A DNA stretch of 63,100 bases from an uncultured archaeon (GTDB lineage: Archaea; Halobacteriota; Methanosarcinia; Methanosarcinales; Methanoperedenaceae). Positions 1 through 63,100 of this stretch are shown here, piece by piece. The position numbers were made by a program, and so were the translations under genes. Each line of letters begins with the position of its first letter. Position 1 is the stretch's first letter. The DNA lies in contig CABMIH010000087.1 in NCBI GenBank assembly GCA_902386205.1, positions 1 to 63,100 of the forward strand. Reading direction: 5' to 3'. The notes beneath the pieces are model-generated. The model saw nothing but the letters and a program-made list of their open reading frames with translations, made no database searches and was not told where the DNA came from.

Positions 1-2209
1 AAACTTTTACGGCCTCCTTGAGGTATCTTTCAAGGTCGCGCTCGTCGTAAACTATCTCCATTGCCCGCCCGCCAAGCACATACGAAGGGCGGACAAGCAC
101 GGGGTACCCGATCCTTTTTGCTTCGTTGAAAGCTTCCTTGTAATTTGTTGCGCATCCTGCCTCGGGCTGCAATATACCCAGTTTCTTCATCATGGCATTG
201 AAGCGTCCCCTGTCCTCGGCAATATCCATGTCGTCAGGCGTGGTCCCAAGGATAATAGTGTTTAGGTCAGCCCTCCGGTCAAGTTCCTTCTTGAGCGGGA
301 TGGCAAGGTTCACTGAGGTCTGCCCCCCGAACTGGACCATCACGCCATAAGGGCGTTCCCTGTCTATCACATTCATGACATCTTCAAGCGTCAGCGGCTC
401 AAAGAACAGCTTGTCCGAGGTATCGTAGTCTGTTGAGACCGTCTCAGGGTTGTTGTTGATTATGTGCGTCTCAATTCCTTCATCCCGCAGGGCGGTGACC
501 GCATGGACGGTGCAGTAATCAAACTCAATACCTTGTCCGATACGGATCGGGCCTGAGCCGATAATAAGAACTTTCTTCTTATCTCCCGGGGCGGCTTCGC
601 ACTGGTCCTCGTACGTGGTATAATAATACGGCGTGGCGGCTGCGAATTCAGCTGCGCATGTATCCACCATCTTATAGGTCGGGATTATCCCGTTCTTCCT
701 TCGCATGTCGTTTATTTCTTCACGTGTCCTTGTGCACAAAAACGCTATCCGCTCGTCGCTTAATCCCATGCGTTTGGCTTTCTTTAGGTTATCAACAGAT
801 AGCTCCTGTTTTATTATATCTTCCATATTTATGATATTCAGTATCTTCCTGATGAAGAACGGGTCAATATTCGTTATCCTTGAAATCCCTTCGACCGTCC
901 TGCCATTCCTTAATGCATGGTAGATGACGAACAGGCGTTCATGTGTGGGATTATGCAGAATATCCAGAATTTCATCATTTGTCCATTCCCTGAACCCGAA
1001 ATACATATCCACTTCAAGCGAACGGATGGCTTTCTGGAGCGCCTCTTCGATAGTGCGCCCGAAGGCCATCACTTCCCCTGTGCTTTTCATAGCAGTGGTA
1101 AGATGTTTATCTGCTGTGACGAATTTGTCAAAAGGCCAGCGCGGGATCTTGACAACGGTATAATCTATCGCTGGTTCAAAAGAAGCGGGAGTTTTCTTTG
1201 TGATATCGTTTGTGATCTCATCAAGCGTCATGCCTATTGCGATCTTTGCTGTGACGCGGGCTATCGGGTAACCTGTGGCCTTTGAGGCAAGGGCCGAAGA
1301 ACGCGAAACCCTGGGGTTCACCTCGACTATCCTGACCTCGTCATCGCGCACTGCAAACTGGATATTGCATCCCCCTTCGATCCCAAGAGCCCTGATTATC
1401 TTGATCGATGCACTGCGAAGCTTCTGGTGGTCTGAATCGGACAGCGTCTGGGAAGGCGTCACCACAATGGACTCGCCGGTATGTATGCCCATCGGGTCGA
1501 TATTCTCCATATTGCATATCACGATACATGTGTCATTTTTGTCACGCATCACCTCATATTCAAATTCCTTCCATCCGATGATGCTTTCCTCTATGAGCAC
1601 CTGGTGGATCCTTGAGAGTTCAAGCCCGCGCCCGGTTATCGCAAGCAGTTCATCCCTTGTGCGGGCGATGCCCCCGCCTGCGCCGCCGAGGGTGTATGCA
1701 GGACGGATTATAAGCGGAAGCCCGAGTTCTTTTATCAGCTCCTCTGCATCTTCCAGGTTATTCACGGCCTTTGAGCGCGGGACTTTTTCCCCGATGCTTA
1801 TCATCTTTTTTTTGAACAGATCGCGGTCTTCCGAATCCATTATGGCCTGGAGCGGTGTGCCCAGAAGTTCCACCCCGAATTTGTCAAATACACCCATCTC
1901 CGCAAGTTCGGATGTGATATTAAGCCCGGTCTGGCCTCCCAGTCCAGCGATAATGCCGTCCGGCCTCTCGCGTTCTATTATCTTTTCCACGATATCGGGC
2001 TCAAGCGGCTCAATATATATGGAATCGGCCATATCCGTGTCCGTCATTATGGTCGCAGGGTTGCTGTTGACAAGAACGACTTTTATTCCTTCTTCACGAA
2101 GTGAGCGGCATGCCTGGCTGCCTGAAAAATCAAACTCCGCCGCCTGGCCTATCATTATGGGGCCTGAGCCTATCAGAAGGACTTTTTTGATATCGGGTCT
2201 TTTTGGCAT
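1..2209 (-). CDS. carB: Carbamoyl-phosphate synthase large subunit, C-terminus outside window
   Basis: Makes carbamoyl phosphate from bicarbonate, ammonia (delivered by the CarA glutaminase) and two ATP, for arginine and pyrimidine synthesis in the cytoplasm. The frame reads from an ATG at 2209 with a GAGGT ribosome site five bases upstream (2213-2217) and runs off the left edge. About 736 of the usual ~1,070 residues are present. The N-terminal half opens [18 protein letters not shown] and carries the ATP-grasp segments [14 protein letters not shown] and [20 protein letters not shown]. The second copy of the duplicated fold starts with [19 protein letters not shown], and [12 protein letters not shown] is seen just before the edge. 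The missing part is the rest of the second ATP-grasp domain and the MGS-like regulatory domain. carA is not directly upstream, which differs from the common carAB order. Family assignment is secure. Confidence 0.97.
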
Positions 2210-2305
2210 CTTACCTCGAATCTACCTGATTTTTAGGCTTAGATGTCATGACCTGTTATTAAATCATATCCTGGCAAATTATGTTATGCGGCGGAAAATA
2301 AGAAA

Positions 2306-3199
2306 TCACTTTTTCCTGTTTCTTAATACTCCTGCCATAATGAACAATGCCAGGACAACAACGCCCGCAAATCCGGGAGAGGGTTTCGCTGCGTCTTTTT
2401 GAGCGGAATCCTGCCCGGCCGGAGCGGGGATCGTTTCAGATTTTAATGTGACAGCCCCTGATAGCGGATAATTATCTTTTGCTTTTCCTTCTCCGGGGAT
2501 GGTATATACAGCGCTTCCTTTGGAATCGCTCCAGTAATTACCTGATTTGCCGTCATCCCAGGAATTCAAGCCGCTGTTATCAAAAGCCTGGTTTTTATTG
2601 TCCATGAAATTGTTCGAATAAATATTGTTCTTGCGGGCAGAATCAGCATAGATCCCGAATTTATTGCCCTGGATATTATTATTGTAGATTTTATTATCGC
2701 TGGATGAGAATATGAATATGCCATTATTAGCACTTGATCTTATATCATTTCCTGAAATAATATTATCGCTGCTTCCCGAATATATCGAAATCCCGGCGAT
2801 ATTATCCAGGAAAATCGTATTTGCGACCATGTTGTTTTTCGCAGAATATATTGTTATTCCAGCATCCTCTTTACCGCTTCCCCCGCTGTTCTGGATAGTA
2901 AATCCGCTTATTTTCACATTGTTAGTCTGGTCTATCCTGATCACACTGCCGATTTTCTTGCCATCGATAACGGTCTTTTCTTTGTTCTTTCCAATTATCG
3001 AGATCCCGTTCTTTTTTATAATCAGGTTTTCGCTGTAAGTGCCTTCCCCTACAGAGATCTCATCGCCGGTATTTGACGCATCTATGGCCGACTGGATAGT
3101 CGTGTATGTTTGGCCTTTCCCGACGTTGAGCGTGGCCGCATTCGCAATTCCAAGACTTAGAAGTATTACAATGACTATTAAGAGGGTTTTATATATCAT
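2306..3199 (-). CDS. Secreted parallel beta-helix (NosD/PbH1-type) protein with PGF-CTERM anchor
   Basis: A secreted, probably surface-anchored protein. The ATG at 3199 is preferred over an upstream alternative start at 3262 because GGTGAG lies just upstream (3203-3208) and the signal peptide IYKTLLIVIVILLSLGIANAA then follows directly. The mature part has the sequence style of right-handed beta-helix proteins: short repeats such as NIIGKN, NNMVANT, DNIISGND, DNKIYNNNIQGN and NNIYSNNF, after a pectate-lyase-like opening (YTTIQSAIDASNTGDEISV). The C-terminus is tripartite: PSPGFAGV, a hydrophobic segment, then RNRKK. This is the PGF-CTERM signal of archaeosortase substrates, so the protein is probably processed and lipid-linked. 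The ligand is unknown; periplasmic carbohydrate binding is typical of the fold but not shown here. Confidence 0.82.
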   Translation of the reverse strand: MIYKTLLIVIVILLSLGIANAATLNVGKGQTYTTIQSAIDASNTGDEISVGEGTYSENLIIKKNGISIIGKNKEKTVIDGKKIGSVIRIDQTNNVKISGFTIQNSGGSGKEDAGITIYSAKNNMVANTIFLDNIAGISIYSGSSDNIISGNDIRSSANNGIFIFSSSDNKIYNNNIQGNKFGIYADSARKNNIYSNNFMDNKNQAFDNSGLNSWDDGKSGNYWSDSKGSAVYTIPGEGKAKDNYPLSGAVTLKSETIPAPAGQDSAQKDAAKPSPGFAGVVVLALFIMAGVLRNRKK

Positions 3200-3258
3200 A
3201 ATCTCACCACCGCTCATTCGCGTTCCAACGATAAAAAAGTTTGTGAGCCAGTGCCGGC

Positions 3259-4185
3259 TCACTGGGTTGTATTGACCTTTACGTTAATGGTCTGGGTACT
3301 CGGGTCGTCCCTCATCAAGCGATAATATAAACCGAATTTGTAAGTCCCTGTTGTGTTAAAGGTATATGATGTCTTTCCACCTGATCTGAGGGTTATGTTT
3401 GCAATCTTATTGTCCATCTCAGCAATAGTGTAAACGTCTTCATCTAAATTGTCCCACATTATCGCATCGCCAGCATATATTTGTTTACTCGGCTCTGTGA
3501 ACTTATTAGCCATCACTCTTGCATAAATACTCTTCCCGGTCGGCGTAGCTACAACAACAGGTTCAGGCGTAGGTGTCGGTGAAGGCTCGGGTGTTTCCGT
3601 GATTTCCGGCGTCGGTGAAGGAACTGGCGTTGGAGTTGGCGTGGGCACAGGAGTCGGAGTTGGGGTAATTTCCCTTGGCGTACCTGATTTGAGTGTTATC
3701 CCGATAACCTTTGCGTCAACTTTTTGCCCGTTGACTGATAAAATGATCGTAATATCATATTTCCCTGCAAGGCTTCTTCCCTGCATTTCCTTGACTGTAT
3801 TGAAATCAGCGCTGATTGTCTTAACAGTGCCCGGCAGGATTTCCTCATCAAAATTGACTTCTATAGTCCTTGTTTTCTTCTCTTCGCTCATGGTCTGTAT
3901 ATAAAGATTTGCAAGGAAATCATCGAGTGTCTTCAGTTTAGCTCTTATTTCAACGGTTTCTTTGGTTATCTTTTCAGTACCTGTATTTGCCACGAAAAGA
4001 TTTGCCGTAACTTTTTCCCCGGCTATGATGTAATCCCTGTCAAGTTTCATATCCACGATTTTCCCAACAAGGTTAGGATTTGCAAGTTCGAACTTTAGCG
4101 GAACAGTTGTTGTTTCAGATGGACCGACACAGCCTGAGGAGATGACTAATACGATTAATACTAAAATAGGAAGAATTTTTTTCAT
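3259..4185 (-). CDS. Lipoprotein with Pro/Thr linker and degenerate cupredoxin-like domain
   Basis: A surface lipoprotein of 308 residues. The signal peptide MKKILPILVLIVLVISSGC ends in a lipobox with the lipidated Cys at residue 19. The middle part (about residues 28-165) looks like a CARDB/Ig-like beta-sandwich (phrases such as VANTGTEKITKETVEI). A low-complexity PTPTPVPTPTP linker of about 45 residues follows, then a C-terminal domain with cupredoxin-like strand pattern (YAGDAIMWDNLDEDVYTI, TYTFNTTGTYKFGLYYR). The His/Cys/His/Met ligands of type 1 copper proteins are not visible, so copper binding is doubtful. It sits convergently before hisS and next to the beta-helix protein. A shorter protein of the same design lies at 56342. 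Function unknown; an extracellular structural or redox-partner role is a guess. Confidence 0.75.
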   Translation of the reverse strand: MKKILPILVLIVLVISSGCVGPSETTTVPLKFELANPNLVGKIVDMKLDRDYIIAGEKVTANLFVANTGTEKITKETVEIRAKLKTLDDFLANLYIQTMSEEKKTRTIEVNFDEEILPGTVKTISADFNTVKEMQGRSLAGKYDITIILSVNGQKVDAKVIGITLKSGTPREITPTPTPVPTPTPTPVPSPTPEITETPEPSPTPTPEPVVVATPTGKSIYARVMANKFTEPSKQIYAGDAIMWDNLDEDVYTIAEMDNKIANITLRSGGKTSYTFNTTGTYKFGLYYRLMRDDPSTQTINVKVNTTQ

Positions 4186-4330
4186 TAAATCACAGGTATA
4201 TTTATTGTATTATTTGTTTAAAAACATTTCCCAAATACATCATAATTATCATAACATTCTTGAATTTACAGGCCGGGAAACATAAGGGTTTATTAACGAA
4301 TACGCTGTAAACGGGGCGTGAGGATCATCT

Positions 4331-5563
4331 ATGGAAATCCCAAGACCACGAGGCACGCGTGATTTTCTCCCACCGGAGATGGCAAAAAGAAGACATGTAG
4401 AGAACAGGTTGCGCGAGGTCGCGGTGCACTGGGGCTACGGGGAAATAAAGACCCCGACCTTTGAGCATATAGAGCTTTTCACGCTGAAGTCGGGCGAAGG
4501 GATCCTTGGTGAGATATATAATTTCAAGGACAAGGGAGACCGCGAGATCGCGTTGCGTCCGGAACTCACAGCGCCGGTGGTAAGGATGTATGTTGAAGAA
4601 CTCCAGAAGTCGCCCAAACCCATGAAATTCTTTTATTTTGACAATTGTTTCAGGTACGAGCGTCCGCAGAAAGGGCGGTTCAGGGAGTTTTTCCAGTTCG
4701 GCGTTGAGATAATAGGAAGCGCCCGCCCCGAAGCAGAAGCTGAGGTCATCGCACTGTCTGTAGAGATGCTAAAAAGCGCGGGTGTTACAGGAGACTTGCA
4801 TGTGGGGCATCTGGGGATCGTGCGTTCCCTCCTGAAGGACATCCTGCCTGAGCATCAGAGCAAGATAATGCGCCTTGTGGATAAAAAGGATGATAAAGGG
4901 CTTGAGGACTTCCTTGATGAGATAGATGCGCCGGATGATATGCGGGGGAAGTTGTTCCGCCTGATAGGGCTAAGGGGCATAAATGCGGTGCATGAGGCAC
5001 GGGACCTGGTCGGGGAGATCGATGCTATATCACAATTCGAAGCCCTGCTTTCGCTCCTTGATGTTTACGGCCTTGAATACCAGGTCGATCTCGGGATAGC
5101 GAGGGGTCTTGATTATTATACAGGCATGGTCTTTGAGATATACTGCGAGGGCCTGGGTGCGCAGAACCAGGTATGCGGGGGAGGTTCGTACCGCCTCGCG
5201 CAGTTGTTCGGGGGCGAAGATACGCCCTCCACCGGTTATGCTATCGGGTTTGACAGGATAATGGAGATATGCGAAGTAACGCCTGCGGGCCATAAGAGCG
5301 TCGTGGTTGTCTCGTTCGAGGATACACGAAAGGAGGCCATCGTTATCGCAAAAAGGCTGAGGGAGCATGTAGTTACATATATCGACGTGATGGGAAGGAA
5401 ATTCAAAGACCAGATATCCTATGCCAACACGATAGGTGCAAGCCATGTGGTGATAGTGGGGAAGAACGAGCTTGATGCAGGAAAAGTTGCGCTCAAGGAT
5501 ATGAAGACAGGGAAGCAGGAGTTGCTGACGGTGGAGGAAGTGGCGGGGAGGGTGAAAGAATAA
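4331..5563 (+). CDS. hisS: Histidine--tRNA ligase
   Basis: Charges tRNA-His with histidine using ATP. The 410-residue length is usual for the family. Class II motifs are clear: motif 1 region starting [19 protein letters not shown], motif 2 [18 protein letters not shown], the HisRS-specific RGLDYYTG loop near residue 259, and motif 3 [11 protein letters not shown]. The C-terminal anticodon-binding domain begins around residue 330 ([20 protein letters not shown]). A start at the ATG of [12 protein letters not shown] matches family N-termini; GTGAGGATC lies upstream. It is transcribed alone and converges with the ccmF/cytochrome operon. Confidence 0.97.
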
Positions 5564-5631
5564 AAACATAGCTTTTCAGCAGATATGAAATCGTTTGGGA
5601 TTTGAGCTTTTGTTAGGGGGGTTTATAAGGG

Positions 5632-7581
5632 TTACTTAGTTTCCTTCTGCCTCCTGCTCAACAGGCTTGCGATGATCGTTAATAATATCCCGGAAATAAG
5701 CATTGCGCTTCCAAGCCACATAAGGCTTGCAAGGGGCTGCTTTTTAACGTTCAGCCCGATTTTTCCCTGCTGGAGCTGGTGCGGCAGCAACCCTTCAAAA
5801 TCCACCTTGATATCAGAGAATATACCATGATGCACTGCCGCGTTGGAGATGAACCCGAACTGGCGGCTCTTCCTGTACACGGCGGACATATTCATCTTTT
5901 CACCATAAAAAACTTCAAAATCCACTACCTGGAGCCAGTCCACCCCTTCCTTTTCAAGCCTGAAATCAAGATACTGCAAACCAATTTCCCCTTTCTCTTT
6001 ATAAACCCCTTTCTCGTTGAAAGCATAGCTGAAGTTCTGGCTGGTTTCAAAAGAAGTGCTAAATATAGCGCCAAGGATTATGAAAACGATCCCCAGGTGA
6101 AGCAGGTTCACGCCTGTAAGATGAAGGCTCACTACCCTGTTCTTTATCCTGGAATCCCTTATCATCTTGAAAAGTACCGTACCCGTGACAAAGAAGAAGG
6201 CAGGCAGGTAGGATGTCACGGAGAACGAGCCCAGTATTTTTTCAAGGAACCCGGCGTAAGGACCCGGCGCGGCCACGGCATGCGCGCTATCTGGCACAGC
6301 AATACTGAGGAAAAACGTGGCCGCAAAATAAATAACACCTACACCGGCGAGGGTGCGGTTCTTTACCCTGCCGTACAGCATGCATGCACCCAAAAGGTAA
6401 GATAACCCCAAAATGAACGGATAGAACAGCACATTATAATATTCCGGGAACATGACGATTTTCTGGCCTGTATAAAAAAGTAGAATGTACGCGGTCGGCC
6501 CCCAGAGAGCAATGAACGCCATCACAAGCAATAGCGCTACAGTGAAATAAAAAGTATTATGCGGCGCAAAGGCTGCACGGATACCGCCTGACCTGAGGGT
6601 TTCAGGTGCGTCATACCTGATACCAAGAACCAGTGAAATAACGATCACAGCAGCCATGAAAACAATAAGAAGCCACCAGGAAGGCGTTCCGGGAAAGCTG
6701 TGTATGGAACTATAAATGCCGCTTCTTGCCACAAAAGTTGTGTATATTGTCAAAAGGAACGTATTGATGCACAAAAGCGGGAACCATTTCTTATATTCCC
6801 CTATTGCAAAACGAACGATCGCATGCAGCGCGGCGGTCAGCAAAAGCCATGTAGCCAGTATTGATGATTGGACAGGATCCCACTGCCAGAAACCGCTCCA
6901 TCCGAGCAGGCGGTTCGCCCAGATGCCTCCTGTGATCATACCTATGCTGAGGAACAGCCATGAAAAACGCAGATAATTCCGTACACTTGGCATCTCCCCG
7001 TGTGTCAGGTATGCAAGGGATGCCGCCGCGGGAATGATAGTGAAAGCATATGCCGCAAATACTGAAAAAATATGCAGGGGCATAAGCAGGTCCAGGAGCG
7101 CGGGATCCAAACCGTTACCTGAAACAGGAAGGGAAGCGCCTTCCACAGTGAATATCGACTTAAAAGGCGACATTCCAACAGTTAAAACAAGCAGGAAAGC
7201 GCAGCCAATAAGCGCATACACATTGGTCAGGAGGGGGCGCTCTGATATTTTATGCCGCTCTGTGTGAACAAGCACAACAATGAGAGAAAGCCATGCCCAC
7301 ACAAGATATGTGCCCTCCTGCCCCACCATTATGGCTGCAAGCCGGTAGAGGATCGGCATCTGTTCATTGGCATGCTGCCACACGTAAAACAGGCTGTAAT
7401 CAAGCGAAACAAAACTATACGCCAGTAACATCACTGCAAGGGTCACAAAAGCCGCAGAAAGCCTTGTGAACATGATCCCGGGCTTTATTTTGCCTTTTAT
7501 CAGGAATACAGCGGCAGAACAGCATGACAGGGTGCTCAGGTATAATAACAGGTTTCCCGCGCTCACCTGTACCACTTCCAT
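5632..7581 (-). CDS. ccmF: CcmF-like cytochrome c assembly (haem lyase) membrane protein
   Basis: Integral membrane protein of the system I cytochrome c maturation family, which ligates haem to CXXCH motifs outside the membrane. About 649 residues from the ATG at 7581; GTG codons just downstream are alternatives because no convincing ribosome site is visible. Family marks are GQEGTYLVW (the GxEG region), a conserved His in LMPLHIFSV, the tryptophan-rich haem-handling motif GFWQWDPVQ (about residues 230-238) and many hydrophobic segments, with a soluble region near the C-terminus followed by a last transmembrane helix. The start overlaps the end of the giant multiheme cytochrome by 19 bases, so the two are probably cotranslated and this CcmF may serve that substrate. 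ccmA-E are not in the window. Confidence 0.9.
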   Translation of the reverse strand: MEVVQVSAGNLLLYLSTLSCCSAAVFLIKGKIKPGIMFTRLSAAFVTLAVMLLAYSFVSLDYSLFYVWQHANEQMPILYRLAAIMVGQEGTYLVWAWLSLIVVLVHTERHKISERPLLTNVYALIGCAFLLVLTVGMSPFKSIFTVEGASLPVSGNGLDPALLDLLMPLHIFSVFAAYAFTIIPAAASLAYLTHGEMPSVRNYLRFSWLFLSIGMITGGIWANRLLGWSGFWQWDPVQSSILATWLLLTAALHAIVRFAIGEYKKWFPLLCINTFLLTIYTTFVARSGIYSSIHSFPGTPSWWLLIVFMAAVIVISLVLGIRYDAPETLRSGGIRAAFAPHNTFYFTVALLLVMAFIALWGPTAYILLFYTGQKIVMFPEYYNVLFYPFILGLSYLLGACMLYGRVKNRTLAGVGVIYFAATFFLSIAVPDSAHAVAAPGPYAGFLEKILGSFSVTSYLPAFFFVTGTVLFKMIRDSRIKNRVVSLHLTGVNLLHLGIVFIILGAIFSTSFETSQNFSYAFNEKGVYKEKGEIGLQYLDFRLEKEGVDWLQVVDFEVFYGEKMNMSAVYRKSRQFGFISNAAVHHGIFSDIKVDFEGLLPHQLQQGKIGLNVKKQPLASLMWLGSAMLISGILLTIIASLLSRRQKETK

Positions 7582-10500
7582 ATAAAGAAAATGAATCCTA
7601 TAAGAATAAGCGCAGGTACAATATCTTTTAAGAAGATCTCCGCGTACTCCAGTCCCCGCGGTTTTGTCACAGTGAGCACGGCTATCTCTGGTTTGCTCCA
7701 CTTGCCTGAAGACTCTTTCACATGAACGAAGACAAGATGCGTTCCAAATGATAGATCAGAAGTATTCATCACTGCCCCGAGCAGTGAAGCGGAAGTGCTT
7801 GAGTTGCCCACAACGTATTCCAGCATATAACCCTGCCCATCATCGCCCATCTTATCGATAAAGTACTCGGCCCTTGTCACTTTCATAAGAGGTGCAAGAA
7901 CAACTGTCGCCTGGATCATGCTCTTCTCTCCTGCCGACACACTCTCAGGCTTAAGTGTTACTCCAAGCCTTGGTATGAACCCCGAGGCAGCGAGGCTGTG
8001 GAAACCTACAGGGTCAGCGCCGCCGTGGCACAGGGTACAGTTTGGCGCAAACCCGTGTGCAGTCCCGGCCGGGGAAGTTCCCTCCATGCCCATGTTTGTG
8101 GCATTAAAAGGCCGCTCTCCACCCTGGTATGTATGGCAGTCCTTGCATCCAGTGATGAGTCCCGCTGTCCAGTTATTCCAGCCCGGGTTCTGGACTGTGC
8201 CCCTGGGGTATGAGCTGTAATGGAACCTGCCCTCACCCGAGGCATTATGACATGAAGTGCATGTCCTGAATGAGCTATTTGAGATCGAAGATGTGTTGAA
8301 CATGTTGCCGCGCAGGATCATTGAGGAAGCGTTCTGTGCATCCTTCAGTGCTTCAAGGTCATCATGGCAGGTGCGGCATGGTTCATAAGCAGCGTCAGTG
8401 ACATTCCCGACTATGCGCGTCAGGTTGTGGAATGTTTCTGCCTCTTCATTGTGGCAGCGCAGGCACGCCCCGCTCTCCTTTACAAGTGTTATCTGGGCAT
8501 TACCGTAATGTGCCGCACCGTATTCAGAATGGCAGTCCACGCACTGGATATTCTCATACGGCTGGTACTTTCGCCCTTCGTGTTCTTCATGGCACGTGGT
8601 ACATTCGACCCTGTAATTGCCAGCACTGCTGAAATATTGCTTTCCCACAAGGCTTGGGGTATGGAATTTACTCACTCCTTCAATAGCGTGGCATGTTTCA
8701 CAGCCCGATAATACCTTGATACCAAGCCCGTGGCGCAGCGCTCCTATCTGGACGCCGGCTTTATGCGGAAAATTCCCTTCCTCGCTGTGGCACTGGAAAC
8801 AGTTGCCCATGCTCATGTTCTGGTATTCCCTTACAATAAGGGATGAATGCAGCGTATTGTTCGTTGCGTTGTGGCAGTCCCTGCATGTATAGTTGCTTTG
8901 TTTAAGAGTGTTTGCCATGCTTTCAGGTGCGTCCGGGTAGTGTGTGCGGATGACGCTCAGGTTGAATTTTTCAGCTTTTTCCCTGTTGACGTGGCAATCT
9001 TCACATCTTCTTGTTATGGTTAACCCCTTATCATGGAACGTGGCGATCCTGTAACCTGCATGACAGAGCGTGCAGTTGTTGCTGGAATTATGTTTCAGAA
9101 CAAGGGGTGCATTTCCCCATTTGGATGCGTTTGTTGCATTGGCATGGCATCCGCCGCAGTCCGAAGTATTTAACAGTCCCTTCCGTGTTGAATAATGTGA
9201 TGTATAACTGACGGTTTTATTTACAAGGGTGTTGGAATGGCAGACGTTGCAGGATGCGCCGGTTGATATCCCTGCGCCGGGATAGTGTGAATAAACCTGT
9301 TTTGCGCCAAACTGGAAGTATCCGTGACAGCTTATACAGGTTTTCGGCGTATCATTGCCTGGGTAGGACACTGGATGCTCCGAAGGTTCACTCCCGTTGC
9401 CGTGGCACGCCCAGCATGCCTTGTTCACGTCATCCGTGATGAAACCCGTATAGGTCGCATTACGGTTAAGACCTGCATGTACCCCATTCCTGAAGGCGAC
9501 AGGGTCGATCTTGACAGGTGCGACCCCGCTTCCGGTATGGCAACTGATGCAGTCAGAAGAATACCCGCCCTGCGTAAGGGTGTAAACATGGAAACCGGTA
9601 GGTTCTTTTCCTATGGTTATGCGATCATCAAGTGAGAGGTATTTTAATTGTACACCCTCCTGCAATATCTGTGTTGTGGCATTGCGGGTCTGCTGTTCTC
9701 CTGCAATAAGCCTCACATCACTTAATACAATAACAGTGCTATTCGCCAAATTGTATTCAGCCAGCCTCAAACCACTGACGGCAGGTTTTGTCCCGACAAA
9801 TATCCTTTCAAGCTTTGCACTGAATACATTGATCTTGCGCCCGAACACCCACTCTTCATGTGTAATGTAATTTCCCTCGTTAATTATTATATCCTCTATC
9901 AGGGTCCCGTTCCTGAAAACCTGAAGCTGTGCGTTGCCCCTCGTAGTCCCTGCATCGGCAACGCGCAGGCTGTAGCCCTCACCGATATCCCATTCTTCCC
10001 CGACACTGAGCATCCTTGTGTCAAGCGCTGAGAAGTTGGCAGGCATCAGGGCAAGAGTAACATTTTCAGTAGTTTTATCGAGAACATAATAATCCATCCC
10101 GTCCGGCCTGTTCGCCCTGTACTCGCTGTCATGGCAGGCATAACACGAATTGTTATCCTTCTCCCTGTGGATACGCGTGGCGAGCACATTTCCCGACAGC
10201 TCAACTGCCGACAGGTTATTCGCAGTAAATAATCTTTTTACTGTCAGGTCTACCACGCTTATATTTTCTGTCCCTACCCCGCTGACTTCATACCTGAACA
10301 CATCACCGCCGGCCACCAGTTCGCGCTTCAGCATCTCCCCATCCTTTTCAAATTCGAATATTGCGCCTTCCCTGGTCGCTTCTATTAATGCGAGCGAGTA
10401 ATTATCTGCAAGTTCCCATGTGTTGCCTGACACGAGGGTCATATTAACAGGAGTGTAGCGGGTATGGTTCCTCGGGTCAGGCGGCGTGCCAAAGCCCTGG

Positions 10501-13500
10501 CTTGCATTTATGTGGCAGCCGACGCAGTCCCTGGTATCCATCGGCGATACTGAAAGGTAATGGGAAGCCGCCAGTGCCGATGTGCGTGCGGCCTGCGCCC
10601 CCCTGGCATGGCATGATACACAGGAAGCATTGGTTGGTACGCTGCTCACACCGGGTATGTGTTTGAACACAATGGGCGCAGTACCAAAATCGCTGACGTG
10701 GCAGTTTTCACACGCCTTGGGTGAACTGCCAGGATGCGTCCAGCTAACATTGACCGAAAAGCTGTACCTTGCATCATCCCCGGCACTCCTTAGAATAGCT
10801 ATCCAGTTCCCGGCCTGGGGCATCGGGACATTTACCTGGCCATAATAAGCTGTAAGATTAGGCGCATACAGGGTCAGGTTAAGTATGCTGCTGCCGTTCC
10901 AGTCCAGTGTTTCATTAAGCCACCTTGAATTATTGGGTACACTGAAATTATAAACGCGCGACTCTGACCCGACAATAATACCATTCTTTACCTGCCGCGG
11001 CGTATGGCAGTCCACGCAGTTGAGGTTCTTATGCGCGGACATTCCATATGCACTGAAGGCCACGGGTTTGCTTGTAGCATTATCGTGACAGTCAAGGCAA
11101 TTCGATCCCCCGACGCCTACTGTAACGTAATGCAAAAAGTCTTTTGTGGTATTGGATGTACCGTGACACCCGGCGCAGCCCACATCGGAATAATCAGACA
11201 GGTCATGGTTGTAGTATTTCGTCCCGTCATTAGAGGTGGTATAGCTGCCATAACTTGAATTTAAGGTTATTTCAGGGGGTATCGGGAGAGAAGCTTCAGA
11301 AAATACCCTGACCATATCGTTATAGGTGACGCCTCCTGAGGAATATCCCTGGTAATGGCATGAAGCGCACCAGTACTGGCCCGAAATACTTGAGTTCCTG
11401 GTATTACTGCCTGCAAGAGTTGATGCCCGGCCAAGAGGGTCGTGCATGCTGTAGTTGCGGGATATTTCATGACAATACTGGCACGCTGCGGTACTGTTAG
11501 TCCAGTACGCTGCTGTCTTGTTCCATTTTCCTCCCGCAACCGGGCTGTTGCTGTGATAAAGGCCTGGAACCTGTACTGCTAAGATTTGGCCCTGTGGTGA
11601 TGTGATATTCAATCCTGCCCCGTAGGTATCTGTAAGAGACTGCGCCTTCGTGGTATTCTGGTGGCAGATGCTGCAATCAAGTACACGCGTCATGCCGGCA
11701 GGCGTGTGGCCGTGGCACTCCGTACAATTCAGGTCTTTATGTGGAATGATCTGTGTGGGCTGCGCGGAACTACCGTCCTGCAACCTGTAGCTCTTTGCGC
11801 TTGCATTATAATGGCACAGCACACAGTCCCTGTCATTTTGCCCGTAGAACACGAGGCTCTCAGCGCTGTGGGTATGGCATTCTGAGCAGGCCGTACGCCC
11901 GTGCCCTGCGACCTGCGGCGCGCGCACGATCCATGAAGAGGTGGTATTGTCCAGTACCACAGTGTGGCCCGAAGAGGGAACTGAGTTCTCTATGAGCGAG
12001 ACGTTCCTTGTGGTATTCTGGTGGCACGATTCGCAACTGCTTCCCGCCACAAAGTTATAGCTGCTGAAAGTGGAAGGCGCATGGTCATGGCACTCCCTGC
12101 AACTGGCATTCCCGTGTCCCTGTACCTGGGGCGGAATTACATACAGCGGGTTCCCGCCCGGGTTTGTCACGCTACTTCTTGTTGAGTTGGGCTGCCTGTA
12201 ATCAAGGAGTGAAATTGTGGAACTTGTGTTCTGGTGACAGTTGGTACATGAAACTGCTGTAGACCCTACGAAGGTAAGGTTCGAATTTGAGTGACCGTGG
12301 CAGTTATTGCATGATGTGTTGCCGTGCCCCGTGGTTTGCGGGGGATGTACGATAAGCTGCGACGCTCCCGGATTTGTCACACTTGTGAGGTCTGAATCGT
12401 TCAGTTTTCCGGGTATCAGCTCCACAAGTTTTTCCGCATCCTGATGGCATCCGACGCAGTTTGAGCCAACTGTCAGGATGAGGGTCTCCGGGCGATGCCC
12501 GTGGCACTTGTAACATGAGACGTTGCCGTGTCCTGCTATCTGGATCGGGTGCGGTTCAGCCCTTGAATCGTTGGTTGTCAGTTCATCCCTGTCAAGGGCG
12601 TTTGACACTGATTTTGAACCGTGGCATGTACTGCATATGGTGTTGTTTCGGATCCCTTCCACAAGAGTCAGGTTCGATGTGTTCACAGTCTGGTTGGTGT
12701 GGAGCATGTAGGCGTTAATACTGTCCTCGTGGCAGAATATGCACTGGGATTCGTTATTATAAGTATAAGAGAACCGCAGGAATATGGATGCGGGGCTTCC
12801 TCTTTCAAGCGGCAGGGCGCCTGTTGATGTCTTACCGTGGCAGCGTTCGCAGTCAAGGTGCTGGCTTGCATTGTATGCCACGCTCTGCGCATTCTGGCCG
12901 TGTATACGCTGCTGGTGGCAGTTGTTGCAGTCTGAAGTAGTGAGATGGATCGAACTGAAATTGTGCGGCATGGTGTGGCACTTTAAGCATGTTGAGGCTT
13001 TCTCATAATCCGTGAAGCTTGAGTCCACCTCGCCATGCCCTGAGTCAAAGTGGCAGTACATGCAGTTTTTATTGAAATCCTTGGCATGAGGCTCACTTCT
13101 GTTATGACAATAAGAACACTCCCTGATCGGGGAGGTTATATCCGTGATTCCGGGGATGTTCCCGACCTGGATGTGGCAGTCGGTGCAAGGCCAGGCCTCG
13201 TACTGGTGGTAATTATCATCCACAGCCAGCCGCAGGTTATCAAAGTACACACTTCCTGTGCTGCCGCTGCCATAAACCCCGATCCAGAGACTGCTCACCG
13301 TACCTGTGGCATTAAAAGAGGCTGACTCGTTCACGGTGCTGTTATGGAACAATACCCTTATCTCCCTCCAGCCGTTCCAGTCCAGGGGTACAGTATAATT
13401 ATACCATGCAGTGGTGTAAACTCCAAGTACCAGTTGAGTATTCGCATCGATTGAAGAATTCACCATGACCGTGATGCCTTTGTACCTGCTGGCATTTGTT

Positions 13501-16500
13501 GCATTGAGGCTGTTCCCAAGATAATCCGTAAGACCCGTATAGTTCAACACTGCGCTGTGATTTCCGCTATCATTATTGGGGCCGGCGTAATATATATGGG
13601 ACTGGCCGAAGCTTGTGAGGTTGGCAGCAAAAATGCTGTTATTTTCAAAATCCGCAAGTACATCCGCATGTTTGATCAGACCTGAGATATTCAGGCTGTT
13701 CCCGGACACGTCGCTCTGGTGGCAGTTCATGCATGTGGCATTCGCCTGCGGGTATTTATCCCGCTCTGGCCAGCCGTGCCCTTCTGTCTGGTGGCAGGTT
13801 TCGCAATTCGGCGGACGCTCCAGATTGTGCCTTCCCCCGTGGCATAATCCGCATTCGATCTCTTTGTACTGGGTGTGGCTTCCAATTTGCTCTTTTTTCA
13901 TGTCATCGATGAGAATAGTGCCGCTTGAGCCTGATTCGCTTTCAGTTTCAAGCTTGATCCTGACAGTATCCGAAAAGCTTATATATAGTAGATCATGCTG
14001 GCTGAGTTCTTTTATCGGGACTGAGATTTTTCGCCATCCTGTCCAGTTTACCTGCATGGGTGATGACTGGTGCCAGTTTACTTTTGTGGATCTCGTGTTG
14101 TTGATAGCAAGATACAGCGTAGTATTGGAGTTATCCCCGTATACCCAGAGGCTTATGCTGGTGGCATTCGTGAGGTCAAGGTTCTTCCTGTCGATATACA
14201 CCCTGCCGAAACCTGCACCAAGAGAATAATCCACCTGTCCTGAGAAACTGCCGCTTTTATTTGTGGTGCTCGTGCTTATCGAAACCGTGCTGAACCTGTA
14301 GCCGCTTGTGGCCGTGACATCAGATACGTCCTCGAAATTCTCAAGCGTGGTATTGCTGCCGCTTAAATTCCCGGGAACGCCCTGCATCCCGGAGCCCGAT
14401 GATGAAGGGTGGCACAGGGTACATTGCGGCACTCTTGGTGGGTCGGTGATGTTCCCGTGGCATGACTGGCATGCCGTTTCCTTGCCATACCACGAACCGC
14501 CTGGTTTGGTATTGATATTCGCATGGATGTCTGCGCCATACGTGTCGTTCAGATAACCCTCGTTCGGATGGTCGGCGCTGTTGTGGCATGTCTTGCATTT
14601 CGTGGGGCCTCCCGTGCTTCCGGTCTCGTTCCTGTGGCATCCGCTGCAGCTTGCGTCGCCTCCATAATTATGCCAGTCGCATGTATTGCTGATGCTCTTA
14701 TGGGTATGGTTTATGCTAAAATCTGATGGGGCGATACTTGTATCATCGTGCAGATTATAATGCATGGTAATGCTGTTCGGCCTGTGGCACCGCGCGCAAC
14801 CCCATATCATCACACTGAAATTTTCCCCGGTGCCGGGATATTCTGCAATCTGGAATGAGTAATTGCCTTCAGGAATGCTTTTGCCCGGGAACAGTACTGA
14901 AGTGGAATATGTCTTATCGCTCTCGCTGAGGGGATAAGTACCGTAGAGAGTGCCGTTGGGATAATATACCAGCGCCGTGAGACTTTGCCCGGTCCTTCGA
15001 AGCCCGGCGCTGTCAAGCACTGCTACCTTGAGCGTGATGTTGCGGTATTCTTCGGGCGCGGAGTTTGATGCCCATGCAGAGCCGCCTATCAGCACTTCGC
15101 CCTTATCTGTCCAGATACGAAGGTTTGAAGTCGCAAACAGGTGTGAGGCTGTCCCATCAATCCCGTTCTTTGAGGACGTGACATTGACAAAATAGGAGGA
15201 ATAATCATCCGGTGCCGTGAAGTTCACGACAGCTTCACCATTGGTGTTTGTCGCAGTCGTGTTACTTGAGATGATCGTTCCGTCGTAGCGGGTCAGGGTA
15301 GCCACGACCGCGGCGCCGTACAGGGAGCCGGAAGTTGAAATATTTTCCCGCACTGCTATTACGGCAGTTATGTTCTCTCCAGGGTTGTAGGCTGTCTGGG
15401 AAAGCGTCAGGTTAACGCTCAGGTTAACGGTATATGGAAGGAGCGCGTTCCCTCTTATGCCGTCTGTGTCTGTGGCATTGATAGTCACATTATACTTTCC
15501 TGCCTGGTCGGTAAATGCCTGTGATAATATATTATAACCCGATTGATTCAGGCTTGTTGTATTTATCTGGTTCACGATGGATGTTAAGTTGGATATGGTC
15601 ATATTTACCGCGGCATTAGCTATCGTAGTGGCATTGGTCTCATCCTCGACCCGTGCGAATATTGATCTTGATTCCCCCACTTTTGCAGATATATCCTGTA
15701 TCGTTACGTTGAGCCTTCTCACCCTGAAAGAAGCGGATGCATTGCCGTTATCCGTACCATTTGAAGCCGATGCATTGACTGTGTAAATGCCGGCGGCGGT
15801 CGTATCGGAATAATTTGCCGAATAAATGCCGCTTCCCCTGTCGGTTACATTTCCGTACAGGGTGCTAAAATTCCTTGTAACGTTCGACGGGGCGGACACG
15901 GTTATATTAACCACCCCGCCACTGATCCCTGTGGTACTATCGCTCACATTTACTGTGATCTGCGCTGTTTCATTCGGGTTGTACTGCGTCCTGTTGGTCT
16001 GCACGCTTAAATTAAGCCGTACCCTGAAAGTGACATTTGCTGTCCCGGTTACATCCTGGTAATCCTTCACGCTGATATTCACACGGTATGTGCCGCCCGG
16101 TTGCGGTGTTCTTATCGTGTGGTTATAATACCCCTGCACGTTTGTTGTGTTGGTGTAGTTGATCAAAGTGCTGTTGGGATATGTGATATTGAAATACACA
16201 GTGGCATTTGGTATTGCCATTCCTGTGCGGTTATCCGTCGCATAACCTGTGATCGTTACATTACCCGCGCCGGATTCGAATGGTCCTCCTGCGCTTGTAT
16301 TAACATCAAGCCTGCGTACCGAGAATACCGTGGTGTTGCTCCTTCCAAGGGTTCCATTGGCGACGTAGCTGCCGTTCGCGTACAAGATGTATGAGCTTGC
16401 GTTTGTGAGAGAAAAGGTGGCGCTGTATGAGGTGTTCGAGGTTATATTTGCTGTATAAACAGGTGAATTATTTTCTGGCTCGATGTTCAGATCGTCGAAC

Positions 16501-17888
16501 CATACATTCCCCACAGTATCGGAGACCAGGTGTATCTTTACGTTATCGGCATTAGCAGGCGATGAAGCGCTGCCCTGTAATGATACCCAGCCGTTTTGCT
16601 CCCAGATAGTTCTTTGGGTGTTGATCGCTGTGGAAATACTGCCTGTCCCGTTGTACCACTCGACCCAGAGTCGCAGGTTTCCGCCTGTGCTGTTATCTGT
16701 CTTTGCCCATACACTGAACGTATAACCTGTACCGGGTGAAATTACATACAGGCTGGAATAGTTCCATTCTCCTTCCGTAGCATTTGCAGGAAACTTCAGT
16801 ATCCTGGCGCTGTAACTTCCTGTCCTTGGAACCGTATCCTGCGTTTTTATTCCATCCCCCGCGCCTCTCCATCCATCAGGCAGGCTGTTATTATCAAGGT
16901 CGGTTTCAAAGGACGGGTTGAATGCAAGGTTCTTTTTTACAATGATGTTCACGCTCGCATTCGCACCTGCACCCCTGTAGGTCGTAATGCCGCTGGCTGT
17001 GGTAGTCCCTGAAGCGGTGTAAACTGCCCTATCAGTGGCAGTATTGATATCGAACTGGTCAAGTTCAAATATCGTGGTATTGTAACCTGCATTCTCCCCA
17101 GTGCTTGCGCCTGCCGTTATGGTGTAGTTGCCAAGAGGCGAGGTTGGGAGAGTGAAGATAAAATTTACAGGCGCGGTCGTATTTCTTGTTTGTTCAAATA
17201 CCTTGATGCTGCTTGGATCATAAATCCTCAGGGTCAGGTCAGAGGCCGTTGTATTCCCGTTCTCTGTGACATTTACGTTTATGCTTACGTTCTCAAGCGT
17301 ATTGTATATCGTTTTGTCAATACTGATATTCACAGCAAGGTCTCCCACGTTGAAGCTCGTGTTTTCCATCCTCATGAGCCCGTTTACCGTGGCATTTGTG
17401 ACAGCGGTGAACCTGCCTTTTATTGCCGGGATAGTATAATTTGCCAGGGCTTCGCCTGTTGCGTTCGCCTGTGTAAGATTCACCTGAGCCGCTGTTCCGT
17501 TAGGATAATATATCACGGTAGTTACATTGTCGATAATAGAATCCCCTGTGACATTCCGGAGCTTCGTTGTAAGGACGAGCGTCTCGCCTGCTGAATACAT
17601 ATTCTTATCCTGGGTGAAGGTGATCGCGTATCCTTCAACCGTCCCGTTAGCCACGCTGTACGGCGCCTGGAGGGAACTCATTGAAGCTGTGTACGGGCCG
17701 GATGTAAGCGGACGCTCAAAATAGAGATAATATACTTTTCCCTCGTATGGTGAAAGGGTCTTGATAAAGGTGACATTCACATAACCACCCATGTCAAATA
17801 TGCTTGATGCTTTTGGATTTCCATCTATGTCGTACAGCGCAGCCGTAGTTGCGGAATACCCTCCAGGCAGGGCAAGATTAAAGGTCAC
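7563..17888 (-). CDS. Giant S-layer-type multiheme cytochrome c, haem-bearing part (52 CXXCH)
   Basis: Open frame of 3,441 codons from a GTG. By eye it has 52 CXXCH motifs, from about residue 1031 to 3287, so it could bind some 52 c-type haems. Order: residues 1-1000, Ig-like repeats (units ending FRVR, rich in N-X-S/T); an embedded jelly-roll-like module near residues 320-480; haem region 1; two further jelly-roll inserts (each with W-x-GWR and FDN/IDD endings); a tandem di-haem repeat block (11650-12560); an S-layer DUF1608-like stretch near residues 2460-2760 with WELADNYSLALIEA and WDIGEGYSLRVADAG; haem region 3; a C-terminal beta domain; and a final transmembrane helix ALILIGFIFFIWKWYR. 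It has no signal peptide of its own. The frame upstream is continuous with the 17949-23843 frame except for one TAG, so the GTG is probably not a real start. Likely role: electron transfer through the S-layer. Confidence 0.93.
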   Translation of the reverse strand: MTFNLALPGGYSATTAALYDIDGNPKASSIFDMGGYVNVTFIKTLSPYEGKVYYLYFERPLTSGPYTASMSSLQAPYSVANGTVEGYAITFTQDKNMYSAGETLVLTTKLRNVTGDSIIDNVTTVIYYPNGTAAQVNLTQANATGEALANYTIPAIKGRFTAVTNATVNGLMRMENTSFNVGDLAVNISIDKTIYNTLENVSINVNVTENGNTTASDLTLRIYDPSSIKVFEQTRNTTAPVNFIFTLPTSPLGNYTITAGASTGENAGYNTTIFELDQFDINTATDRAVYTASGTTTASGITTYRGAGANASVNIIVKKNLAFNPSFETDLDNNSLPDGWRGAGDGIKTQDTVPRTGSYSARILKFPANATEGEWNYSSLYVISPGTGYTFSVWAKTDNSTGGNLRLWVEWYNGTGSISTAINTQRTIWEQNGWVSLQGSASSPANADNVKIHLVSDTVGNVWFDDLNIEPENNSPVYTANITSNTSYSATFSLTNASSYILYANGSYVANGTLGRSNTTVFSVRRLDVNTSAGGPFESGAGNVTITGYATDNRTGMAIPNATVYFNITYPNSTLINYTNTTNVQGYYNHTIRTPQPGGTYRVNISVKDYQDVTGTANVTFRVRLNLSVQTNRTQYNPNETAQITVNVSDSTTGISGGVVNITVSAPSNVTRNFSTLYGNVTDRGSGIYSANYSDTTAAGIYTVNASASNGTDNGNASASFRVRRLNVTIQDISAKVGESRSIFARVEDETNATTIANAAVNMTISNLTSIVNQINTTSLNQSGYNILSQAFTDQAGKYNVTINATDTDGIRGNALLPYTVNLSVNLTLSQTAYNPGENITAVIAVRENISTSGSLYGAAVVATLTRYDGTIISSNTTATNTNGEAVVNFTAPDDYSSYFVNVTSSKNGIDGTASHLFATSNLRIWTDKGEVLIGGSAWASNSAPEEYRNITLKVAVLDSAGLRRTGQSLTALVYYPNGTLYGTYPLSESDKTYSTSVLFPGKSIPEGNYSFQIAEYPGTGENFSVMIWGCARCHRPNSITMHYNLHDDTSIAPSDFSINHTHKSISNTCDWHNYGGDASCSGCHRNETGSTGGPTKCKTCHNSADHPNEGYLNDTYGADIHANINTKPGGSWYGKETACQSCHGNITDPPRVPQCTLCHPSSSGSGMQGVPGNLSGSNTTLENFEDVSDVTATSGYRFSTVSISTSTTNKSGSFSGQVDYSLGAGFGRVYIDRKNLDLTNATSISLWVYGDNSNTTLYLAINNTRSTKVNWHQSSPMQVNWTGWRKISVPIKELSQHDLLYISFSDTVRIKLETESESGSSGTILIDDMKKEQIGSHTQYKEIECGLCHGGRHNLERPPNCETCHQTEGHGWPERDKYPQANATCMNCHQSDVSGNSLNISGLIKHADVLADFENNSIFAANLTSFGQSHIYYAGPNNDSGNHSAVLNYTGLTDYLGNSLNATNASRYKGITVMVNSSIDANTQLVLGVYTTAWYNYTVPLDWNGWREIRVLFHNSTVNESASFNATGTVSSLWIGVYGSGSTGSVYFDNLRLAVDDNYHQYEAWPCTDCHIQVGNIPGITDITSPIRECSYCHNRSEPHAKDFNKNCMYCHFDSGHGEVDSSFTDYEKASTCLKCHTMPHNFSSIHLTTSDCNNCHQQRIHGQNAQSVAYNASQHLDCERCHGKTSTGALPLERGSPASIFLRFSYTYNNESQCIFCHEDSINAYMLHTNQTVNTSNLTLVEGIRNNTICSTCHGSKSVSNALDRDELTTNDSRAEPHPIQIAGHGNVSCYKCHGHRPETLILTVGSNCVGCHQDAEKLVELIPGKLNDSDLTSVTNPGASQLIVHPPQTTGHGNTSCNNCHGHSNSNLTFVGSTAVSCTNCHQNTSSTISLLDYRQPNSTRSSVTNPGGNPLYVIPPQVQGHGNASCRECHDHAPSTFSSYNFVAGSSCESCHQNTTRNVSLIENSVPSSGHTVVLDNTTSSWIVRAPQVAGHGRTACSECHTHSAESLVFYGQNDRDCVLCHYNASAKSYRLQDGSSAQPTQIIPHKDLNCTECHGHTPAGMTRVLDCSICHQNTTKAQSLTDTYGAGLNITSPQGQILAVQVPGLYHSNSPVAGGKWNKTAAYWTNSTAACQYCHEISRNYSMHDPLGRASTLAGSNTRNSSISGQYWCASCHYQGYSSGGVTYNDMVRVFSEASLPIPPEITLNSSYGSYTTSNDGTKYYNHDLSDYSDVGCAGCHGTSNTTKDFLHYVTVGVGGSNCLDCHDNATSKPVAFSAYGMSAHKNLNCVDCHTPRQVKNGIIVGSESRVYNFSVPNNSRWLNETLDWNGSSILNLTLYAPNLTAYYGQVNVPMPQAGNWIAILRSAGDDARYSFSVNVSWTHPGSSPKACENCHVSDFGTAPIVFKHIPGVSSVPTNASCVSCHARGAQAARTSALAASHYLSVSPMDTRDCVGCHINASQGFGTPPDPRNHTRYTPVNMTLVSGNTWELADNYSLALIEATREGAIFEFEKDGEMLKRELVAGGDVFRYEVSGVGTENISVVDLTVKRLFTANNLSAVELSGNVLATRIHREKDNNSCYACHDSEYRANRPDGMDYYVLDKTTENVTLALMPANFSALDTRMLSVGEEWDIGEGYSLRVADAGTTRGNAQLQVFRNGTLIEDIIINEGNYITHEEWVFGRKINVFSAKLERIFVGTKPAVSGLRLAEYNLANSTVIVLSDVRLIAGEQQTRNATTQILQEGVQLKYLSLDDRITIGKEPTGFHVYTLTQGGYSSDCISCHTGSGVAPVKIDPVAFRNGVHAGLNRNATYTGFITDDVNKACWACHGNGSEPSEHPVSYPGNDTPKTCISCHGYFQFGAKQVYSHYPGAGISTGASCNVCHSNTLVNKTVSYTSHYSTRKGLLNTSDCGGCHANATNASKWGNAPLVLKHNSSNNCTLCHAGYRIATFHDKGLTITRRCEDCHVNREKAEKFNLSVIRTHYPDAPESMANTLKQSNYTCRDCHNATNNTLHSSLIVREYQNMSMGNCFQCHSEEGNFPHKAGVQIGALRHGLGIKVLSGCETCHAIEGVSKFHTPSLVGKQYFSSAGNYRVECTTCHEEHEGRKYQPYENIQCVDCHSEYGAAHYGNAQITLVKESGACLRCHNEEAETFHNLTRIVGNVTDAAYEPCRTCHDDLEALKDAQNASSMILRGNMFNTSSISNSSFRTCTSCHNASGEGRFHYSSYPRGTVQNPGWNNWTAGLITGCKDCHTYQGGERPFNATNMGMEGTSPAGTAHGFAPNCTLCHGGADPVGFHSLAASGFIPRLGVTLKPESVSAGEKSMIQATVVLAPLMKVTRAEYFIDKMGDDGQGYMLEYVVGNSSTSASLLGAVMNTSDLSFGTHLVFVHVKESSGKWSKPEIAVLTVTKPRGLEYAEIFLKDIVPALILIGFIFFIWKWYR

Positions 17889-17948
17889 AGTGCCTGAATT
17901 CTCTTGCGAATTGTTGTTAAAAAGCAGGATGGGGACCCTGTAATCCCT

Positions 17949-17951
17949 CTA
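17949..17951 (-). other. In-frame TAG (amber) codon inside the giant cytochrome reading frame
   Basis: The codon context on the minus strand is GAC CCG TAG AGG GAT TAC AGG GTC. After the TAG the same frame stays open for 20 codons to the GTG at 17888 and then for 3,441 more. The residues around it, QSWFDP-stop-RDYRVPILLFNN, resemble the W-x-x-x-x-W-x-YR-x-P opening of DUF2341-type domains, so the stop lies inside a domain motif and not between domains. No Shine-Dalgarno sequence with good spacing was seen before the GTG. Possible explanations are pyrrolysine or other amber suppression, a recent nonsense mutation, or a base error. Confidence 0.8.
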
Positions 17952-20900
17952 CGGGTCGAACCATGACTGGTTGATCGTATATGCTATAAATGAAGTATTA
18001 TGCACCGAAAGTACGCCGCTGTCATTCACACCCACGCTCGCATTGAATATACCGTAAGCCGTACTGTTAAAGCTCCCGGTAAAATTGAGAACATAGCTTC
18101 CTGAACTGGTTGATGTAATGTTGAACGTGTAAGGATTTCCGCTTTGCAGGATTGTGATATTGACCTGCGCGCCCGTGATATTGGATCTTGTCTCATTATC
18201 CTTCACAGTTCCGTAAATTATTAGAGGCACAACGGTATTGGATGAGAGCGCAGACTCATTGAAATTATACGGGCCAAAGAAGGTTGAGGTGATATCAAGT
18301 GTCCGTACCTTAAAAGTCGTATATGCGCTGCTGTTTCCCGATGTGGCGTTCACGCGGTACATTCCGGTGGGGTCCGCTGTAAAGTTGAAGGTATAATTTC
18401 CCCCTGAACCGCTGGCAGCGCCCTGGGCCAGTACCGGGGAACTGAGGTTGTACAGGGTAACGTTATCGAATCTGATATACGCGCTTCCTCCGATACTTGC
18501 ATTTTTTGCATAGCCGTTCAATTTTATAAAAGATCCTGCAGGCAGCGTGAAATTTCCCTGGTAGAACTGTTCCCCGCTCCTGTAGAATCGCAGCGTTCCG
18601 ACATCGTATTCTATGGAAAAACGGATTTTTCGCCCATCTGCGGTCTCCTGTTTTGAATACCGCTGAACACCGTTCATATATACAAAATACCCGTCCTGTG
18701 AGTTATCCGAATAATTGAGGAAATCAAGAGAAGCATTCTTCGTGGCATTTCCTATCGTCGGTCTTGCAAGAAGATAGCTTGATGTACCGTTTGCAGATAC
18801 CTCGTATTCAAGGATGAAATGGGAAGGTAATGAGATAGTATTGAGCTGCACGGCTTTTCCTGCCCATGTATTATTTATTGTGAGGTTGGTTGTGTAAAAG
18901 AGCAGTTCATCGTTCTGGGTGTAGTTGAGGTAATAGCCTGTATTATTGTCAGGCGCAGAATAGTTCATTTTGCTTTCATCAAAATACGTGCCCGCAAACT
19001 CGTTCCAGATGTCGAATTTCTGTACTGTCACATTCACGGCAGCATCCTCCGGCACTGTACCATTCCTTACAAGAACAGTAACATTGGCCGCATCTCCCGG
19101 ATTATACTGGAGCAGGGTGTTCATTGCAAGGTTCAATTGCACTTCAAACCGTGCTGTTGTACTGTTGACAGTCCCTTCAAGAGTTGTGGCATTCACAATT
19201 ACGATATACCATCCTGCAACAGAATCGTTCGAAAGCGTGTGGTTCCACAGGTAGCTTCCGTTCCTGCCCGCAAGGGTTGTATTTGTTATTTCACTTGCCG
19301 CTGAGCTATTTATCCTGATAATAACATCGGCTGTCCTTGCGGCCTCCAGTGTGTCCCTCAGCAGCCCCGAAATGTTCACTGTTTCACCGGGTTTGTATGA
19401 AACCGGGCTCCTGTCAAGGCTTGCATTCACAACGAACCCGGATGCCCTGAAACTCCGGTTTGCGGCATTGGCATGCGCAAGCGTTGTGGCGTTCCGTGCG
19501 TACACGGCAATTATGTAATCCCCTTCAAGAGATGTGTTCGAAAAAGTGGTATTGAAATAGCCATTCGTGGTGCTTCCGCTCAGGTTCTCAATTCCTGCAT
19601 CAGGTTTTGTTATGTTGATCGACACATTCGCATTTGCAGGGGTGTAATTCAGGTCAAGTACGGTTACATTAAGCAATACGGCCTCGTTGAGGGCATATAT
19701 GCTCTTGCTCACATTTGTGCTTGTATTATAGTGAATATGAAAAACAGGCGCCGCACTTCCGATGAGCGTATTGTATGTGACATCCACATAAGCCGTATAG
19801 ATGCCGCCGTATAAGTTCGCAAAAGAGACAGTATAGTTTCCCGATGATGTCGTGGTGCTGTTCACTGCTGCGGTGCTGCCGTTGTTAAGAGTGACATTGA
19901 CCGTTGCGCCGCTGGCCTTTCCGCCGGTTTCATCATCATAAACTGTGCCGTTTATCACGACCATTGTGCCTGGCTGGTATTCTGCTGAAACATTGGCCGT
20001 GACCGTAAGGTTACTTATCCTGAAGCTTCCTGTTGCATTTCCTGTAACACCGCTTCTTGAGACATTGACAGTAATATTATAGGTTCCAAGCGTGCCTGTG
20101 CTGCTGTGGATGATATTGTACTGCCCATTCCCGTCTGTCGTTCCGTTGTAGTAGTAATATGTGCTGTTGACCTTTACTGTGGAATTGACGACCGCACCTG
20201 ATACAGGGGAAAGCCCGCGATCATATACCGTGATACTGACTGGAACGGAACTGTTCTTATTATACGATGCCAGCAGGACTCCCAGCGTGACGTTATATTT
20301 CACCCTATAAGTGGTGTTCAAGCTCCCGATTATGTTAGCATCAGAAGCGTTCACTGTGATGTTATAATCGCCCGCCGCATCCACAAGCCTGGAAAGGTTA
20401 TAGTAGCCCGTGGAATTGGTGGTCGTGGCTGCCGTATAATTATACGTGCTGTTGCTGATCGTGATATTCACAGGGGCGCCGCTTATGTTGCTGTTGTTCT
20501 CAAGGTCCCTTACGTATCCTGTTATAGAGGAATTGTTATCGACAATGTACGGTCCGCTTGCATTTACAGTTATGTTCAGGCCCCTTACACGGAACGATAT
20601 GTTCTCGCTATCCTTTGCCGTCGTGGCATTGTATCCCCATACTGTGACGTTATACAATCCGAGAGCTGCGCCGGACGAAAGCGTATAGTCTGAAATATAT
20701 ATGCCGCCTGAAGTATGGTTGAGGGTCATGTTCGCCACAGGTATGCCGGCCTTTGTGATATTGGCATAGACCGTGGCATCGGTGATGCCGCCGCCAATAC
20801 TTGCGCTTATTTTTACGGTGTCCCCCCGGTTGAACTGGGTATTGTTAACAGAAGGTGAAATATCAAGAATGGGCGCCCAGTATGTGATGTTGATGATCTC

Positions 20901-23843
20901 TGTAGCGTTAATCCCGGGCAGGACAAGTTCCATATTCTCACCAATCGATGCGCTTCCTGTCATGTCAACGCCGTTAACGCTGACCGATACATCCCTTGCA
21001 TATTCAATGAAGGGTATAATTACTGTAACAGAACTCATACTGGATTCAGGGGTAAAAACTGCCGTATCCGTGACATTGTAGCGTGCCGTATCTTCGCTCA
21101 CATTGTGGGTAATGTATCCGGTGTACCTCTTTTGCAGGATCATTTCATATCCTGTTATGGAAGTCCTGCTATTGTTTATTCGGACAGGATTGGCTGCCGC
21201 GCGAAAACCCGTAATATCCACTGTTGCGCTTGTGAAATTCCCGACCCTGGCAAAGGTGAGGTTGTTGTTCGTTTTAACGTACAGGTGGCGCGGCGTTGAT
21301 ACATGCCCCGTATAACTTACGATAAGATCCTCTGAGAAATAATACTGCTGTGAGCTGGCTACATTCTTGTTGTATATCCTTATGGTCTGGGCACTGCCGG
21401 GGTTAAGGATGTCTGGGATATAACCTGTAAGCGAATCGCCCTGGGTATAAGATTCCTCACCGTGAGGTATGATCGAGCTGTTGATCTGCCTGCCGTCTAT
21501 CGTCAGGTTAAAAGCCATATCGGCGGTGATGGCGGGATCTTTGATCTCAGCCGAGGTGTTTAAAAAAGCGCCGGTTATATCAATGTGCTCGTAAGGATAT
21601 AACGGCAGGGTGAATGTGCCGCTAATATTTGAACCATAACTTGCAGGGATGAGTTTGTAATTTATGGGATACGGGAACGGGTTATATGTTACATTGGCAG
21701 TTGTCTTCCCCCGCATGTTCATGATCGCGCGGGTGATGTTGGTATTATTTATCCAGAGGGTTGAACCAGGTGAAAGGGTCGCATCGCCGCTTACTGCCGG
21801 CAGGTCGCCTTTTATAACATAAAAGTAGTTGTCCATTACATCGAATGTTGAATTTGCAGATACGCTGTAATTGCCAGCCGAAGTATTTGCAGATACAGTG
21901 TATGTTCCCCTGCCCCTCCCGGGTATGGAATAACTGAAATAACCTGTGGAATTGGAAGTGGTGTTATAATATTCGCCCCCCACGCTTAAGTTAACACGAC
22001 CCGCATGGCCTGTACCGTTCGTATAATGAGCCCTTCCTGCGATGTTCATCTGCCGCCAGGATAAAGCCGGGTCGGCGGATATGTAGAGCAGCAGGTCTTT
22101 TATATGCAGGTAGGAATAAACCGAACCTGTTCTCTGTACGCCGTCCACATTTGCCGATGCTTCAGCCGTGATATTATATGCCCCGGCAGTATTATTTGAG
22201 AAAGCAAAAGGTGTTATGCTGCTGACATTTCCATCATATACAAGCGCAGAATCGCGGTATATCCTCACCCTCACGCCGGTATCGACCTGAGAGCCGTTCA
22301 GATATACACCCGGCGTGATATAGAAGTTCTCTCCTTTTTCTGCTTCTTCGCTGCTGGCCGTAAGGTTAAGGGCCAGTTGCATGAGGCTGTAATTAATGGA
22401 AAAATGCCTGGTCGAGTGGTTATATATTGTCCCGATCCTGCTGTTATTAATACGAAGGACGTTTCCCGATATGATGCTGCCGGCCGTGATATTCGTGCTG
22501 TTCTCCCAGGCCGTAACGTTGTATGCTCCTTCGGGCAACTGGTATGTAATACTGGAATTGTTCCAGTTATAGTCCATATCATTTGTAACCGTAAGGTCGG
22601 AACTGTAGTTATCGGATATTGAAGCGGTTTTTGTGATATTGAACGTGGAGTTGAGAATATATGTTATGGAGACGGCGCTCCCGGTTGTGATGTTTATATC
22701 GTTACCGGATGTGAGATAACCTGTGATGTTAAGGTTAGCGCTGGCAGTCGTGGCATTGTACACAGTGATGTTGTTTATTTTAACCTCCATGCCCGTTGTC
22801 GAACCCGGAATGAGGGAGATGCCGGAGTATGAAGGCACGGCATCGGCCGGAAACTGAAAACCTATGTTCGTGAACACACCTGGTGTTGTTGAACCTGCGA
22901 TAGCGGCGCTGGCTTCTGTCCTGTATAAAGTGGTGTTTGTGACCTGAATGTATGTGGCATTGCTGCCGTTTAAGCTCCCGGATGTTGCATTCACCCATAT
23001 CGTGTGATTTCCGGATTGTGCCGGGCCTGTGAGTATTTTGATGAAGTTCCCCTCTGCGTCTGCGATCAAATTATAAGAGCCTGCCCAGGATGGGGCTATC
23101 TCTATATTGCTGCCTGCTGCCGCTGTGGAATTGTCATAATATGCCGCCCCGGAGATGGTCACCGTATCATTGGTGTGTACGGGATTATCAGCAAAAAGGC
23201 GTATATTTATGCCCCCTGGGGCGCCGACTGCAAATACAGAGAGGGAATAAGTCACAGCTTCAATATAACTTCCGTTCATGGTCGTCGGGAGGGGCTGCCA
23301 GTATTCCCCTGCATAGTGGTATATTACGAGGTCGCTTCGCCCCCATTCATTCGGTATGCGAATAGTGATGGATGAATACGTAAGGTTGTCTGAAAAGATC
23401 TCAAGGTACGAAAGAGGCTGAAAATGCGGGTTTTTTGCTGCATCGGGCTTTTTTTCAAGTTTCAGGGCATGGATGCTGGCGTTTTCCGCAATAGAGATAT
23501 CTGATTGTGAGCCGCTTATTTCAATGGTATATTTTTTTTCATTTTCCAGCGTAGCGGTTTCTGTGTCCGTCCCGGTCATGTTTGGAACTACACCCGCCGT
23601 TTCCGTCTGGTTGGTGACCGTTGTAAGGTTTGCGGTATCATTCGTGTCAGATGTATTGAGATTGGTTAAAGGCACTGAGAGAGTCCAGACTAGCAGGGGG
23701 ACAAGAAAGGCAAGTACGATGCCCTTCCCGATTCTTGAGAATGTTATACTGTCTCTATATGGCCAGCTATCCAGTTTTATTTTAAGCCACTTTATCATAT
23801 TCACGTAATTTACGTTTTTTGATTCCAGAACAGGCATTCCCAC
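17949..23843 (-). CDS. N-terminal, Cys-free Ig-like repeat part of the giant multiheme cytochrome
   Basis: Open frame of 1,964 codons ending in TAG. A hydrophobic segment near residues 44-62 (GIVLAFLVPLLVWTLSVPL) after a basic stretch acts as signal or anchor. Start options are the GTG at 23843, an ATG at 23837, or an ATG at 23798 (MIKWLKIKLDSWPYRD); none has a strong ribosome site. I saw no cysteine in the whole segment. It is built from tandem beta-sandwich repeats of about 85-95 residues, each with phrases such as GTYNITVNVS and ending FRVRGLNITV or FRISNLTVTA. A concanavalin-like module lies near residues 1650-1810. N-glycosylation sequons are very dense. The same repeat family resumes after the TAG in the downstream frame. 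If the stop is read through, this is the export signal and long stalk of the cytochrome; if not, it is a secreted adhesin-like protein without a C-terminal anchor. Confidence 0.85.
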   Translation of the reverse strand: MGMPVLESKNVNYVNMIKWLKIKLDSWPYRDSITFSRIGKGIVLAFLVPLLVWTLSVPLTNLNTSDTNDTANLTTVTNQTETAGVVPNMTGTDTETATLENEKKYTIEISGSQSDISIAENASIHALKLEKKPDAAKNPHFQPLSYLEIFSDNLTYSSITIRIPNEWGRSDLVIYHYAGEYWQPLPTTMNGSYIEAVTYSLSVFAVGAPGGINIRLFADNPVHTNDTVTISGAAYYDNSTAAAGSNIEIAPSWAGSYNLIADAEGNFIKILTGPAQSGNHTIWVNATSGSLNGSNATYIQVTNTTLYRTEASAAIAGSTTPGVFTNIGFQFPADAVPSYSGISLIPGSTTGMEVKINNITVYNATTASANLNITGYLTSGNDINITTGSAVSITYILNSTFNITKTASISDNYSSDLTVTNDMDYNWNNSSITYQLPEGAYNVTAWENSTNITAGSIISGNVLRINNSRIGTIYNHSTRHFSINYSLMQLALNLTASSEEAEKGENFYITPGVYLNGSQVDTGVRVRIYRDSALVYDGNVSSITPFAFSNNTAGAYNITAEASANVDGVQRTGSVYSYLHIKDLLLYISADPALSWRQMNIAGRAHYTNGTGHAGRVNLSVGGEYYNTTSNSTGYFSYSIPGRGRGTYTVSANTSAGNYSVSANSTFDVMDNYFYVIKGDLPAVSGDATLSPGSTLWINNTNITRAIMNMRGKTTANVTYNPFPYPINYKLIPASYGSNISGTFTLPLYPYEHIDITGAFLNTSAEIKDPAITADMAFNLTIDGRQINSSIIPHGEESYTQGDSLTGYIPDILNPGSAQTIRIYNKNVASSQQYYFSEDLIVSYTGHVSTPRHLYVKTNNNLTFARVGNFTSATVDITGFRAAANPVRINNSRTSITGYEMILQKRYTGYITHNVSEDTARYNVTDTAVFTPESSMSSVTVIIPFIEYARDVSVSVNGVDMTGSASIGENMELVLPGINATEIINITYWAPILDISPSVNNTQFNRGDTVKISASIGGGITDATVYANITKAGIPVANMTLNHTSGGIYISDYTLSSGAALGLYNVTVWGYNATTAKDSENISFRVRGLNITVNASGPYIVDNNSSITGYVRDLENNSNISGAPVNITISNSTYNYTAATTTNSTGYYNLSRLVDAAGDYNITVNASDANIIGSLNTTYRVKYNVTLGVLLASYNKNSSVPVSITVYDRGLSPVSGAVVNSTVKVNSTYYYYNGTTDGNGQYNIIHSSTGTLGTYNITVNVSRSGVTGNATGSFRISNLTVTANVSAEYQPGTMVVINGTVYDDETGGKASGATVNVTLNNGSTAAVNSTTTSSGNYTVSFANLYGGIYTAYVDVTYNTLIGSAAPVFHIHYNTSTNVSKSIYALNEAVLLNVTVLDLNYTPANANVSINITKPDAGIENLSGSTTNGYFNTTFSNTSLEGDYIIAVYARNATTLAHANAANRSFRASGFVVNASLDRSPVSYKPGETVNISGLLRDTLEAARTADVIIRINSSAASEITNTTLAGRNGSYLWNHTLSNDSVAGWYIVIVNATTLEGTVNSTTARFEVQLNLAMNTLLQYNPGDAANVTVLVRNGTVPEDAAVNVTVQKFDIWNEFAGTYFDESKMNYSAPDNNTGYYLNYTQNDELLFYTTNLTINNTWAGKAVQLNTISLPSHFILEYEVSANGTSSYLLARPTIGNATKNASLDFLNYSDNSQDGYFVYMNGVQRYSKQETADGRKIRFSIEYDVGTLRFYRSGEQFYQGNFTLPAGSFIKLNGYAKNASIGGSAYIRFDNVTLYNLSSPVLAQGAASGSGGNYTFNFTADPTGMYRVNATSGNSSAYTTFKVRTLDITSTFFGPYNFNESALSSNTVVPLIIYGTVKDNETRSNITGAQVNITILQSGNPYTFNITSTSSGSYVLNFTGSFNSTAYGIFNASVGVNDSGVLSVHNTSFIAYTINQSWFDP

Positions 23844-23989
23844 ACATATTCGACTAATATGTGGTACATTTCCATATGCTAATTATAATCATAATAATAT
23901 GATTAATATACTTTATTAATCTTATGGTTATCGGAAGGAATCCAATTAACTCAAAAAATGTTATTAAGAATTAAAAATCAGCTCAATTT

Positions 23990-25073
23990 TTATGACAATG
24001 GGCTATATACTGCCAGATTCCCAGAAAAGGTGGCCATGTAAACCTTGCCATTGGCGATAGTTGGCGGGCAGAACTTCGCCGCATTGCCGAGACTGTCGCG
24101 GCCCGGATTCATATCACTGTTCCATAGTTCATTTTGCAGATCCGAGGCGTCGAAGGCGTGAAGCACGTTCGGCTCAGATACCCATAATATCCCTCTTCCT
24201 GAAATGTTACTATTAGCCGATATTGACATCCATCCGCCCCACTCAAAGGTAGCGTTACTTTCAGAAATCGGTGCGGTAGGCTGAAAAACTCCTTCAGCGA
24301 ATCGATAAGCCTTGGTATGAGCATTCATGGGTGATACGTAGACCAGAGAACCGTTAGGGCCGTTCCAGAAAACCGGCCCTCCCATCAGATCGTGGTCGCC
24401 CTGGGAATCAGATCCGGAAATGACAGAGAAAGGAGGCTGGACTATCTGATTGTCATTGTCGGGGTTGAAGTGGCCCAGGTTATTTCTGTTTATCAGGAAG
24501 AGCTTTGCTTCCTTTCCGCCACCTACCAGCAGGTCGGTTCCAGGTATCAGTAATGCCCCCCCGGAGCCAAAATCCAGATCGTTATTATTAAGCTCGCTAT
24601 TATTGTGAGGAGAGAACCAATCTGCTAATTTCAGGTCGGGCTTGAGTTTGATGATGCTGTCACCCAGATCAGTTGGCATGGGATTGGAATAGCCATTAAA
24701 ATCGCCATTGCCGGTAATGAAGTAAATATTGCCTGAACTATCAGCCGCCGGCCCTGCTCCTGCCTGCCAGATACTTCCCAATCCCGGCATTTGATGTACA
24801 CCTGGCACATCGTCCGGGGTTGTAACGTAAACAGCGATCTGATTCAGCGTGCCAGCATCATATGCCATCAACCAGCCATGGGATGGTATGGCATCCCCAT
24901 GACCCAAAAGCTATGTATATCCTGTCATTGGATAGTAGCAGAGCCGGGCGCTGGAGCTGCCTGTGACTTGTGAAGTTAATGATCCCGTTAACACTCCCGT
25001 TCCCGTTTCCGGGATAGCTTGCACTTATTTCTACAGGCCCGCCCGCCTTTTCTATACCGGTACTTAAGTCCAT
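23990..25073 (-). pseudogene. Frameshifted, N-terminally truncated PQQ-type beta-propeller gene
   Basis: Two frames of one gene. The 5' piece (25073 to about 24895) reads MDLSTGIEKAGGPVEIS and ends RPALLLSNDRIYIAFGS. The 3' piece (from about 24905 to 23990) continues HGDAIPSHGWLMAYDAGTLN through typical propeller blades to a TAA. The joined reading RIYIAF-(G)HGD-HGWLMAYDA is the usual run of these proteins, so one extra base (or two missing) near the TTTTGGG run at about 24895-24903 breaks it. The N-terminal blades and any signal peptide are absent: upstream sequence runs straight into the end of the 25146 gene. Either a decayed gene or a sequencing indel plus a truncated copy. The TTG that opens the 3' piece is unlikely to be a real start. 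Confidence 0.75.
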
Positions 25074-25145
25074 ATCGACAATAATTATTACAATGGCGTG
25101 AGAATATTGCTGGAAAAATTCAATCAGGGTACAGTGATAGTTGTG

Positions 25146-26231
25146 TTAATGGCGCCTGTACAATAATATCATTATGAACACACCAACCGTTACGAGTGCC
25201 GCAGTCATAAAGTACCATAGATTCTGCTTCAACTTATCTGAAGGTCTCTCCACTTCTTCCTCTTTTACATATCTGGAGGCAAATTCACTTATTGCTGAAA
25301 CAACTTTCTTGTACTCAACGGGATGCTCTCTGATTGAGCTTTCCAGTTCCAGATGAATAAAGACTGCACCTATACTGTTCGCATACTTGCCCTGGGTATT
25401 GGTAGCTGCCTCCAGTTCTTTTAAATTTCCCTCATTAGCTATCCCTGTCGTAAAATCCCTATCTTTAAAAATAGATGAAAGTTTACGAACTGGCGAGGTG
25501 GCAACTCCATTACCCCGACTGAGAACTATCTGCGGGTACCCTGGTTCATTTATCAATGTAAAGCCATGAATCTGAATGATAGTGGTGGAATCCCCGGTGA
25601 CTGTTTCGTGAACAGCCTGGAAGATGCTCCTGGTCGAATGTGCTACGTCTGAGGACATGTCCCGGTTGGCCCGCCTGCGAGTTCCTGACATCAGGAAAGC
25701 CTTAGCTTTAGACCTGGTGAATGCAATAATACCTATGCTATCAGTACGGAGATCATCTACAGGATGAGGTACCTCTATGACAAGATCTCTATTTCCACTG
25801 CCAGCGCGGAAAATATATAGACCCCATCCCCTGTTCTGACCGCCAGTTTCTAAAATAGCATAGTATTCTGTTTTTCCATCTGTGAGTTTGATAATATCAT
25901 ACCCCAAACGCGATGCCTCGGATACGGACTTGGAGAGCTTTGCATTATCATTGTCGCTGATCGAAGTCATGACCAGAGAGACAAGCTGACGCATCTGGTT
26001 GAGATTTGTTTCATTGGGAGGAATATACATCTCGCTATCTTCAGGAATGATTTTGGTATTAAAAGACGTTACAAGATCAGCCAGGGTGCCATTTTCTTCT
26101 TGAATTAATCCTTGAGCCAGAACTGGCTGTGCATCTATAGAAGAAAAAAATAGAATCGCTAATATCAGCAGTATCCCTGCATGTAAAGTCCATAATTGTA
26201 TGATCAAAGCCCTCTCATTTATTGTCTTCAC
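25146..26231 (-). CDS. Membrane-anchored protein of the poly-gamma-glutamate operon, putative hydrolase
   Basis: 361 residues with a signal or anchor helix (about 14-34, GILLILAILFFSSIDAQ) and a C-terminal transmembrane helix (WYFMTAALVTVGVFIMILLY), so the main domain is probably extracellular and tethered at both ends. The central domain holds IEVPHPVDD, a Thr/Arg stretch SGTRRRANRD, DVAHSTRSIFQAVHE, IIQIHGF and FIHLELE. Acidic and His pairs of this kind suggest a zinc amidohydrolase of the N-formylglutamate-amidohydrolase or gamma-PGA-hydrolase fold. That is inference, not a firm match. It lies 42 bases after pgsC on the same strand. Bacterial pgs/cap operons carry PgsA and a depolymerase at this place, so it may release, trim or export the polymer. 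It is not recognisably PgsA. Confidence 0.6.
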   Translation of the reverse strand: MKTINERALIIQLWTLHAGILLILAILFFSSIDAQPVLAQGLIQEENGTLADLVTSFNTKIIPEDSEMYIPPNETNLNQMRQLVSLVMTSISDNDNAKLSKSVSEASRLGYDIIKLTDGKTEYYAILETGGQNRGWGLYIFRAGSGNRDLVIEVPHPVDDLRTDSIGIIAFTRSKAKAFLMSGTRRRANRDMSSDVAHSTRSIFQAVHETVTGDSTTIIQIHGFTLINEPGYPQIVLSRGNGVATSPVRKLSSIFKDRDFTTGIANEGNLKELEAATNTQGKYANSIGAVFIHLELESSIREHPVEYKKVVSAISEFASRYVKEEEVERPSDKLKQNLWYFMTAALVTVGVFIMILLYRRH

Positions 26232-26273
26232 ATTTTTAACTCTTCATAGAAGGGACTATATACATGTTACTTT

Positions 26274-26744
26274 TCACACCGGCTTCCACTTCCCAATGAC
26301 TAGAAGGACCGATAAAAGAGTTAGCACAGTGATGATAATTAGTGTATACAGTGTATTGAATATTCCCTGCCTTTCCATCTCATTTGCTATGAGACCTGGT
26401 ATGACGAATCCTATAACTTGAAAGTCTACGGTTGAAGTCAGTGCAAAATTTGTGATCATATCTGCACCCCATGCCAGGCCAAAATTAACCAGCATAATAA
26501 CGGAGAATCTTCTTCTCCCGAAAAGTATTACATGGTTTGAAGTCTGCTTGACTATGAAAAGCGTTGCAAAGGCTATTAACAAAGTATACACAACTATCAG
26601 AGGCCTGTCTAACACGAAAAGCGCCATCAGGCCGGGTACTATTACTCCACCTGAAGAAAAATTCTTTTTTTCATACCACAGCATACTTATGACGATTCCC
26701 AGAACAATTGCAATTCGTATTGACTGATATTCAAAGTTTAACAT
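26274..26744 (-). CDS. pgsC: Poly-gamma-glutamate synthesis membrane protein PgsC/CapC-like
   Basis: 156-residue integral membrane protein with about five hydrophobic segments and the PgsC-type phrases NFSSGGVIVPGLMALFVLDR and VIGFVIPGLIANEMERQG. In Bacillus, PgsC (CapC) pairs with the ligase PgsB at the membrane to build and move poly-gamma-glutamate. The start codon overlaps the pgsB stop by one base (TAATG at 26742-26746), so translation is coupled. The length and the two GxIxPGL signatures agree with the family. Confidence 0.87.
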   Translation of the reverse strand: MLNFEYQSIRIAIVLGIVISMLWYEKKNFSSGGVIVPGLMALFVLDRPLIVVYTLLIAFATLFIVKQTSNHVILFGRRRFSVIMLVNFGLAWGADMITNFALTSTVDFQVIGFVIPGLIANEMERQGIFNTLYTLIIITVLTLLSVLLVIGKWKPV

Positions 26745-27955
26745 TAACCTTCACTGCCTGATAAGACTTCGAGCAATTTTCCCGGGATTTCTCCAATCAT
26801 ATTTCCGCATCCGAAGAACACTGTTGGCATTTCTTTTGAGATTTCAGCCATCTTATTTAAGGTATCAAATGCAGTACATTCACCAAGGTTAATTATATTC
26901 TCCTTACAATACAACGCTTTAATAGCCTCAATTACAAAAAGATTGGTCATTTTCCCACAAATTATGATTTTTTCGAAATCCATCTCAGATACCATGGCAT
27001 CGCCAAATTCTACGGTTCTCGTCACCCTGTCCCCTCTTGCATGGAAAACTCCAACAATAGATCGTTTATCAAAGTATCCCCTATTCATAAGTTCCCTGTA
27101 TACGGTTACCGTGCTGTCCTTATCATTAACACCAAATGCATTTACAAACATGAAGTCGCTTCCATTCAGTGTCGGGCGATAGATCTTCATTACACCCGGG
27201 TCAGGGTTTGCTTTAAGCATACCCTCTATTGCTATATCATCGGGTATTCCCAGGAGGCGGGATATCTCAAGTGCAATTGCTACATTCTCTTTGAAATTCA
27301 GATAAGAAAAAGATGTTATTAATTCATCATTTATCTCTTCCGGATTTGCCTTTATTATCCGGGCCCCAACTTTCTTTGCATGTTCTTCCATTATATACAG
27401 ATACTTGTCCTCTGCAGTGACTAGTATCCCATTTCTGGGTATCGTATTACAGAGACTTCTGGCAACATCCTCAAGGGTCGGACCCATAACATCCAGATGG
27501 TCAGTGCGTACGTTTGTAATTACACCTATGGTAGATTGTATCATCTTACGTTCTGCTACCCTCTGAAGTTCGGGATGGACCGCCATGCATTCAATAACGA
27601 GAGCATGAATTTCTTCATGAACGGCAATCTTCATTATGTCTATCTGCTCCCTTATGTTCGGTTTTCCCTTTCTGGCTATAGGTTTCTCATTTCCGTCCGG
27701 TTCTATGATCCTTGCCCCTTTGCCCGTTGTCTTTGTCATGGTCTTCAAACCTGATTCTCGAAGAGCGCCACCTATAAGTCTTGTGACAGTGGACTTTCCC
27801 CTTATACCATTGACATGAATCCTGATAGGTACTTTATTAACACGCTTAATATGTTGAACCTGTTCTCTTCTGCCAGCAATCCAAACAATCACAAGAAGTA
27901 CGATCAGGACTACTATGAAACTAAAATATCCAAATATTGATTTAATTCCTTCCAA
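26744..27955 (-). CDS. pgsB: Poly-gamma-glutamate synthase PgsB/CapB-like (Mur-ligase family)
   Basis: ATP-dependent amide ligase that would join glutamates (or a related amino acid) through gamma-carboxyls. 403 residues: an N-terminal membrane helix (about 10-27), then the diagnostic nucleotide loop VNGIRGKSTVTRLIGG (about residues 48-63), TTGKGARI, the Mur-ligase-like IECMAVHPELQ and GVITNVRTDHLDVMG, and a C-terminal part with GVFHARGDR. It is the first gene of a three-gene unit with pgsC and the 25146 gene. The start lies near the 28 kb AT-rich divergent intergenic region. pgsBCA operons are known mainly from Firmicutes; scattered archaeal copies exist. The product could be a capsule, an osmolyte polymer or an anchor to the S-layer. 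Confidence 0.9.
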   Translation of the reverse strand: MEGIKSIFGYFSFIVVLIVLLVIVWIAGRREQVQHIKRVNKVPIRIHVNGIRGKSTVTRLIGGALRESGLKTMTKTTGKGARIIEPDGNEKPIARKGKPNIREQIDIMKIAVHEEIHALVIECMAVHPELQRVAERKMIQSTIGVITNVRTDHLDVMGPTLEDVARSLCNTIPRNGILVTAEDKYLYIMEEHAKKVGARIIKANPEEINDELITSFSYLNFKENVAIALEISRLLGIPDDIAIEGMLKANPDPGVMKIYRPTLNGSDFMFVNAFGVNDKDSTVTVYRELMNRGYFDKRSIVGVFHARGDRVTRTVEFGDAMVSEMDFEKIIICGKMTNLFVIEAIKALYCKENIINLGECTAFDTLNKMAEISKEMPTVFFGCGNMIGEIPGKLLEVLSGSEG

Positions 27956-28206
27956 GGTAACACCAGCACCCTGAAAATTTTATTAAAGTCACATCCTTCA
28001 TTATTATCACCAAAACAGAAATCTTGTTTAACTAATTTAACGATAACGAATGTTTTTTTAATTTTTTAACGTTTTCAAAACTTTGTTTAGCTTTTTAACG
28101 GTTCATGAATTTTTATTTTTTGGTTTGAGTAAGGATAATCTCTTGTTGTGATATATTGATGAATTTTACATAAGATTATTTCTTATAAGAAATATAATCC
28201 AATTAT
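27956..28206. promoter_or_regulatory. AT-rich divergent intergenic region with repeated TTTAACG words
   Basis: Separates the leftward pgsBC unit from the rightward voltage-sensor/CorA gene and must hold both promoters. It is much richer in A and T than the flanking genes. The word TTTAACG occurs three times in one orientation (28036-28042, 28065-28071, 28094-28100), about 29 bases apart, the last two inside TTTTTAACG. The regular spacing on one DNA face suggests an operator, but AT-rich chance cannot be excluded. A palindromic ATTTCTTATAAGAAAT (28177-28192) lies just before the 28207 start. Confidence 0.4.
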
Positions 28207-29610
28207 ATGGAATCCAAAGGGCTTCGTTTGAAGTTAAGGGAACATGTATATCAAATATTCACCGATCAACTGATGATAGTGCTTGCATTGATACTGATCC
28301 CGGCTATTTTTTTGCCGTTCTTTTTTACATTCTCGCAGTTCATGCTGGCCTTTATTAAAGTTGTGAGATCCGCCATTCTTTTGATGTTCATTCTTGAGTA
28401 CTTCTTAAAGCTGTACGTAGCAGATTCCAGGAAGGCATACGCTACAGACCCGTGGCACGTTATTGACCTGCTGATCGTTATCCTTGCTGTTACGGATTTC
28501 ATCCCGTGGACTCCACTGGGGGGAATCGGAAGGACATCTCCACTGCTCCGGTTATTAAGGATTTCCAGGACATTTGCAGTGGCCGGAAGGACTGTCAAAA
28601 GAGCGGTCCCGTTAAGACCGGCAAAGAAGATCACGCCGCCTGTCTCACGGATGAAAATCAACATCCTCATGGATGGCAGGATCATTAAAGGTACAGCAAA
28701 GGAAGATATCGCTGGCTATATTGCTGCTCCCGGGCATACCTGGATTGATCTGCAGGAGGTTTCGGAACCGGATATTGATTTTGTCTGCGATATCCTCAAA
28801 ATCCCAAAGGTCGTACTGGAAAGCAAAATCATCAAGGAATCCTACCCCAAGATCGACTTCTTCAAGAACCTCATCACAATCTTCATCCGGGACTTAAAAC
28901 TGCAATCAGATGGTGCTGATATTAGAGATGTCAGTATCCTGAGAAATAATATACTTATCACATGGGCCAATAACTACATTGTCACCATTTCCAGTGAAAA
29001 AAGCGAGCTATTTGATCTGATAAGTGACGGCCTGGAGGTGAAGGATGAGGATTTCTTCGCAAGAATTTTATACTCGATTTTCAGCAGAAAAATCAATGAT
29101 TATGAAGAGATCGTGCGGTCGATGGAGCAAAATATAACGGCACTTGAAGAACTTCCGGTGGGCCAGATGCATCCATTCCTTGAAAGATCATTCTTCTTTA
29201 AGAAAGAGATACAGAAAATCCACAGCAACCTCCTGCATTTTAAACAGCTGGTGGGAACCATAAGAACAAGGAAAATATTGCCGGGCATGAAAGATGAGTA
29301 TCCTTCCCTCTTTGGTATTCTCTACGATGAATCGGTTTACCTTTCTGAGACAGCCGACACCATCAGGAACAATTTGATTTCATTGATTGATCTTCGTATA
29401 AATACAGTATCGGTCGGGTTAAGCAGGGTGATGAGGATACTCGCAGTGATCACAAGCCTCGGTCTCATTCCATCGATCATAAGCGGGCTCTTCGGAGAGA
29501 ACCTGATAGACAGTCCGTATCAAGTCAGGCTCTCTGAAATATTTTTCCTTGAACTATCTATGATGCTCCTTACAGCATATGCTTTTTACAGGCGTGGGTG
29601 GTTAAGGTAG
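28207..29610 (+). CDS. Voltage-sensor domain fused to a CorA-like divalent-cation channel
   Basis: 467 residues. The N-terminus has four hydrophobic segments (about 21-41, 49-70, 84-99, 112-131). They match an ion-channel voltage sensor: S2 FILEYFLKLYV with the conserved Glu and Lys, the pre-S3 run DPWHVIDLL with the charge-transfer Asp, and an S4-like LLRLLRISRTFAVAGRTVKR with Arg at every third place at its start. Instead of a pore domain, residues about 148-467 are CorA-like: a cytoplasmic alpha/beta domain (PGHTWIDLQEVSEPD), a long helical stalk, and two C-terminal membrane helices. The CorA selectivity motif GMN is replaced by GEN (GLFGENLID), as in some divergent CorA homologues. The gene ends in TAG. 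A voltage-gated Mg2+/Ni2+/Co2+ path is the obvious hypothesis. The start matches the first ATG after the divergent promoter region. Confidence 0.85.
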   Translation: MESKGLRLKLREHVYQIFTDQLMIVLALILIPAIFLPFFFTFSQFMLAFIKVVRSAILLMFILEYFLKLYVADSRKAYATDPWHVIDLLIVILAVTDFIPWTPLGGIGRTSPLLRLLRISRTFAVAGRTVKRAVPLRPAKKITPPVSRMKINILMDGRIIKGTAKEDIAGYIAAPGHTWIDLQEVSEPDIDFVCDILKIPKVVLESKIIKESYPKIDFFKNLITIFIRDLKLQSDGADIRDVSILRNNILITWANNYIVTISSEKSELFDLISDGLEVKDEDFFARILYSIFSRKINDYEEIVRSMEQNITALEELPVGQMHPFLERSFFFKKEIQKIHSNLLHFKQLVGTIRTRKILPGMKDEYPSLFGILYDESVYLSETADTIRNNLISLIDLRINTVSVGLSRVMRILAVITSLGLIPSIISGLFGENLIDSPYQVRLSEIFFLELSMMLLTAYAFYRRGWLR

Positions 29611-29708
29611 CAATGATGAGATGGCAATGATAAGTTTTTTATAGTCCATGTAGAAATAACATATGATAAGGATTTCCAGGAGTGGAATTATTCAATAGGT
29701 GATACCAA

Positions 29709-32363
29709 ATGTTCCTGAATCATACCTGCACTATGCGCATCTTACGAATCATCGCCGGAATAACGATAATTACAGCTTTATTTCTTGCTGAGGGTACGGA
29801 CGCTGCCGTATCCCTGTCCGGGAACAGGATTTGGGACCAGAGCAAGAACATGAGCAATGAATCTTACACATGGAATTCATACAGCTTTGCAGGATTCTAT
29901 TACGACCTGGACAATAACCTGAGTACAGAAGAACTTACGATCAACAACATCAAAAGAACAATCGCGCAAGGCGATATAAGTTATGCAACTTCCCCTATCG
30001 AGGTGAGCTTTGATTATTCGGATTTTGGGAAGTATCAGGTAATAGGCTTCATGGCAGACAAGTACTTCGCAGGCTATACTCTAAACAGCAATTTTGCAGA
30101 GAATAAAGAAAAAAGCACCATCGGAAACGGCCTGCTGCTCAGGGTGCTCCTTGACGACTCAGACAAACGCGTTGTTTCCGAAGGCGGATCTTTCACATTA
30201 AATGAGGGGTACGTGTTGAAAGTCAGTGCAATCGATATAGGTGGCGGCCCGAGGCAGATATGGATCACCCTGTTAAAGGATGGAGCCGAGGTCGACAATG
30301 GGGTGGTTGCGGCTGGCGATACCTATGTGTACTCAAAACAGGTAGGAGGTGTAAGCGACCTTCCCATTATTGCCGTGCGGTTTGATTCCATATTCCGGGG
30401 GGGAGATGTGAACGCTGCATTTATAAAAGGAGTATTCCAGATTTCGGATTCTTATACCACGATAAACAGCGGCGATAAGTACGGAGTGATGGAGATCACA
30501 GATGCCAGTAAAGACCAGATCACGATGGATAACAGGAACTCCATCGACCTTTCACCCGGCACCACAGTGGATCTGATGGGCAATTTGAAAATCATCGTCG
30601 CAGACAACAGCAGTGTCCTGCGGTTTGCATTATCTGCGGACAGGACAGGTACTTATGAAGCAAGAGGGACTATTTACCCAGTAACCAGCGAATGGACGCC
30701 CCTGAACTTTGGCCTCAATGTCGGAGGGGGGACAAGTGCAGGATTTTATTATGATTTGGATAAGGGTATCGGAACAGAAAATCTCAATGCCCGGGTCACC
30801 AGTTCTTCAATACCTGCCGGCGGATTGGTATATTCCACATCTCCCCAAGAAATCGACTTTGATTATCCGGCTTTTGGTTCGTATAAGGTCATAGGTTTCA
30901 TGGCAGAAAAGTATTTTGCAGGTTATTCTGCAAACAGCATTATTTCAGGAAAAAAAGAAATAAGCCCCATTGGGAGCGGCCAGTTGCAGAAGGTGCTTCT
31001 TGACGACTCAGATAAACGTGTAGTTTCCGAGGGCGGGACAATGACCTTACAAGAGGGATATGTGATCAATATCAAAGCTGTCGATGTCGGCGCAGGCCCG
31101 GGCCAGGTATGGATTTCCTTATTAAAGGATGGGGTCGAGGTTGATAATAATGTTGTTGCCGGGGGCGATACTTACGTATACTCAACAAAGGTTGGAAGCG
31201 TGAGCGATCTGCCCATCATAGCTCTTCACTTTGATTCCGTCTTCAGGGGAACGGAAATGAATGCAGCTTTCACAAAAGGGGTTTTCCAGATATCTTCTTT
31301 GGTCACATCCGTGAAGGGTGGGGATAGTTATGGATTGATGGAAGTCGGCAGCATCGGCTCAACCGGGATCGAAATGGATAATCCAAGTTCTATTGGATTT
31401 TCACGCGGAAGCACGATAGACCTGATGGGCAATATCAAATTCAAGGTGGCGGATTCCGCGGACCTCAGGTTCTACCCGTTCGTGCAGGTAAGCCCTGAGA
31501 TGACGGCAAATCAGCTTGTCATAGATGCACCCATTAAAGCCACAGCCGGAGATGTGATCATGATAAAGGTTACTGCCGGGGGCGATGCTGTTATGGGGGC
31601 AGCAATATCTCTTGGAGGGCAGACAGACAGCAATGGAATTCTTAACTACACGTTGCCGAAAACATTGAAAGGCATGTATAACATAACTGCCACCAAGCTG
31701 GGTTACGAGAAGGCGACTAAAAGTATAGAAGTAGAGGGATACATTGGAAATAAACTGAGCATAAATGCACCGCCAAAGGCCAATCAATTTGAGACCATGA
31801 CCATACAGGTCACCTACAACAACACAGGTGTTAGCGATGCAAATGTAAGCTACGATAATACTACCATAGGTACAACTGGAAGCGATGGGTTCCTGAACTA
31901 TACGCCGGAAACAAGCGGCACACATACTATAATGGCCTCAAAGAACGGGTACACCGCTGCTGCAATGGATATTGATGTCATAATGCCGTTCACGGAATTC
32001 AAAGCTCTCGATATTAATATTACACCCGATGTGGTTTATACAGGCCAGAACATTATTGTCCGGTCAAATATCACCAATACAGGTACGAAAGCTGGCACTC
32101 TCCCCGTGGTGCTCATAATAAACAGCAGCGAGGTGGCCAACCAGTCTATCACTCTCGCCCCACATGAGGTAAAAGAGGTTGATTTCACGTATAAAGTTAC
32201 GCTGCCGGCTGGCAACTATACTGTTGAGATCCTTGGCCAAAAAGGAATAATCGAAGTCAGGCAGGTTAAAGGAGCCCCATTTGATGGAACGGTATCAGTC
32301 ATAGGTGCAATCCTTATCATCTATCTCATAATTGCAAAAGGCAGGAAAAGACCTTTGAAGTGA
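29709..32363 (+). CDS. S-layer protein with duplicated DUF1608-type domains and C-terminal membrane anchor
   Basis: 884 residues. Signal peptide MRILRIIAGITIITALFLAEG after a short leader (the ATG at 29709 or the one ten codons on). Two homologous S-layer modules (about residues 32-300 and 310-600) share GFYYDLD, VIGFMA-KYFAGY, VLLDDSDKRVVSEGG, LKDG-EVDN-VVA-GDTYVYS and IDLMGN. This is the tandem DUF1608 design of Methanosarcina S-layer tile proteins. Next come PEGA/carboxypeptidase-like Ig modules (about 610-755), a CARDB-like domain (about 760-850) and a terminal transmembrane helix with RKRPLK. It probably forms or decorates the cell envelope lattice. Related sequence is embedded in the giant cytochrome near 9640-10500, which fits assembly into the same lattice. 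Rich in N-glycosylation sequons. Confidence 0.88.
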   Translation: MFLNHTCTMRILRIIAGITIITALFLAEGTDAAVSLSGNRIWDQSKNMSNESYTWNSYSFAGFYYDLDNNLSTEELTINNIKRTIAQGDISYATSPIEVSFDYSDFGKYQVIGFMADKYFAGYTLNSNFAENKEKSTIGNGLLLRVLLDDSDKRVVSEGGSFTLNEGYVLKVSAIDIGGGPRQIWITLLKDGAEVDNGVVAAGDTYVYSKQVGGVSDLPIIAVRFDSIFRGGDVNAAFIKGVFQISDSYTTINSGDKYGVMEITDASKDQITMDNRNSIDLSPGTTVDLMGNLKIIVADNSSVLRFALSADRTGTYEARGTIYPVTSEWTPLNFGLNVGGGTSAGFYYDLDKGIGTENLNARVTSSSIPAGGLVYSTSPQEIDFDYPAFGSYKVIGFMAEKYFAGYSANSIISGKKEISPIGSGQLQKVLLDDSDKRVVSEGGTMTLQEGYVINIKAVDVGAGPGQVWISLLKDGVEVDNNVVAGGDTYVYSTKVGSVSDLPIIALHFDSVFRGTEMNAAFTKGVFQISSLVTSVKGGDSYGLMEVGSIGSTGIEMDNPSSIGFSRGSTIDLMGNIKFKVADSADLRFYPFVQVSPEMTANQLVIDAPIKATAGDVIMIKVTAGGDAVMGAAISLGGQTDSNGILNYTLPKTLKGMYNITATKLGYEKATKSIEVEGYIGNKLSINAPPKANQFETMTIQVTYNNTGVSDANVSYDNTTIGTTGSDGFLNYTPETSGTHTIMASKNGYTAAAMDIDVIMPFTEFKALDINITPDVVYTGQNIIVRSNITNTGTKAGTLPVVLIINSSEVANQSITLAPHEVKEVDFTYKVTLPAGNYTVEILGQKGIIEVRQVKGAPFDGTVSVIGAILIIYLIIAKGRKRPLK

Positions 32364-32465
32364 AAGATACCTTGATGGTATTTTCAGATAATAAATGATA
32401 TCAGGCGTTTTCAAAAGTTGATAATCATAGAAATTATTATATGTGAATCAATAATTATTATTAAC

Positions 32466-32729
32466 ATGATCCATAACTTAATCGATAACCTGATAAGTGC
32501 AACTCGTTTTTTTTTAGGTTTGATATTGACGACCATTGCATTGCAGGCATTTTTGAAAACAAAAACATCGAATATGCTTTATTTAACCACGGGTTTCGCT
32601 CTAATAACAATAGGAAATCTTTTCTCAACCATTTATTATGTTGATGATGTGCGAATGGACAAATTACTTGCAAATATTTTTGATATAATCGGATTAATTG
32701 CATTGATAATAGCAATTAAGAAAAGCTAA
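32466..32729 (+). CDS. Small membrane protein, DUF7521-like
   Basis: 87 residues from the ATG at 32466 (MIHNLIDNLISATRFFLG); an upstream ATG at 32418 would add an Ile-rich leader and is less likely. Three hydrophobic helices with a polar SNMLYLTTGF turn. Short three-helix proteins of this kind are found next to ArsR-like winged-helix regulators in many archaea, as here: the next gene starts six bases after the stop. Function unknown; a membrane signal partner of the regulator is the usual guess. Confidence 0.6.
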   Translation: MIHNLIDNLISATRFFLGLILTTIALQAFLKTKTSNMLYLTTGFALITIGNLFSTIYYVDDVRMDKLLANIFDIIGLIALIIAIKKS

Positions 32730-32734
32730 ATAAA

Positions 32735-33109
32735 ATGAACCCAAATCCCGGTGATGAAGAGATTATCTTTGATCAGCTGGCGAACAGGTATTCACGTACG
32801 ATATTGTCTCTTACATCAATAAAGGAATGTTCGGCAACCCAATTGAGCGAGGAGCTTGGCATCCCTCCTGCAACCGTATATAGAAAACTTAAGCTCCTGG
32901 AGAGTACAGGTCTTATACAACACGTTAAAACTATTATCAATCTTTCAGGTAATGAGGAGAAATATTATCGATGTGCAATCCGTGAAGCTTCGGTACGTAT
33001 TCATAATGGGGTACTCTCCGTGGACTTTAAAAAGGAAGAACCTGCTGATAAAATCATCAGGTTATGGAAAAGGCTTGCACATCCAGGCGATGAAATGAAT
33101 AATAAATAA
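32735..33109 (+). CDS. Winged-helix (ArsR-like) transcriptional regulator
   Basis: 124 residues with a clear winged helix-turn-helix: ILSLTSIKECSATQLSEELG, then the recognition helix PPATVYRKLKLLESTGLI, then a wing with KYYRCAIRE. No metal-binding Cys pair typical of ArsR itself is seen. It starts six bases after the small membrane protein and probably forms an operon with it. The target is unknown; its own promoter or the S-layer gene upstream are candidates by position only. Confidence 0.8.
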   Translation: MNPNPGDEEIIFDQLANRYSRTILSLTSIKECSATQLSEELGIPPATVYRKLKLLESTGLIQHVKTIINLSGNEEKYYRCAIREASVRIHNGVLSVDFKKEEPADKIIRLWKRLAHPGDEMNNK

Positions 33110-33159
33110 AGTTTCCTGTCCCAAAAATATAGTTTTGTTATCAAATTTTGATAATGGGC

Positions 33160-33171
33160 TATATAATTTAT
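33160..33171 (+). promoter_or_regulatory. TATA box upstream of hairpin RNA candidate
   Basis: CTATATAATTTA is a strong archaeal TATA-like element. Transcription would be expected to begin about 25 bases downstream, near 33190, which is where the inverted-repeat element starts. Confidence 0.5.
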
Positions 33172-33191
33172 CCTTCTATAGAATAAAGTAA

Positions 33192-33280
33192 AGGATGGAG
33201 GAAGGCAGCATGACGAGCTTTTTTTCCCCAAAAAACCACCAACCCGTCACTCCTACCATCTTGCTGCCCTCCTATCCTCC
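33192..33280 (+). ncRNA. Candidate small RNA with long imperfect stem-loop
   Basis: The left arm AGGATGGAGGAAGGCAGCAT (33192-33211) and right arm TTGCTGCCCTCCTATCCT (33261-33278) pair with few mismatches and one bulge, leaving a loop of about 47 bases that contains T- and A-rich runs. A TATA box lies about 25 bases before the left arm, so the stem would be at the RNA 5' end. No protein frame is evident. It could be an independent RNA or the leader of purA, whose ATG is about 100 bases downstream. GGAGG in the left arm would be masked by the stem. Confidence 0.4.
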
Positions 33281-33382
33281 AGTATAAATTTAACTTCGCA
33301 ACTTATCGTAAAGTGATACTCTTTATAGAATCATTCAGGTAAACTTATCATATTTCACGCCAGAATACGCCTTTGATGTAAC

Positions 33383-34648
33383 ATGTTCACAATAATAACA
33401 GGCGCTCAGTTCGGAGATGAAGGAAAAGGCAAGATAGTGGATATGATGGCTTCACAATACGACATCGTCGCACGCTTCCAGGGCGGGGACAATGCAGGAC
33501 ATACAGTAGTTGCGGAAGGAAAGACCTACAAGCTGCATCTTGTCCCGTCAGGAGTGCTTTTTGATGCCCGCCTCCTCATAGGTCCTGGCACTGTCATGAA
33601 CCCCGGGATACTGATGGGAGAACTTGCCATGCTTTCTGAAAACGGGGTTGATGTGCCGCCCGCAAAGCTCGGTATAGATGCAAAGACAAGTATAATCATG
33701 CCGTATCACGTTGCGCTTGACCGGTTACGGGAATCAAAACGTGCCGTGAAAATCGGGACTACAAGCAGGGGGATTGGTTATGCATACGTAGATAAAGTGG
33801 GAAGGGACGAGATACAGATGGCCGATATTGCAGATAAAAACCGGTTCCTGAAACGGCTTGATGAGATAGCCCCGCAAAAAGAAGCTGCGATAAAAGAACT
33901 GGGCGGAGACCCGGAGATCGTAAGGTCGGAGATTGATGATTATATAAGCGCAGGCAGGAAATTAAAAACTTATATCACCGATGTTTCAAGAGAGATAAAT
34001 CTTGCTTTAAAGCAGGGAAAAAAGGTGCTTGCCGAAGGGGCGCAGGGAACGCATCTTGATATAATCCACGGCACGCAAAAATTCGTAACATCTTCAAGCA
34101 CGGTCGCCGGTTCAGCCTGCGCCTCACTCGGCGTCGGGCCAACAAAAGTGAACAATGTTATTGGGGTCATAAAAGCCTATATTACCAGGGTTGGTGAAGG
34201 ACCGCTTCCCACGGAGCAGAAAAACGAGATCGGCGAGCACCTGAGGGAAAAAGGGGGAGAGTTCGGCACGACCACTGGAAGGCCGAGAAGATGCGGCTGG
34301 TTCGATGTACCTCTTGCTTCAAAATCCATCAACCTTAATGGCTACACCAGCATGGCTCTCACCAAGCTCGATGTCCTGACAGGGCTTGATACCCTGAAGC
34401 TGTGCCTGGGCTATGAGCTTGAAGGAAAACGTCTTGATTACCCGCCTGAACTTTCAGATGAAATCGCAAGATGTAAACCTGTTTATATCGAATTACCGGG
34501 GTGGCATGAGGACATTTCCGGCACCGGAAGTTTTTCCGCCCTCCCTGAAAATGCAAGGTTATACGTTGAAATGCTTGAGAAATTAATAGGGGTTGGCATA
34601 GGGTACATTTCCATCGGGCCGGGAAGAAAACAAACGTTTGTGAAATGA
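33383..34648 (+). CDS. purA: Adenylosuccinate synthetase
   Basis: Joins IMP and aspartate using GTP to give adenylosuccinate, the first committed AMP step. 421 residues, normal length. The family P-loop GDEGKGKIVD is at residues 11-20, the catalytic-loop NAGHTV follows at about 37-42, then GTTSRGIGYAY, EGAQGTHLDI and the GTTTGRPRRCGWFD signature. There is no clear ribosome site before the ATG, so the message may be leaderless or start close to the ATG. It has a hairpin element upstream and converges with the 34694 gene. Confidence 0.97.
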   Translation: MFTIITGAQFGDEGKGKIVDMMASQYDIVARFQGGDNAGHTVVAEGKTYKLHLVPSGVLFDARLLIGPGTVMNPGILMGELAMLSENGVDVPPAKLGIDAKTSIIMPYHVALDRLRESKRAVKIGTTSRGIGYAYVDKVGRDEIQMADIADKNRFLKRLDEIAPQKEAAIKELGGDPEIVRSEIDDYISAGRKLKTYITDVSREINLALKQGKKVLAEGAQGTHLDIIHGTQKFVTSSSTVAGSACASLGVGPTKVNNVIGVIKAYITRVGEGPLPTEQKNEIGEHLREKGGEFGTTTGRPRRCGWFDVPLASKSINLNGYTSMALTKLDVLTGLDTLKLCLGYELEGKRLDYPPELSDEIARCKPVYIELPGWHEDISGTGSFSALPENARLYVEMLEKLIGVGIGYISIGPGRKQTFVK

Positions 34649-34693
34649 GAATTATAGAACCTAACGTATAGAGTAACTGGCGGCAATTTTATA

Positions 34694-35167
34694 TTAAAGG
34701 ATACGGACACGTTTTTGTTTAAATTCCACATTGCCCTGGCAGGTGTCCCAGTCAGCGACTACATTGACCAGGTCGGCCTGCATACCCGACATATGGGATA
34801 GCGCTCCTTCGATCAAACCGTGCGTACTCCTGCAAAGCGGGTTTTTTATAGGTAATCCTCTATTCTTGCACAGGCTTTTTATCAGGCAGTTTTTTATTTT
34901 GATGTCTGTAGTATATCCATTCTCATTGACACACCCGTTATGTGCCTCTATTTCATAGTAGGGCCTGATATATTCAAGGAAATCCTTAATAGCGGTTTGT
35001 GGATCTTTGTTTGCCCCGAGTTTTTCTCCTATGTGCTCTCCCCGCCTTTTGCCGTTGGTTAACATGATCTCTTCAGTAACTTCAACCCCGTTAACTTCTT
35101 CAAGGATATCGAGCAGACCTGCTATCAGTGTCATATATCCTATTTCAGATGTACGTTTTGATGTCAT
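34694..35167 (-). CDS. Small cysteine-bearing sensor-like protein, V4R/MetOD1-type
   Basis: 157 residues from the ATG at 35167 (MTSKRTSEIGYM); a TTG five codons earlier is possible. Predicted alpha/beta with the phrases RRGEHIGEKLG, FLEYIRPYYEIEAHNG, IKIKNCLIKSLCKNRG, NPLCRSTHGLIEGALSHM and WDTCQG. Small proteins with this pattern resemble V4R or methanogen output domains, which bind small molecules or metals through conserved Cys/His. No DNA-binding domain is present. Function unknown. It is convergent with purA and stands alone. Confidence 0.5.
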   Translation of the reverse strand: MTSKRTSEIGYMTLIAGLLDILEEVNGVEVTEEIMLTNGKRRGEHIGEKLGANKDPQTAIKDFLEYIRPYYEIEAHNGCVNENGYTTDIKIKNCLIKSLCKNRGLPIKNPLCRSTHGLIEGALSHMSGMQADLVNVVADWDTCQGNVEFKQKRVRIL

Positions 35168-35337
35168 GGTAACATAGTACAATGTTATTATTTCATAAAT
35201 ATCTTTCTATTAGAATTATTATTATGCTCATGCAAGGTCATGAACCTGTTGTTTTTGAGCCTATGGCCAGAAAATCGGGAGCAGGGTTTTTACTGAAATC
35301 AATATAAAGAAAAAAATCTATAATTAATTAGACCAGT

Positions 35338-35964
35338 ATGATGATAAATAAAGAAACCCATTTTGAGCGTTCATGGAAAGTAAATAAAATCGCGAAAGAT
35401 TTTATCTTATGGGATGTTTGGGAAATCCCGATCGTTGCGACTAACTCCAAAACAGAGAATTTCCAGTCTTTTTATGGAATAGCATTAGAAACATTTAATA
35501 AAATACAGGCAAAAACAACATTAGTCAGTATTCTTTTTACCCTGCGATTTTGGATAGACAAAATTTTTCCTCTCGACAGGAACATTAATACTTTACCGAT
35601 TCCCGGCTGCCAGGAAACGACAGTTAAGAGCCGGTTAAACAGTGAAGATCTTGAAAAAAGTAAAGCAGGAAAAGTTTTAAAAGACAACAATACTGATCTG
35701 GAATTTCGCCCTGTTTATCTATTTGATAATGAGAGTTTGCATGAACTTTCTAACGATACGGTACATGGTCTATTACATGTTGGCTGGATTAAGAAAAATA
35801 ATAATCATTACACGGCAACACTGGCTATTTATGTAATTCCAAGAGGCATTTATGGGAAAGTATATCTAAAATTGATCGAACCATTCCGCCGCCATATTGT
35901 TTATCCGGGATTGATGAAGGCAATTAAGGAACAATGGCAGGAATACCTTTTATCGAAAGATTAA
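35338..35964 (+). CDS. DUF2867-family protein
   Basis: 208 residues, cytoplasmic, no membrane segment. It has the overall pattern of DUF2867 proteins: an N-terminal strand-rich part, then FRPVYLFDNESLHELSNDTVHGLLHVGW and a C-terminal IEPFRRHIVYPGLMKAI. This fold occurs as the ligand-binding part of some NAD(P)-binding epimerase-like proteins. The specific function is unknown. The gene is AT-rich compared with neighbours such as purA, and shares that base composition with the next gene, so the pair may have arrived together. Confidence 0.65.
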   Translation: MMINKETHFERSWKVNKIAKDFILWDVWEIPIVATNSKTENFQSFYGIALETFNKIQAKTTLVSILFTLRFWIDKIFPLDRNINTLPIPGCQETTVKSRLNSEDLEKSKAGKVLKDNNTDLEFRPVYLFDNESLHELSNDTVHGLLHVGWIKKNNNHYTATLAIYVIPRGIYGKVYLKLIEPFRRHIVYPGLMKAIKEQWQEYLLSKD

Positions 35965-36065
35965 ATCGCAAAATCAATGGACTGTATGGTACACTTGAAG
36001 AGAAGGTCGCATTCTTTCAGCATTCAAAAAATATTTGTAGCTTTTAACGTTTTAAGGAGGCAATT

Positions 36066-36788
36066 ATGACAAAAATTAAAGAATTAATCTCTAACGAAAG
36101 GCTGCAATATCTGGTATATATTGGCTTATCCATTGTAGTTGTAGGACTGACAGGAATAGCTTATTTTTCTAACAATCTTATTTTTCAGCGATTTATTGGC
36201 GGAATAAATCCTCTAATAGCCTCTTTATTTATTATCATTTTGGGTTTTATTATTTTATCTTTTCTCCTTTCCAAAGGTTGGTTCGCAATTTATAAAAAGG
36301 GGAATCTAAAAGGGCTGTTTTACTCTTCCGGACTTGCAGCACTATTTGGGTTAATCATTATCCTGGTTGATTTTAACACGCGTTTATATCCTGCTGATAT
36401 GAATATTTTGTTTCCTGAATCTCTGTTGTTTTACCCGGCTATCGATCTTTTTGCTGAAATCCTTTTTCAAGTATTGCCCCTTACGCTAATCTTGATCATT
36501 TTGACTTCACTTTCAAAGAAAATAAACCATAATATGATAATATGGATTAGTATTTTCGCTGCCTCGTTGTTGGAGCCGATTTATCAGACTATACCTCTTT
36601 TATCAGGACAATATCCCTTATGGTTTGCAGGTTTTACATTCATACATGTGTTTTTAATTATTTTATCCCAATTAACAATTTTTAAGCGCTATGATTTTAT
36701 CACAATGTATTGGTTCAGGCTCGTGTATTACATAATTTGGCATATTGTATGGGGTCATATCCGTTTAGGATTGCTTTTCCATTCTTAA
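36066..36788 (+). CDS. Polytopic membrane protein of unknown function
   Basis: 240 residues with about seven hydrophobic segments. A near-perfect ribosome site AAGGAGG precedes the ATG by six bases. The layout, with an acidic residue in FAEILFQVLPL and a late FRLVYYIIWHIVWGHIR, recalls CPBP/CAAX-protease-like membrane proteins, but the EExxxR catalytic motif is not there, so protease activity is not claimed. AT-rich like the DUF2867 gene upstream (about 100 bases away); the two could be cotranscribed. Confidence 0.6.
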   Translation: MTKIKELISNERLQYLVYIGLSIVVVGLTGIAYFSNNLIFQRFIGGINPLIASLFIIILGFIILSFLLSKGWFAIYKKGNLKGLFYSSGLAALFGLIIILVDFNTRLYPADMNILFPESLLFYPAIDLFAEILFQVLPLTLILIILTSLSKKINHNMIIWISIFAASLLEPIYQTIPLLSGQYPLWFAGFTFIHVFLIILSQLTIFKRYDFITMYWFRLVYYIIWHIVWGHIRLGLLFHS

Positions 36789-37185
36789 AAGTTTCACTTG
36801 ATCATCCTTGCAATGGAAAACTGTCGCCCGATTATTGTCTGAAGGATCGAAAAACATTTTTTGAACTCACTTCGGCGCTTTGCGCCATGCACTCTCCTCC
36901 TTTCAAACAATGGGATTCTCGCGGCAACCGGGTTTTTATCTCCCTAAAGACAAATACAGACAATCTATATAGTGGATGCGTGCTGGGTGCGAATCTGCTT
37001 CAATACGGTGCCGGCACGCTCGTATATTTGAAAAATCATCATCCGACAAAGCTTTGCACCCAAAGTACCATTTTTGACTGACTTTAGGTGCAACTTACAG
37101 ACTTTAGGTGCAAAGCTATCCGACAAAAAAGTTTTAAATAGTAAGTGTTATATAAAGTCAGTTCAGGAAAAATCAGGGTTCGACA
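36789..37185. repeat. Gene-free stretch with inverted and direct repeats
   Basis: No convincing gene. A 17-base inverted repeat with one mismatch: AGCTTTGCACCCAAAGT (37050-37066) and ACTTTAGGTGCAAAGCT (37101-37117). A third copy of the right-arm core, ACTTTAGGTGCAA, is at 37081-37093. ATCCGACAAA occurs just outside both arms (37041-37050 and 37118-37127). A short perfect hairpin GGCGC-TTT-GCGCC lies at 36874-36886. This could be the operator of the ABC transporter operon starting at 37186, or the end of a decayed mobile element. A TATA-like TTTTAAATA (37131-37139) precedes the ABC gene. Confidence 0.55.
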
Positions 37186-38118
37186 ATGGAGCCTAATATA
37201 GAAGTACGTTCGGTGTCAAAAAGTTACGGGGATTTCGTCGCCATAGACAATGCAACCCTGAGCATCGAAAAAGGGACTATATTCGGTCTCCTGGGGCCGA
37301 ACGGCGCGGGTAAATCAACTCTTATAAAAGTGCTGTCATGCCAGTCAAGGCCATCGTCAGGACATGCCTTCATTTGCGGCCTTGACGTTGTGTCGGATAA
37401 AAAAGAAGTGCTTTCGATAATAGGCATTGTCCCTCAGGAGAACAGTTTCTATGACGATCTTACAGTGAACGAGAACCTTGAGTATTTCGGCTCGTTATAC
37501 GGCGTCCCTATGATCGAGATCAAGAAAAGAAGCCATAAGATACTGGATATGCTGCAACTGTCCCAGAAGAGCAACAGCATGGGAGGAACCCTTTCGGGCG
37601 GCATGAAGACCAGGTTAAATATCGCCTGCGCCCTGATACATAAACCTGAAGTCCTTATTCTCGATGAGCCAAGCGTGGGGCTTGATCCCGTTTCCAGGAA
37701 AGCCCTGTGGGATACAATAAGGGCAGTGAACAAAGAAGGGACCACTATCCTCATCACAACCCATTATATGGAAGAAGCCGACCTTTTGTGCGACAGGATA
37801 CTGATAATGAACCGTGGAAAAATCGTCATCGAGGGAACATCCGAGGAACTGAAAAACAAGGTCGGGGAAAGGATCATACGGATAACAAGTATGTCCGGGG
37901 ACTACCAGGTGGTAAAAAGCAGTATTGAATCGCTCGGGGCGGTAATATCCTGTGATATTGATGAGAAAGGGATAAAAATAACTCTCAGGGAAGAGTTGCC
38001 CTTTGCGCAAATTCTTGAGATTTTCGCATCATCGGGTGAGAAAATAAAGAACATTGAATCGACAAGGCCAAGCCTTGAAGATGTGTTCATTCATGCAGCC
38101 GGGGAGGCGTGGCATTGA
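37186..38118 (+). CDS. ABC transporter ATP-binding protein
   Basis: 310 residues with all nucleotide-binding motifs: Walker A GPNGAGKST (about 36-44), Q-loop GIVPQEN, signature LSGGMK, Walker B VLILDEP, H-loop TTHYMEEAD. The C-terminal extension (about 220-305) is the regulatory domain common in drug/lipid exporters of the DrrA/CcmA-like ABC-2 type. The stop overlaps the GTG start of the permease, so the two are coupled. Substrate unknown. Confidence 0.94.
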   Translation: MEPNIEVRSVSKSYGDFVAIDNATLSIEKGTIFGLLGPNGAGKSTLIKVLSCQSRPSSGHAFICGLDVVSDKKEVLSIIGIVPQENSFYDDLTVNENLEYFGSLYGVPMIEIKKRSHKILDMLQLSQKSNSMGGTLSGGMKTRLNIACALIHKPEVLILDEPSVGLDPVSRKALWDTIRAVNKEGTTILITTHYMEEADLLCDRILIMNRGKIVIEGTSEELKNKVGERIIRITSMSGDYQVVKSSIESLGAVISCDIDEKGIKITLREELPFAQILEIFASSGEKIKNIESTRPSLEDVFIHAAGEAWH

Positions 38119-40010
38119 CAGGCTCCGTTCTCAGGAAAGACCTGAAAGTATATGTCCGCCACAGGAAGACTCTGCTTCTGATCTTTATTGCACCGATACT
38201 AATAATGATATTGATCGGGTCGGTTTTCTCAGGGGCGCCTGGTGAAGGTCTCAAGGATGTAAAACTGGGCGTCGGCGGAGGACAGGGAAAGAACATAGTT
38301 GAAGAGCTGAACGCAAGCAAAATGTTCATAATCGTTAATGAGAACACAAAAGACCCGGCGGTTATCAGGGAAGGCGTTAAAAAAGGAAAATACAGCGCCG
38401 GTATCTTCATACCTGAAAATGAGACACAGGCAATGCAGTTGTACCTTGATAATTCAAAGATCCAGATAGCGCCTGTCATATCCACGGTGTTCCTGACAAC
38501 CACCGAAAAGATATCCTACGAGATCACCTTAGGCTTCATCACAAAGCTCTGGAAAAGCCTGGAGGAGATGGAATCTGAACTTGGCCCGTTGAAAAAGGGC
38601 GTCCTGCAAGTCAATGGAAGTATCGGTTCGCTCAACAGGGATACGCGGAATGTGCTTGCCTCGATGGATGAAATAAATGTGGCAGACCTCAATGATTCAA
38701 TAAGTGTGATGAAAAACACGCTTGACCTGATGAAAACCGACCTGGGACGAAGCGCGATCGAGATCAATGCCACGCGCAATGATATCAGGGAGCTTGATAA
38801 AAATGTGAGTTCAATATATAATGATTCTTCGGCCCTGAGGGACGACCTTAAATTCGTGATAGATAATATCGATTCGACCGATGCCGCTTTGCTTGATATC
38901 CAGACGGATTTGCAGGGAACATACAACGCCACATGCACAGGTCCCTCAACGCCCCAGTGCATATCCCTTTCAAACACCATCACGCAGGTTCAGGATTCAA
39001 GAGCCCTGCTGCTTGATAGGACGGCACGGATAAGGTCACTGCATAACAGTCTTTCAAATATTGCACAAAAAAGTTCTGAATTGCATGAAAAACTGGAGAA
39101 AACGGATGAAAGACTTGAAACTATGCAGGGATCAATAATCAATTACGTGCTTGAGATATCAAAAATCCACGGGAACATAACTAATATAGAGACTGCCATC
39201 AATTCCCTTGGAAATGTCAAGAACCAGTCCGCAGCAGTATCTATCCAGATGGATGACCTCGCCAATGAAACTTCAAACAGCACGGTGAGCCTTGTTTCAG
39301 ACATTGACAGTACAAAGAACGTGCTGGGCGAGGTGATCGCAAAGTCGCCGGGTTTCATAGCCGCCCCTGTCAAACTTGAGCGTGACTCGGTATTCAAGGA
39401 CAGGTCAAACCTTGATTTCCTGATGCCAGGGATAATCTCCATTGTCCTGATGTTCATATCGTTCCTCCTTGCCTCCATAACCATAGTCCAGGAGCGGGCA
39501 AAGAAGACGCTGATAAGGACATTGATGACGCCCCTCTCACTTCGGGGATTCATACTTGAAAAGACAGCGGCGCTCATCCTTATCGCGATGCTCCAGGGGA
39601 TTATAATGGTGATCGTCGCCTTCGTGTTCTACAGGATCGTGATCCCTGTGGACCAGCTTCCCCAGTTATTCCTTGTCATCCTTGTTTATTCCGCAGCCTT
39701 TATCGGCATCGGGATGGCGCTTGCGACGTTTGCGGAATCCGAGAATACCGCAATGCTCCTGACGCTTGTACTGAGCATCCCCATGCTCTTTTTGTCCGGG
39801 GTCTTTTTCCCATTCGAGACCATGCCACAGTTGATGATCAGCCTGGGCAATGCCCTCCCGATAACGATGGGAATTAAGGCGCTCGGCTCAGTGCTGATAT
39901 ACCAGGAAGGATTGGACGTGCTTTCGGGATATCTGATGCCGCTTCTTGCATACGGGATAGCGGGGCTGGGGACGGCGTACCTGCTGTTGAGAAAAGAAGT
40001 GATGGAGTGA
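38109..40010 (+). CDS. ABC-2 type permease with long extracellular coiled coil
   Basis: 633 residues from a GTG (MALTGSVLRKDLKVYVRHRK) that overlaps the ATPase gene by ten bases and has GGGGAG upstream. One N-terminal membrane helix (about 24-44), then an extracellular region of about 380 residues rich in heptad-like repeats (STKNVLGEV, LEKTDERLETMQ) and N-X-S/T sites, then five or six C-terminal helices with the ABC-2 phrases LSIPMLFLSGVFFPFETMP and ALPITMGIKAL. It resembles YhgE/Pip-like exporters. The long ectodomain suggests export to, or contact with, the cell envelope. Substrate unknown. Confidence 0.88.
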   Translation: MALTGSVLRKDLKVYVRHRKTLLLIFIAPILIMILIGSVFSGAPGEGLKDVKLGVGGGQGKNIVEELNASKMFIIVNENTKDPAVIREGVKKGKYSAGIFIPENETQAMQLYLDNSKIQIAPVISTVFLTTTEKISYEITLGFITKLWKSLEEMESELGPLKKGVLQVNGSIGSLNRDTRNVLASMDEINVADLNDSISVMKNTLDLMKTDLGRSAIEINATRNDIRELDKNVSSIYNDSSALRDDLKFVIDNIDSTDAALLDIQTDLQGTYNATCTGPSTPQCISLSNTITQVQDSRALLLDRTARIRSLHNSLSNIAQKSSELHEKLEKTDERLETMQGSIINYVLEISKIHGNITNIETAINSLGNVKNQSAAVSIQMDDLANETSNSTVSLVSDIDSTKNVLGEVIAKSPGFIAAPVKLERDSVFKDRSNLDFLMPGIISIVLMFISFLLASITIVQERAKKTLIRTLMTPLSLRGFILEKTAALILIAMLQGIIMVIVAFVFYRIVIPVDQLPQLFLVILVYSAAFIGIGMALATFAESENTAMLLTLVLSIPMLFLSGVFFPFETMPQLMISLGNALPITMGIKALGSVLIYQEGLDVLSGYLMPLLAYGIAGLGTAYLLLRKEVME

Positions 40011-40033
40011 AAGTGGAGATTTAATTATATGGT

Positions 40034-42913
40034 TTATTTGAGGCTATCCAGCCACCCTTTAGCAGTTCTTGTGGATGGATGTTCATCCCCATAGGATTCT
40101 CTGAATATATCATAAGCCTGGTGGAAATACTCTTTTGCTTTTTTCGCATCTCCCAGAGCATGCCATACCGAGCCTATATTGCTAAGGTCTATAGCCACAT
40201 CAGGATGTCTCTCTCCATACACTTTTTTATCAATTGAAATAGCCTGTTCGTAATATGAAATCGCTTTTTTTGAATCTCCAAGAACACGCCATGCCTCACC
40301 GATATTGCTGAGGTCTATAGCCACATTAGGATGTCTTTCTCCATACACTTCTTTATCAATTGAAAGAGCCTGTTCGCAATATGAAATCGCTTTTTTTGAA
40401 TCTCCCAGAGCATGCCATGCCACGCCGATATTGTTGAGTATAATAGCCACCTTAGGATGTCTTTCTCCATACACTTCCTTATCAATTGAAATAGCTTGCT
40501 CGTAATATTCTATTGCCTGTTTAGCATTTCCCATCTTCTCATGAATCCAGCCTAATTCAAACATGAAATCAGAAAATTTATCATTTCTCTTTATTTCCGA
40601 GATGTGAGAGTGGACATGTTCCCCATATTCTAAGGCTTCATTATAAGCAAGCGAATTACGCAAATAAGGCAGGAATCTGTGTCCGCTCTCTTCAATAGCA
40701 ATATCAAGAAGCCCGCCATAAAGAGCATGCTCAATCAATTCTGCACTTGATATTGGCTCATAACTTTTGGAGAGAATATTCTGATAATATGCTACCGCAG
40801 CCTCATGACTTTTCTTTTTTTCGCTCTCTTCAAGCTCTTTAAAGAGATTCTCTCTTAAAAGCGGCGTTACCCAGTACATGTGGTCTTTACGTATGCTATC
40901 CTTTTCCATTAAACTCAGCTTGACAGCTTTTTCTACAAGAGAATCCCAATCTTTCAGATCGCCGCATAGTGATCCAATCCCTTCTTTTAGAACTGGCAAT
41001 CCATAAACTGCGCATCGTCTCAAAAAGGTCTGGAAATCTTCTGGCTGAGCCTCAAGAATCTGCCTTAAAATGAGATCCTGAACAAATTCGTCTTGCTCAT
41101 CTCTGATCCTTGAGAGAAGTAAAGTAATATCAAGACCTTTCACCTCTCCGATCAGTGTATCCAGGTATTCCATCAACCTTGGATTTCCAAGCCCTGCTTT
41201 AATCAACTGCTGCCTCATCTCAGGATCGGGATAACCTGCAATATTTAAAAGTTCGGAGACCTTTTTTCTTTCATCAGCTTCTCTGAAGCTTGTGAGGCCG
41301 ATAGATTCAAGCTTTTCCCGTACAATGTCTTTTCCTCCAAGGGTGAGAGGAAACGTATAGCGGCTGGTTATGATAATCTGTGTCATCTTGCCGCTGTAGG
41401 GTAAAAATCGAAGGAGTGCTTCCAGAATCGGGACAGCATCAGCGCAAACCTCAGGATTTCCTTTGTCAATCCCAGCAAGGTTCTTCTCGAAATCATCAAG
41501 TATGATGAGATAATTCCTTTGCTGGAAAATCGAAGAGCACAGCCTTCTGATCTTATCAGGCATTTCCTCTTTTATTTCGAGTGCCTTTAATCCATCATTA
41601 TCGTTGCCTCTGAAGAAACTATCTTTCAAAGCCTCGCCAAACTTGTACGCATTCAGTTCGCCATGAACGATTATCAAAGCATGGTCTTTGAACCGTTCGC
41701 ATAACTTACCCGCAAGACAGCTCTTTCCCAATCCTCCGGTGCCGTGAAGAAGCAAACCAATCTTTTCCCTGTCCTTTTTCAGGCATCGAAGTCCTTGCTG
41801 TATCTGCCTTCTCCTGCCGATGAACCCTTTTGTTAAAACCTTTACCTGGCTGCTCTCAAGGTACGTGTACTGAAGCTCACCTGGCTTTAGCCTTTTTTTC
41901 AGCTCTCTCCTGACCAGTGCTACATCAGGAGAAGTTCCGTCAGAGAATAAACGAAGTATAGACCAGTCCCACTGGTAGTGGTCAAGAAGCTCTTTTCGAG
42001 TCCTGCGCAGCGTCTCCAGTATATTCTCTCCCCTGCTGAATTCGTGGTAGAACTTAACTGCGGCAGCGCGTGCACTAACATCTGTAACAGGCAGACCCCA
42101 GCCAAGAACTGAAGGAACGCGGCCGGCGACAAGATACTGTGCAAAAGACATAGCTGCAGCGTGCTCAGGGGCCTGCCCTGTCCTGCAGCCCGAAAGGAAA
42201 ACCAGCCTTGGCATGTTAAGATCGAGTTTTTCCCAGAGCATCGAAGGTACAACATCGTGGCGCATACCTTCTTCATTCTCCATCAGGAAAAATGGTACAC
42301 CCTTTTCATTAATATCTGCATGGCCTGTGATATGAACAATATCATATTTTGTCGTTGCAAGTCGTTCCCCAAGTCCTTCAAGCGAGCCTGTATCTTCGAC
42401 ATCTATTTCTATGGGTAAATCTTTCGTGACCTCAAGTATCGTATCTTCTTCTTTCTCAAATTCAAGCACCGGGGAAACGTTCTGCGGAGAGCATGCCATC
42501 AGCAGTACCTTCAGTGGACGATCCTCAGGCGTAAGTATCTTTTTGATGCCCCTCTCTGAAACCATTCGTATAAGATGCATCTTTGAAGGAACAAGGAAAT
42601 CGTTGTAATAGAGAAGCTCAAAAGGCAGGTTGATAGGACCTTCGCCTTTTATAATCACCTGGAGATGTTCGCCTTTCTCATCTGCCTCGGTAAGCGCTCG
42701 TATTAACACCTGCCTGTCGCCGTTGAGAATAGTGAAAAGTCTTTTCCCGATATCAAGTGATAAATCGGGTGATTCGTTCCAGCTATAATTCCTGCACATC
42801 TCCTCTAGCTTCTGGATTTCCGTCTGGTCAACAGTACCTGTATCCTGAGTGCCGTCTGGCATTATCCTTGTAATGGCGTGTTCTTGAAATTGCGCCTGAT
42901 ATACCACTGTCAT
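40034..42913 (-). CDS. CHAT protease - STAND (NB-ARC) ATPase - TPR protein, candidate immune sensor
   Basis: 959 residues from the ATG at 42913, chosen because AGGGG lies upstream; a GTG five codons earlier is the alternative. Domains: an N-terminal module (1-130); a CHAT caspase-like domain (about 130-330) with the catalytic His in DIVHITGHAD (about 198) and Cys in LVFLSGCRTG (about 243); a STAND ATPase with P-loop LLHGTGGLGKS (about 388-398), Walker B YLIILDDFE (about 468-476) and IITSRY; a helical winged region; and three to four 42-residue kinesin-light-chain-type TPRs at the end. This is the effector-switch-sensor layout of NLR-like proteins. By analogy the TPRs sense a trigger, the ATPase oligomerises and the CHAT protease cuts a partner. 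No partner gene is adjacent. Confidence 0.9.
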   Translation of the reverse strand: MTVVYQAQFQEHAITRIMPDGTQDTGTVDQTEIQKLEEMCRNYSWNESPDLSLDIGKRLFTILNGDRQVLIRALTEADEKGEHLQVIIKGEGPINLPFELLYYNDFLVPSKMHLIRMVSERGIKKILTPEDRPLKVLLMACSPQNVSPVLEFEKEEDTILEVTKDLPIEIDVEDTGSLEGLGERLATTKYDIVHITGHADINEKGVPFFLMENEEGMRHDVVPSMLWEKLDLNMPRLVFLSGCRTGQAPEHAAAMSFAQYLVAGRVPSVLGWGLPVTDVSARAAAVKFYHEFSRGENILETLRRTRKELLDHYQWDWSILRLFSDGTSPDVALVRRELKKRLKPGELQYTYLESSQVKVLTKGFIGRRRQIQQGLRCLKKDREKIGLLLHGTGGLGKSCLAGKLCERFKDHALIIVHGELNAYKFGEALKDSFFRGNDNDGLKALEIKEEMPDKIRRLCSSIFQQRNYLIILDDFEKNLAGIDKGNPEVCADAVPILEALLRFLPYSGKMTQIIITSRYTFPLTLGGKDIVREKLESIGLTSFREADERKKVSELLNIAGYPDPEMRQQLIKAGLGNPRLMEYLDTLIGEVKGLDITLLLSRIRDEQDEFVQDLILRQILEAQPEDFQTFLRRCAVYGLPVLKEGIGSLCGDLKDWDSLVEKAVKLSLMEKDSIRKDHMYWVTPLLRENLFKELEESEKKKSHEAAVAYYQNILSKSYEPISSAELIEHALYGGLLDIAIEESGHRFLPYLRNSLAYNEALEYGEHVHSHISEIKRNDKFSDFMFELGWIHEKMGNAKQAIEYYEQAISIDKEVYGERHPKVAIILNNIGVAWHALGDSKKAISYCEQALSIDKEVYGERHPNVAIDLSNIGEAWRVLGDSKKAISYYEQAISIDKKVYGERHPDVAIDLSNIGSVWHALGDAKKAKEYFHQAYDIFRESYGDEHPSTRTAKGWLDSLK

Positions 42914-43208
42914 AACTGCCCCTGTCACTTTCTTTCTGGAAGTATAAGGGTAAATACTTTTCAGTAATTATTGTTTTATATTGATTATGATTTTATTTTT
43001 GATAACTATACCCATGCAGCTTTGCTGTGGTTTCCGTGGCGCCGCAACGTTTGACTCCAAATCTACAGTATGGTCACTGTGCTCATGTGTGATTATTTAT
43101 ATATGTCTGAAATTCTTAGTTTATTATCAAAAAAATTCTGGATAAAATTAAATCTTGACTCTATACTGTAACATCATACTTATATATTTCCGTAACGCAT
43201 TAACCTCC
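42914..43208. other. AT-rich divergent intergenic region
   Basis: No gene recognised in about 295 bases. It separates the leftward CHAT-STAND gene from the rightward UbiD cluster and should carry both promoters. TATATATTTCC at 43181-43191 is a plausible TATA element just upstream of the 43209 start, and ATTTATATATG lies at 43095-43105. A GC-richer island at about 43015-43090 contains GACTCCAAATC, which recalls a tRNA-Trp anticodon arm, but no cloverleaf forms. Confidence 0.4.
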
Positions 43209-43457
43209 ATGACAGAACGAAAATACACCCGATGGAAAAAATGCCTGATATGCGATGATTTCGTGAAACTGATGTTCCCCGAGGACGCTAAAAACATGCT
43301 TATAATATACGAACCCTCAGAAGGCATGAGTAACGAATCCAAGAACTGGAAGAAAAAGCAATTGGGGTATATCCACAGGGCCTGCCTGGGGAAAGCAAAT
43401 TCAATGCTAAAGATTAAATCCATTGAAGCTGAGAGCAGTGTTTCTGAGGTCGTATAG
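43209..43457 (+). CDS. Small zinc-knuckle-like protein coupled to ubiD
   Basis: 82 residues from the ATG at 43209 (MTERKYTRWKKCLICDD). It has CLIC near residue 12 and HRACLG near residue 60, a spacing that could form a four-ligand zinc site (C-x2-C ... H-x2-C). Basic and hydrophilic overall. It stops with TAG that shares its G with the GTG start of ubiD (TAGTG at 43455-43459), so translation of the two is linked. Unknown function; a regulator or assembly factor for the decarboxylase is suggested only by position. Confidence 0.65.
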   Translation: MTERKYTRWKKCLICDDFVKLMFPEDAKNMLIIYEPSEGMSNESKNWKKKQLGYIHRACLGKANSMLKIKSIEAESSVSEVV

Positions 43458-44893
43458 TGGCTTATAAAGATCTACGCGAATTCATCGAAGTCCTTGAAAA
43501 AAAAGGCCTGCTCAGGCGCATAAGAACAGAAGTCAGCGCCGAGCTTGAGATAACGGAAATACTGGACAGGGCAGTAAAAAAAAACGGTCATGCGTTGTTA
43601 TTTGAAAACGTCAGGGGCCATAAGATACCGGTTTTTGCAAACGCTTTCGGGACAATGGAACGCATGTGCCTGGCCCTTGGTGTCGATAACCTTGATGAAA
43701 TAGGCGCGCGGATACAGAAACTCCTGCAGCTTGAAGCGCCATCCGGCATCTGGGAGGGGATTAAGATGCTTCCCCAAATCAGCGAACTTACATCTTTTGC
43801 CCCCAAATATGTAAATTCGGGGACATGCAAGGAAACAGTTCTCAAAGACGGTTTTTCACTTGACGAATTCCCTGTGCTGAAATGCTGGCCGGGGGACGGG
43901 GGCCGCTTTATTACCCTCCCGCTGGTATTCACCAAAAATCCCTCAAGCGGGAAACAGAATGTGGGTATGTACAGGATGCAGGTCTATGACGGCAAGACCA
44001 CGGGAATGCACTGGCACATCCATAAACATGGTGCAAGGGATTATGCGGATGCTGCCGGGAAAATAGAAGTCGCTGTCGCGATAGGCGCAGACCCTTCTAT
44101 TGTTTATTCAGCTACGGCGCCCCTGCCTGATAACATCGACGAGATGATGTTCGCGGGGTTCCTTCGGAAAAAGAATGTCGAGCTTGTAAAATGCGAAACC
44201 GTTGATCTTTATGTTCCTGCCCATGCCGAGATAATCCTTGAAGGATATGTGGATGCAAAGGAACGGCGCGTTGAAGGGCCGTTCGGGGACCATACAGGAT
44301 ATTACTCTCTTGCAGATGAGTTCCCTGTGTTCCATATAACCTGCATCACACATCGCAAAAACCCTGTCTATCATGCCACAGTGGTTGGAATACCTCCTAT
44401 GGAAGACGCATATCTTGGCAAAGCCACGGAAAGGATATTTCTTCCGCTTATGAAAGCGCAATTGCCCGAGATCGTGGACATCAACCTTCCGGTTGAAGCT
44501 GTTTTTCATAACCTTTGCATCGTATCCATAAAAAAACGCTACCCTGGCCATGCAAGGAAGGTAATGTTCGCACTGTGGGGAATGGGACAGATGATGTTCG
44601 CAAAGACGATAATCGTGCTTGATGACGATGTGAATGTCCAGGACATGAAGGAAGTGCTGTGGGCAACAACTACGCGCATGGACCCGGTAAGGGATGTCAC
44701 CCTGGTCGATAAAACGCCGACTGATACCCTTGACCATGCTTCGCCCCTTACAAATCTTGGGTCAAAGATGGGTATAGATGCCACAAGGAAAGGAAAAGAT
44801 GAGGGCTTCCTGAGGGAATGGCCTGACGCCTTAAAGATGGATAACGGGGTTAAAGCGCGCGTGGACGGGATCTGGAAAGAGATGGGTCTTTAA
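43457..44893 (+). CDS. UbiD-family (prenylated-FMN) decarboxylase
   Basis: 478 residues, normal for the family. It catalyses reversible decarboxylation of aromatic or unsaturated acids with prenylated FMN. Seen: the N-terminal DLREFIEVLEKKGLLRRI, GMYRMQVYDGKTTGMHWHIHKHGA (cofactor and metal region), and the catalytic Glu-Arg-Glu set around AKERRVEGPFGDHTGYY. UbiX, which makes the cofactor, is not in the window. In menaquinone-making archaea such enzymes may serve the futalosine route (MqnP/MqnL), which would suit a Methanoperedens-like respiratory chain; this is inference. Starts with GTG overlapping the stop of the small Zn protein, and is followed 55 bases later by korA. Confidence 0.88.
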   Translation: MAYKDLREFIEVLEKKGLLRRIRTEVSAELEITEILDRAVKKNGHALLFENVRGHKIPVFANAFGTMERMCLALGVDNLDEIGARIQKLLQLEAPSGIWEGIKMLPQISELTSFAPKYVNSGTCKETVLKDGFSLDEFPVLKCWPGDGGRFITLPLVFTKNPSSGKQNVGMYRMQVYDGKTTGMHWHIHKHGARDYADAAGKIEVAVAIGADPSIVYSATAPLPDNIDEMMFAGFLRKKNVELVKCETVDLYVPAHAEIILEGYVDAKERRVEGPFGDHTGYYSLADEFPVFHITCITHRKNPVYHATVVGIPPMEDAYLGKATERIFLPLMKAQLPEIVDINLPVEAVFHNLCIVSIKKRYPGHARKVMFALWGMGQMMFAKTIIVLDDDVNVQDMKEVLWATTTRMDPVRDVTLVDKTPTDTLDHASPLTNLGSKMGIDATRKGKDEGFLREWPDALKMDNGVKARVDGIWKEMGL

Positions 44894-44948
44894 GCGCCAT
44901 AAGATATAAGACCATAAACTACTTAGCTTCCCGAACCAATAAAAAATT

Positions 44949-46877
44949 ATGGGAGATGACTTTATCTGGATGGCCGGCGGACCCCAGGGAAGCGGCGTGG
45001 ACACAAGCGCTAATATCTTTGCGCGCGCATGCTGCTACGGGGGGCTTCATGTCTATGGAAAACGGGAATATTCATCTAATATCAAAGGGATGCACAGTTA
45101 CTTCCAGATACGGGTCTCTCCAAAAGAAATAGGGGCGATCGTCGATCGTGTAAACCTCCTGTGCACTTTTGATGCTGAAAGCGTTGTGAGACACGCATGG
45201 GAAGTAGCGCCGGGCGGAGGAATAATATGCGATACAGAGGTGCTTGGAACAAAAATATCCGGTATCCCATCCCTCCCTTCCCCTTTTTTCGAAGAGTTCA
45301 ATAAGACTCTGGATGAAAAAGGAATACATCCAGAGACAGTCGGGGACCTCCTGTCCGAAGTCAAAAAGAGCAACGTGCGGATATATGCCGTGCCCTATCT
45401 TGAGTTGCTGAAAGAAATAGGTAAAGAGATAGGGGAAGAACAGCTCAGCAAGATTACAAGGATGATCAACGTACTTACTCTGGGCGTCTCTTTTGGCATC
45501 GTGAACTACGAACAAAAATATGTCGATAAGGCCATTAATATGATATTCGGAAAAAAGCCGAAGATCATTTCAATGAACCTTCTTGCGCTGAATAAAGCAT
45601 ATGACTACGCAAGAAAAAATTTTAAAGATGCTGGCTTCGATCTTAAATCAGTAGAGACCAATGAAGAGAGAATATTCCTCCAGGGAACACAGGCTGTGGC
45701 GCTTGGCAAGCTTGCCGGGGGATGCCGCATCCAGACGTATTACCCCATCACTCCTGCGGCTGATGAAAGCGAATACCTTGAAGAGAAACAGGTTTTCGAG
45801 CCTGAAGGAAATATGCCGGCTGGAGCCATAATCGTCATGCAGACCGAAGATGAGATAGCTGCGATCACCATGGCTACAGGCGCCGCACTCACTGGTGTAA
45901 GATCTGCCACAAGCACTTCAGGACCCGGTTTCTCACTAATGGCCGAAGGCCTGGGCTGGGCAGGCATCAATGAAGTTCCGGTAGTCATTAATTATTACCA
46001 GCGCGGCGCACCATCTACAGGACTGCCGACGCGTCATGGCCAGGATGATCTGAGATTTGCAATTCATGCCTCCCACGGCGAGTTCCCCCGGATTGTCCTG
46101 TGCTCCGGCGACATTGAAGAGTGCTTCTATGACGCAGCCCGTGCTTTCAATTATGCAGAACATTACCAGACACCCGTTATCCATCTCATAGATAAGGCAC
46201 TGGCCAACAGCAACAAGAGTTATAAAATGTTTGATCCCGGTCGTGTGAGAATAGACCGGGGCCAATTACTCACTGCAGCTGATATTTCCGGCAAAACATA
46301 CCAGAGGTTTGAATTCACAGATTCCGGCATTTCTCCCCGCCTCCCTATTGGAACGCCCGGTGCGATATTCTGGTACACAGGTGATGAGCACAACGAATCA
46401 GGGCATATAACAGAGGAGCCCATGATGCGCACCCGCATGGTCGCGAAGCGTATGAAAAAACTTGAGACTGCGGACCGCGAAATCCCTGTTGAGGAACGGG
46501 TCAATTTCTTCGGGGATGAGGATGCATCTGTAACCGTCGTTAGCTGGGGCTCTCCCAAGGGTGCAATACTTGAGGCCATGGATATGCTGCGCAAGGATGG
46601 GCAAAAAATAAATTTCCTGCAGGTGCGTATACCGCATCCTTTGCCGAAGGACTATATTGAAAAAGTCCTTAATAAGGCTGCAAAAAAGATCGCTATCGAG
46701 GGAAACTATTCAGGGCAACTCGCTGGCATAATCAGGGAAAAAACTGGCATCCCGATGGATTATTTTATCCTGAAATGGAACGGAAGACCCATGTCAGCAG
46801 ACGAGATATATAAGGCTCTCCTTCTTATCACGCAGGATAAGGCCCAGACAAGGCAGGTGTTGACCGGTGGCTCTTAA
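44949..46877 (+). CDS. korA: 2-oxoacid:ferredoxin oxidoreductase, fused gamma-alpha subunit
   Basis: 642 residues. The first about 200 are the gamma domain ([22 protein letters not shown]), the rest the alpha domain with [34 protein letters not shown] and the C-terminal [18 protein letters not shown]. Such two-subunit enzymes oxidise 2-oxoacids with CoA and reduce ferredoxin, or run in reverse to fix CO2. The fused form is typical of Korarchaeal/halophile/methanogen KorA-like enzymes; 2-oxoglutarate or another 2-oxoacid as substrate cannot be decided from sequence. It overlaps korB by 11 bases. Confidence 0.9.
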
Positions 46878-47835
46878 ACTGGCTGATTACAGGACTCATG
46901 TATTCAATGACTGGTGCCCGGGATGCGGGAATTTTGGCATACTGGCATCGTTGCAGATGGCACTTGCCGACCTGGAATTGCAGCCTTCCCGTGTGGCCAT
47001 ATTCTCAGGCATTGGGTGTCACGGGAAAACTCCGCACTTTGTGAATGCATATGGTATTCATACTCTGCACGGAAGGGTGCTTCCTTTCGCCACCGGAGCA
47101 AAACTGGCAAATCCGGAACTTGAAGTGATAGTACACGGGGGTGATGGGGACGGTCTCGGGATAGGCGCAGCCCATTTTGTCAACACAGGGAGGAGGAACA
47201 TGGATATGACCTATATAATCCATGATAATGGTGTCTATGGCCTGACAAAAGGGCAGGCATCGCCCACACTAAAGCTTGGCGTAAAGACAAAAGCTCTTCC
47301 AAAACCCAACATTAACGAAGGGATTAATCCTGTAACCCTGGCACTGGTAACGGGCTATACGTTCATAGCCAGGAGCTATTGTTATGATGTGGTGCACCTT
47401 AAAGAAACAATAAAAAAGGCTATCAAACATAAGGGAATGGCCCTGGTGGTAGTCCAACAGTGGTGTCCTACTTATAATGATATTAATACAAAGGAATGGT
47501 ATAACGGCGAAGACCGAATAGATCCTGCTACGGGAAAACCTGTACCGAGGCTGTACAGGCTTGAGGAAACCGGTTACGACGGAATAGTGCATAATCCCGA
47601 TGAGACAATTCCAAAGACGCTGGCCGCACTGGCCAAAGCCTATGAGTGGGGAGACAGGATACCGATAGGCGTGTTCTACCAGAATGAATTTGTGTCCACC
47701 TACCAGGAAAGAATATCGCAGAGGATAGCTGATTATCCCGGATATCCGCCCGCGAAACAGGTTATTGCGGATGAGCATGGGAAGCCCGTAACCGGAATAA
47801 GGAAACTGCTGGATGAATTGAAAGTCACCGGTTAA
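46867..47835 (+). CDS. korB: 2-oxoacid:ferredoxin oxidoreductase, beta subunit
   Basis: 322 residues from GTG. It binds thiamine diphosphate and an iron-sulfur cluster: [18 protein letters not shown] gives two Cys, [16 protein letters not shown] a third and QQWCPTYND the fourth position, and [10 protein letters not shown] with [12 protein letters not shown] is the TPP/Mg site. Overlaps korA, ends five bases before fwdB. The three genes are probably one message. Confidence 0.93.
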
Positions 47836-47839
47836 TTCA

Positions 47840-49183
47840 ATGAAAACCATTATAACAGATGCCCTGTGCCCTTTTTGCGGCTGTTTATGCGATGATATCA
47901 CGGTCGTAGTTGAGGATAACAGGATAATTGAAGCAAAACATGCCTGCATCCTTGGCTCAGCAAAAATATTAGGGCAATGCAGGCTCGGTGCGAAAAATAT
48001 AGGGACGCATCGCACGATAAAAGAACCTTTGATCCGGGCTGGTAAGAATGAAGATTTCAGGGAAGTATCTTACGACGAGGCTATCGATGAAGCCGCAAAG
48101 ATACTTGCCGTGTCAAAGAGGCCGCTTCTTTACGGCTGGGCTTCGGCGTCATGCGAAGTGCATGAAAAAGGAATTCTCCTGGCTGAAGAACTCGGCGCGA
48201 TCATTGATAATACTTCATCTGTGTGCCATGGCCCCACAGGGCTTGCAATTCACGAGAAAGGCATGCCAAGCGCCACGCTCGGACAGATAAAGAACCGCTC
48301 GGATGTTATCGTTTTCTGGGGTTGCAATCCAGTACATGCCCATCCAAGGCATATGAGCCGTTATTCAAGTTTTGCCAGGGGATTTTTCACAGGGACTGGA
48401 AGGAGGGGGCGCAAGGTCATTGCCGTCGATGTACGAAAAACCCATACTTCCGGCGTAGCAGATGAATTTGTGGAAGTGCAGCAGGGAAGCGATTACCTTA
48501 TGATTTCCGCGCTCAGGGCGATACTTTCAGGCCATACAGATGTCGTACCTGAGAAAGTGGGCAATGTTAACAAAGAACAACTCATAAAAATTATAGATAC
48601 ACTGAAGTCTGCTAAGTTCGGCGTGATGTTTTTTGGCATGGGACTCACACAGAGCAAATCGAGATATAAGAATATTGATAATGCTATCTCTCTGGTCACG
48701 GAATTGAACTCGTTTACGAAATTCGTGCTCATGCCTATGCGTGGCCATTATAACGTGACCGGGTTCAACCAGGTTTGCACCTGGGAGACAGGTTTTGCCA
48801 CATCAGTTGATTTCTCGCGGGATGCACCTTATTATAATCCGGGTGAGACATCAGCCAATGATGTACTTTACAGGGAAGAAGTGGACGCTGCCATGATTAT
48901 TGCCGCTGATGCAGCCGCGCATTTCCCTGCAAGTTCAGTGCGCCATCTTGCAAAAATCCCGGTCATCCAGATAGACCCCCACTGGAATCCGACTACTGAG
49001 ATAGCTAATGTGGTCATACCTACGGCTATCTGCGGTATTGAAGCCGGAGGTACTGCTTACAGGATGGACGGGGTCTCACTCAGGCTCAGGAAAATGATCG
49101 AATCAAAACATCCGGGTGATGAAGAAGTGCTTGAGAAACTGTTAAAACGTGTTAAAGAGATGAATTTGCAGAAGAAGACGTAG
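47840..49183 (+). CDS. fwdB: Formylmethanofuran dehydrogenase subunit B
   Basis: 447-residue Mo/W-bis-pterin catalytic subunit. In methane oxidation it oxidises formylmethanofuran to CO2 and gives electrons to ferredoxin; methanogens run it backwards. The N-terminal four-Cys cluster CPFCGCLC is at residues 10-17. The metal-ligand position is Cys (SSVCHGPTG, about residue 129), not selenocysteine. Further marks are WGCNPVHAHPRH and PTAICGIEAGGTAYRMDG. The start is ATG five bases after korB. No other fwd subunit (A, C, D, F, G) is adjacent, so this may be an isolated extra copy that works with subunits coded elsewhere. Stops with TAG. Confidence 0.95.
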   Translation: MKTIITDALCPFCGCLCDDITVVVEDNRIIEAKHACILGSAKILGQCRLGAKNIGTHRTIKEPLIRAGKNEDFREVSYDEAIDEAAKILAVSKRPLLYGWASASCEVHEKGILLAEELGAIIDNTSSVCHGPTGLAIHEKGMPSATLGQIKNRSDVIVFWGCNPVHAHPRHMSRYSSFARGFFTGTGRRGRKVIAVDVRKTHTSGVADEFVEVQQGSDYLMISALRAILSGHTDVVPEKVGNVNKEQLIKIIDTLKSAKFGVMFFGMGLTQSKSRYKNIDNAISLVTELNSFTKFVLMPMRGHYNVTGFNQVCTWETGFATSVDFSRDAPYYNPGETSANDVLYREEVDAAMIIAADAAAHFPASSVRHLAKIPVIQIDPHWNPTTEIANVVIPTAICGIEAGGTAYRMDGVSLRLRKMIESKHPGDEEVLEKLLKRVKEMNLQKKT

Positions 49184-49202
49184 ATCGTTTTTCATTTTTA
49201 GA

Positions 49203-49319
49203 CGTTGTATAGACCCTCGATATATTCAAGAACTGTTGGGGCATAAAAGCTGTAATACCGCAGAAATATATATTCGTGTAAGTAATAGTTATTCAGGTAG
49301 GATGTCCACTGATTTATAA
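49203..49319 (+). pseudogene. C-terminal relic of a tyrosine recombinase/integrase
   Basis: A short frame after fwdB reads RCIDPRYIQELLGHKSCNTA and goes on EIYIRVSNSYSGRMSTDL before TAA. This is the C-terminal catalytic end of XerD/phage-type integrases, with the LLGHKS histidine and the nucleophilic Tyr in EIYIRVS. The remaining domains and the first catalytic Arg are missing, and the frame upstream has no start. It marks an old integration or a lost integrase. Confidence 0.8.
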
Positions 49320-49320
49320 T

Positions 49321-50382
49321 ATGAACCTAAAAAAAATATTATTCTGGATAGGTGTGATTTTCTCAGCAGCCATGTTTTTTGGAGCTATCAGCATAATAAA
49401 AAATCATCCACAAAAGCCATTAAATAATAATCTATCTGCATACGGCTCAGGAGATTATGATTTTACACTTGGACATGATGGGCTTGAAAGGTTCTATGTT
49501 GTGCACGTTCCTCCAGAATATGACAAAAATTCCAGTACGCCATTAGTTATTGCTCTTCATGGCGGGGGCGGGAATGCCAGGAGCAGTCCCGGGTATTTCG
49601 GGTTGAATTTGAAATCCGACAGGGAAGGTTTTATTGTGGTTTACCCTGAAGGAACCGGGAAGAAAGTCCTTGGCAAAACATTTGCGGCCTGGAATGCGGG
49701 AAGGTGCTGCGGCACTGCCCTGCAAGACAATGTTGACGATGTGGGGTTCATAGACGCCATGATCGATAAGTTAAAAGCTGATTTTAATATCGATGAAAAA
49801 AGAGTATATGCGACCGGCATGTCAAACGGCGCGCAAATGGTTTACCGGCTGGCATGCGAATTGCCGGACAAGATAGCGGCGATCGCGCCAAGCGGCTCAC
49901 AGGGGACTTTTCATAATTGCCACCCCAAAAGACCTGTTCCGGTTTTGCATATCCAGGGAAAAGCTGATCCGTGCAGCCTTTATGACGGAGGCGTGTGCGG
50001 CGGGTGTATGGCTGATTTCTGGAGAAAGATCGGTGTACCTGTCCAGTATAACAGTTGGGAATGCATATCTATTCCGGGCTATATTGATGGCTGGAAAACA
50101 AGGAACGGCTGCTCCGGCAAAACTAACGTGACTTTCCAGAACAAAGGAGCGATTTGTGTAACATACGAAGGCTGCCAGCAAAACGCCGATGTGACTTTAT
50201 GCACGGTAGATGGACTGGGTCATAACTGGGCAGGGCAGAAAACATACGGCGTCGAAGCATGCAAGACAAATCCAGATGGAATAATATGCAATGCATGGAA
50301 AGATTCGGTTGGTCCGTTAAGCCAGGATCTTTCAGCCAACGATATGATCTGGGAATTCTTCAAGAAACATCCAATGGAGTAA
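49321..50382 (+). CDS. Secreted PHB-depolymerase/LpqC-like esterase
   Basis: 353 residues with an N-terminal membrane/signal segment (KKILFWIGVIFSAAMFFGAIS) and an alpha/beta-hydrolase of the poly(3-hydroxybutyrate) depolymerase type. Seen: oxyanion-hole LVIALHGGGGNARSS, nucleophile GMSNGAQ, LHIQGKADPC with a likely catalytic Asp, and a late GLGHNWAGQ with the His. Many cysteines in the second half suggest disulfides in an extracellular protein. Natural substrate may be a polyester or a feruloyl-type ester. It begins just after the integrase relic, so it might be an acquired gene; no direct evidence. Confidence 0.85.
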   Translation: MNLKKILFWIGVIFSAAMFFGAISIIKNHPQKPLNNNLSAYGSGDYDFTLGHDGLERFYVVHVPPEYDKNSSTPLVIALHGGGGNARSSPGYFGLNLKSDREGFIVVYPEGTGKKVLGKTFAAWNAGRCCGTALQDNVDDVGFIDAMIDKLKADFNIDEKRVYATGMSNGAQMVYRLACELPDKIAAIAPSGSQGTFHNCHPKRPVPVLHIQGKADPCSLYDGGVCGGCMADFWRKIGVPVQYNSWECISIPGYIDGWKTRNGCSGKTNVTFQNKGAICVTYEGCQQNADVTLCTVDGLGHNWAGQKTYGVEACKTNPDGIICNAWKDSVGPLSQDLSANDMIWEFFKKHPME

Positions 50383-50403
50383 ATTTACAAGGAGGTAAGA
50401 ACT

Positions 50404-50493
50404 ATGAAATTAAACAAACTTACACCAAATTTTGCGGTTGGGGACACCGGGAAAACAGTTGTATTTTATCAAGATGTTCTGGGCTTCAAATAA
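50404..50493 (+). pseudogene. N-terminal fragment of a VOC (glyoxalase) family protein
   Basis: A 29-codon frame, MKLNKLTPNFAVGDTGKTVV then FYQDVLGFK, ends in TAA. It is the first strand-helix of VOC-fold proteins (usually about 120-130 residues). A strong ribosome site AAGGAGG is placed 8 bases before the ATG, so it may still be translated. The rest of the gene is gone and the next gene begins five bases later. Confidence 0.75.
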
Positions 50494-50498
50494 AAGTT

Positions 50499-50906
50499 AT
50501 GGAATCCTCAAATAATTTTTCACTCATTGCGCCATGCGGGATAAATTGTAGTGTTTGCATGGCATATCTGCGGGAGAAAAATAAATGTCCAGGTTGCAGA
50601 GGGCCCGACTTAAATAAACCTGTTACTCGTGTAAGATGCAAAATCAAAAATTGCGTAACTTTCAAAACAAGCAAAGCAAAATATTGTTCTGGATGCAAGA
50701 ATTTTCCTTGCGATAACCTAAAACATCTGGATAAAAGATATCGTAGTAGATATAATATGAGTACGATAGAAAACCTTGAAGATATCAAAAAATCGGGCAT
50801 ACGAGAATTTATTAAAAATGAAAAAGTAAAATGGGCCTGTTCTGAATGCGGAGGCACTATTTGTGTGCATAAAGGATATTGCTACAGTTGCGGTAAAAAG
50901 AAATAG
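50499..50906 (+). CDS. DUF3795 cysteine-rich protein
   Basis: 135 residues from the ATG at 50499. It has the DUF3795 pattern: IAPCGINCSVCMAYLREKNKC, CPGCRG, RCKIKNC, YCSGCKNFPCDNLKHLDKRY, and a C-terminal zinc-ribbon-like CSECGGTICVHKGYC/CGKKK. Probably several zinc or iron-sulfur sites. Function unknown. A longer frame from 50259 would start inside the esterase and is unlikely. It overlaps the following HAD gene by 44 bases. Confidence 0.85.
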   Translation: MESSNNFSLIAPCGINCSVCMAYLREKNKCPGCRGPDLNKPVTRVRCKIKNCVTFKTSKAKYCSGCKNFPCDNLKHLDKRYRSRYNMSTIENLEDIKKSGIREFIKNEKVKWACSECGGTICVHKGYCYSCGKKK

Positions 50907-51522
50907 CAAATGGATTATCTTTGATGTAATGGGTGTTATTTTCGAAGTTGGTGACATTACAAATGATTTACTCGTGCCATTTATCCAAAAAAGGAATGAT
51001 ACGATCTCTGCAGAAAAAATCAATGAAATGTATTTGAGAGCAAGTCTGGGTGAGATTTCATCATTTGACTTTTGGAAAGAGCTGGGCTTTCGCAGCGAGT
51101 ACCCGGAAATCGAAAGAGAGTATCTCGATGCATATTTGACAATAGATCCTGACTTTATAGAGACTGCAAGAACACTGGTGAAAAACTATTATCTGGCAAT
51201 GCTATCCAATGATGTGAAAGAATGGTCTGCTTACTTACGCGCCAAATTCGATTTAAATAGCTTATTCAAAATCATTATTATAAGTGGTGAAGTAGGTTAT
51301 CGCAAACCTGATAAAAGAATTTATAATATACTATTGGAGAGAATTCAATCATCCCCATCAAACTGTGTTTTTATTGATGACAGGGCAAAAAACCTTCTTG
51401 CCGCATCCGAAATGGGTATTAAGACTATCAGGTTTATCCGGGAGGATGGTTATTTTCCTGCCGGTTTTGAAATTAGTAGTTTTGCAGAATTGCCGCGAGT
51501 GATCGAAAGAGCATTTGAATGA
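50863..51522 (+). CDS. HAD-superfamily hydrolase
   Basis: 219 residues from a GTG. HAD motifs: motif I IIFDVMGVIF, with Asp nucleophile but Met in place of the usual second Asp (DxD -> DVM), motif II LAMLSNDVKEW, motif III Lys in GYRKPDKRIY, motif IV FIDDRAKNL. Cap domain of the C1 type lies between I and II. The missing second motif-I Asp would affect phosphatase activity and suggests a dehalogenase-like or altered chemistry. Overlaps the DUF3795 gene, so the pair is likely cotranslated. Convergent with ftsZ. Confidence 0.82.
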   Translation: MCIKDIATVAVKRNSKWIIFDVMGVIFEVGDITNDLLVPFIQKRNDTISAEKINEMYLRASLGEISSFDFWKELGFRSEYPEIEREYLDAYLTIDPDFIETARTLVKNYYLAMLSNDVKEWSAYLRAKFDLNSLFKIIIISGEVGYRKPDKRIYNILLERIQSSPSNCVFIDDRAKNLLAASEMGIKTIRFIREDGYFPAGFEISSFAELPRVIERAFE

Positions 51523-51586
51523 CATCATACAATATGCCAAATTATGTAATACATGCATGAATATAAAACCTGCAGGCGAGAGAACC

Positions 51587-52603
51587 TCATGCACCCGCGC
51601 CGGAATGCCTCGGCGCTTCAGCCCGATGTTGGTTACTCAATGAGAGGCTATTGATCCCTGTAAGAACCGCCATGATGCGCACTCTGCCAGTAAGAGAACT
51701 GTCAACCTTCGCGCCCCACGAAATTCGCCTGGTATCAGGTATTCTATCCATTATAAGCTCGCCCGCAGCTGCAACCTCTTCCAGTGTCATGTCTTCACCA
51801 CCCACGATATGGATCAATACACCATAAGTTGCTGAAATGTCAGAGATATCCAGCAGGGGAACTGACAGAGCCTGACTGACTGCCTTGACAATACGATCTT
51901 CACCGTCGCTCTCACCTATACCTATAGCACTTATCCCTCCCCGCTCCATCACGGCCCTTAGATCGGCGAAGTCGAGGTTGACCAGACCTGGCTGGGTAAT
52001 TGCTTCGGTAATATTCTTGACAAAGGCCCCAACAAGGGCATTGGCAACTGCCAGGGCATCATTTAGCGGCAGGTCCCCGGCGAATTCACTGAGCTTGGAG
52101 TTATCAATTACTATGGTAGAATTACAACTTTCCATGAGAGCCTTTATCGCCTCCTTTGCCTTTTCCCTCCGCGCCGTCTCTATCTTGAAGGGGATTGTTA
52201 CACATGCAATAGTGAGTATTCCAAATTCCCTCGCAACTCCAGCGACTACAGGCGTTGCACCAGATCCGGTGCCTCCCCCCAATCCAGCCACCAGGAATAA
52301 CAGGTCTACATCCTGAAGGATTGCCTTTATCTCATGCAGATTTTCCCTGGTTGCCTCTGCTCCCATCTCAGGGTAGCCTCCGCATCCATACCCTTTACAT
52401 AATTTTTCCCCAAGCAAAATGAGCTTATCCGCTTTGGTCATTGAAGCAAGATGATTAATATCCGTATTAGCTGCTATGATCCTGCCCCCTGCCATTCCCT
52501 TCTGTGCGATCCACGTTACAATATTGCAGCCAGCCCCTCCGAGACCTATTACGGCTATTGAAGGTTTTGCAACTTTCACCATTTCCCTTAAGTCATCTGC
52601 CAA
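51587..52603 (-). CDS. ftsZ: FtsZ cell-division GTPase
   Basis: 338-residue tubulin-fold GTPase that forms the division ring. The TTG start (52603) has GAGAGG upstream at good spacing. Nucleotide site: GLGGAGCNIVTWI, the tubulin signature GGGTGSG (residues 109-115), ANTDINHL and the T7-loop region NLDFADLRAVM. It lacks the long N-terminal extension of some archaeal FtsZ and has a short C-terminal tail. Archaea often carry two FtsZ proteins; the KLCKGYGCGGYPEMG stretch suggests the FtsZ2 side, not certain. Confidence 0.93.
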   Translation of the reverse strand: MADDLREMVKVAKPSIAVIGLGGAGCNIVTWIAQKGMAGGRIIAANTDINHLASMTKADKLILLGEKLCKGYGCGGYPEMGAEATRENLHEIKAILQDVDLLFLVAGLGGGTGSGATPVVAGVAREFGILTIACVTIPFKIETARREKAKEAIKALMESCNSTIVIDNSKLSEFAGDLPLNDALAVANALVGAFVKNITEAITQPGLVNLDFADLRAVMERGGISAIGIGESDGEDRIVKAVSQALSVPLLDISDISATYGVLIHIVGGEDMTLEEVAAAGELIMDRIPDTRRISWGAKVDSSLTGRVRIMAVLTGINSLSLSNQHRAEAPRHSGAGA

Positions 52604-52799
52604 ATTTAATGCCTCTCTTTAAACTGCAATGGTCAAAACACGCTGCTGCTCCCATATTGTCACCAATTAGTATCATGAAGCATCCGGTACTAAAACTTTG
52701 TTATGCGATCCATCTATGCGGATGCTGCTAAAATGTTCAATGCTCTGATTACCATAACCTAAATATGCCAATAGCTACTTCTAATAAAGTGGGAGAAGT

Positions 52800-53309
52800 A
52801 TGTTATATAAATTTCAGGATAAAAAACCATCCGTATCGAAAAATGCCTTCGTAGCAGAAACAGCCTGTCTCATCGGAGATGTCTCTATTGGAGAGGGGTC
52901 AAGCGTGTGGTTCAATTCGGTCATCCGGGGGGACAGGGGAAAAATCACTATTGGCAAAGGCTCGAATATACAGGATAACGCCGTTATACACACGGATGAA
53001 TCAAATATTGAGATAGGTGATAATGTTACCATAGGGCACGGATGCGTCATGCATGGCTGCCTTATAAAAAACAATGTTCTCATCGGTATGAATGCCACGA
53101 TACTTCACGGTGTCGAAATAGGGGAGTCTGCAATCGTGGGGGCCGGGGCGCTTGTGCCGCCGCATCACAAGATACCTCCAAATACCGTAGTTCTGGGAGT
53201 CCCATGCAAACACGTAAGGAATACAACAGACGAAGATTTAGAACTCATTGAACACACTTTAAAAAACTATGGGGAATTAGTTGAAAAATACCTGAAGATG
53301 AAAAGGTGA
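52800..53309 (+). CDS. Gamma-carbonic anhydrase-like left-handed beta-helix protein
   Basis: 169 residues made of hexapeptide repeats. The three zinc-ligand histidines of the gamma-CA family are placed as expected (AVIHTD, TIGHGCVMHGC), as is the RGDRGKITIG opening. The acidic loop of the Methanosarcina Cam enzyme, which helps proton transfer, is absent, as in the CamH/YrdA subgroup. It may hydrate CO2 or be a related acyl-transfer protein. It overlaps the region of the metK start by a few bases and is probably cotranscribed with it. Confidence 0.88.
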   Translation: MLYKFQDKKPSVSKNAFVAETACLIGDVSIGEGSSVWFNSVIRGDRGKITIGKGSNIQDNAVIHTDESNIEIGDNVTIGHGCVMHGCLIKNNVLIGMNATILHGVEIGESAIVGAGALVPPHHKIPPNTVVLGVPCKHVRNTTDEDLELIEHTLKNYGELVEKYLKMKR

Positions 53310-53311
53310 TT

Positions 53312-54511
53312 ATGCGCAATATTGAAATTGAAGAACTCGGTGCCACCCCGATAACAGATCGCAGAGTCGAGATCGTTGAAAGAAAAGGCCTCGGGCATCC
53401 TGATTATATCTGCGATTCAATAATGAACCAGGTATCGGTCCAACTCTCCAGGGAATATATGGAACGGTTCGGTGCCATCATGCACCATAATATCGACAAG
53501 GGAATGCTGGTGGCAGGAGAAGTGAAGACCAAATTTGGCGGCGGCGTAATATTAAAGCCTATGCGTATCATTTTTGGTGACAGGGCCACTTTTGACGTGG
53601 AGGGTGAACCCGTTGATGTCAACAATATTGCTATCGATGTTGCAAAGCTGTGGTTCAGGGAAAACCTGCGGTTCGTCAATCCCGATTCCATCCATTACCA
53701 GGTTGAAATCGCACAGGGATCAGCGGAACTCACGGACATATTCAAAAGAAAAGATACCATACTCGGAGCAAATGACACTTCTGCTGCCGTGGGATACGCC
53801 CCCATGACGCCGACGGAAAATATAGTGCTCGAAACAGAAAGGTTCCTTAATTCACCCGATTTCAAGAAACGATTTCCCGAATCCGGCGAGGATATCAAGG
53901 TCATGGGACTGCGGGAAGGAAATGAGCTTCACCTGACAGTAGCAGACCCGCTTGTTGACATGTTCATCGAATCCGAAAAGGAGTATTTCAGGAAGAAAGA
54001 TGAATTGCTTGAAGAGATCAAGGCTTATGCAGCCGAAAAAACTCCCCTGCGGCCCTCAATTTACCTGAATACACTTGACAGGCCGGGAAGGGGAATGGGA
54101 GGGATATACGTAACCGTGACAGGCACATCTGCCGAGGATGCGGATTCCGGCCAGGTGGGGCGCGGCAACAGGGTGAACGGCATCATACCGCTTAACCGCC
54201 CCGTGAGCAGCGAAGCTGCGGCAGGGAAGAATCCGGTGAGCCATGTGGGAAAGATATACAACGTGCTCAGCCACAGGATCGCCCATGAGATATACAGCAA
54301 CGTCCCGGATATCAGGGAAGTTTATGTATGGTTACTTAGCCAGATAGGTGAGCCCATTGACCGGCCCAGGGTCGCGGCGGCCCAGGTGATCATGGAGAGA
54401 GGGTCGCTTGGGAGCGTTGAGAAAGAGATAAACGAGGTCATTGACAGGGAGCTTTCGAACATACAGGAGTTCTGCATGGAACTGGCATATGGGAAAATAC
54501 CGGTGTGTTGA
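53312..54511 (+). CDS. mat: S-adenosylmethionine synthetase, archaeal type
   Basis: Makes S-adenosylmethionine from methionine and ATP. 399 residues from the ATG at 53312, which follows AGGTGA; a GTG two codons earlier is also open. Archaeal MAT marks: RRVEIVERKGLGHPDYICDSIMN, HHNIDKGMLVAGEV, GRGNRVNGIIPLNRP and GKNPVSHVGKIYN. SAM feeds many methylations and radical-SAM enzymes in C1-metabolising archaea. The gene starts two bases after the gamma-CA stop. Confidence 0.96.
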   Translation: MRNIEIEELGATPITDRRVEIVERKGLGHPDYICDSIMNQVSVQLSREYMERFGAIMHHNIDKGMLVAGEVKTKFGGGVILKPMRIIFGDRATFDVEGEPVDVNNIAIDVAKLWFRENLRFVNPDSIHYQVEIAQGSAELTDIFKRKDTILGANDTSAAVGYAPMTPTENIVLETERFLNSPDFKKRFPESGEDIKVMGLREGNELHLTVADPLVDMFIESEKEYFRKKDELLEEIKAYAAEKTPLRPSIYLNTLDRPGRGMGGIYVTVTGTSAEDADSGQVGRGNRVNGIIPLNRPVSSEAAAGKNPVSHVGKIYNVLSHRIAHEIYSNVPDIREVYVWLLSQIGEPIDRPRVAAAQVIMERGSLGSVEKEINEVIDRELSNIQEFCMELAYGKIPVC

Positions 54512-54535
54512 CTTGCTTTCCATAATTATTATGTT

Positions 54536-55018
54536 TCATGTATCTTTCCCGATTTTTACAGACTTAAAATGCGGGCCTTTCCAGTAAACCATTTTTTCAA
54601 TGTTGATCTGGATAATGACATCGTTCTCACCAAGCGGTTTATTTTCGATCACAGCCTGGTATTTGCCTTTGAATTCCATGTAGATATCAGTGTATAGTTT
54701 CAGCGTTTCTTCGGGCAGGAAATAAATAGGCCCTTTTTCCGTAATAGTGGCAGTGCCCATCGCCATGACTCCTTCATTGTTGAACGGGTTTACCGGGTCT
54801 CTTATGTCCACGGTGATAGTTACATTCGGGTTCTCCAGTATGTTCTTGACTTTTTTTGATTTTTCATTCGTAATGAAGAAGACTTTTTGGGATTGCCCGT
54901 CGTACACGAAAAAGACAGGTGTAAGATGCGGCTGGTCATGCTTATCGCTCGTGCAGACATAACCAAAATAATTCCCGTATAAAATATTGAGCATCTCATC
55001 AGGTATTTTCATGGTCAC
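54536..55018 (-). CDS. Pyridoxamine-phosphate-oxidase-like FMN split-barrel protein
   Basis: 160 residues with a split beta-barrel: GYVCTSDKHDQPHLTPVFFVYDG, VFFITNEKSKKVKNILENPN and VTITVDIRDPVNPF. Family members bind FMN or haem/F420 and reduce or cleave small substrates. It starts with an ATG overlapping the stop of the 55015 gene (ATGA). Homologous to the C-terminal domain of that gene, so a duplication. Confidence 0.85.
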   Translation of the reverse strand: MTMKIPDEMLNILYGNYFGYVCTSDKHDQPHLTPVFFVYDGQSQKVFFITNEKSKKVKNILENPNVTITVDIRDPVNPFNNEGVMAMGTATITEKGPIYFLPEETLKLYTDIYMEFKGKYQAVIENKPLGENDVIIQINIEKMVYWKGPHFKSVKIGKDT

Positions 55019-56241
55019 ACCGGCACGCTTATCTGTTTTGCCCCTCTCCAGTATAATATCTTAACTGGTTTTACTTCAACGAGGATTCTTGCTATTATCG
55101 GGGTTAACTGCCAGGCTTTCGGAAGCTCCGAACTTGCATATTTTTTCGTATAGTCAGGGTATTTTAACAGGAAAAGTTTTCGCGCCCGAAGCATCTGGAT
55201 GAACCGCAGCGGGATATCCCACAACCCGTATATCTTGACTTCCCCTGTAAATAAAACGGCCTTGTTCTCATATATATTGCTCATATCCCGTTTATCGATC
55301 AGGAAAGCAACTTTATTGTTCCTGCGCAATATCCTTAATTTTTTAGCCTCTTTTGATGTGTTAAAAAAAATCCTCTGCCCGTCAAAGACATAGACGACTG
55401 GAGTAATGTGCGGAACCCCTTTAAGTGAGGTGCCCACATACGAAAAACTTGACCCGTTCACCAGATTGTATATGTCGGGCGGAAGCCACGGAACTTTTGA
55501 AACAACATATGCCGAGATGACCGAGATAAAGGTTATGAATATCATGAAACTGAATATCATAGTGACAAGCATCTGGTCGCTTTTAAGGAGCGGTATTAAG
55601 AGAAGTGAGATCAAACCGAAAAATACGTTATTGATATCCAGCTTCCTGAGCGCACGAAGTTCGGTGTAAGGCGTATGTTCAAGCTCGGTTCTTCTTTCAG
55701 CGATCTTTTTTAATTCAAAAGACCTCCAGAGGGCAAGAATGGATGTCCATATCCCAAGACCCATCCTGTAACAAATGTCCCAGATAAGCAGGCTGACAAA
55801 CAGCAACAGTATGAGGTTAGGGGCATCCCCGAGCCATGTTCCCAGTAGAACCTGATCGTAATAAAATATGTATATCATAAAAGGGATGAATATCGCAAGG
55901 CCGGGTATCGCTTCATAATGGTTCCTGTGGAATAATATTCCTTTATATCTCTCAAGAAGTTCATTTTCATCTTTGCTTAGAGGGGCCCTGAATTTTCGAA
56001 GAGTCGGACCGAGCTGCAGTATCAGGAGGCTCCACAGCACAGCGACAAGAATCCCGAGCGAACCGTATATCAGGGAAACGGGTTTTAATCCGAAGATAAA
56101 GCCGAGAATAAGACCAAGTACAAGGAGAAAAAGCAATTGCAGAAGGATACTGTATTTATACGAAAGCAGGGAAAAAGGAGGGATTCTTCCCACGATTTCT
56201 TCGTAAATCCACTTCATCTCTTTTTTCGAGCCTTCGGCCAT
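55015..56241 (-). CDS. Membrane protein with C-terminal FMN split-barrel domain
   Basis: 408 residues from the ATG at 56241 (MAEGSKKEMKWIYEEIVG); an upstream extension to 56505 would be Gly/Val-rich antisense of the neighbouring lipoprotein and is not accepted. Residues 1-270 hold about six to eight membrane helices in two groups split by a cytoplasmic helical part (RSFELKKIAERRTELEHTPY). Residues about 275-408 are a PPOX-type barrel (YVGTSLKGVPHITPVVYVFDG, VAFLIDKRDMSN). The combination suggests a membrane-linked flavin or F420 oxidoreductase. It forms an operon with the single-domain paralogue downstream. Confidence 0.82.
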   Translation of the reverse strand: MAEGSKKEMKWIYEEIVGRIPPFSLLSYKYSILLQLLFLLVLGLILGFIFGLKPVSLIYGSLGILVAVLWSLLILQLGPTLRKFRAPLSKDENELLERYKGILFHRNHYEAIPGLAIFIPFMIYIFYYDQVLLGTWLGDAPNLILLLFVSLLIWDICYRMGLGIWTSILALWRSFELKKIAERRTELEHTPYTELRALRKLDINNVFFGLISLLLIPLLKSDQMLVTMIFSFMIFITFISVISAYVVSKVPWLPPDIYNLVNGSSFSYVGTSLKGVPHITPVVYVFDGQRIFFNTSKEAKKLRILRRNNKVAFLIDKRDMSNIYENKAVLFTGEVKIYGLWDIPLRFIQMLRARKLFLLKYPDYTKKYASSELPKAWQLTPIIARILVEVKPVKILYWRGAKQISVPV

Positions 56242-56341
56242 ATTGGAAGATTGATGTAAGGCATTAATAATAAATCCCACACCTGCATCGCAATCGATAA
56301 AGTTATTTATGACCAATACCATTACTCGTTCCGGTGATGGT

Positions 56342-56851
56342 ATGATAAAAATCAAATTGATCTTTGCAATTCTTATTTTATCTGTGATATTGGCAGGGTG
56401 TGTAGGGCCAACAGAACCAGTCGGCACCCCGGTTCCCACGCCTACTGCGACCGCAGAACCTACAGTTGTTCCGACATTTATCCCTACGCCAACCCCGACA
56501 CCCATGGCGCCATTATTCCCTATTACATATAATATCTGGGTGGATAGTTACCTGGGTTTCAATAAGATAAGAGCTGCCAATGGGAGCACTTACATCAACC
56601 TGCCTTCAGATTTTAACAAATCGGATTTCAAAATCAATATCGGCGATAAAGTAGTATGGATAAACGATAATGATCCAAGCTCCGATTATCCGCTTACTAT
56701 CATAAGCAATGATGGATTGTGGGGCAACAAGACAGGATATCTGCGCTACAGCTACAGCGAGTTTGAATACACATTCAATAAAACCGGGACATATACGGTT
56801 TCTATTAAAGAGTTGCCGCGAAAGCAGCAGAAAATCAGCGTGAACTCCTAA
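56342..56851 (+). CDS. Lipoprotein with Pro/Thr linker and cupredoxin-like domain
   Basis: 169 residues from the ATG at 56342, after GGTGATGG. Lipobox VILAGC puts the lipidated Cys at residue 20. A TPVPTPTATAEPT and PTPTPTP linker leads to a C-terminal beta domain (INIGDKVVWINDND, FEYTFNKTGTYTVSIKE) that matches cupredoxin strands; the usual copper His/Cys/Met set is not obvious. A smaller relative of the 3259 lipoprotein. Possible electron-transfer or structural envelope protein; uncertain. Confidence 0.72.
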   Translation: MIKIKLIFAILILSVILAGCVGPTEPVGTPVPTPTATAEPTVVPTFIPTPTPTPMAPLFPITYNIWVDSYLGFNKIRAANGSTYINLPSDFNKSDFKINIGDKVVWINDNDPSSDYPLTIISNDGLWGNKTGYLRYSYSEFEYTFNKTGTYTVSIKELPRKQQKISVNS

Positions 56852-57038
56852 AAAAATAGTAATAAAGAAATAATCATGAAGAATCATTAAGATTAAATCG
56901 CAATCTTTATGTATAGAAAGATAGGAAATGCATTTCCGTGCAAACCGTTTTAGTATGGAAAAAATGTCAGAAGAAGTAGCATTATTTTGATACTGTGCCC
57001 ACAGTAAACAGTAATGCATAGAGTTAGGAGGCGGTCTT

Positions 57039-57314
57039 ATACATAAGGAAGAGTTGATTCAGCTACACACGCTGATGGTGCAGATGAAAAAATTTTTTGA
57101 AGAAAAAGGACGTGGGGAATTTTCCCAATACCAGTCCCTTCAAATAAGCCCCATACATGTGCACCGCAGCAAAGCCGAGCACAAGCACGCCATCTTCGTA
57201 CTCGGAAAAGAGATTGCATCCATTATGGCACATGATGAATTCTCCGGAGCGGGAAGAACGTGTGTGCGAATGCAGGAACTTGCTATCCGCACTATGGATG
57301 AGCTGGTCAAATAA
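57039..57314 (+). CDS. UPF0058-family archaeal protein, apparent AUA start
   Basis: Soluble helical protein of about 91 residues, of a family found only in archaea and of unknown role. The reading starts HKEELIQLHTLMVQMKKFFE, continues ISPIHVHRSKAEHKHAIFVLG and ends MQELAIRTMDELVK. The usual start (M)HKEELIQLHT lines up with an ATA codon at 57039, and a full AGGAGG (57026-57031) sits seven bases before it. The first TTG in frame (57054) is 22 bases from that site and would cut the conserved N-terminus. So initiation at ATA is the best reading, if the base is correct. Confidence 0.85.
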   Translation: MHKEELIQLHTLMVQMKKFFEEKGRGEFSQYQSLQISPIHVHRSKAEHKHAIFVLGKEIASIMAHDEFSGAGRTCVRMQELAIRTMDELVK

Positions 57315-57316
57315 AA

Positions 57317-57352
57317 AACGAATTTTTCTTTTTTCTTTTTTCTTTTGCTTTT
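57317..57352 (+). terminator. Pyrimidine-rich terminator after UPF0058
   Basis: Long T/C tract (TTTTTCTTTTTTCTTTTTTC), no stem needed; archaeal-type intrinsic terminator between the UPF0058 and ftr genes. Confidence 0.6.
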
Positions 57353-57372
57353 CTGGGCGAATCATTTCGAAG

Positions 57373-57381
57373 CATATATTA
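57373..57381 (+). promoter_or_regulatory. TATA box for ftr
   Basis: CATATATTA, about 40 bases before the ftr ATG; a start near 57400 would leave a short leader carrying the GTGAGGGA ribosome site. Confidence 0.5.
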
Positions 57382-57417
57382 AGTAATACTGTAGAAAACG
57401 ACGTGAGGGAAAATACT

Positions 57418-58311
57418 ATGGAACTCAATGGAGTAGATATAGAAGATACATTTGCGGAAGCATTTCCGATAAAAATAGCAAGGATCCTGATCACTGGTGC
57501 GACAAAGAAATGGGCCCTTGTGGCTGCCCAGGAGGCAACAGGTTTCGGGACATCTGTTATAATGTGCCCGGCTGAAGCGGGTGTTGAGAAGATCGTTAAT
57601 GGTAACGAAACCCCGGACGGCAGGCCCGGAGCATATATCCAGATATGCACATTCGGATTCAAGGCCATGGAGGAACAGTTGTTAAAACGTCTTGGCCAGT
57701 GTGTCCTGACAGCGCCTACTGCGGCTATGTGGAATGGCCTTCCAAATGCTGAAAAGCAATTTGATACAGGTTTCAAGCTGAAGTTCTTCGGGGACGGATT
57801 TGAATCAGAGACGAATATCGGCGGCAGGAAAGCATACAAAATCCCCATGATGCAGGGTGATTTCATTGCCGAGCATAACATCGGGGCGAAGGATGGCATA
57901 GCAGGAGGGAATTTCTTTATAATGGCTGATAACCAGATGGCAGCCCTTGCAGCAGCAGAGAATGCCGTGGATGCAATTGGCCAGCTTGAGGGGACAATTA
58001 CTCCTTTCCCGGGCGGTATAGTTGCAAGCGGCTCGAAAGTGGGCTTTACGAATTACAAGTTCATGAAAGCCACCACCAATGAGAAATACAGCCCGTCGTT
58101 AAAAGCCAAAATAAAAGACACGAAAGTACCGGCTGATGTGAATGCGATATATGAGATCGTTATAAACGGCCTGAGCGTTGAAGATATAAGCAAATCCATG
58201 AAAGCGGGAATAGAAGCTGCTGTTAAGATCCCTGGAGTTAAGAAGATCAGTGCAGGGAATTATGGCGGCACACTGGGCCCGTATAAGTTCAACCTTCAAG
58301 AGCTTTTTTGA
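57418..58311 (+). CDS. ftr: Formylmethanofuran:tetrahydromethanopterin N-formyltransferase
   Basis: Moves the formyl group between methanofuran and tetrahydromethanopterin; in methane oxidation the flow is from H4MPT to methanofuran, just before the Fwd step. 297 residues from the ATG at 57418, the family length. Seen: the N-terminal MELNGVDIEDTFAEAFPIKI, RILITGATKKWALVAAQEATGFG, TPDGRPGAYIQICTFG and the C-terminal NYGGTLGPYKFNLQELF. An upstream extension to 57157 overlaps UPF0058 and is rejected. Own promoter and terminator. Confidence 0.97.
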   Translation: MELNGVDIEDTFAEAFPIKIARILITGATKKWALVAAQEATGFGTSVIMCPAEAGVEKIVNGNETPDGRPGAYIQICTFGFKAMEEQLLKRLGQCVLTAPTAAMWNGLPNAEKQFDTGFKLKFFGDGFESETNIGGRKAYKIPMMQGDFIAEHNIGAKDGIAGGNFFIMADNQMAALAAAENAVDAIGQLEGTITPFPGGIVASGSKVGFTNYKFMKATTNEKYSPSLKAKIKDTKVPADVNAIYEIVINGLSVEDISKSMKAGIEAAVKIPGVKKISAGNYGGTLGPYKFNLQELF

Positions 58312-58318
58312 ATAAATG

Positions 58319-58347
58319 AAGGGGTCAATTTCCCCTTTTTTCTTTTT
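58319..58347 (+). terminator. Stem-loop plus T-tract terminator after ftr
   Basis: AAGGGG (58319-58324) pairs with CCCCTT (58332-58337) around a seven-base loop, followed by a run of T broken by one C. Confidence 0.75.
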
Positions 58348-58365
58348 TGATATCCCCTATATTAC

Positions 58366-59031
58366 ATGCACACAATTCCCATAGGTTTTGATGTCCTCAA
58401 AGCTAATGCAGAGATAGCGCACAAGAACCGCAATAACCTTGACAGGCATGGTGTAAAGGCATTTAACATAATGGGCGCCATAGGTTCGGGAAAAACGCTA
58501 TTGGTAGAAAAGACAATCCAGAGGCTCGGTGATAAATACAGGATAGGCGCCATCGCAGGAGATGTAATAGCAAGGATCGACGCCGCCAGGTTTGAAAAGT
58601 ACGGCATCCCCACGATCGGGCTGAACACAGGGAAGGAATGCCATCTTGATGCGCATCTGGTGGAGCACGGTCTTTCCGGGATGCCGCTCGGATCACTTGA
58701 TCTCCTGTTCATAGAGAATGTGGGGAATCTCATCTGTCCTACTGATTATGAACTTGGCGAACATAAACGCGTAGTTGTCGTGAGTGTCAGCGAAGGGGAC
58801 GATATCGTGGAAAAGCATCCATTGATATTCAGCACGGCAGACCTCATCATAGTAAATAAAATAGATATTGCAGAAGCTGTAAACGCAGACCCCGACAAAA
58901 TGGTGAAGGATGCTCGCATAATAAACCCTCGCATAGATGCGCTGAAGATGAGCCTGAAGACCGGGGAGGGTTTTGAAGAGTGGATAGGTTTTGTAGAGAA
59001 ATCACATGAACGGCAGAGCATGGATATATAG
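58366..59031 (+). CDS. hypB: HypB-type GTPase, hydrogenase nickel incorporation
   Basis: GTPase of the SIMIBI class that helps load nickel into [NiFe]-hydrogenase. 221 residues with P-loop NIMGAIGSGKT (about 34-44), GDVIARIDAARFEKYGIP, the metal-binding KECHLDAHLV, DLLFIENVGNL and the base-recognition VNKIDIAEA. The His-rich N-terminal nickel store of bacterial HypB is missing, as usual in archaea. HypA, the usual partner, is not adjacent; no hydrogenase is in the window, so it may serve F420-type or other NiFe enzymes elsewhere. Ends in TAG. Confidence 0.93.
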   Translation: MHTIPIGFDVLKANAEIAHKNRNNLDRHGVKAFNIMGAIGSGKTLLVEKTIQRLGDKYRIGAIAGDVIARIDAARFEKYGIPTIGLNTGKECHLDAHLVEHGLSGMPLGSLDLLFIENVGNLICPTDYELGEHKRVVVVSVSEGDDIVEKHPLIFSTADLIIVNKIDIAEAVNADPDKMVKDARIINPRIDALKMSLKTGEGFEEWIGFVEKSHERQSMDI

Positions 59032-59096
59032 TTTTTTTTAAGAGGCATTAAGTATAAAAGGTTTTGGAACCATTCTAAATTCGGGGTGTTTAAAAT

Positions 59097-59690
59097 ATGG
59101 CATATGAACCAAAAAATTTCGAGAACCTGCTGGGAACAAAAGGGCTCAGCGACCAGTTGCTAAAAAACCATTTTACGCTGTACCAAGGTTATGTAACTAA
59201 CACGAATAAGGTTGCTGATGCACTTGCTGCGATGTTAAAAGAAGGAAAGGCCGGGACGCCTGAATATTCGGAACTCAAGCGCCGTTTCGGCTGGGAATGG
59301 AACGGAATGAGATTGCATGAATATTATTTCGGGAATATGATAAAAGGCGGCAAAGCGATCGACAGGAATACGAATCTCTATAAAAAGATCGTGGAAGATT
59401 TCGGGTCTTATGAAAACTGGGAAAAGGATTTTAAGGCGACCGGGGCAATGCGCGGCATAGGATGGGTATTGCTGTATTACGACGCACATGAAGGCCGGTT
59501 ATTTAATACCTGGATAAACGAGCACGATGCAGGCCATCTCTGCGGCGCAAGCCCGCTTCTTGTAATGGATGTTTTTGAACATGCCTATATGGTGGATTAC
59601 GGCCTGAAGAAAGCTGACTACATCGAGGCATTTTTCAAAGCGATCGACTGGACGATAGAGCCGGGACTGGATAAGATGTTGTTCGAATGA
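59097..59690 (+). CDS. sod: Iron/manganese superoxide dismutase
   Basis: Removes superoxide. 197 residues; metal ligands at the expected places: His25 (LKNHFTLYQGYV), His74 (MRLHEYYFG), Asp158 and His162 (MDVFEHAYMVDYG). The usual DVWEHAY Trp is Phe here, a small departure. Gln in the N-EHD-GHLCG area is replaced, so metal preference cannot be told. An oxygen-defence gene in a strict anaerobe, as reported for Methanoperedens-type archaea. It follows ATG after GGTGTTTAAAAT without a strong ribosome site. Confidence 0.93.
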   Translation: MAYEPKNFENLLGTKGLSDQLLKNHFTLYQGYVTNTNKVADALAAMLKEGKAGTPEYSELKRRFGWEWNGMRLHEYYFGNMIKGGKAIDRNTNLYKKIVEDFGSYENWEKDFKATGAMRGIGWVLLYYDAHEGRLFNTWINEHDAGHLCGASPLLVMDVFEHAYMVDYGLKKADYIEAFFKAIDWTIEPGLDKMLFE

Positions 59691-59696
59691 AAGAAG

Positions 59697-59724
59697 AAGG
59701 TCTCACAGGCCTTTTAATTTTTTT
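59697..59724 (+). terminator. Terminator after sod
   Basis: AAGGTC (59697-59702) and GGCCTT (59708-59713) form a short stem with one G-U pair, then TTTTAATTTTTTT. Confidence 0.6.
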
Positions 59725-59729
59725 GAAAA

Positions 59730-60338
59730 ATGAATGAAATCATAACATTTATATTATATTTTCTTTTTTTTATAGGGATACATAGTGCTCTTGCCGCAGG
59801 TTATATTAAGAAAAGGGCTGAAAGACTGCTCGGGGATAAATTCCGGTTTTACAGGTTGTTATATACGATCCTGAGTTTTTTTACGATAGCTCCTGCTTTC
59901 CTGACATGGGCGACATATTCAAATTCTACACAGCTTGTCTACAGCGTTCCCTTGTGGTTGTATCCATTTATTCTCCTGATCCGCCTGCTGGCAACGGGAA
60001 TGCTTGTATACGCTGCATTACAAACTGACATTCTTGATTTCACTGGAATAAGACAAATACAGGGAAAAAACAAGAATGAATTGATCACAAAAGGTGCTTA
60101 CGGGATGGTTCGCCATCCACTTTACTCAGGCATCATCATCCTGTTATTCACAAAGACGGAAATGACACAGCTTGACCTGACCGCTATAATACTTATTTCG
60201 ATATATCTTATAATCGGGGCATACATAGAAGAGAGAAGATTGCTTGCGGTTTTCGGGGAAGAATACAGGAATTACAAGAAGCAGGTGTCCATGTTCATTC
60301 CTCTAAAATGGACCGGGAAACTGAGATCGCAAATATAA
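59730..60338 (+). CDS. Isoprenylcysteine-carboxyl-methyltransferase-like (NnrU/PEMT) membrane protein
   Basis: 202 residues, about five membrane helices. C-terminal SAM-binding signature of the ICMT/PEMT family: GAYGMVRHPLYSGIIILL, then EERRLLAVFGEEYRNYKKQV. Likely a membrane methyltransferase acting on a lipid, quinone-like or prenylated substrate; the exact one is unknown. Start ATG lies close after the sod terminator. Confidence 0.85.
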   Translation: MNEIITFILYFLFFIGIHSALAAGYIKKRAERLLGDKFRFYRLLYTILSFFTIAPAFLTWATYSNSTQLVYSVPLWLYPFILLIRLLATGMLVYAALQTDILDFTGIRQIQGKNKNELITKGAYGMVRHPLYSGIIILLFTKTEMTQLDLTAIILISIYLIIGAYIEERRLLAVFGEEYRNYKKQVSMFIPLKWTGKLRSQI

Positions 60339-60401
60339 AGAATCAAAAACATTAAGTATCATTTGCATCATAATAATGATTATTAGTGCCGGGCAGAGAG
60401 C

Positions 60402-60971
60402 ATGATGTTAACAGCAACAGAAATAGTATATGTAATCATAAATGTTCTTCTGATCATTATTTCATTGTTTTTAATTATACATATTATTAAGTTGAGACAT
60501 AAAAAAGAATCGATAAAAGAAGAACAGATAAATCTTTCAAATATTGTTGATATCACGGCGCAAGAATTCAAACCCGAATGGTTCGAGATGAACTCTCATG
60601 ACGCAGAACCGGCCAAACCACCTGATCCGGGTGCAGTACCAATGACAGGTTCACAGGCAGTATCAGGAGAATTGAATATGAGATCCGATCTCAAGCTTGA
60701 GGACGATTTAACTGAATTTAATGAGAACATAGAAGAAGAAATACCCATCCATGCTGAAACCGACGTCAATGAGGGCATACCTGAAAATCCCATAGATGCC
60801 GAAATCAAGAAACAATTAATTGCCTTCACCGCCGGGATGGACGTCAATGAACATGAGGCAACTGAATCTTCGGCTGAAATAAAAGAACAATTAAATGAAT
60901 TGACTGCCGGGAAAAAAACAACAGGAAAGAGAAAGGCAGTCAAAAAGAACTCCCGAAGGAAAAAAAAGTGA
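60402..60971 (+). CDS. Membrane-anchored acidic protein with basic tail
   Basis: 189 residues, not recognised. One N-terminal helix (about 8-27, VYVIINVLLIIISLFLIIHI), then a low-complexity acidic region with two imperfect copies of EIKKQLIAFTAGMDVNE / EIKEQLNELTAGK. The tail is strongly basic (GKRKAVKKNSRRKKK). GAGAG precedes the ATG. The repeat makes it easy to misalign. Possibly a cytoplasmic scaffold tethered to the membrane; no function claimed. Confidence 0.6.
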   Translation: MMLTATEIVYVIINVLLIIISLFLIIHIIKLRHKKESIKEEQINLSNIVDITAQEFKPEWFEMNSHDAEPAKPPDPGAVPMTGSQAVSGELNMRSDLKLEDDLTEFNENIEEEIPIHAETDVNEGIPENPIDAEIKKQLIAFTAGMDVNEHEATESSAEIKEQLNELTAGKKTTGKRKAVKKNSRRKKK

Positions 60972-60983
60972 AAGTATCGACAC

Positions 60984-61415
60984 TCACTGTATCGTCACTT
61001 TCAGGATCTTGTCTCCTTTCCGGATATTTGAGACGACGTTCTGCCCTTCGGTTACCTGCCCGAATACGGCATAATTCTTATCAAGGAACTTTGCATCCTC
61101 AATGCAGATATAGAACTGCGATGAGGCGCTGTTTGGATCCTGCGAGCGCGCCATGCCGACTGCGCCTTTCTTATGAGTAAGCGTGGGGGCTATCTCAAGA
61201 GGGATCGTTTTGCCAGAGCCGCCTGTGCCATTGCCTTTCGGGTCTCCGCCCTGGATGACGAACCCTGGCTCTACACGGTGGAATATGAGGCCGTTGTAAA
61301 AGCCTTTGTTCGCCAGGTCTATGAAGTTCTTTGTTGTGATTGGCGCTTCTGTTTCTTTAAGTTCGAATTTAATCGTTCCTTTTACGGTTTCAAGGATTGC
61401 TGTTCTGTTTGGCAT
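60984..61415 (-). CDS. Peptidyl-prolyl cis-trans isomerase, cyclophilin type
   Basis: 143 residues, short prokaryotic cyclophilin. Catalytic segments [42 protein letters not shown] and [15 protein letters not shown] are present, including the catalytic Arg of FHRV. No signal peptide, so cytoplasmic protein folding. Converges with the 60402 gene. Confidence 0.95.
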
Positions 61416-61471
61416 AATTATCCTGGTAGCTTAACTGAAGTCATGATATAATTCCTTTTTGAATCGTAGAA

Positions 61472-62704
61472 TTATTTAATCCCCATCTCCCTCATCACAT
61501 TCCCCACACCAATCGCCACTCCCTCCACCTCTATCCCGCCTTTTCCTTTCGCCCCGTCGCCTACAACGTAAAGATCACGGACCGGCGTCGTATTCCCTAT
61601 ATCGCTTCCCGAAGCCGCCCTGTTCACAGGCCAGCCGTTTGAATAGGATTGGACCAGCAGTACTTCGTACTTTTTATCCGGGAACAGATTTTCAAGGTCA
61701 TGGAGGCCGAGATTAATTTCCTGCTCAAGGTCATCCGACAGCATTGCCTGGTGCGACATCACAAGATGCTTCCCTGGTGGGGCGAGGGACGGGTCAACAT
61801 TTGTCACCTCGTTTATCCCATTGATCCTTTTCGCGGAAGGTGTGAAGAGAACACCGCTGTGGCCTATAAGCGGCTCGTCAGACGACAGGCATATCTTGAT
61901 ACCCCTTGAAGGCCTGACATTTTTTATTTTCCTTAAATACTCTTCATCCCCGCAATCATACATCCTGCTTGTCTCGTAATGCCCTATATCACTAATCACG
62001 ATGTCGGATCCGGTATTTTTTCCACCTGCGCTGATCCCTCTGGCCCGGTCTTTATCGATTATTATCTTATCCACACAAGTTTTCGTATTTATTTTCCCGC
62101 CGTTTGAACTGATAACGTCCGCAAGGGCGCCTGTCACCGCGCCGCATCCGCCAACCGGGATCCCGGGCCCCCCATACCGATATATATTATTTATTATTTC
62201 AAGTATCTCACATGCGGGAACATCCCTTGCCTGGAGGCTCAGGGCCCATCCGCAGAAAGAATCTGCAAGTTTCAAAAGGAAGTCATTATCAAAATATTGT
62301 AATATCCAGTCTTTATATGATATCTGATCACCAGGCTTGAAAATCCTTGAAACCAAAGACAGGTACAAAAGTTTAATTCTTTCCTGCATCGAAAGAATCT
62401 TTCGAAAATCATTGAACATGATATCCCCATCCTTTTCTGTCCTGATCACAGCCATAGGAAATGATGTTTTTATGTCCACTTTTACACCCACCTCGCGAAG
62501 CATACTGGCAAGCGGCCCCCGGGAACCGTGCGGTATCATATGGAGCGCGCCCGTGCTGAGCTTGAATCCTTTATAATCAAGGTTCGCAAAGCGCCCCCCG
62601 ATAAATGGCAGGCGCTCAAATATCTCGACATCGTATCCTGCCTTTGCAAGTTTTGCCCCTGCAAGCAAACCTCCGAGGCCCGCCCCGATTATTACGGCTT
62701 TCAT
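61472..62704 (-). CDS. Phytoene-desaturase-like FAD-dependent oxidoreductase
   Basis: 410 residues from the ATG at 62704, with GGAGGAGG just before it; a longer start at 62755 would overlap the ferredoxin and is rejected. N-terminal FAD site VIIGAGLGGLLAGAKLAKAG with YDVEIFERLPFIGGRF, and C-terminal DLYVVGDGAKGKGGIEVEG. The family includes phytoene desaturases and polyprenyl reductases such as geranylgeranyl reductase-like enzymes. Overlaps the upstream ferredoxin by four bases (ATGA), so ferredoxin is a likely electron donor. Possible role in isoprenoid lipid or carotenoid-type redox steps; substrate not known. Confidence 0.87.
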   Translation of the reverse strand: MKAVIIGAGLGGLLAGAKLAKAGYDVEIFERLPFIGGRFANLDYKGFKLSTGALHMIPHGSRGPLASMLREVGVKVDIKTSFPMAVIRTEKDGDIMFNDFRKILSMQERIKLLYLSLVSRIFKPGDQISYKDWILQYFDNDFLLKLADSFCGWALSLQARDVPACEILEIINNIYRYGGPGIPVGGCGAVTGALADVISSNGGKINTKTCVDKIIIDKDRARGISAGGKNTGSDIVISDIGHYETSRMYDCGDEEYLRKIKNVRPSRGIKICLSSDEPLIGHSGVLFTPSAKRINGINEVTNVDPSLAPPGKHLVMSHQAMLSDDLEQEINLGLHDLENLFPDKKYEVLLVQSYSNGWPVNRAASGSDIGNTTPVRDLYVVGDGAKGKGGIEVEGVAIGVGNVMREMGIK

Positions 62705-62862
62705 CCCTCCTCCGAGATGGCAGAAAGAGGGCAATATATAATGCATTTGCCGCACTCAATACATTTATCGTTCATCGCCGCGCGCCCGAATACTGTTATT
62801 GCATCGAAAGGACAGAATCCGGCACACTGGCCGCAGCCCACACACGCATTGCCCACTTTCAT
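62701..62862 (-). CDS. Small 2[4Fe-4S] ferredoxin
   Basis: 53 residues, missed by callers with a 60-residue cut-off. MKVGNACVGCGQCAGFCPFD then DKCIECGKCIIYCPLS gives two CxxCxxCxxxCP cluster motifs. Start ATG at 62862, next to the stop of the DHH gene; its end overlaps the oxidoreductase start (ATGA). Probably donates electrons to that enzyme. Confidence 0.92.
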   Translation of the reverse strand: MKVGNACVGCGQCAGFCPFDAITVFGRAAMNDKCIECGKCIIYCPLSAISEEG

Positions 62863-63100
62863 TTAAGTTCCTGCCGCCCCTATCTTCTCTGCAAGTTTTG
62901 CCAGCACTTCCTTTCTCATCCCTTCCACGAATTTGATGCTGCCTACAACAAGATGGCCGCCCCCGCTCACTCCCGCGCCTTTGATCTCGCTTCGCAGTTC
63001 TTTAACTATCTTAGGAATGTTCATTTTAACTCCACTTGAGCGCAGCACAGCAAAATCTGGACCGTATCCTAAGGTGACCACGGGCTTCCCGTCGTAGTTC
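62863..63100 (-). CDS. DHH/DHHA1-family phosphoesterase, C-terminal end
   Basis: Only the last 78 residues lie in the window; the frame is open at the right edge (KPVVTLGYGPDFAVLRSSG). GAGVSGGGHLVVGSIKFVEG is the DHHA1 GGGH motif, which holds substrate in RecJ-type nucleases and nanoRNases. Which member it is cannot be told without the N-terminal DHH domain. Heads the ferredoxin/oxidoreductase group. Confidence 0.75.
   Translation of the reverse strand, partial: NYDGKPVVTLGYGPDFAVLRSSGVKMNIPKIVKELRSEIKGAGVSGGGHLVVGSIKFVEGMRKEVLAKLAEKIGAAGT

Follow-up and report, generated by a model that had tools for sequence, protein, structure and literature searches.

A giant S-layer-fused multihaem cytochrome gene of a Methanoperedenaceae archaeon, interrupted in the assembly by one amber codon, combines an outer haem array with a putative trans-S-layer conduit

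The passage of electrons across the S-layer in ANME archaea is an open question. Among the described cytochromes that bear on it, ANME MHC type B (Chadwick et al. 2022, PMC9012536) has an S-layer domain, one linker haem, a C-terminal helix, and a haem-free N-terminal region with an M6/InhA-MAM-like domain; the CcmF found beside it, CcmF2, belongs to a clade of its own. In “Candidatus Methanoperedens manganireducens,” MHC/S-layer proteins with 113, 52, and 19 haems have been described, and methane oxidation with Mn(IV) was accompanied by high expression of those with 113 and 52 haems (Leu et al., PMC7082337); a passage of the same paper cites weak expression of MHC/S-layer genes under Fe(III) conditions. 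The locus compared with these systems here lies in a stretch of 63,100 nucleotides of contig CABMIH010000087.1, hereafter the window, to which all coordinates refer. The giant cytochrome gene and all of its features are on the minus strand.

A sequence-only reading of this DNA had taken the open reading frame (ORF) at 7563 to 17888, which encodes 3,441 residues, as the gene, but this ORF is only the 3' two-thirds of a larger one. The ORF at 17949 to 23843 shares its frame and is separated from it by a single TAG, and the 60 bases (20 codons) between the two are coding. The closest relative, in Candidatus Methanoperedens MnB_21 (record VEPN01000007.1; G008 in our set), is an uninterrupted frame of 5,442 residues with 88% protein identity. 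A hydropathy scan found no signal peptide in the downstream ORF and a clear hydrophobic signal segment at the start of the upstream one. The boundaries therefore had to be redrawn: the whole gene occupies 7563 to 23795, about 5,410 codons with one in-frame TAG, and the ATG at 23795, common to this gene and the MnB_21 ortholog, is the likely start codon. Overlooked with the boundaries were the in-frame stop, the N-terminus that lies 6 kb upstream of the ORF, the dedicated CcmF gene overlapping the 3' end, and the fact that other genomes encode the head with the outer haem array as a protein of its own. Gene callers will output a leaderless, “cytoplasmic” 52-haem protein from this locus, although the exported protein starts 6 kb upstream.

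The order of parts in the full frame, from the N-terminus, is a signal segment, a haem-free head, 31 haem motifs with two long inserts, 3 haem motifs, an S-layer domain with a linker haem motif, 17 haem motifs, a beta domain, and a membrane helix. The signal or hydrophobic segment (GIVLAFLVPLLVWTLSVPL; 23667 to 23723) was located by hydropathy and is also present in G008, G019, G021, and G034. The head (14799 to 23666) is about 2,950 residues of Ig-like, MG2, and carboxypeptidase-regulatory-like repeats recognized by Pfam, and it includes a CBM_4_9-like jelly-roll domain at 16521 to 16934 (PF02018, E = 3e-6); CXXCH is absent from the first ~3,015 residues of the full frame. Homologous heads are found in G021 and G023 (55 to 61%) and, at about 30%, in G034, G073, and G079, which are genomes of another family of the order.

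The outer haem array (11004 to 14798), with 31 CXXCH motifs, aligns with a 5,323-residue protein of G021 up to residue 4312 of the full-length frame. Between haems 5 and 6 lies a CBM_11/CIA30-like jelly-roll insert (14007 to 14378; PF03425 and PF08547), and G021, G034, and G073 all retain this gap of 190 residues. A second haem-free insert of about 180 residues sits between haems 8 and 9 (13188 to 13718), with its spacing kept in G021; it gave no Pfam match and may also be a jelly-roll. The conduit module (8025 to 10712) contributes 21 CXXCH motifs flanking or inside the S-layer domain, 17 of them on its C-terminal side, so that the 31 of the outer array and these 21 make up the 52. Hydropathy places the C-terminal membrane anchor helix at 7581 to 7637, with equivalents in G008, G019, G054, G058, and the split forms described below.

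The motif count made by eye was confirmed by script: the downstream ORF has exactly 52 CXXCH motifs, at residues 1031 to 3288, and zero CX3-7CH variants. These motifs contain 104 of its 105 cysteines, and shuffled versions of the sequence have a mean of 0.11 motifs. Pfam bore out the S-layer DUF1608-like sequence (PF07752) and the carbohydrate-binding-like jelly-rolls (CBM_11/CIA30 and CBM_4_9), and it confirmed c-type cytochrome domains; the terminal membrane helix is a hydrophobic helix at ORF residues 3418 to 3436. With domain, motifs, and helix all found, the original description stands: the protein is a multihaem cytochrome fused to S-layer sequence and anchored at its C-terminus, and the ANME archaeon that encodes it belongs to the genus Methanoperedens. 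After the first CXXCH there are 68 non-motif histidines for the 52 haems. In an alignment of 10 sequences, 16 CXXCH motifs and 17 non-motif, putatively distal, histidines of the C-terminal module are invariant, as expected if the haems are bis-His ligated. No credible relative of solved structure emerged for the C-terminal haem module or for the first head segment.

The S-layer (DUF1608/PF07752) domain, at 9774 to 10442, has two beta subdomains. Besides the Pfam match, it has a profile match (E = 3.5e-7) to 3U2G, the Methanosarcina acetivorans S-layer protein MA0829. An AlphaFold model was built from two sequences; its mean pLDDT is 52, with the core of the first subdomain at 84 to 87, and its best hit is 3U2G (Foldseek E = 1.9e-5; Z = 11.7, rmsd 2.7 over 102 residues); a single-sequence model of 450 residues, at pLDDT 39, was too poor for use. 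The linker joining the subdomains contains a single CXXCH (CYACH; 10131 to 10145), 127 and 198 residues away from the neighboring haem motifs, which the model puts between the two beta domains. Its two cysteines and its histidine are invariant in 11 of 11 aligned relatives. A further S-layer protein, which has a C-terminal anchor and a pair of DUF1608 domains, is encoded 5 kb from the cytochrome on the plus strand (29709 to 32363); the DNA identity of its gene to MnB_21 is about 68%, compared to 87% for the cytochrome.

The frame at 5632 to 7581 (minus strand), which overlaps the 3' end of the cytochrome gene, encodes a CcmF-type haem lyase (PF01578; NCBIfam nrfE). A first tree of three groups was uninformative on its placement and was extended. 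In the extended tree the protein falls in a clade of CcmFs that lie beside S-layer cytochromes in three families (support 0.948 to 1.0), apart from the Methanosarcinaceae-type CcmFs and from three paralogs in its own genome. As judged by this clade of MHC-adjacent CcmFs, it appears to follow the CcmF2 pattern. Also beside the cytochrome, at 25146 to 27955 (minus strand), CapC and Mur-ligase-like (CapB-like) genes accompany a gene for a 361-residue membrane-anchored protein, in what looks like a poly-gamma-glutamate-type capsule cluster; a good nucleotide match to this cluster was not found in MnB_21.

Synteny between the window and the MnB_21 contig is limited here to the cytochrome and ccmF genes (5640 to 23929, 87% at the nucleotide level): the ortholog has the same adjacent CcmF, its other neighbors differ, and nowhere else in that genome does the upstream flank recur as a conserved block. 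MnB_21 also encodes the published record holder, with 113 CXXCH motifs in a protein of at least 5,196 residues, the frame of which ends in a VPGF helix that by eye resembles an archaeal sorting signal. The presence of this 113-CXXCH gene identifies the genome as that of “Ca. M. manganireducens.” Since the counts of 113 and 52 both match in MnB_21, we infer that the published 52-haem protein is the product of the ortholog gene, and the cytochrome in the window would then have a published, expressed protein as its ortholog. The two are alike in sequence, with all 52 CXXCH motifs aligned, and in the adjacent CcmF; they differ in that the gene of “Ca. M. manganireducens” is uninterrupted, whereas the one in the window has TAG at a Tyr position.

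Other relatives encode portions of this protein separately. Two unanchored giants with Ig-like heads are homologous to residues ~121 to 4312: the 5,323-residue protein of G021, another Methanoperedens, with 36 CXXCH motifs, and a 6,598-residue protein with 67 CXXCH motifs in G034, from the other family of the order. Both share the haem spacing and the 190-residue insert gap, and neither an S-layer domain nor a C-terminal helix was detected in them. The conduit part, residues ~4001 to 5426, is homologous to cytochromes of 2,155 residues with 34 or 35 CXXCH motifs in G054 and G058, from another family, which are followed by a CcmF 54 to 58% identical to that of the window; other genomes, then, have the conduit module but lack this head. 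In G054 the MHC-B/CcmF pair is preceded by a second large cytochrome gene (2,318 residues, 31 CXXCH motifs) and by two genes for multi-pass membrane proteins, candidates for the signal peptidase and 8x TMH genes described by Chadwick et al.

In at least six other Methanoperedens genomes (G006, G009, G014, G016, G017, and G021) the conduit is encoded in two pieces, a 12-haem/S-layer gene and then a 16-haem/helix gene, followed by ccmF. These operons share the C-terminal modules and their order with the giant cytochrome but specify two polypeptides that each have a signal peptide, and the intervening TGA is a normal gene boundary. An in-frame TGA conserved in seven homologous loci was considered as recoding and rejected, since the downstream ORF has its own signal peptide and in G016 the genes are in different frames. 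The split conduit genes fit the report of Leu et al. (PMC7082337) that “Ca. M. manganicus” has a 12-haem/S-layer protein in three copies. In G019, which has the same S-layer conduit and CcmF, the 3,349-residue ORF has a NosD/beta-helix head in its first ~900 residues. Heads seem to be exchangeable on a conserved conduit. No copy of the C-terminal module, viral or Borg, was found in viral contigs.

Because relatives encode its parts separately, we interpret the giant cytochrome, in the window and in MnB_21, as an unanchored giant cytochrome fused to a trans-S-layer conduit: one polypeptide unites what relatives encode as up to three proteins, namely, outer unanchored, S-layer, and membrane-side cytochromes. 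Gene fusions are classical evidence that separately encoded proteins work together, and this one suggests partners for testing.

We consider there to be a good chance that the protein is an electron conduit of the MHC-B type, anchored in the membrane and built into the S-layer, to which a giant extracellular haem array and a head have been added, and that it probably carries electrons from the membrane across the protein coat to extracellular metals. Its export, haem loading, topology, haem spacing, electron flow, and head function are predicted here from the sequence-derived architecture, S-layer fold, conserved haem sites with their distal histidines, fusion relations, and CcmF neighborhood. 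The N-terminal signal would export the chain, which would receive its haems on the outer side of the membrane with the help of the dedicated CcmF encoded next to it. The C-terminal helix would anchor the protein, and the adjoining 17-haem module would take up electrons in the space below the S-layer from smaller cytochromes, themselves fed by menaquinone:cytochrome c oxidoreductases. The DUF1608 domain would replace or join an S-layer subunit, with the linker haem passing electrons through the plane of the lattice, and 3 further haems and then the 31-haem outer array would conduct them outward. The haem-free Ig-like and carbohydrate-binding-like head would touch mineral, matrix, or neighboring cells. 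This architecture is compatible with the earlier suggestion that the protein could extend from the membrane past the lattice. In favor of the conduit reading is also the high expression published for the 52-haem protein that we take to be the product of the ortholog; weighing against it are the in-frame TAG with a pseudogene directly upstream of the gene, the weak expression cited for Fe(III) conditions, the 127 and 198 residues that separate the linker haem from its neighbors, and the missing M6/InhA-like N-terminus of MHC-B. With more than half of its length made up of haem-free Ig-like and CBM-like sequence, the protein could instead be mainly an adhesin or surface stalk, the haems of which serve local redox reactions or haem storage rather than transport across the S-layer. 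We think this unlikely in view of the invariant haem sites and distal histidines, the haem motif in the S-layer linker, the dedicated CcmF, and the membrane anchor, and other genomes have the conduit module without this head.

The state of the gene depends on the in-frame TAG (17949 to 17951; WFDP-stop-RDYRVP), codon 1965 of the long frame, which is Tyr (TAC) in the MnB_21 ortholog and one base change away from it. Relative to that ortholog, dN/dS is 0.17 before the TAG and 0.12 after it, values that point to purifying selection on both halves, and there are only three indels in 5,425 codons, with 52 of 52 CXXCH motifs aligned. These three observations indicate that the gene still functions or stopped doing so only very recently, and we read the TAG not as recoding but as either a mistake in the assembly or a nonsense mutation of very recent origin. 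Should the TAG be real and fixed, the gene would be a young pseudogene from which only the haem-free head of 1,964 residues is made, and with no suppression the 52-haem part would be silent in this genome. This is a possibility to be taken seriously, if the less probable one: the TAG is present in the assembly a single base from TAC, the downstream ORF has no signal peptide, and TAG terminates other genes within the window. The reading is also kept alive by the gene directly upstream, a quinoprotein (beta-propeller-like) pseudogene at 23990 to 25073 (minus strand), which is truncated and frameshifted and so compatible with real gene decay in the lineage. Set against this are the findings that no other disabling change was seen in 5,400 codons in the comparison with MnB_21, that dN/dS is low in both halves and the 52 motifs are intact, and that no second copy of this conduit type was found in the genome. 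As for the quinoprotein gene, an intact relative in G015 has a 605-residue frame with 74% identity; we had considered its ORF as one read through a TAG, but the actual defect is the truncation and frameshift.

It is highly improbable that the TAG is read through, by way of pyrrolysine, a suppressor tRNA, or programmed readthrough, to give a secreted haem-free head along with the full-length conduit. The same frame does stay open for more than 3,441 sense codons past the TAG, with strong conservation there, but a profile search of the genome (95% complete) gave no match for PylC, and the sole match for PylS was a His-tRNA synthetase gene at 4331 to 5563. A CUA anticodon was absent among 39 tRNA matches from a nonexhaustive search that likewise did not recover Tyr, Trp, or Gln tRNAs. 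An odd “ctaa” call and two other unclear calls were read by eye as intron-bearing Arg-CCT, Lys-TTT, and Glu-TTC tRNAs. Pyrrolysine use or amber suppression was set aside on these grounds; moreover, TAG is an ordinary stop elsewhere, and no relative has a stop at this position. We would give very long odds, too, on a functional amber codon, at which termination would yield a secreted haem-free giant head, and regulated readthrough, or reversion in a subpopulation, the full-length membrane-to-exterior conduit. Were it true, one gene would switch between adhesin and wire.

Compared with ANME MHC-B, the giant cytochrome, in the reading we prefer as a trans-S-layer conduit, has five of six features: the S-layer domain (PF07752, over the cut-off together with its neighbors), the linker haem, the C-terminal helix, the haem-free N-terminus, and the adjacent CcmF2 paralog. 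The sixth, an M6-like N-terminus, is replaced here by a head and 31-haem array of about 4,200 residues; Pfam found no M6/InhA match in any segment, and the positive controls from G054 and G058 matched InhA-like_MAM. The protein is therefore filed as a variant of the MHC-B-type conduit with a replaced head and not as a standard MHC-B. Assignment to ANME MHC type C, described with a pectin-lyase-like N-terminus and without S-layer domain or anchor (PMC9012536), was rejected, since the S-layer domain and anchor are present and a beta-helix match is absent. The sequence-only reading had placed the protein at the large end of its kind, which holds for total length but not for haems: 52 is unexceptional beside the published proteins with 113 (PMC7082337) and 86 (PMC9012536) haems, and more than 50 haems are reported in 7 of 16 Methanoperedenaceae MAGs (PMC7327174). 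This is a known kind of protein, with a haem count that sets no record; new are the corrected extent of the gene, the joining of an unanchored giant cytochrome and a conduit in one protein, the apparent swapping of heads among relatives, and the amber codon.
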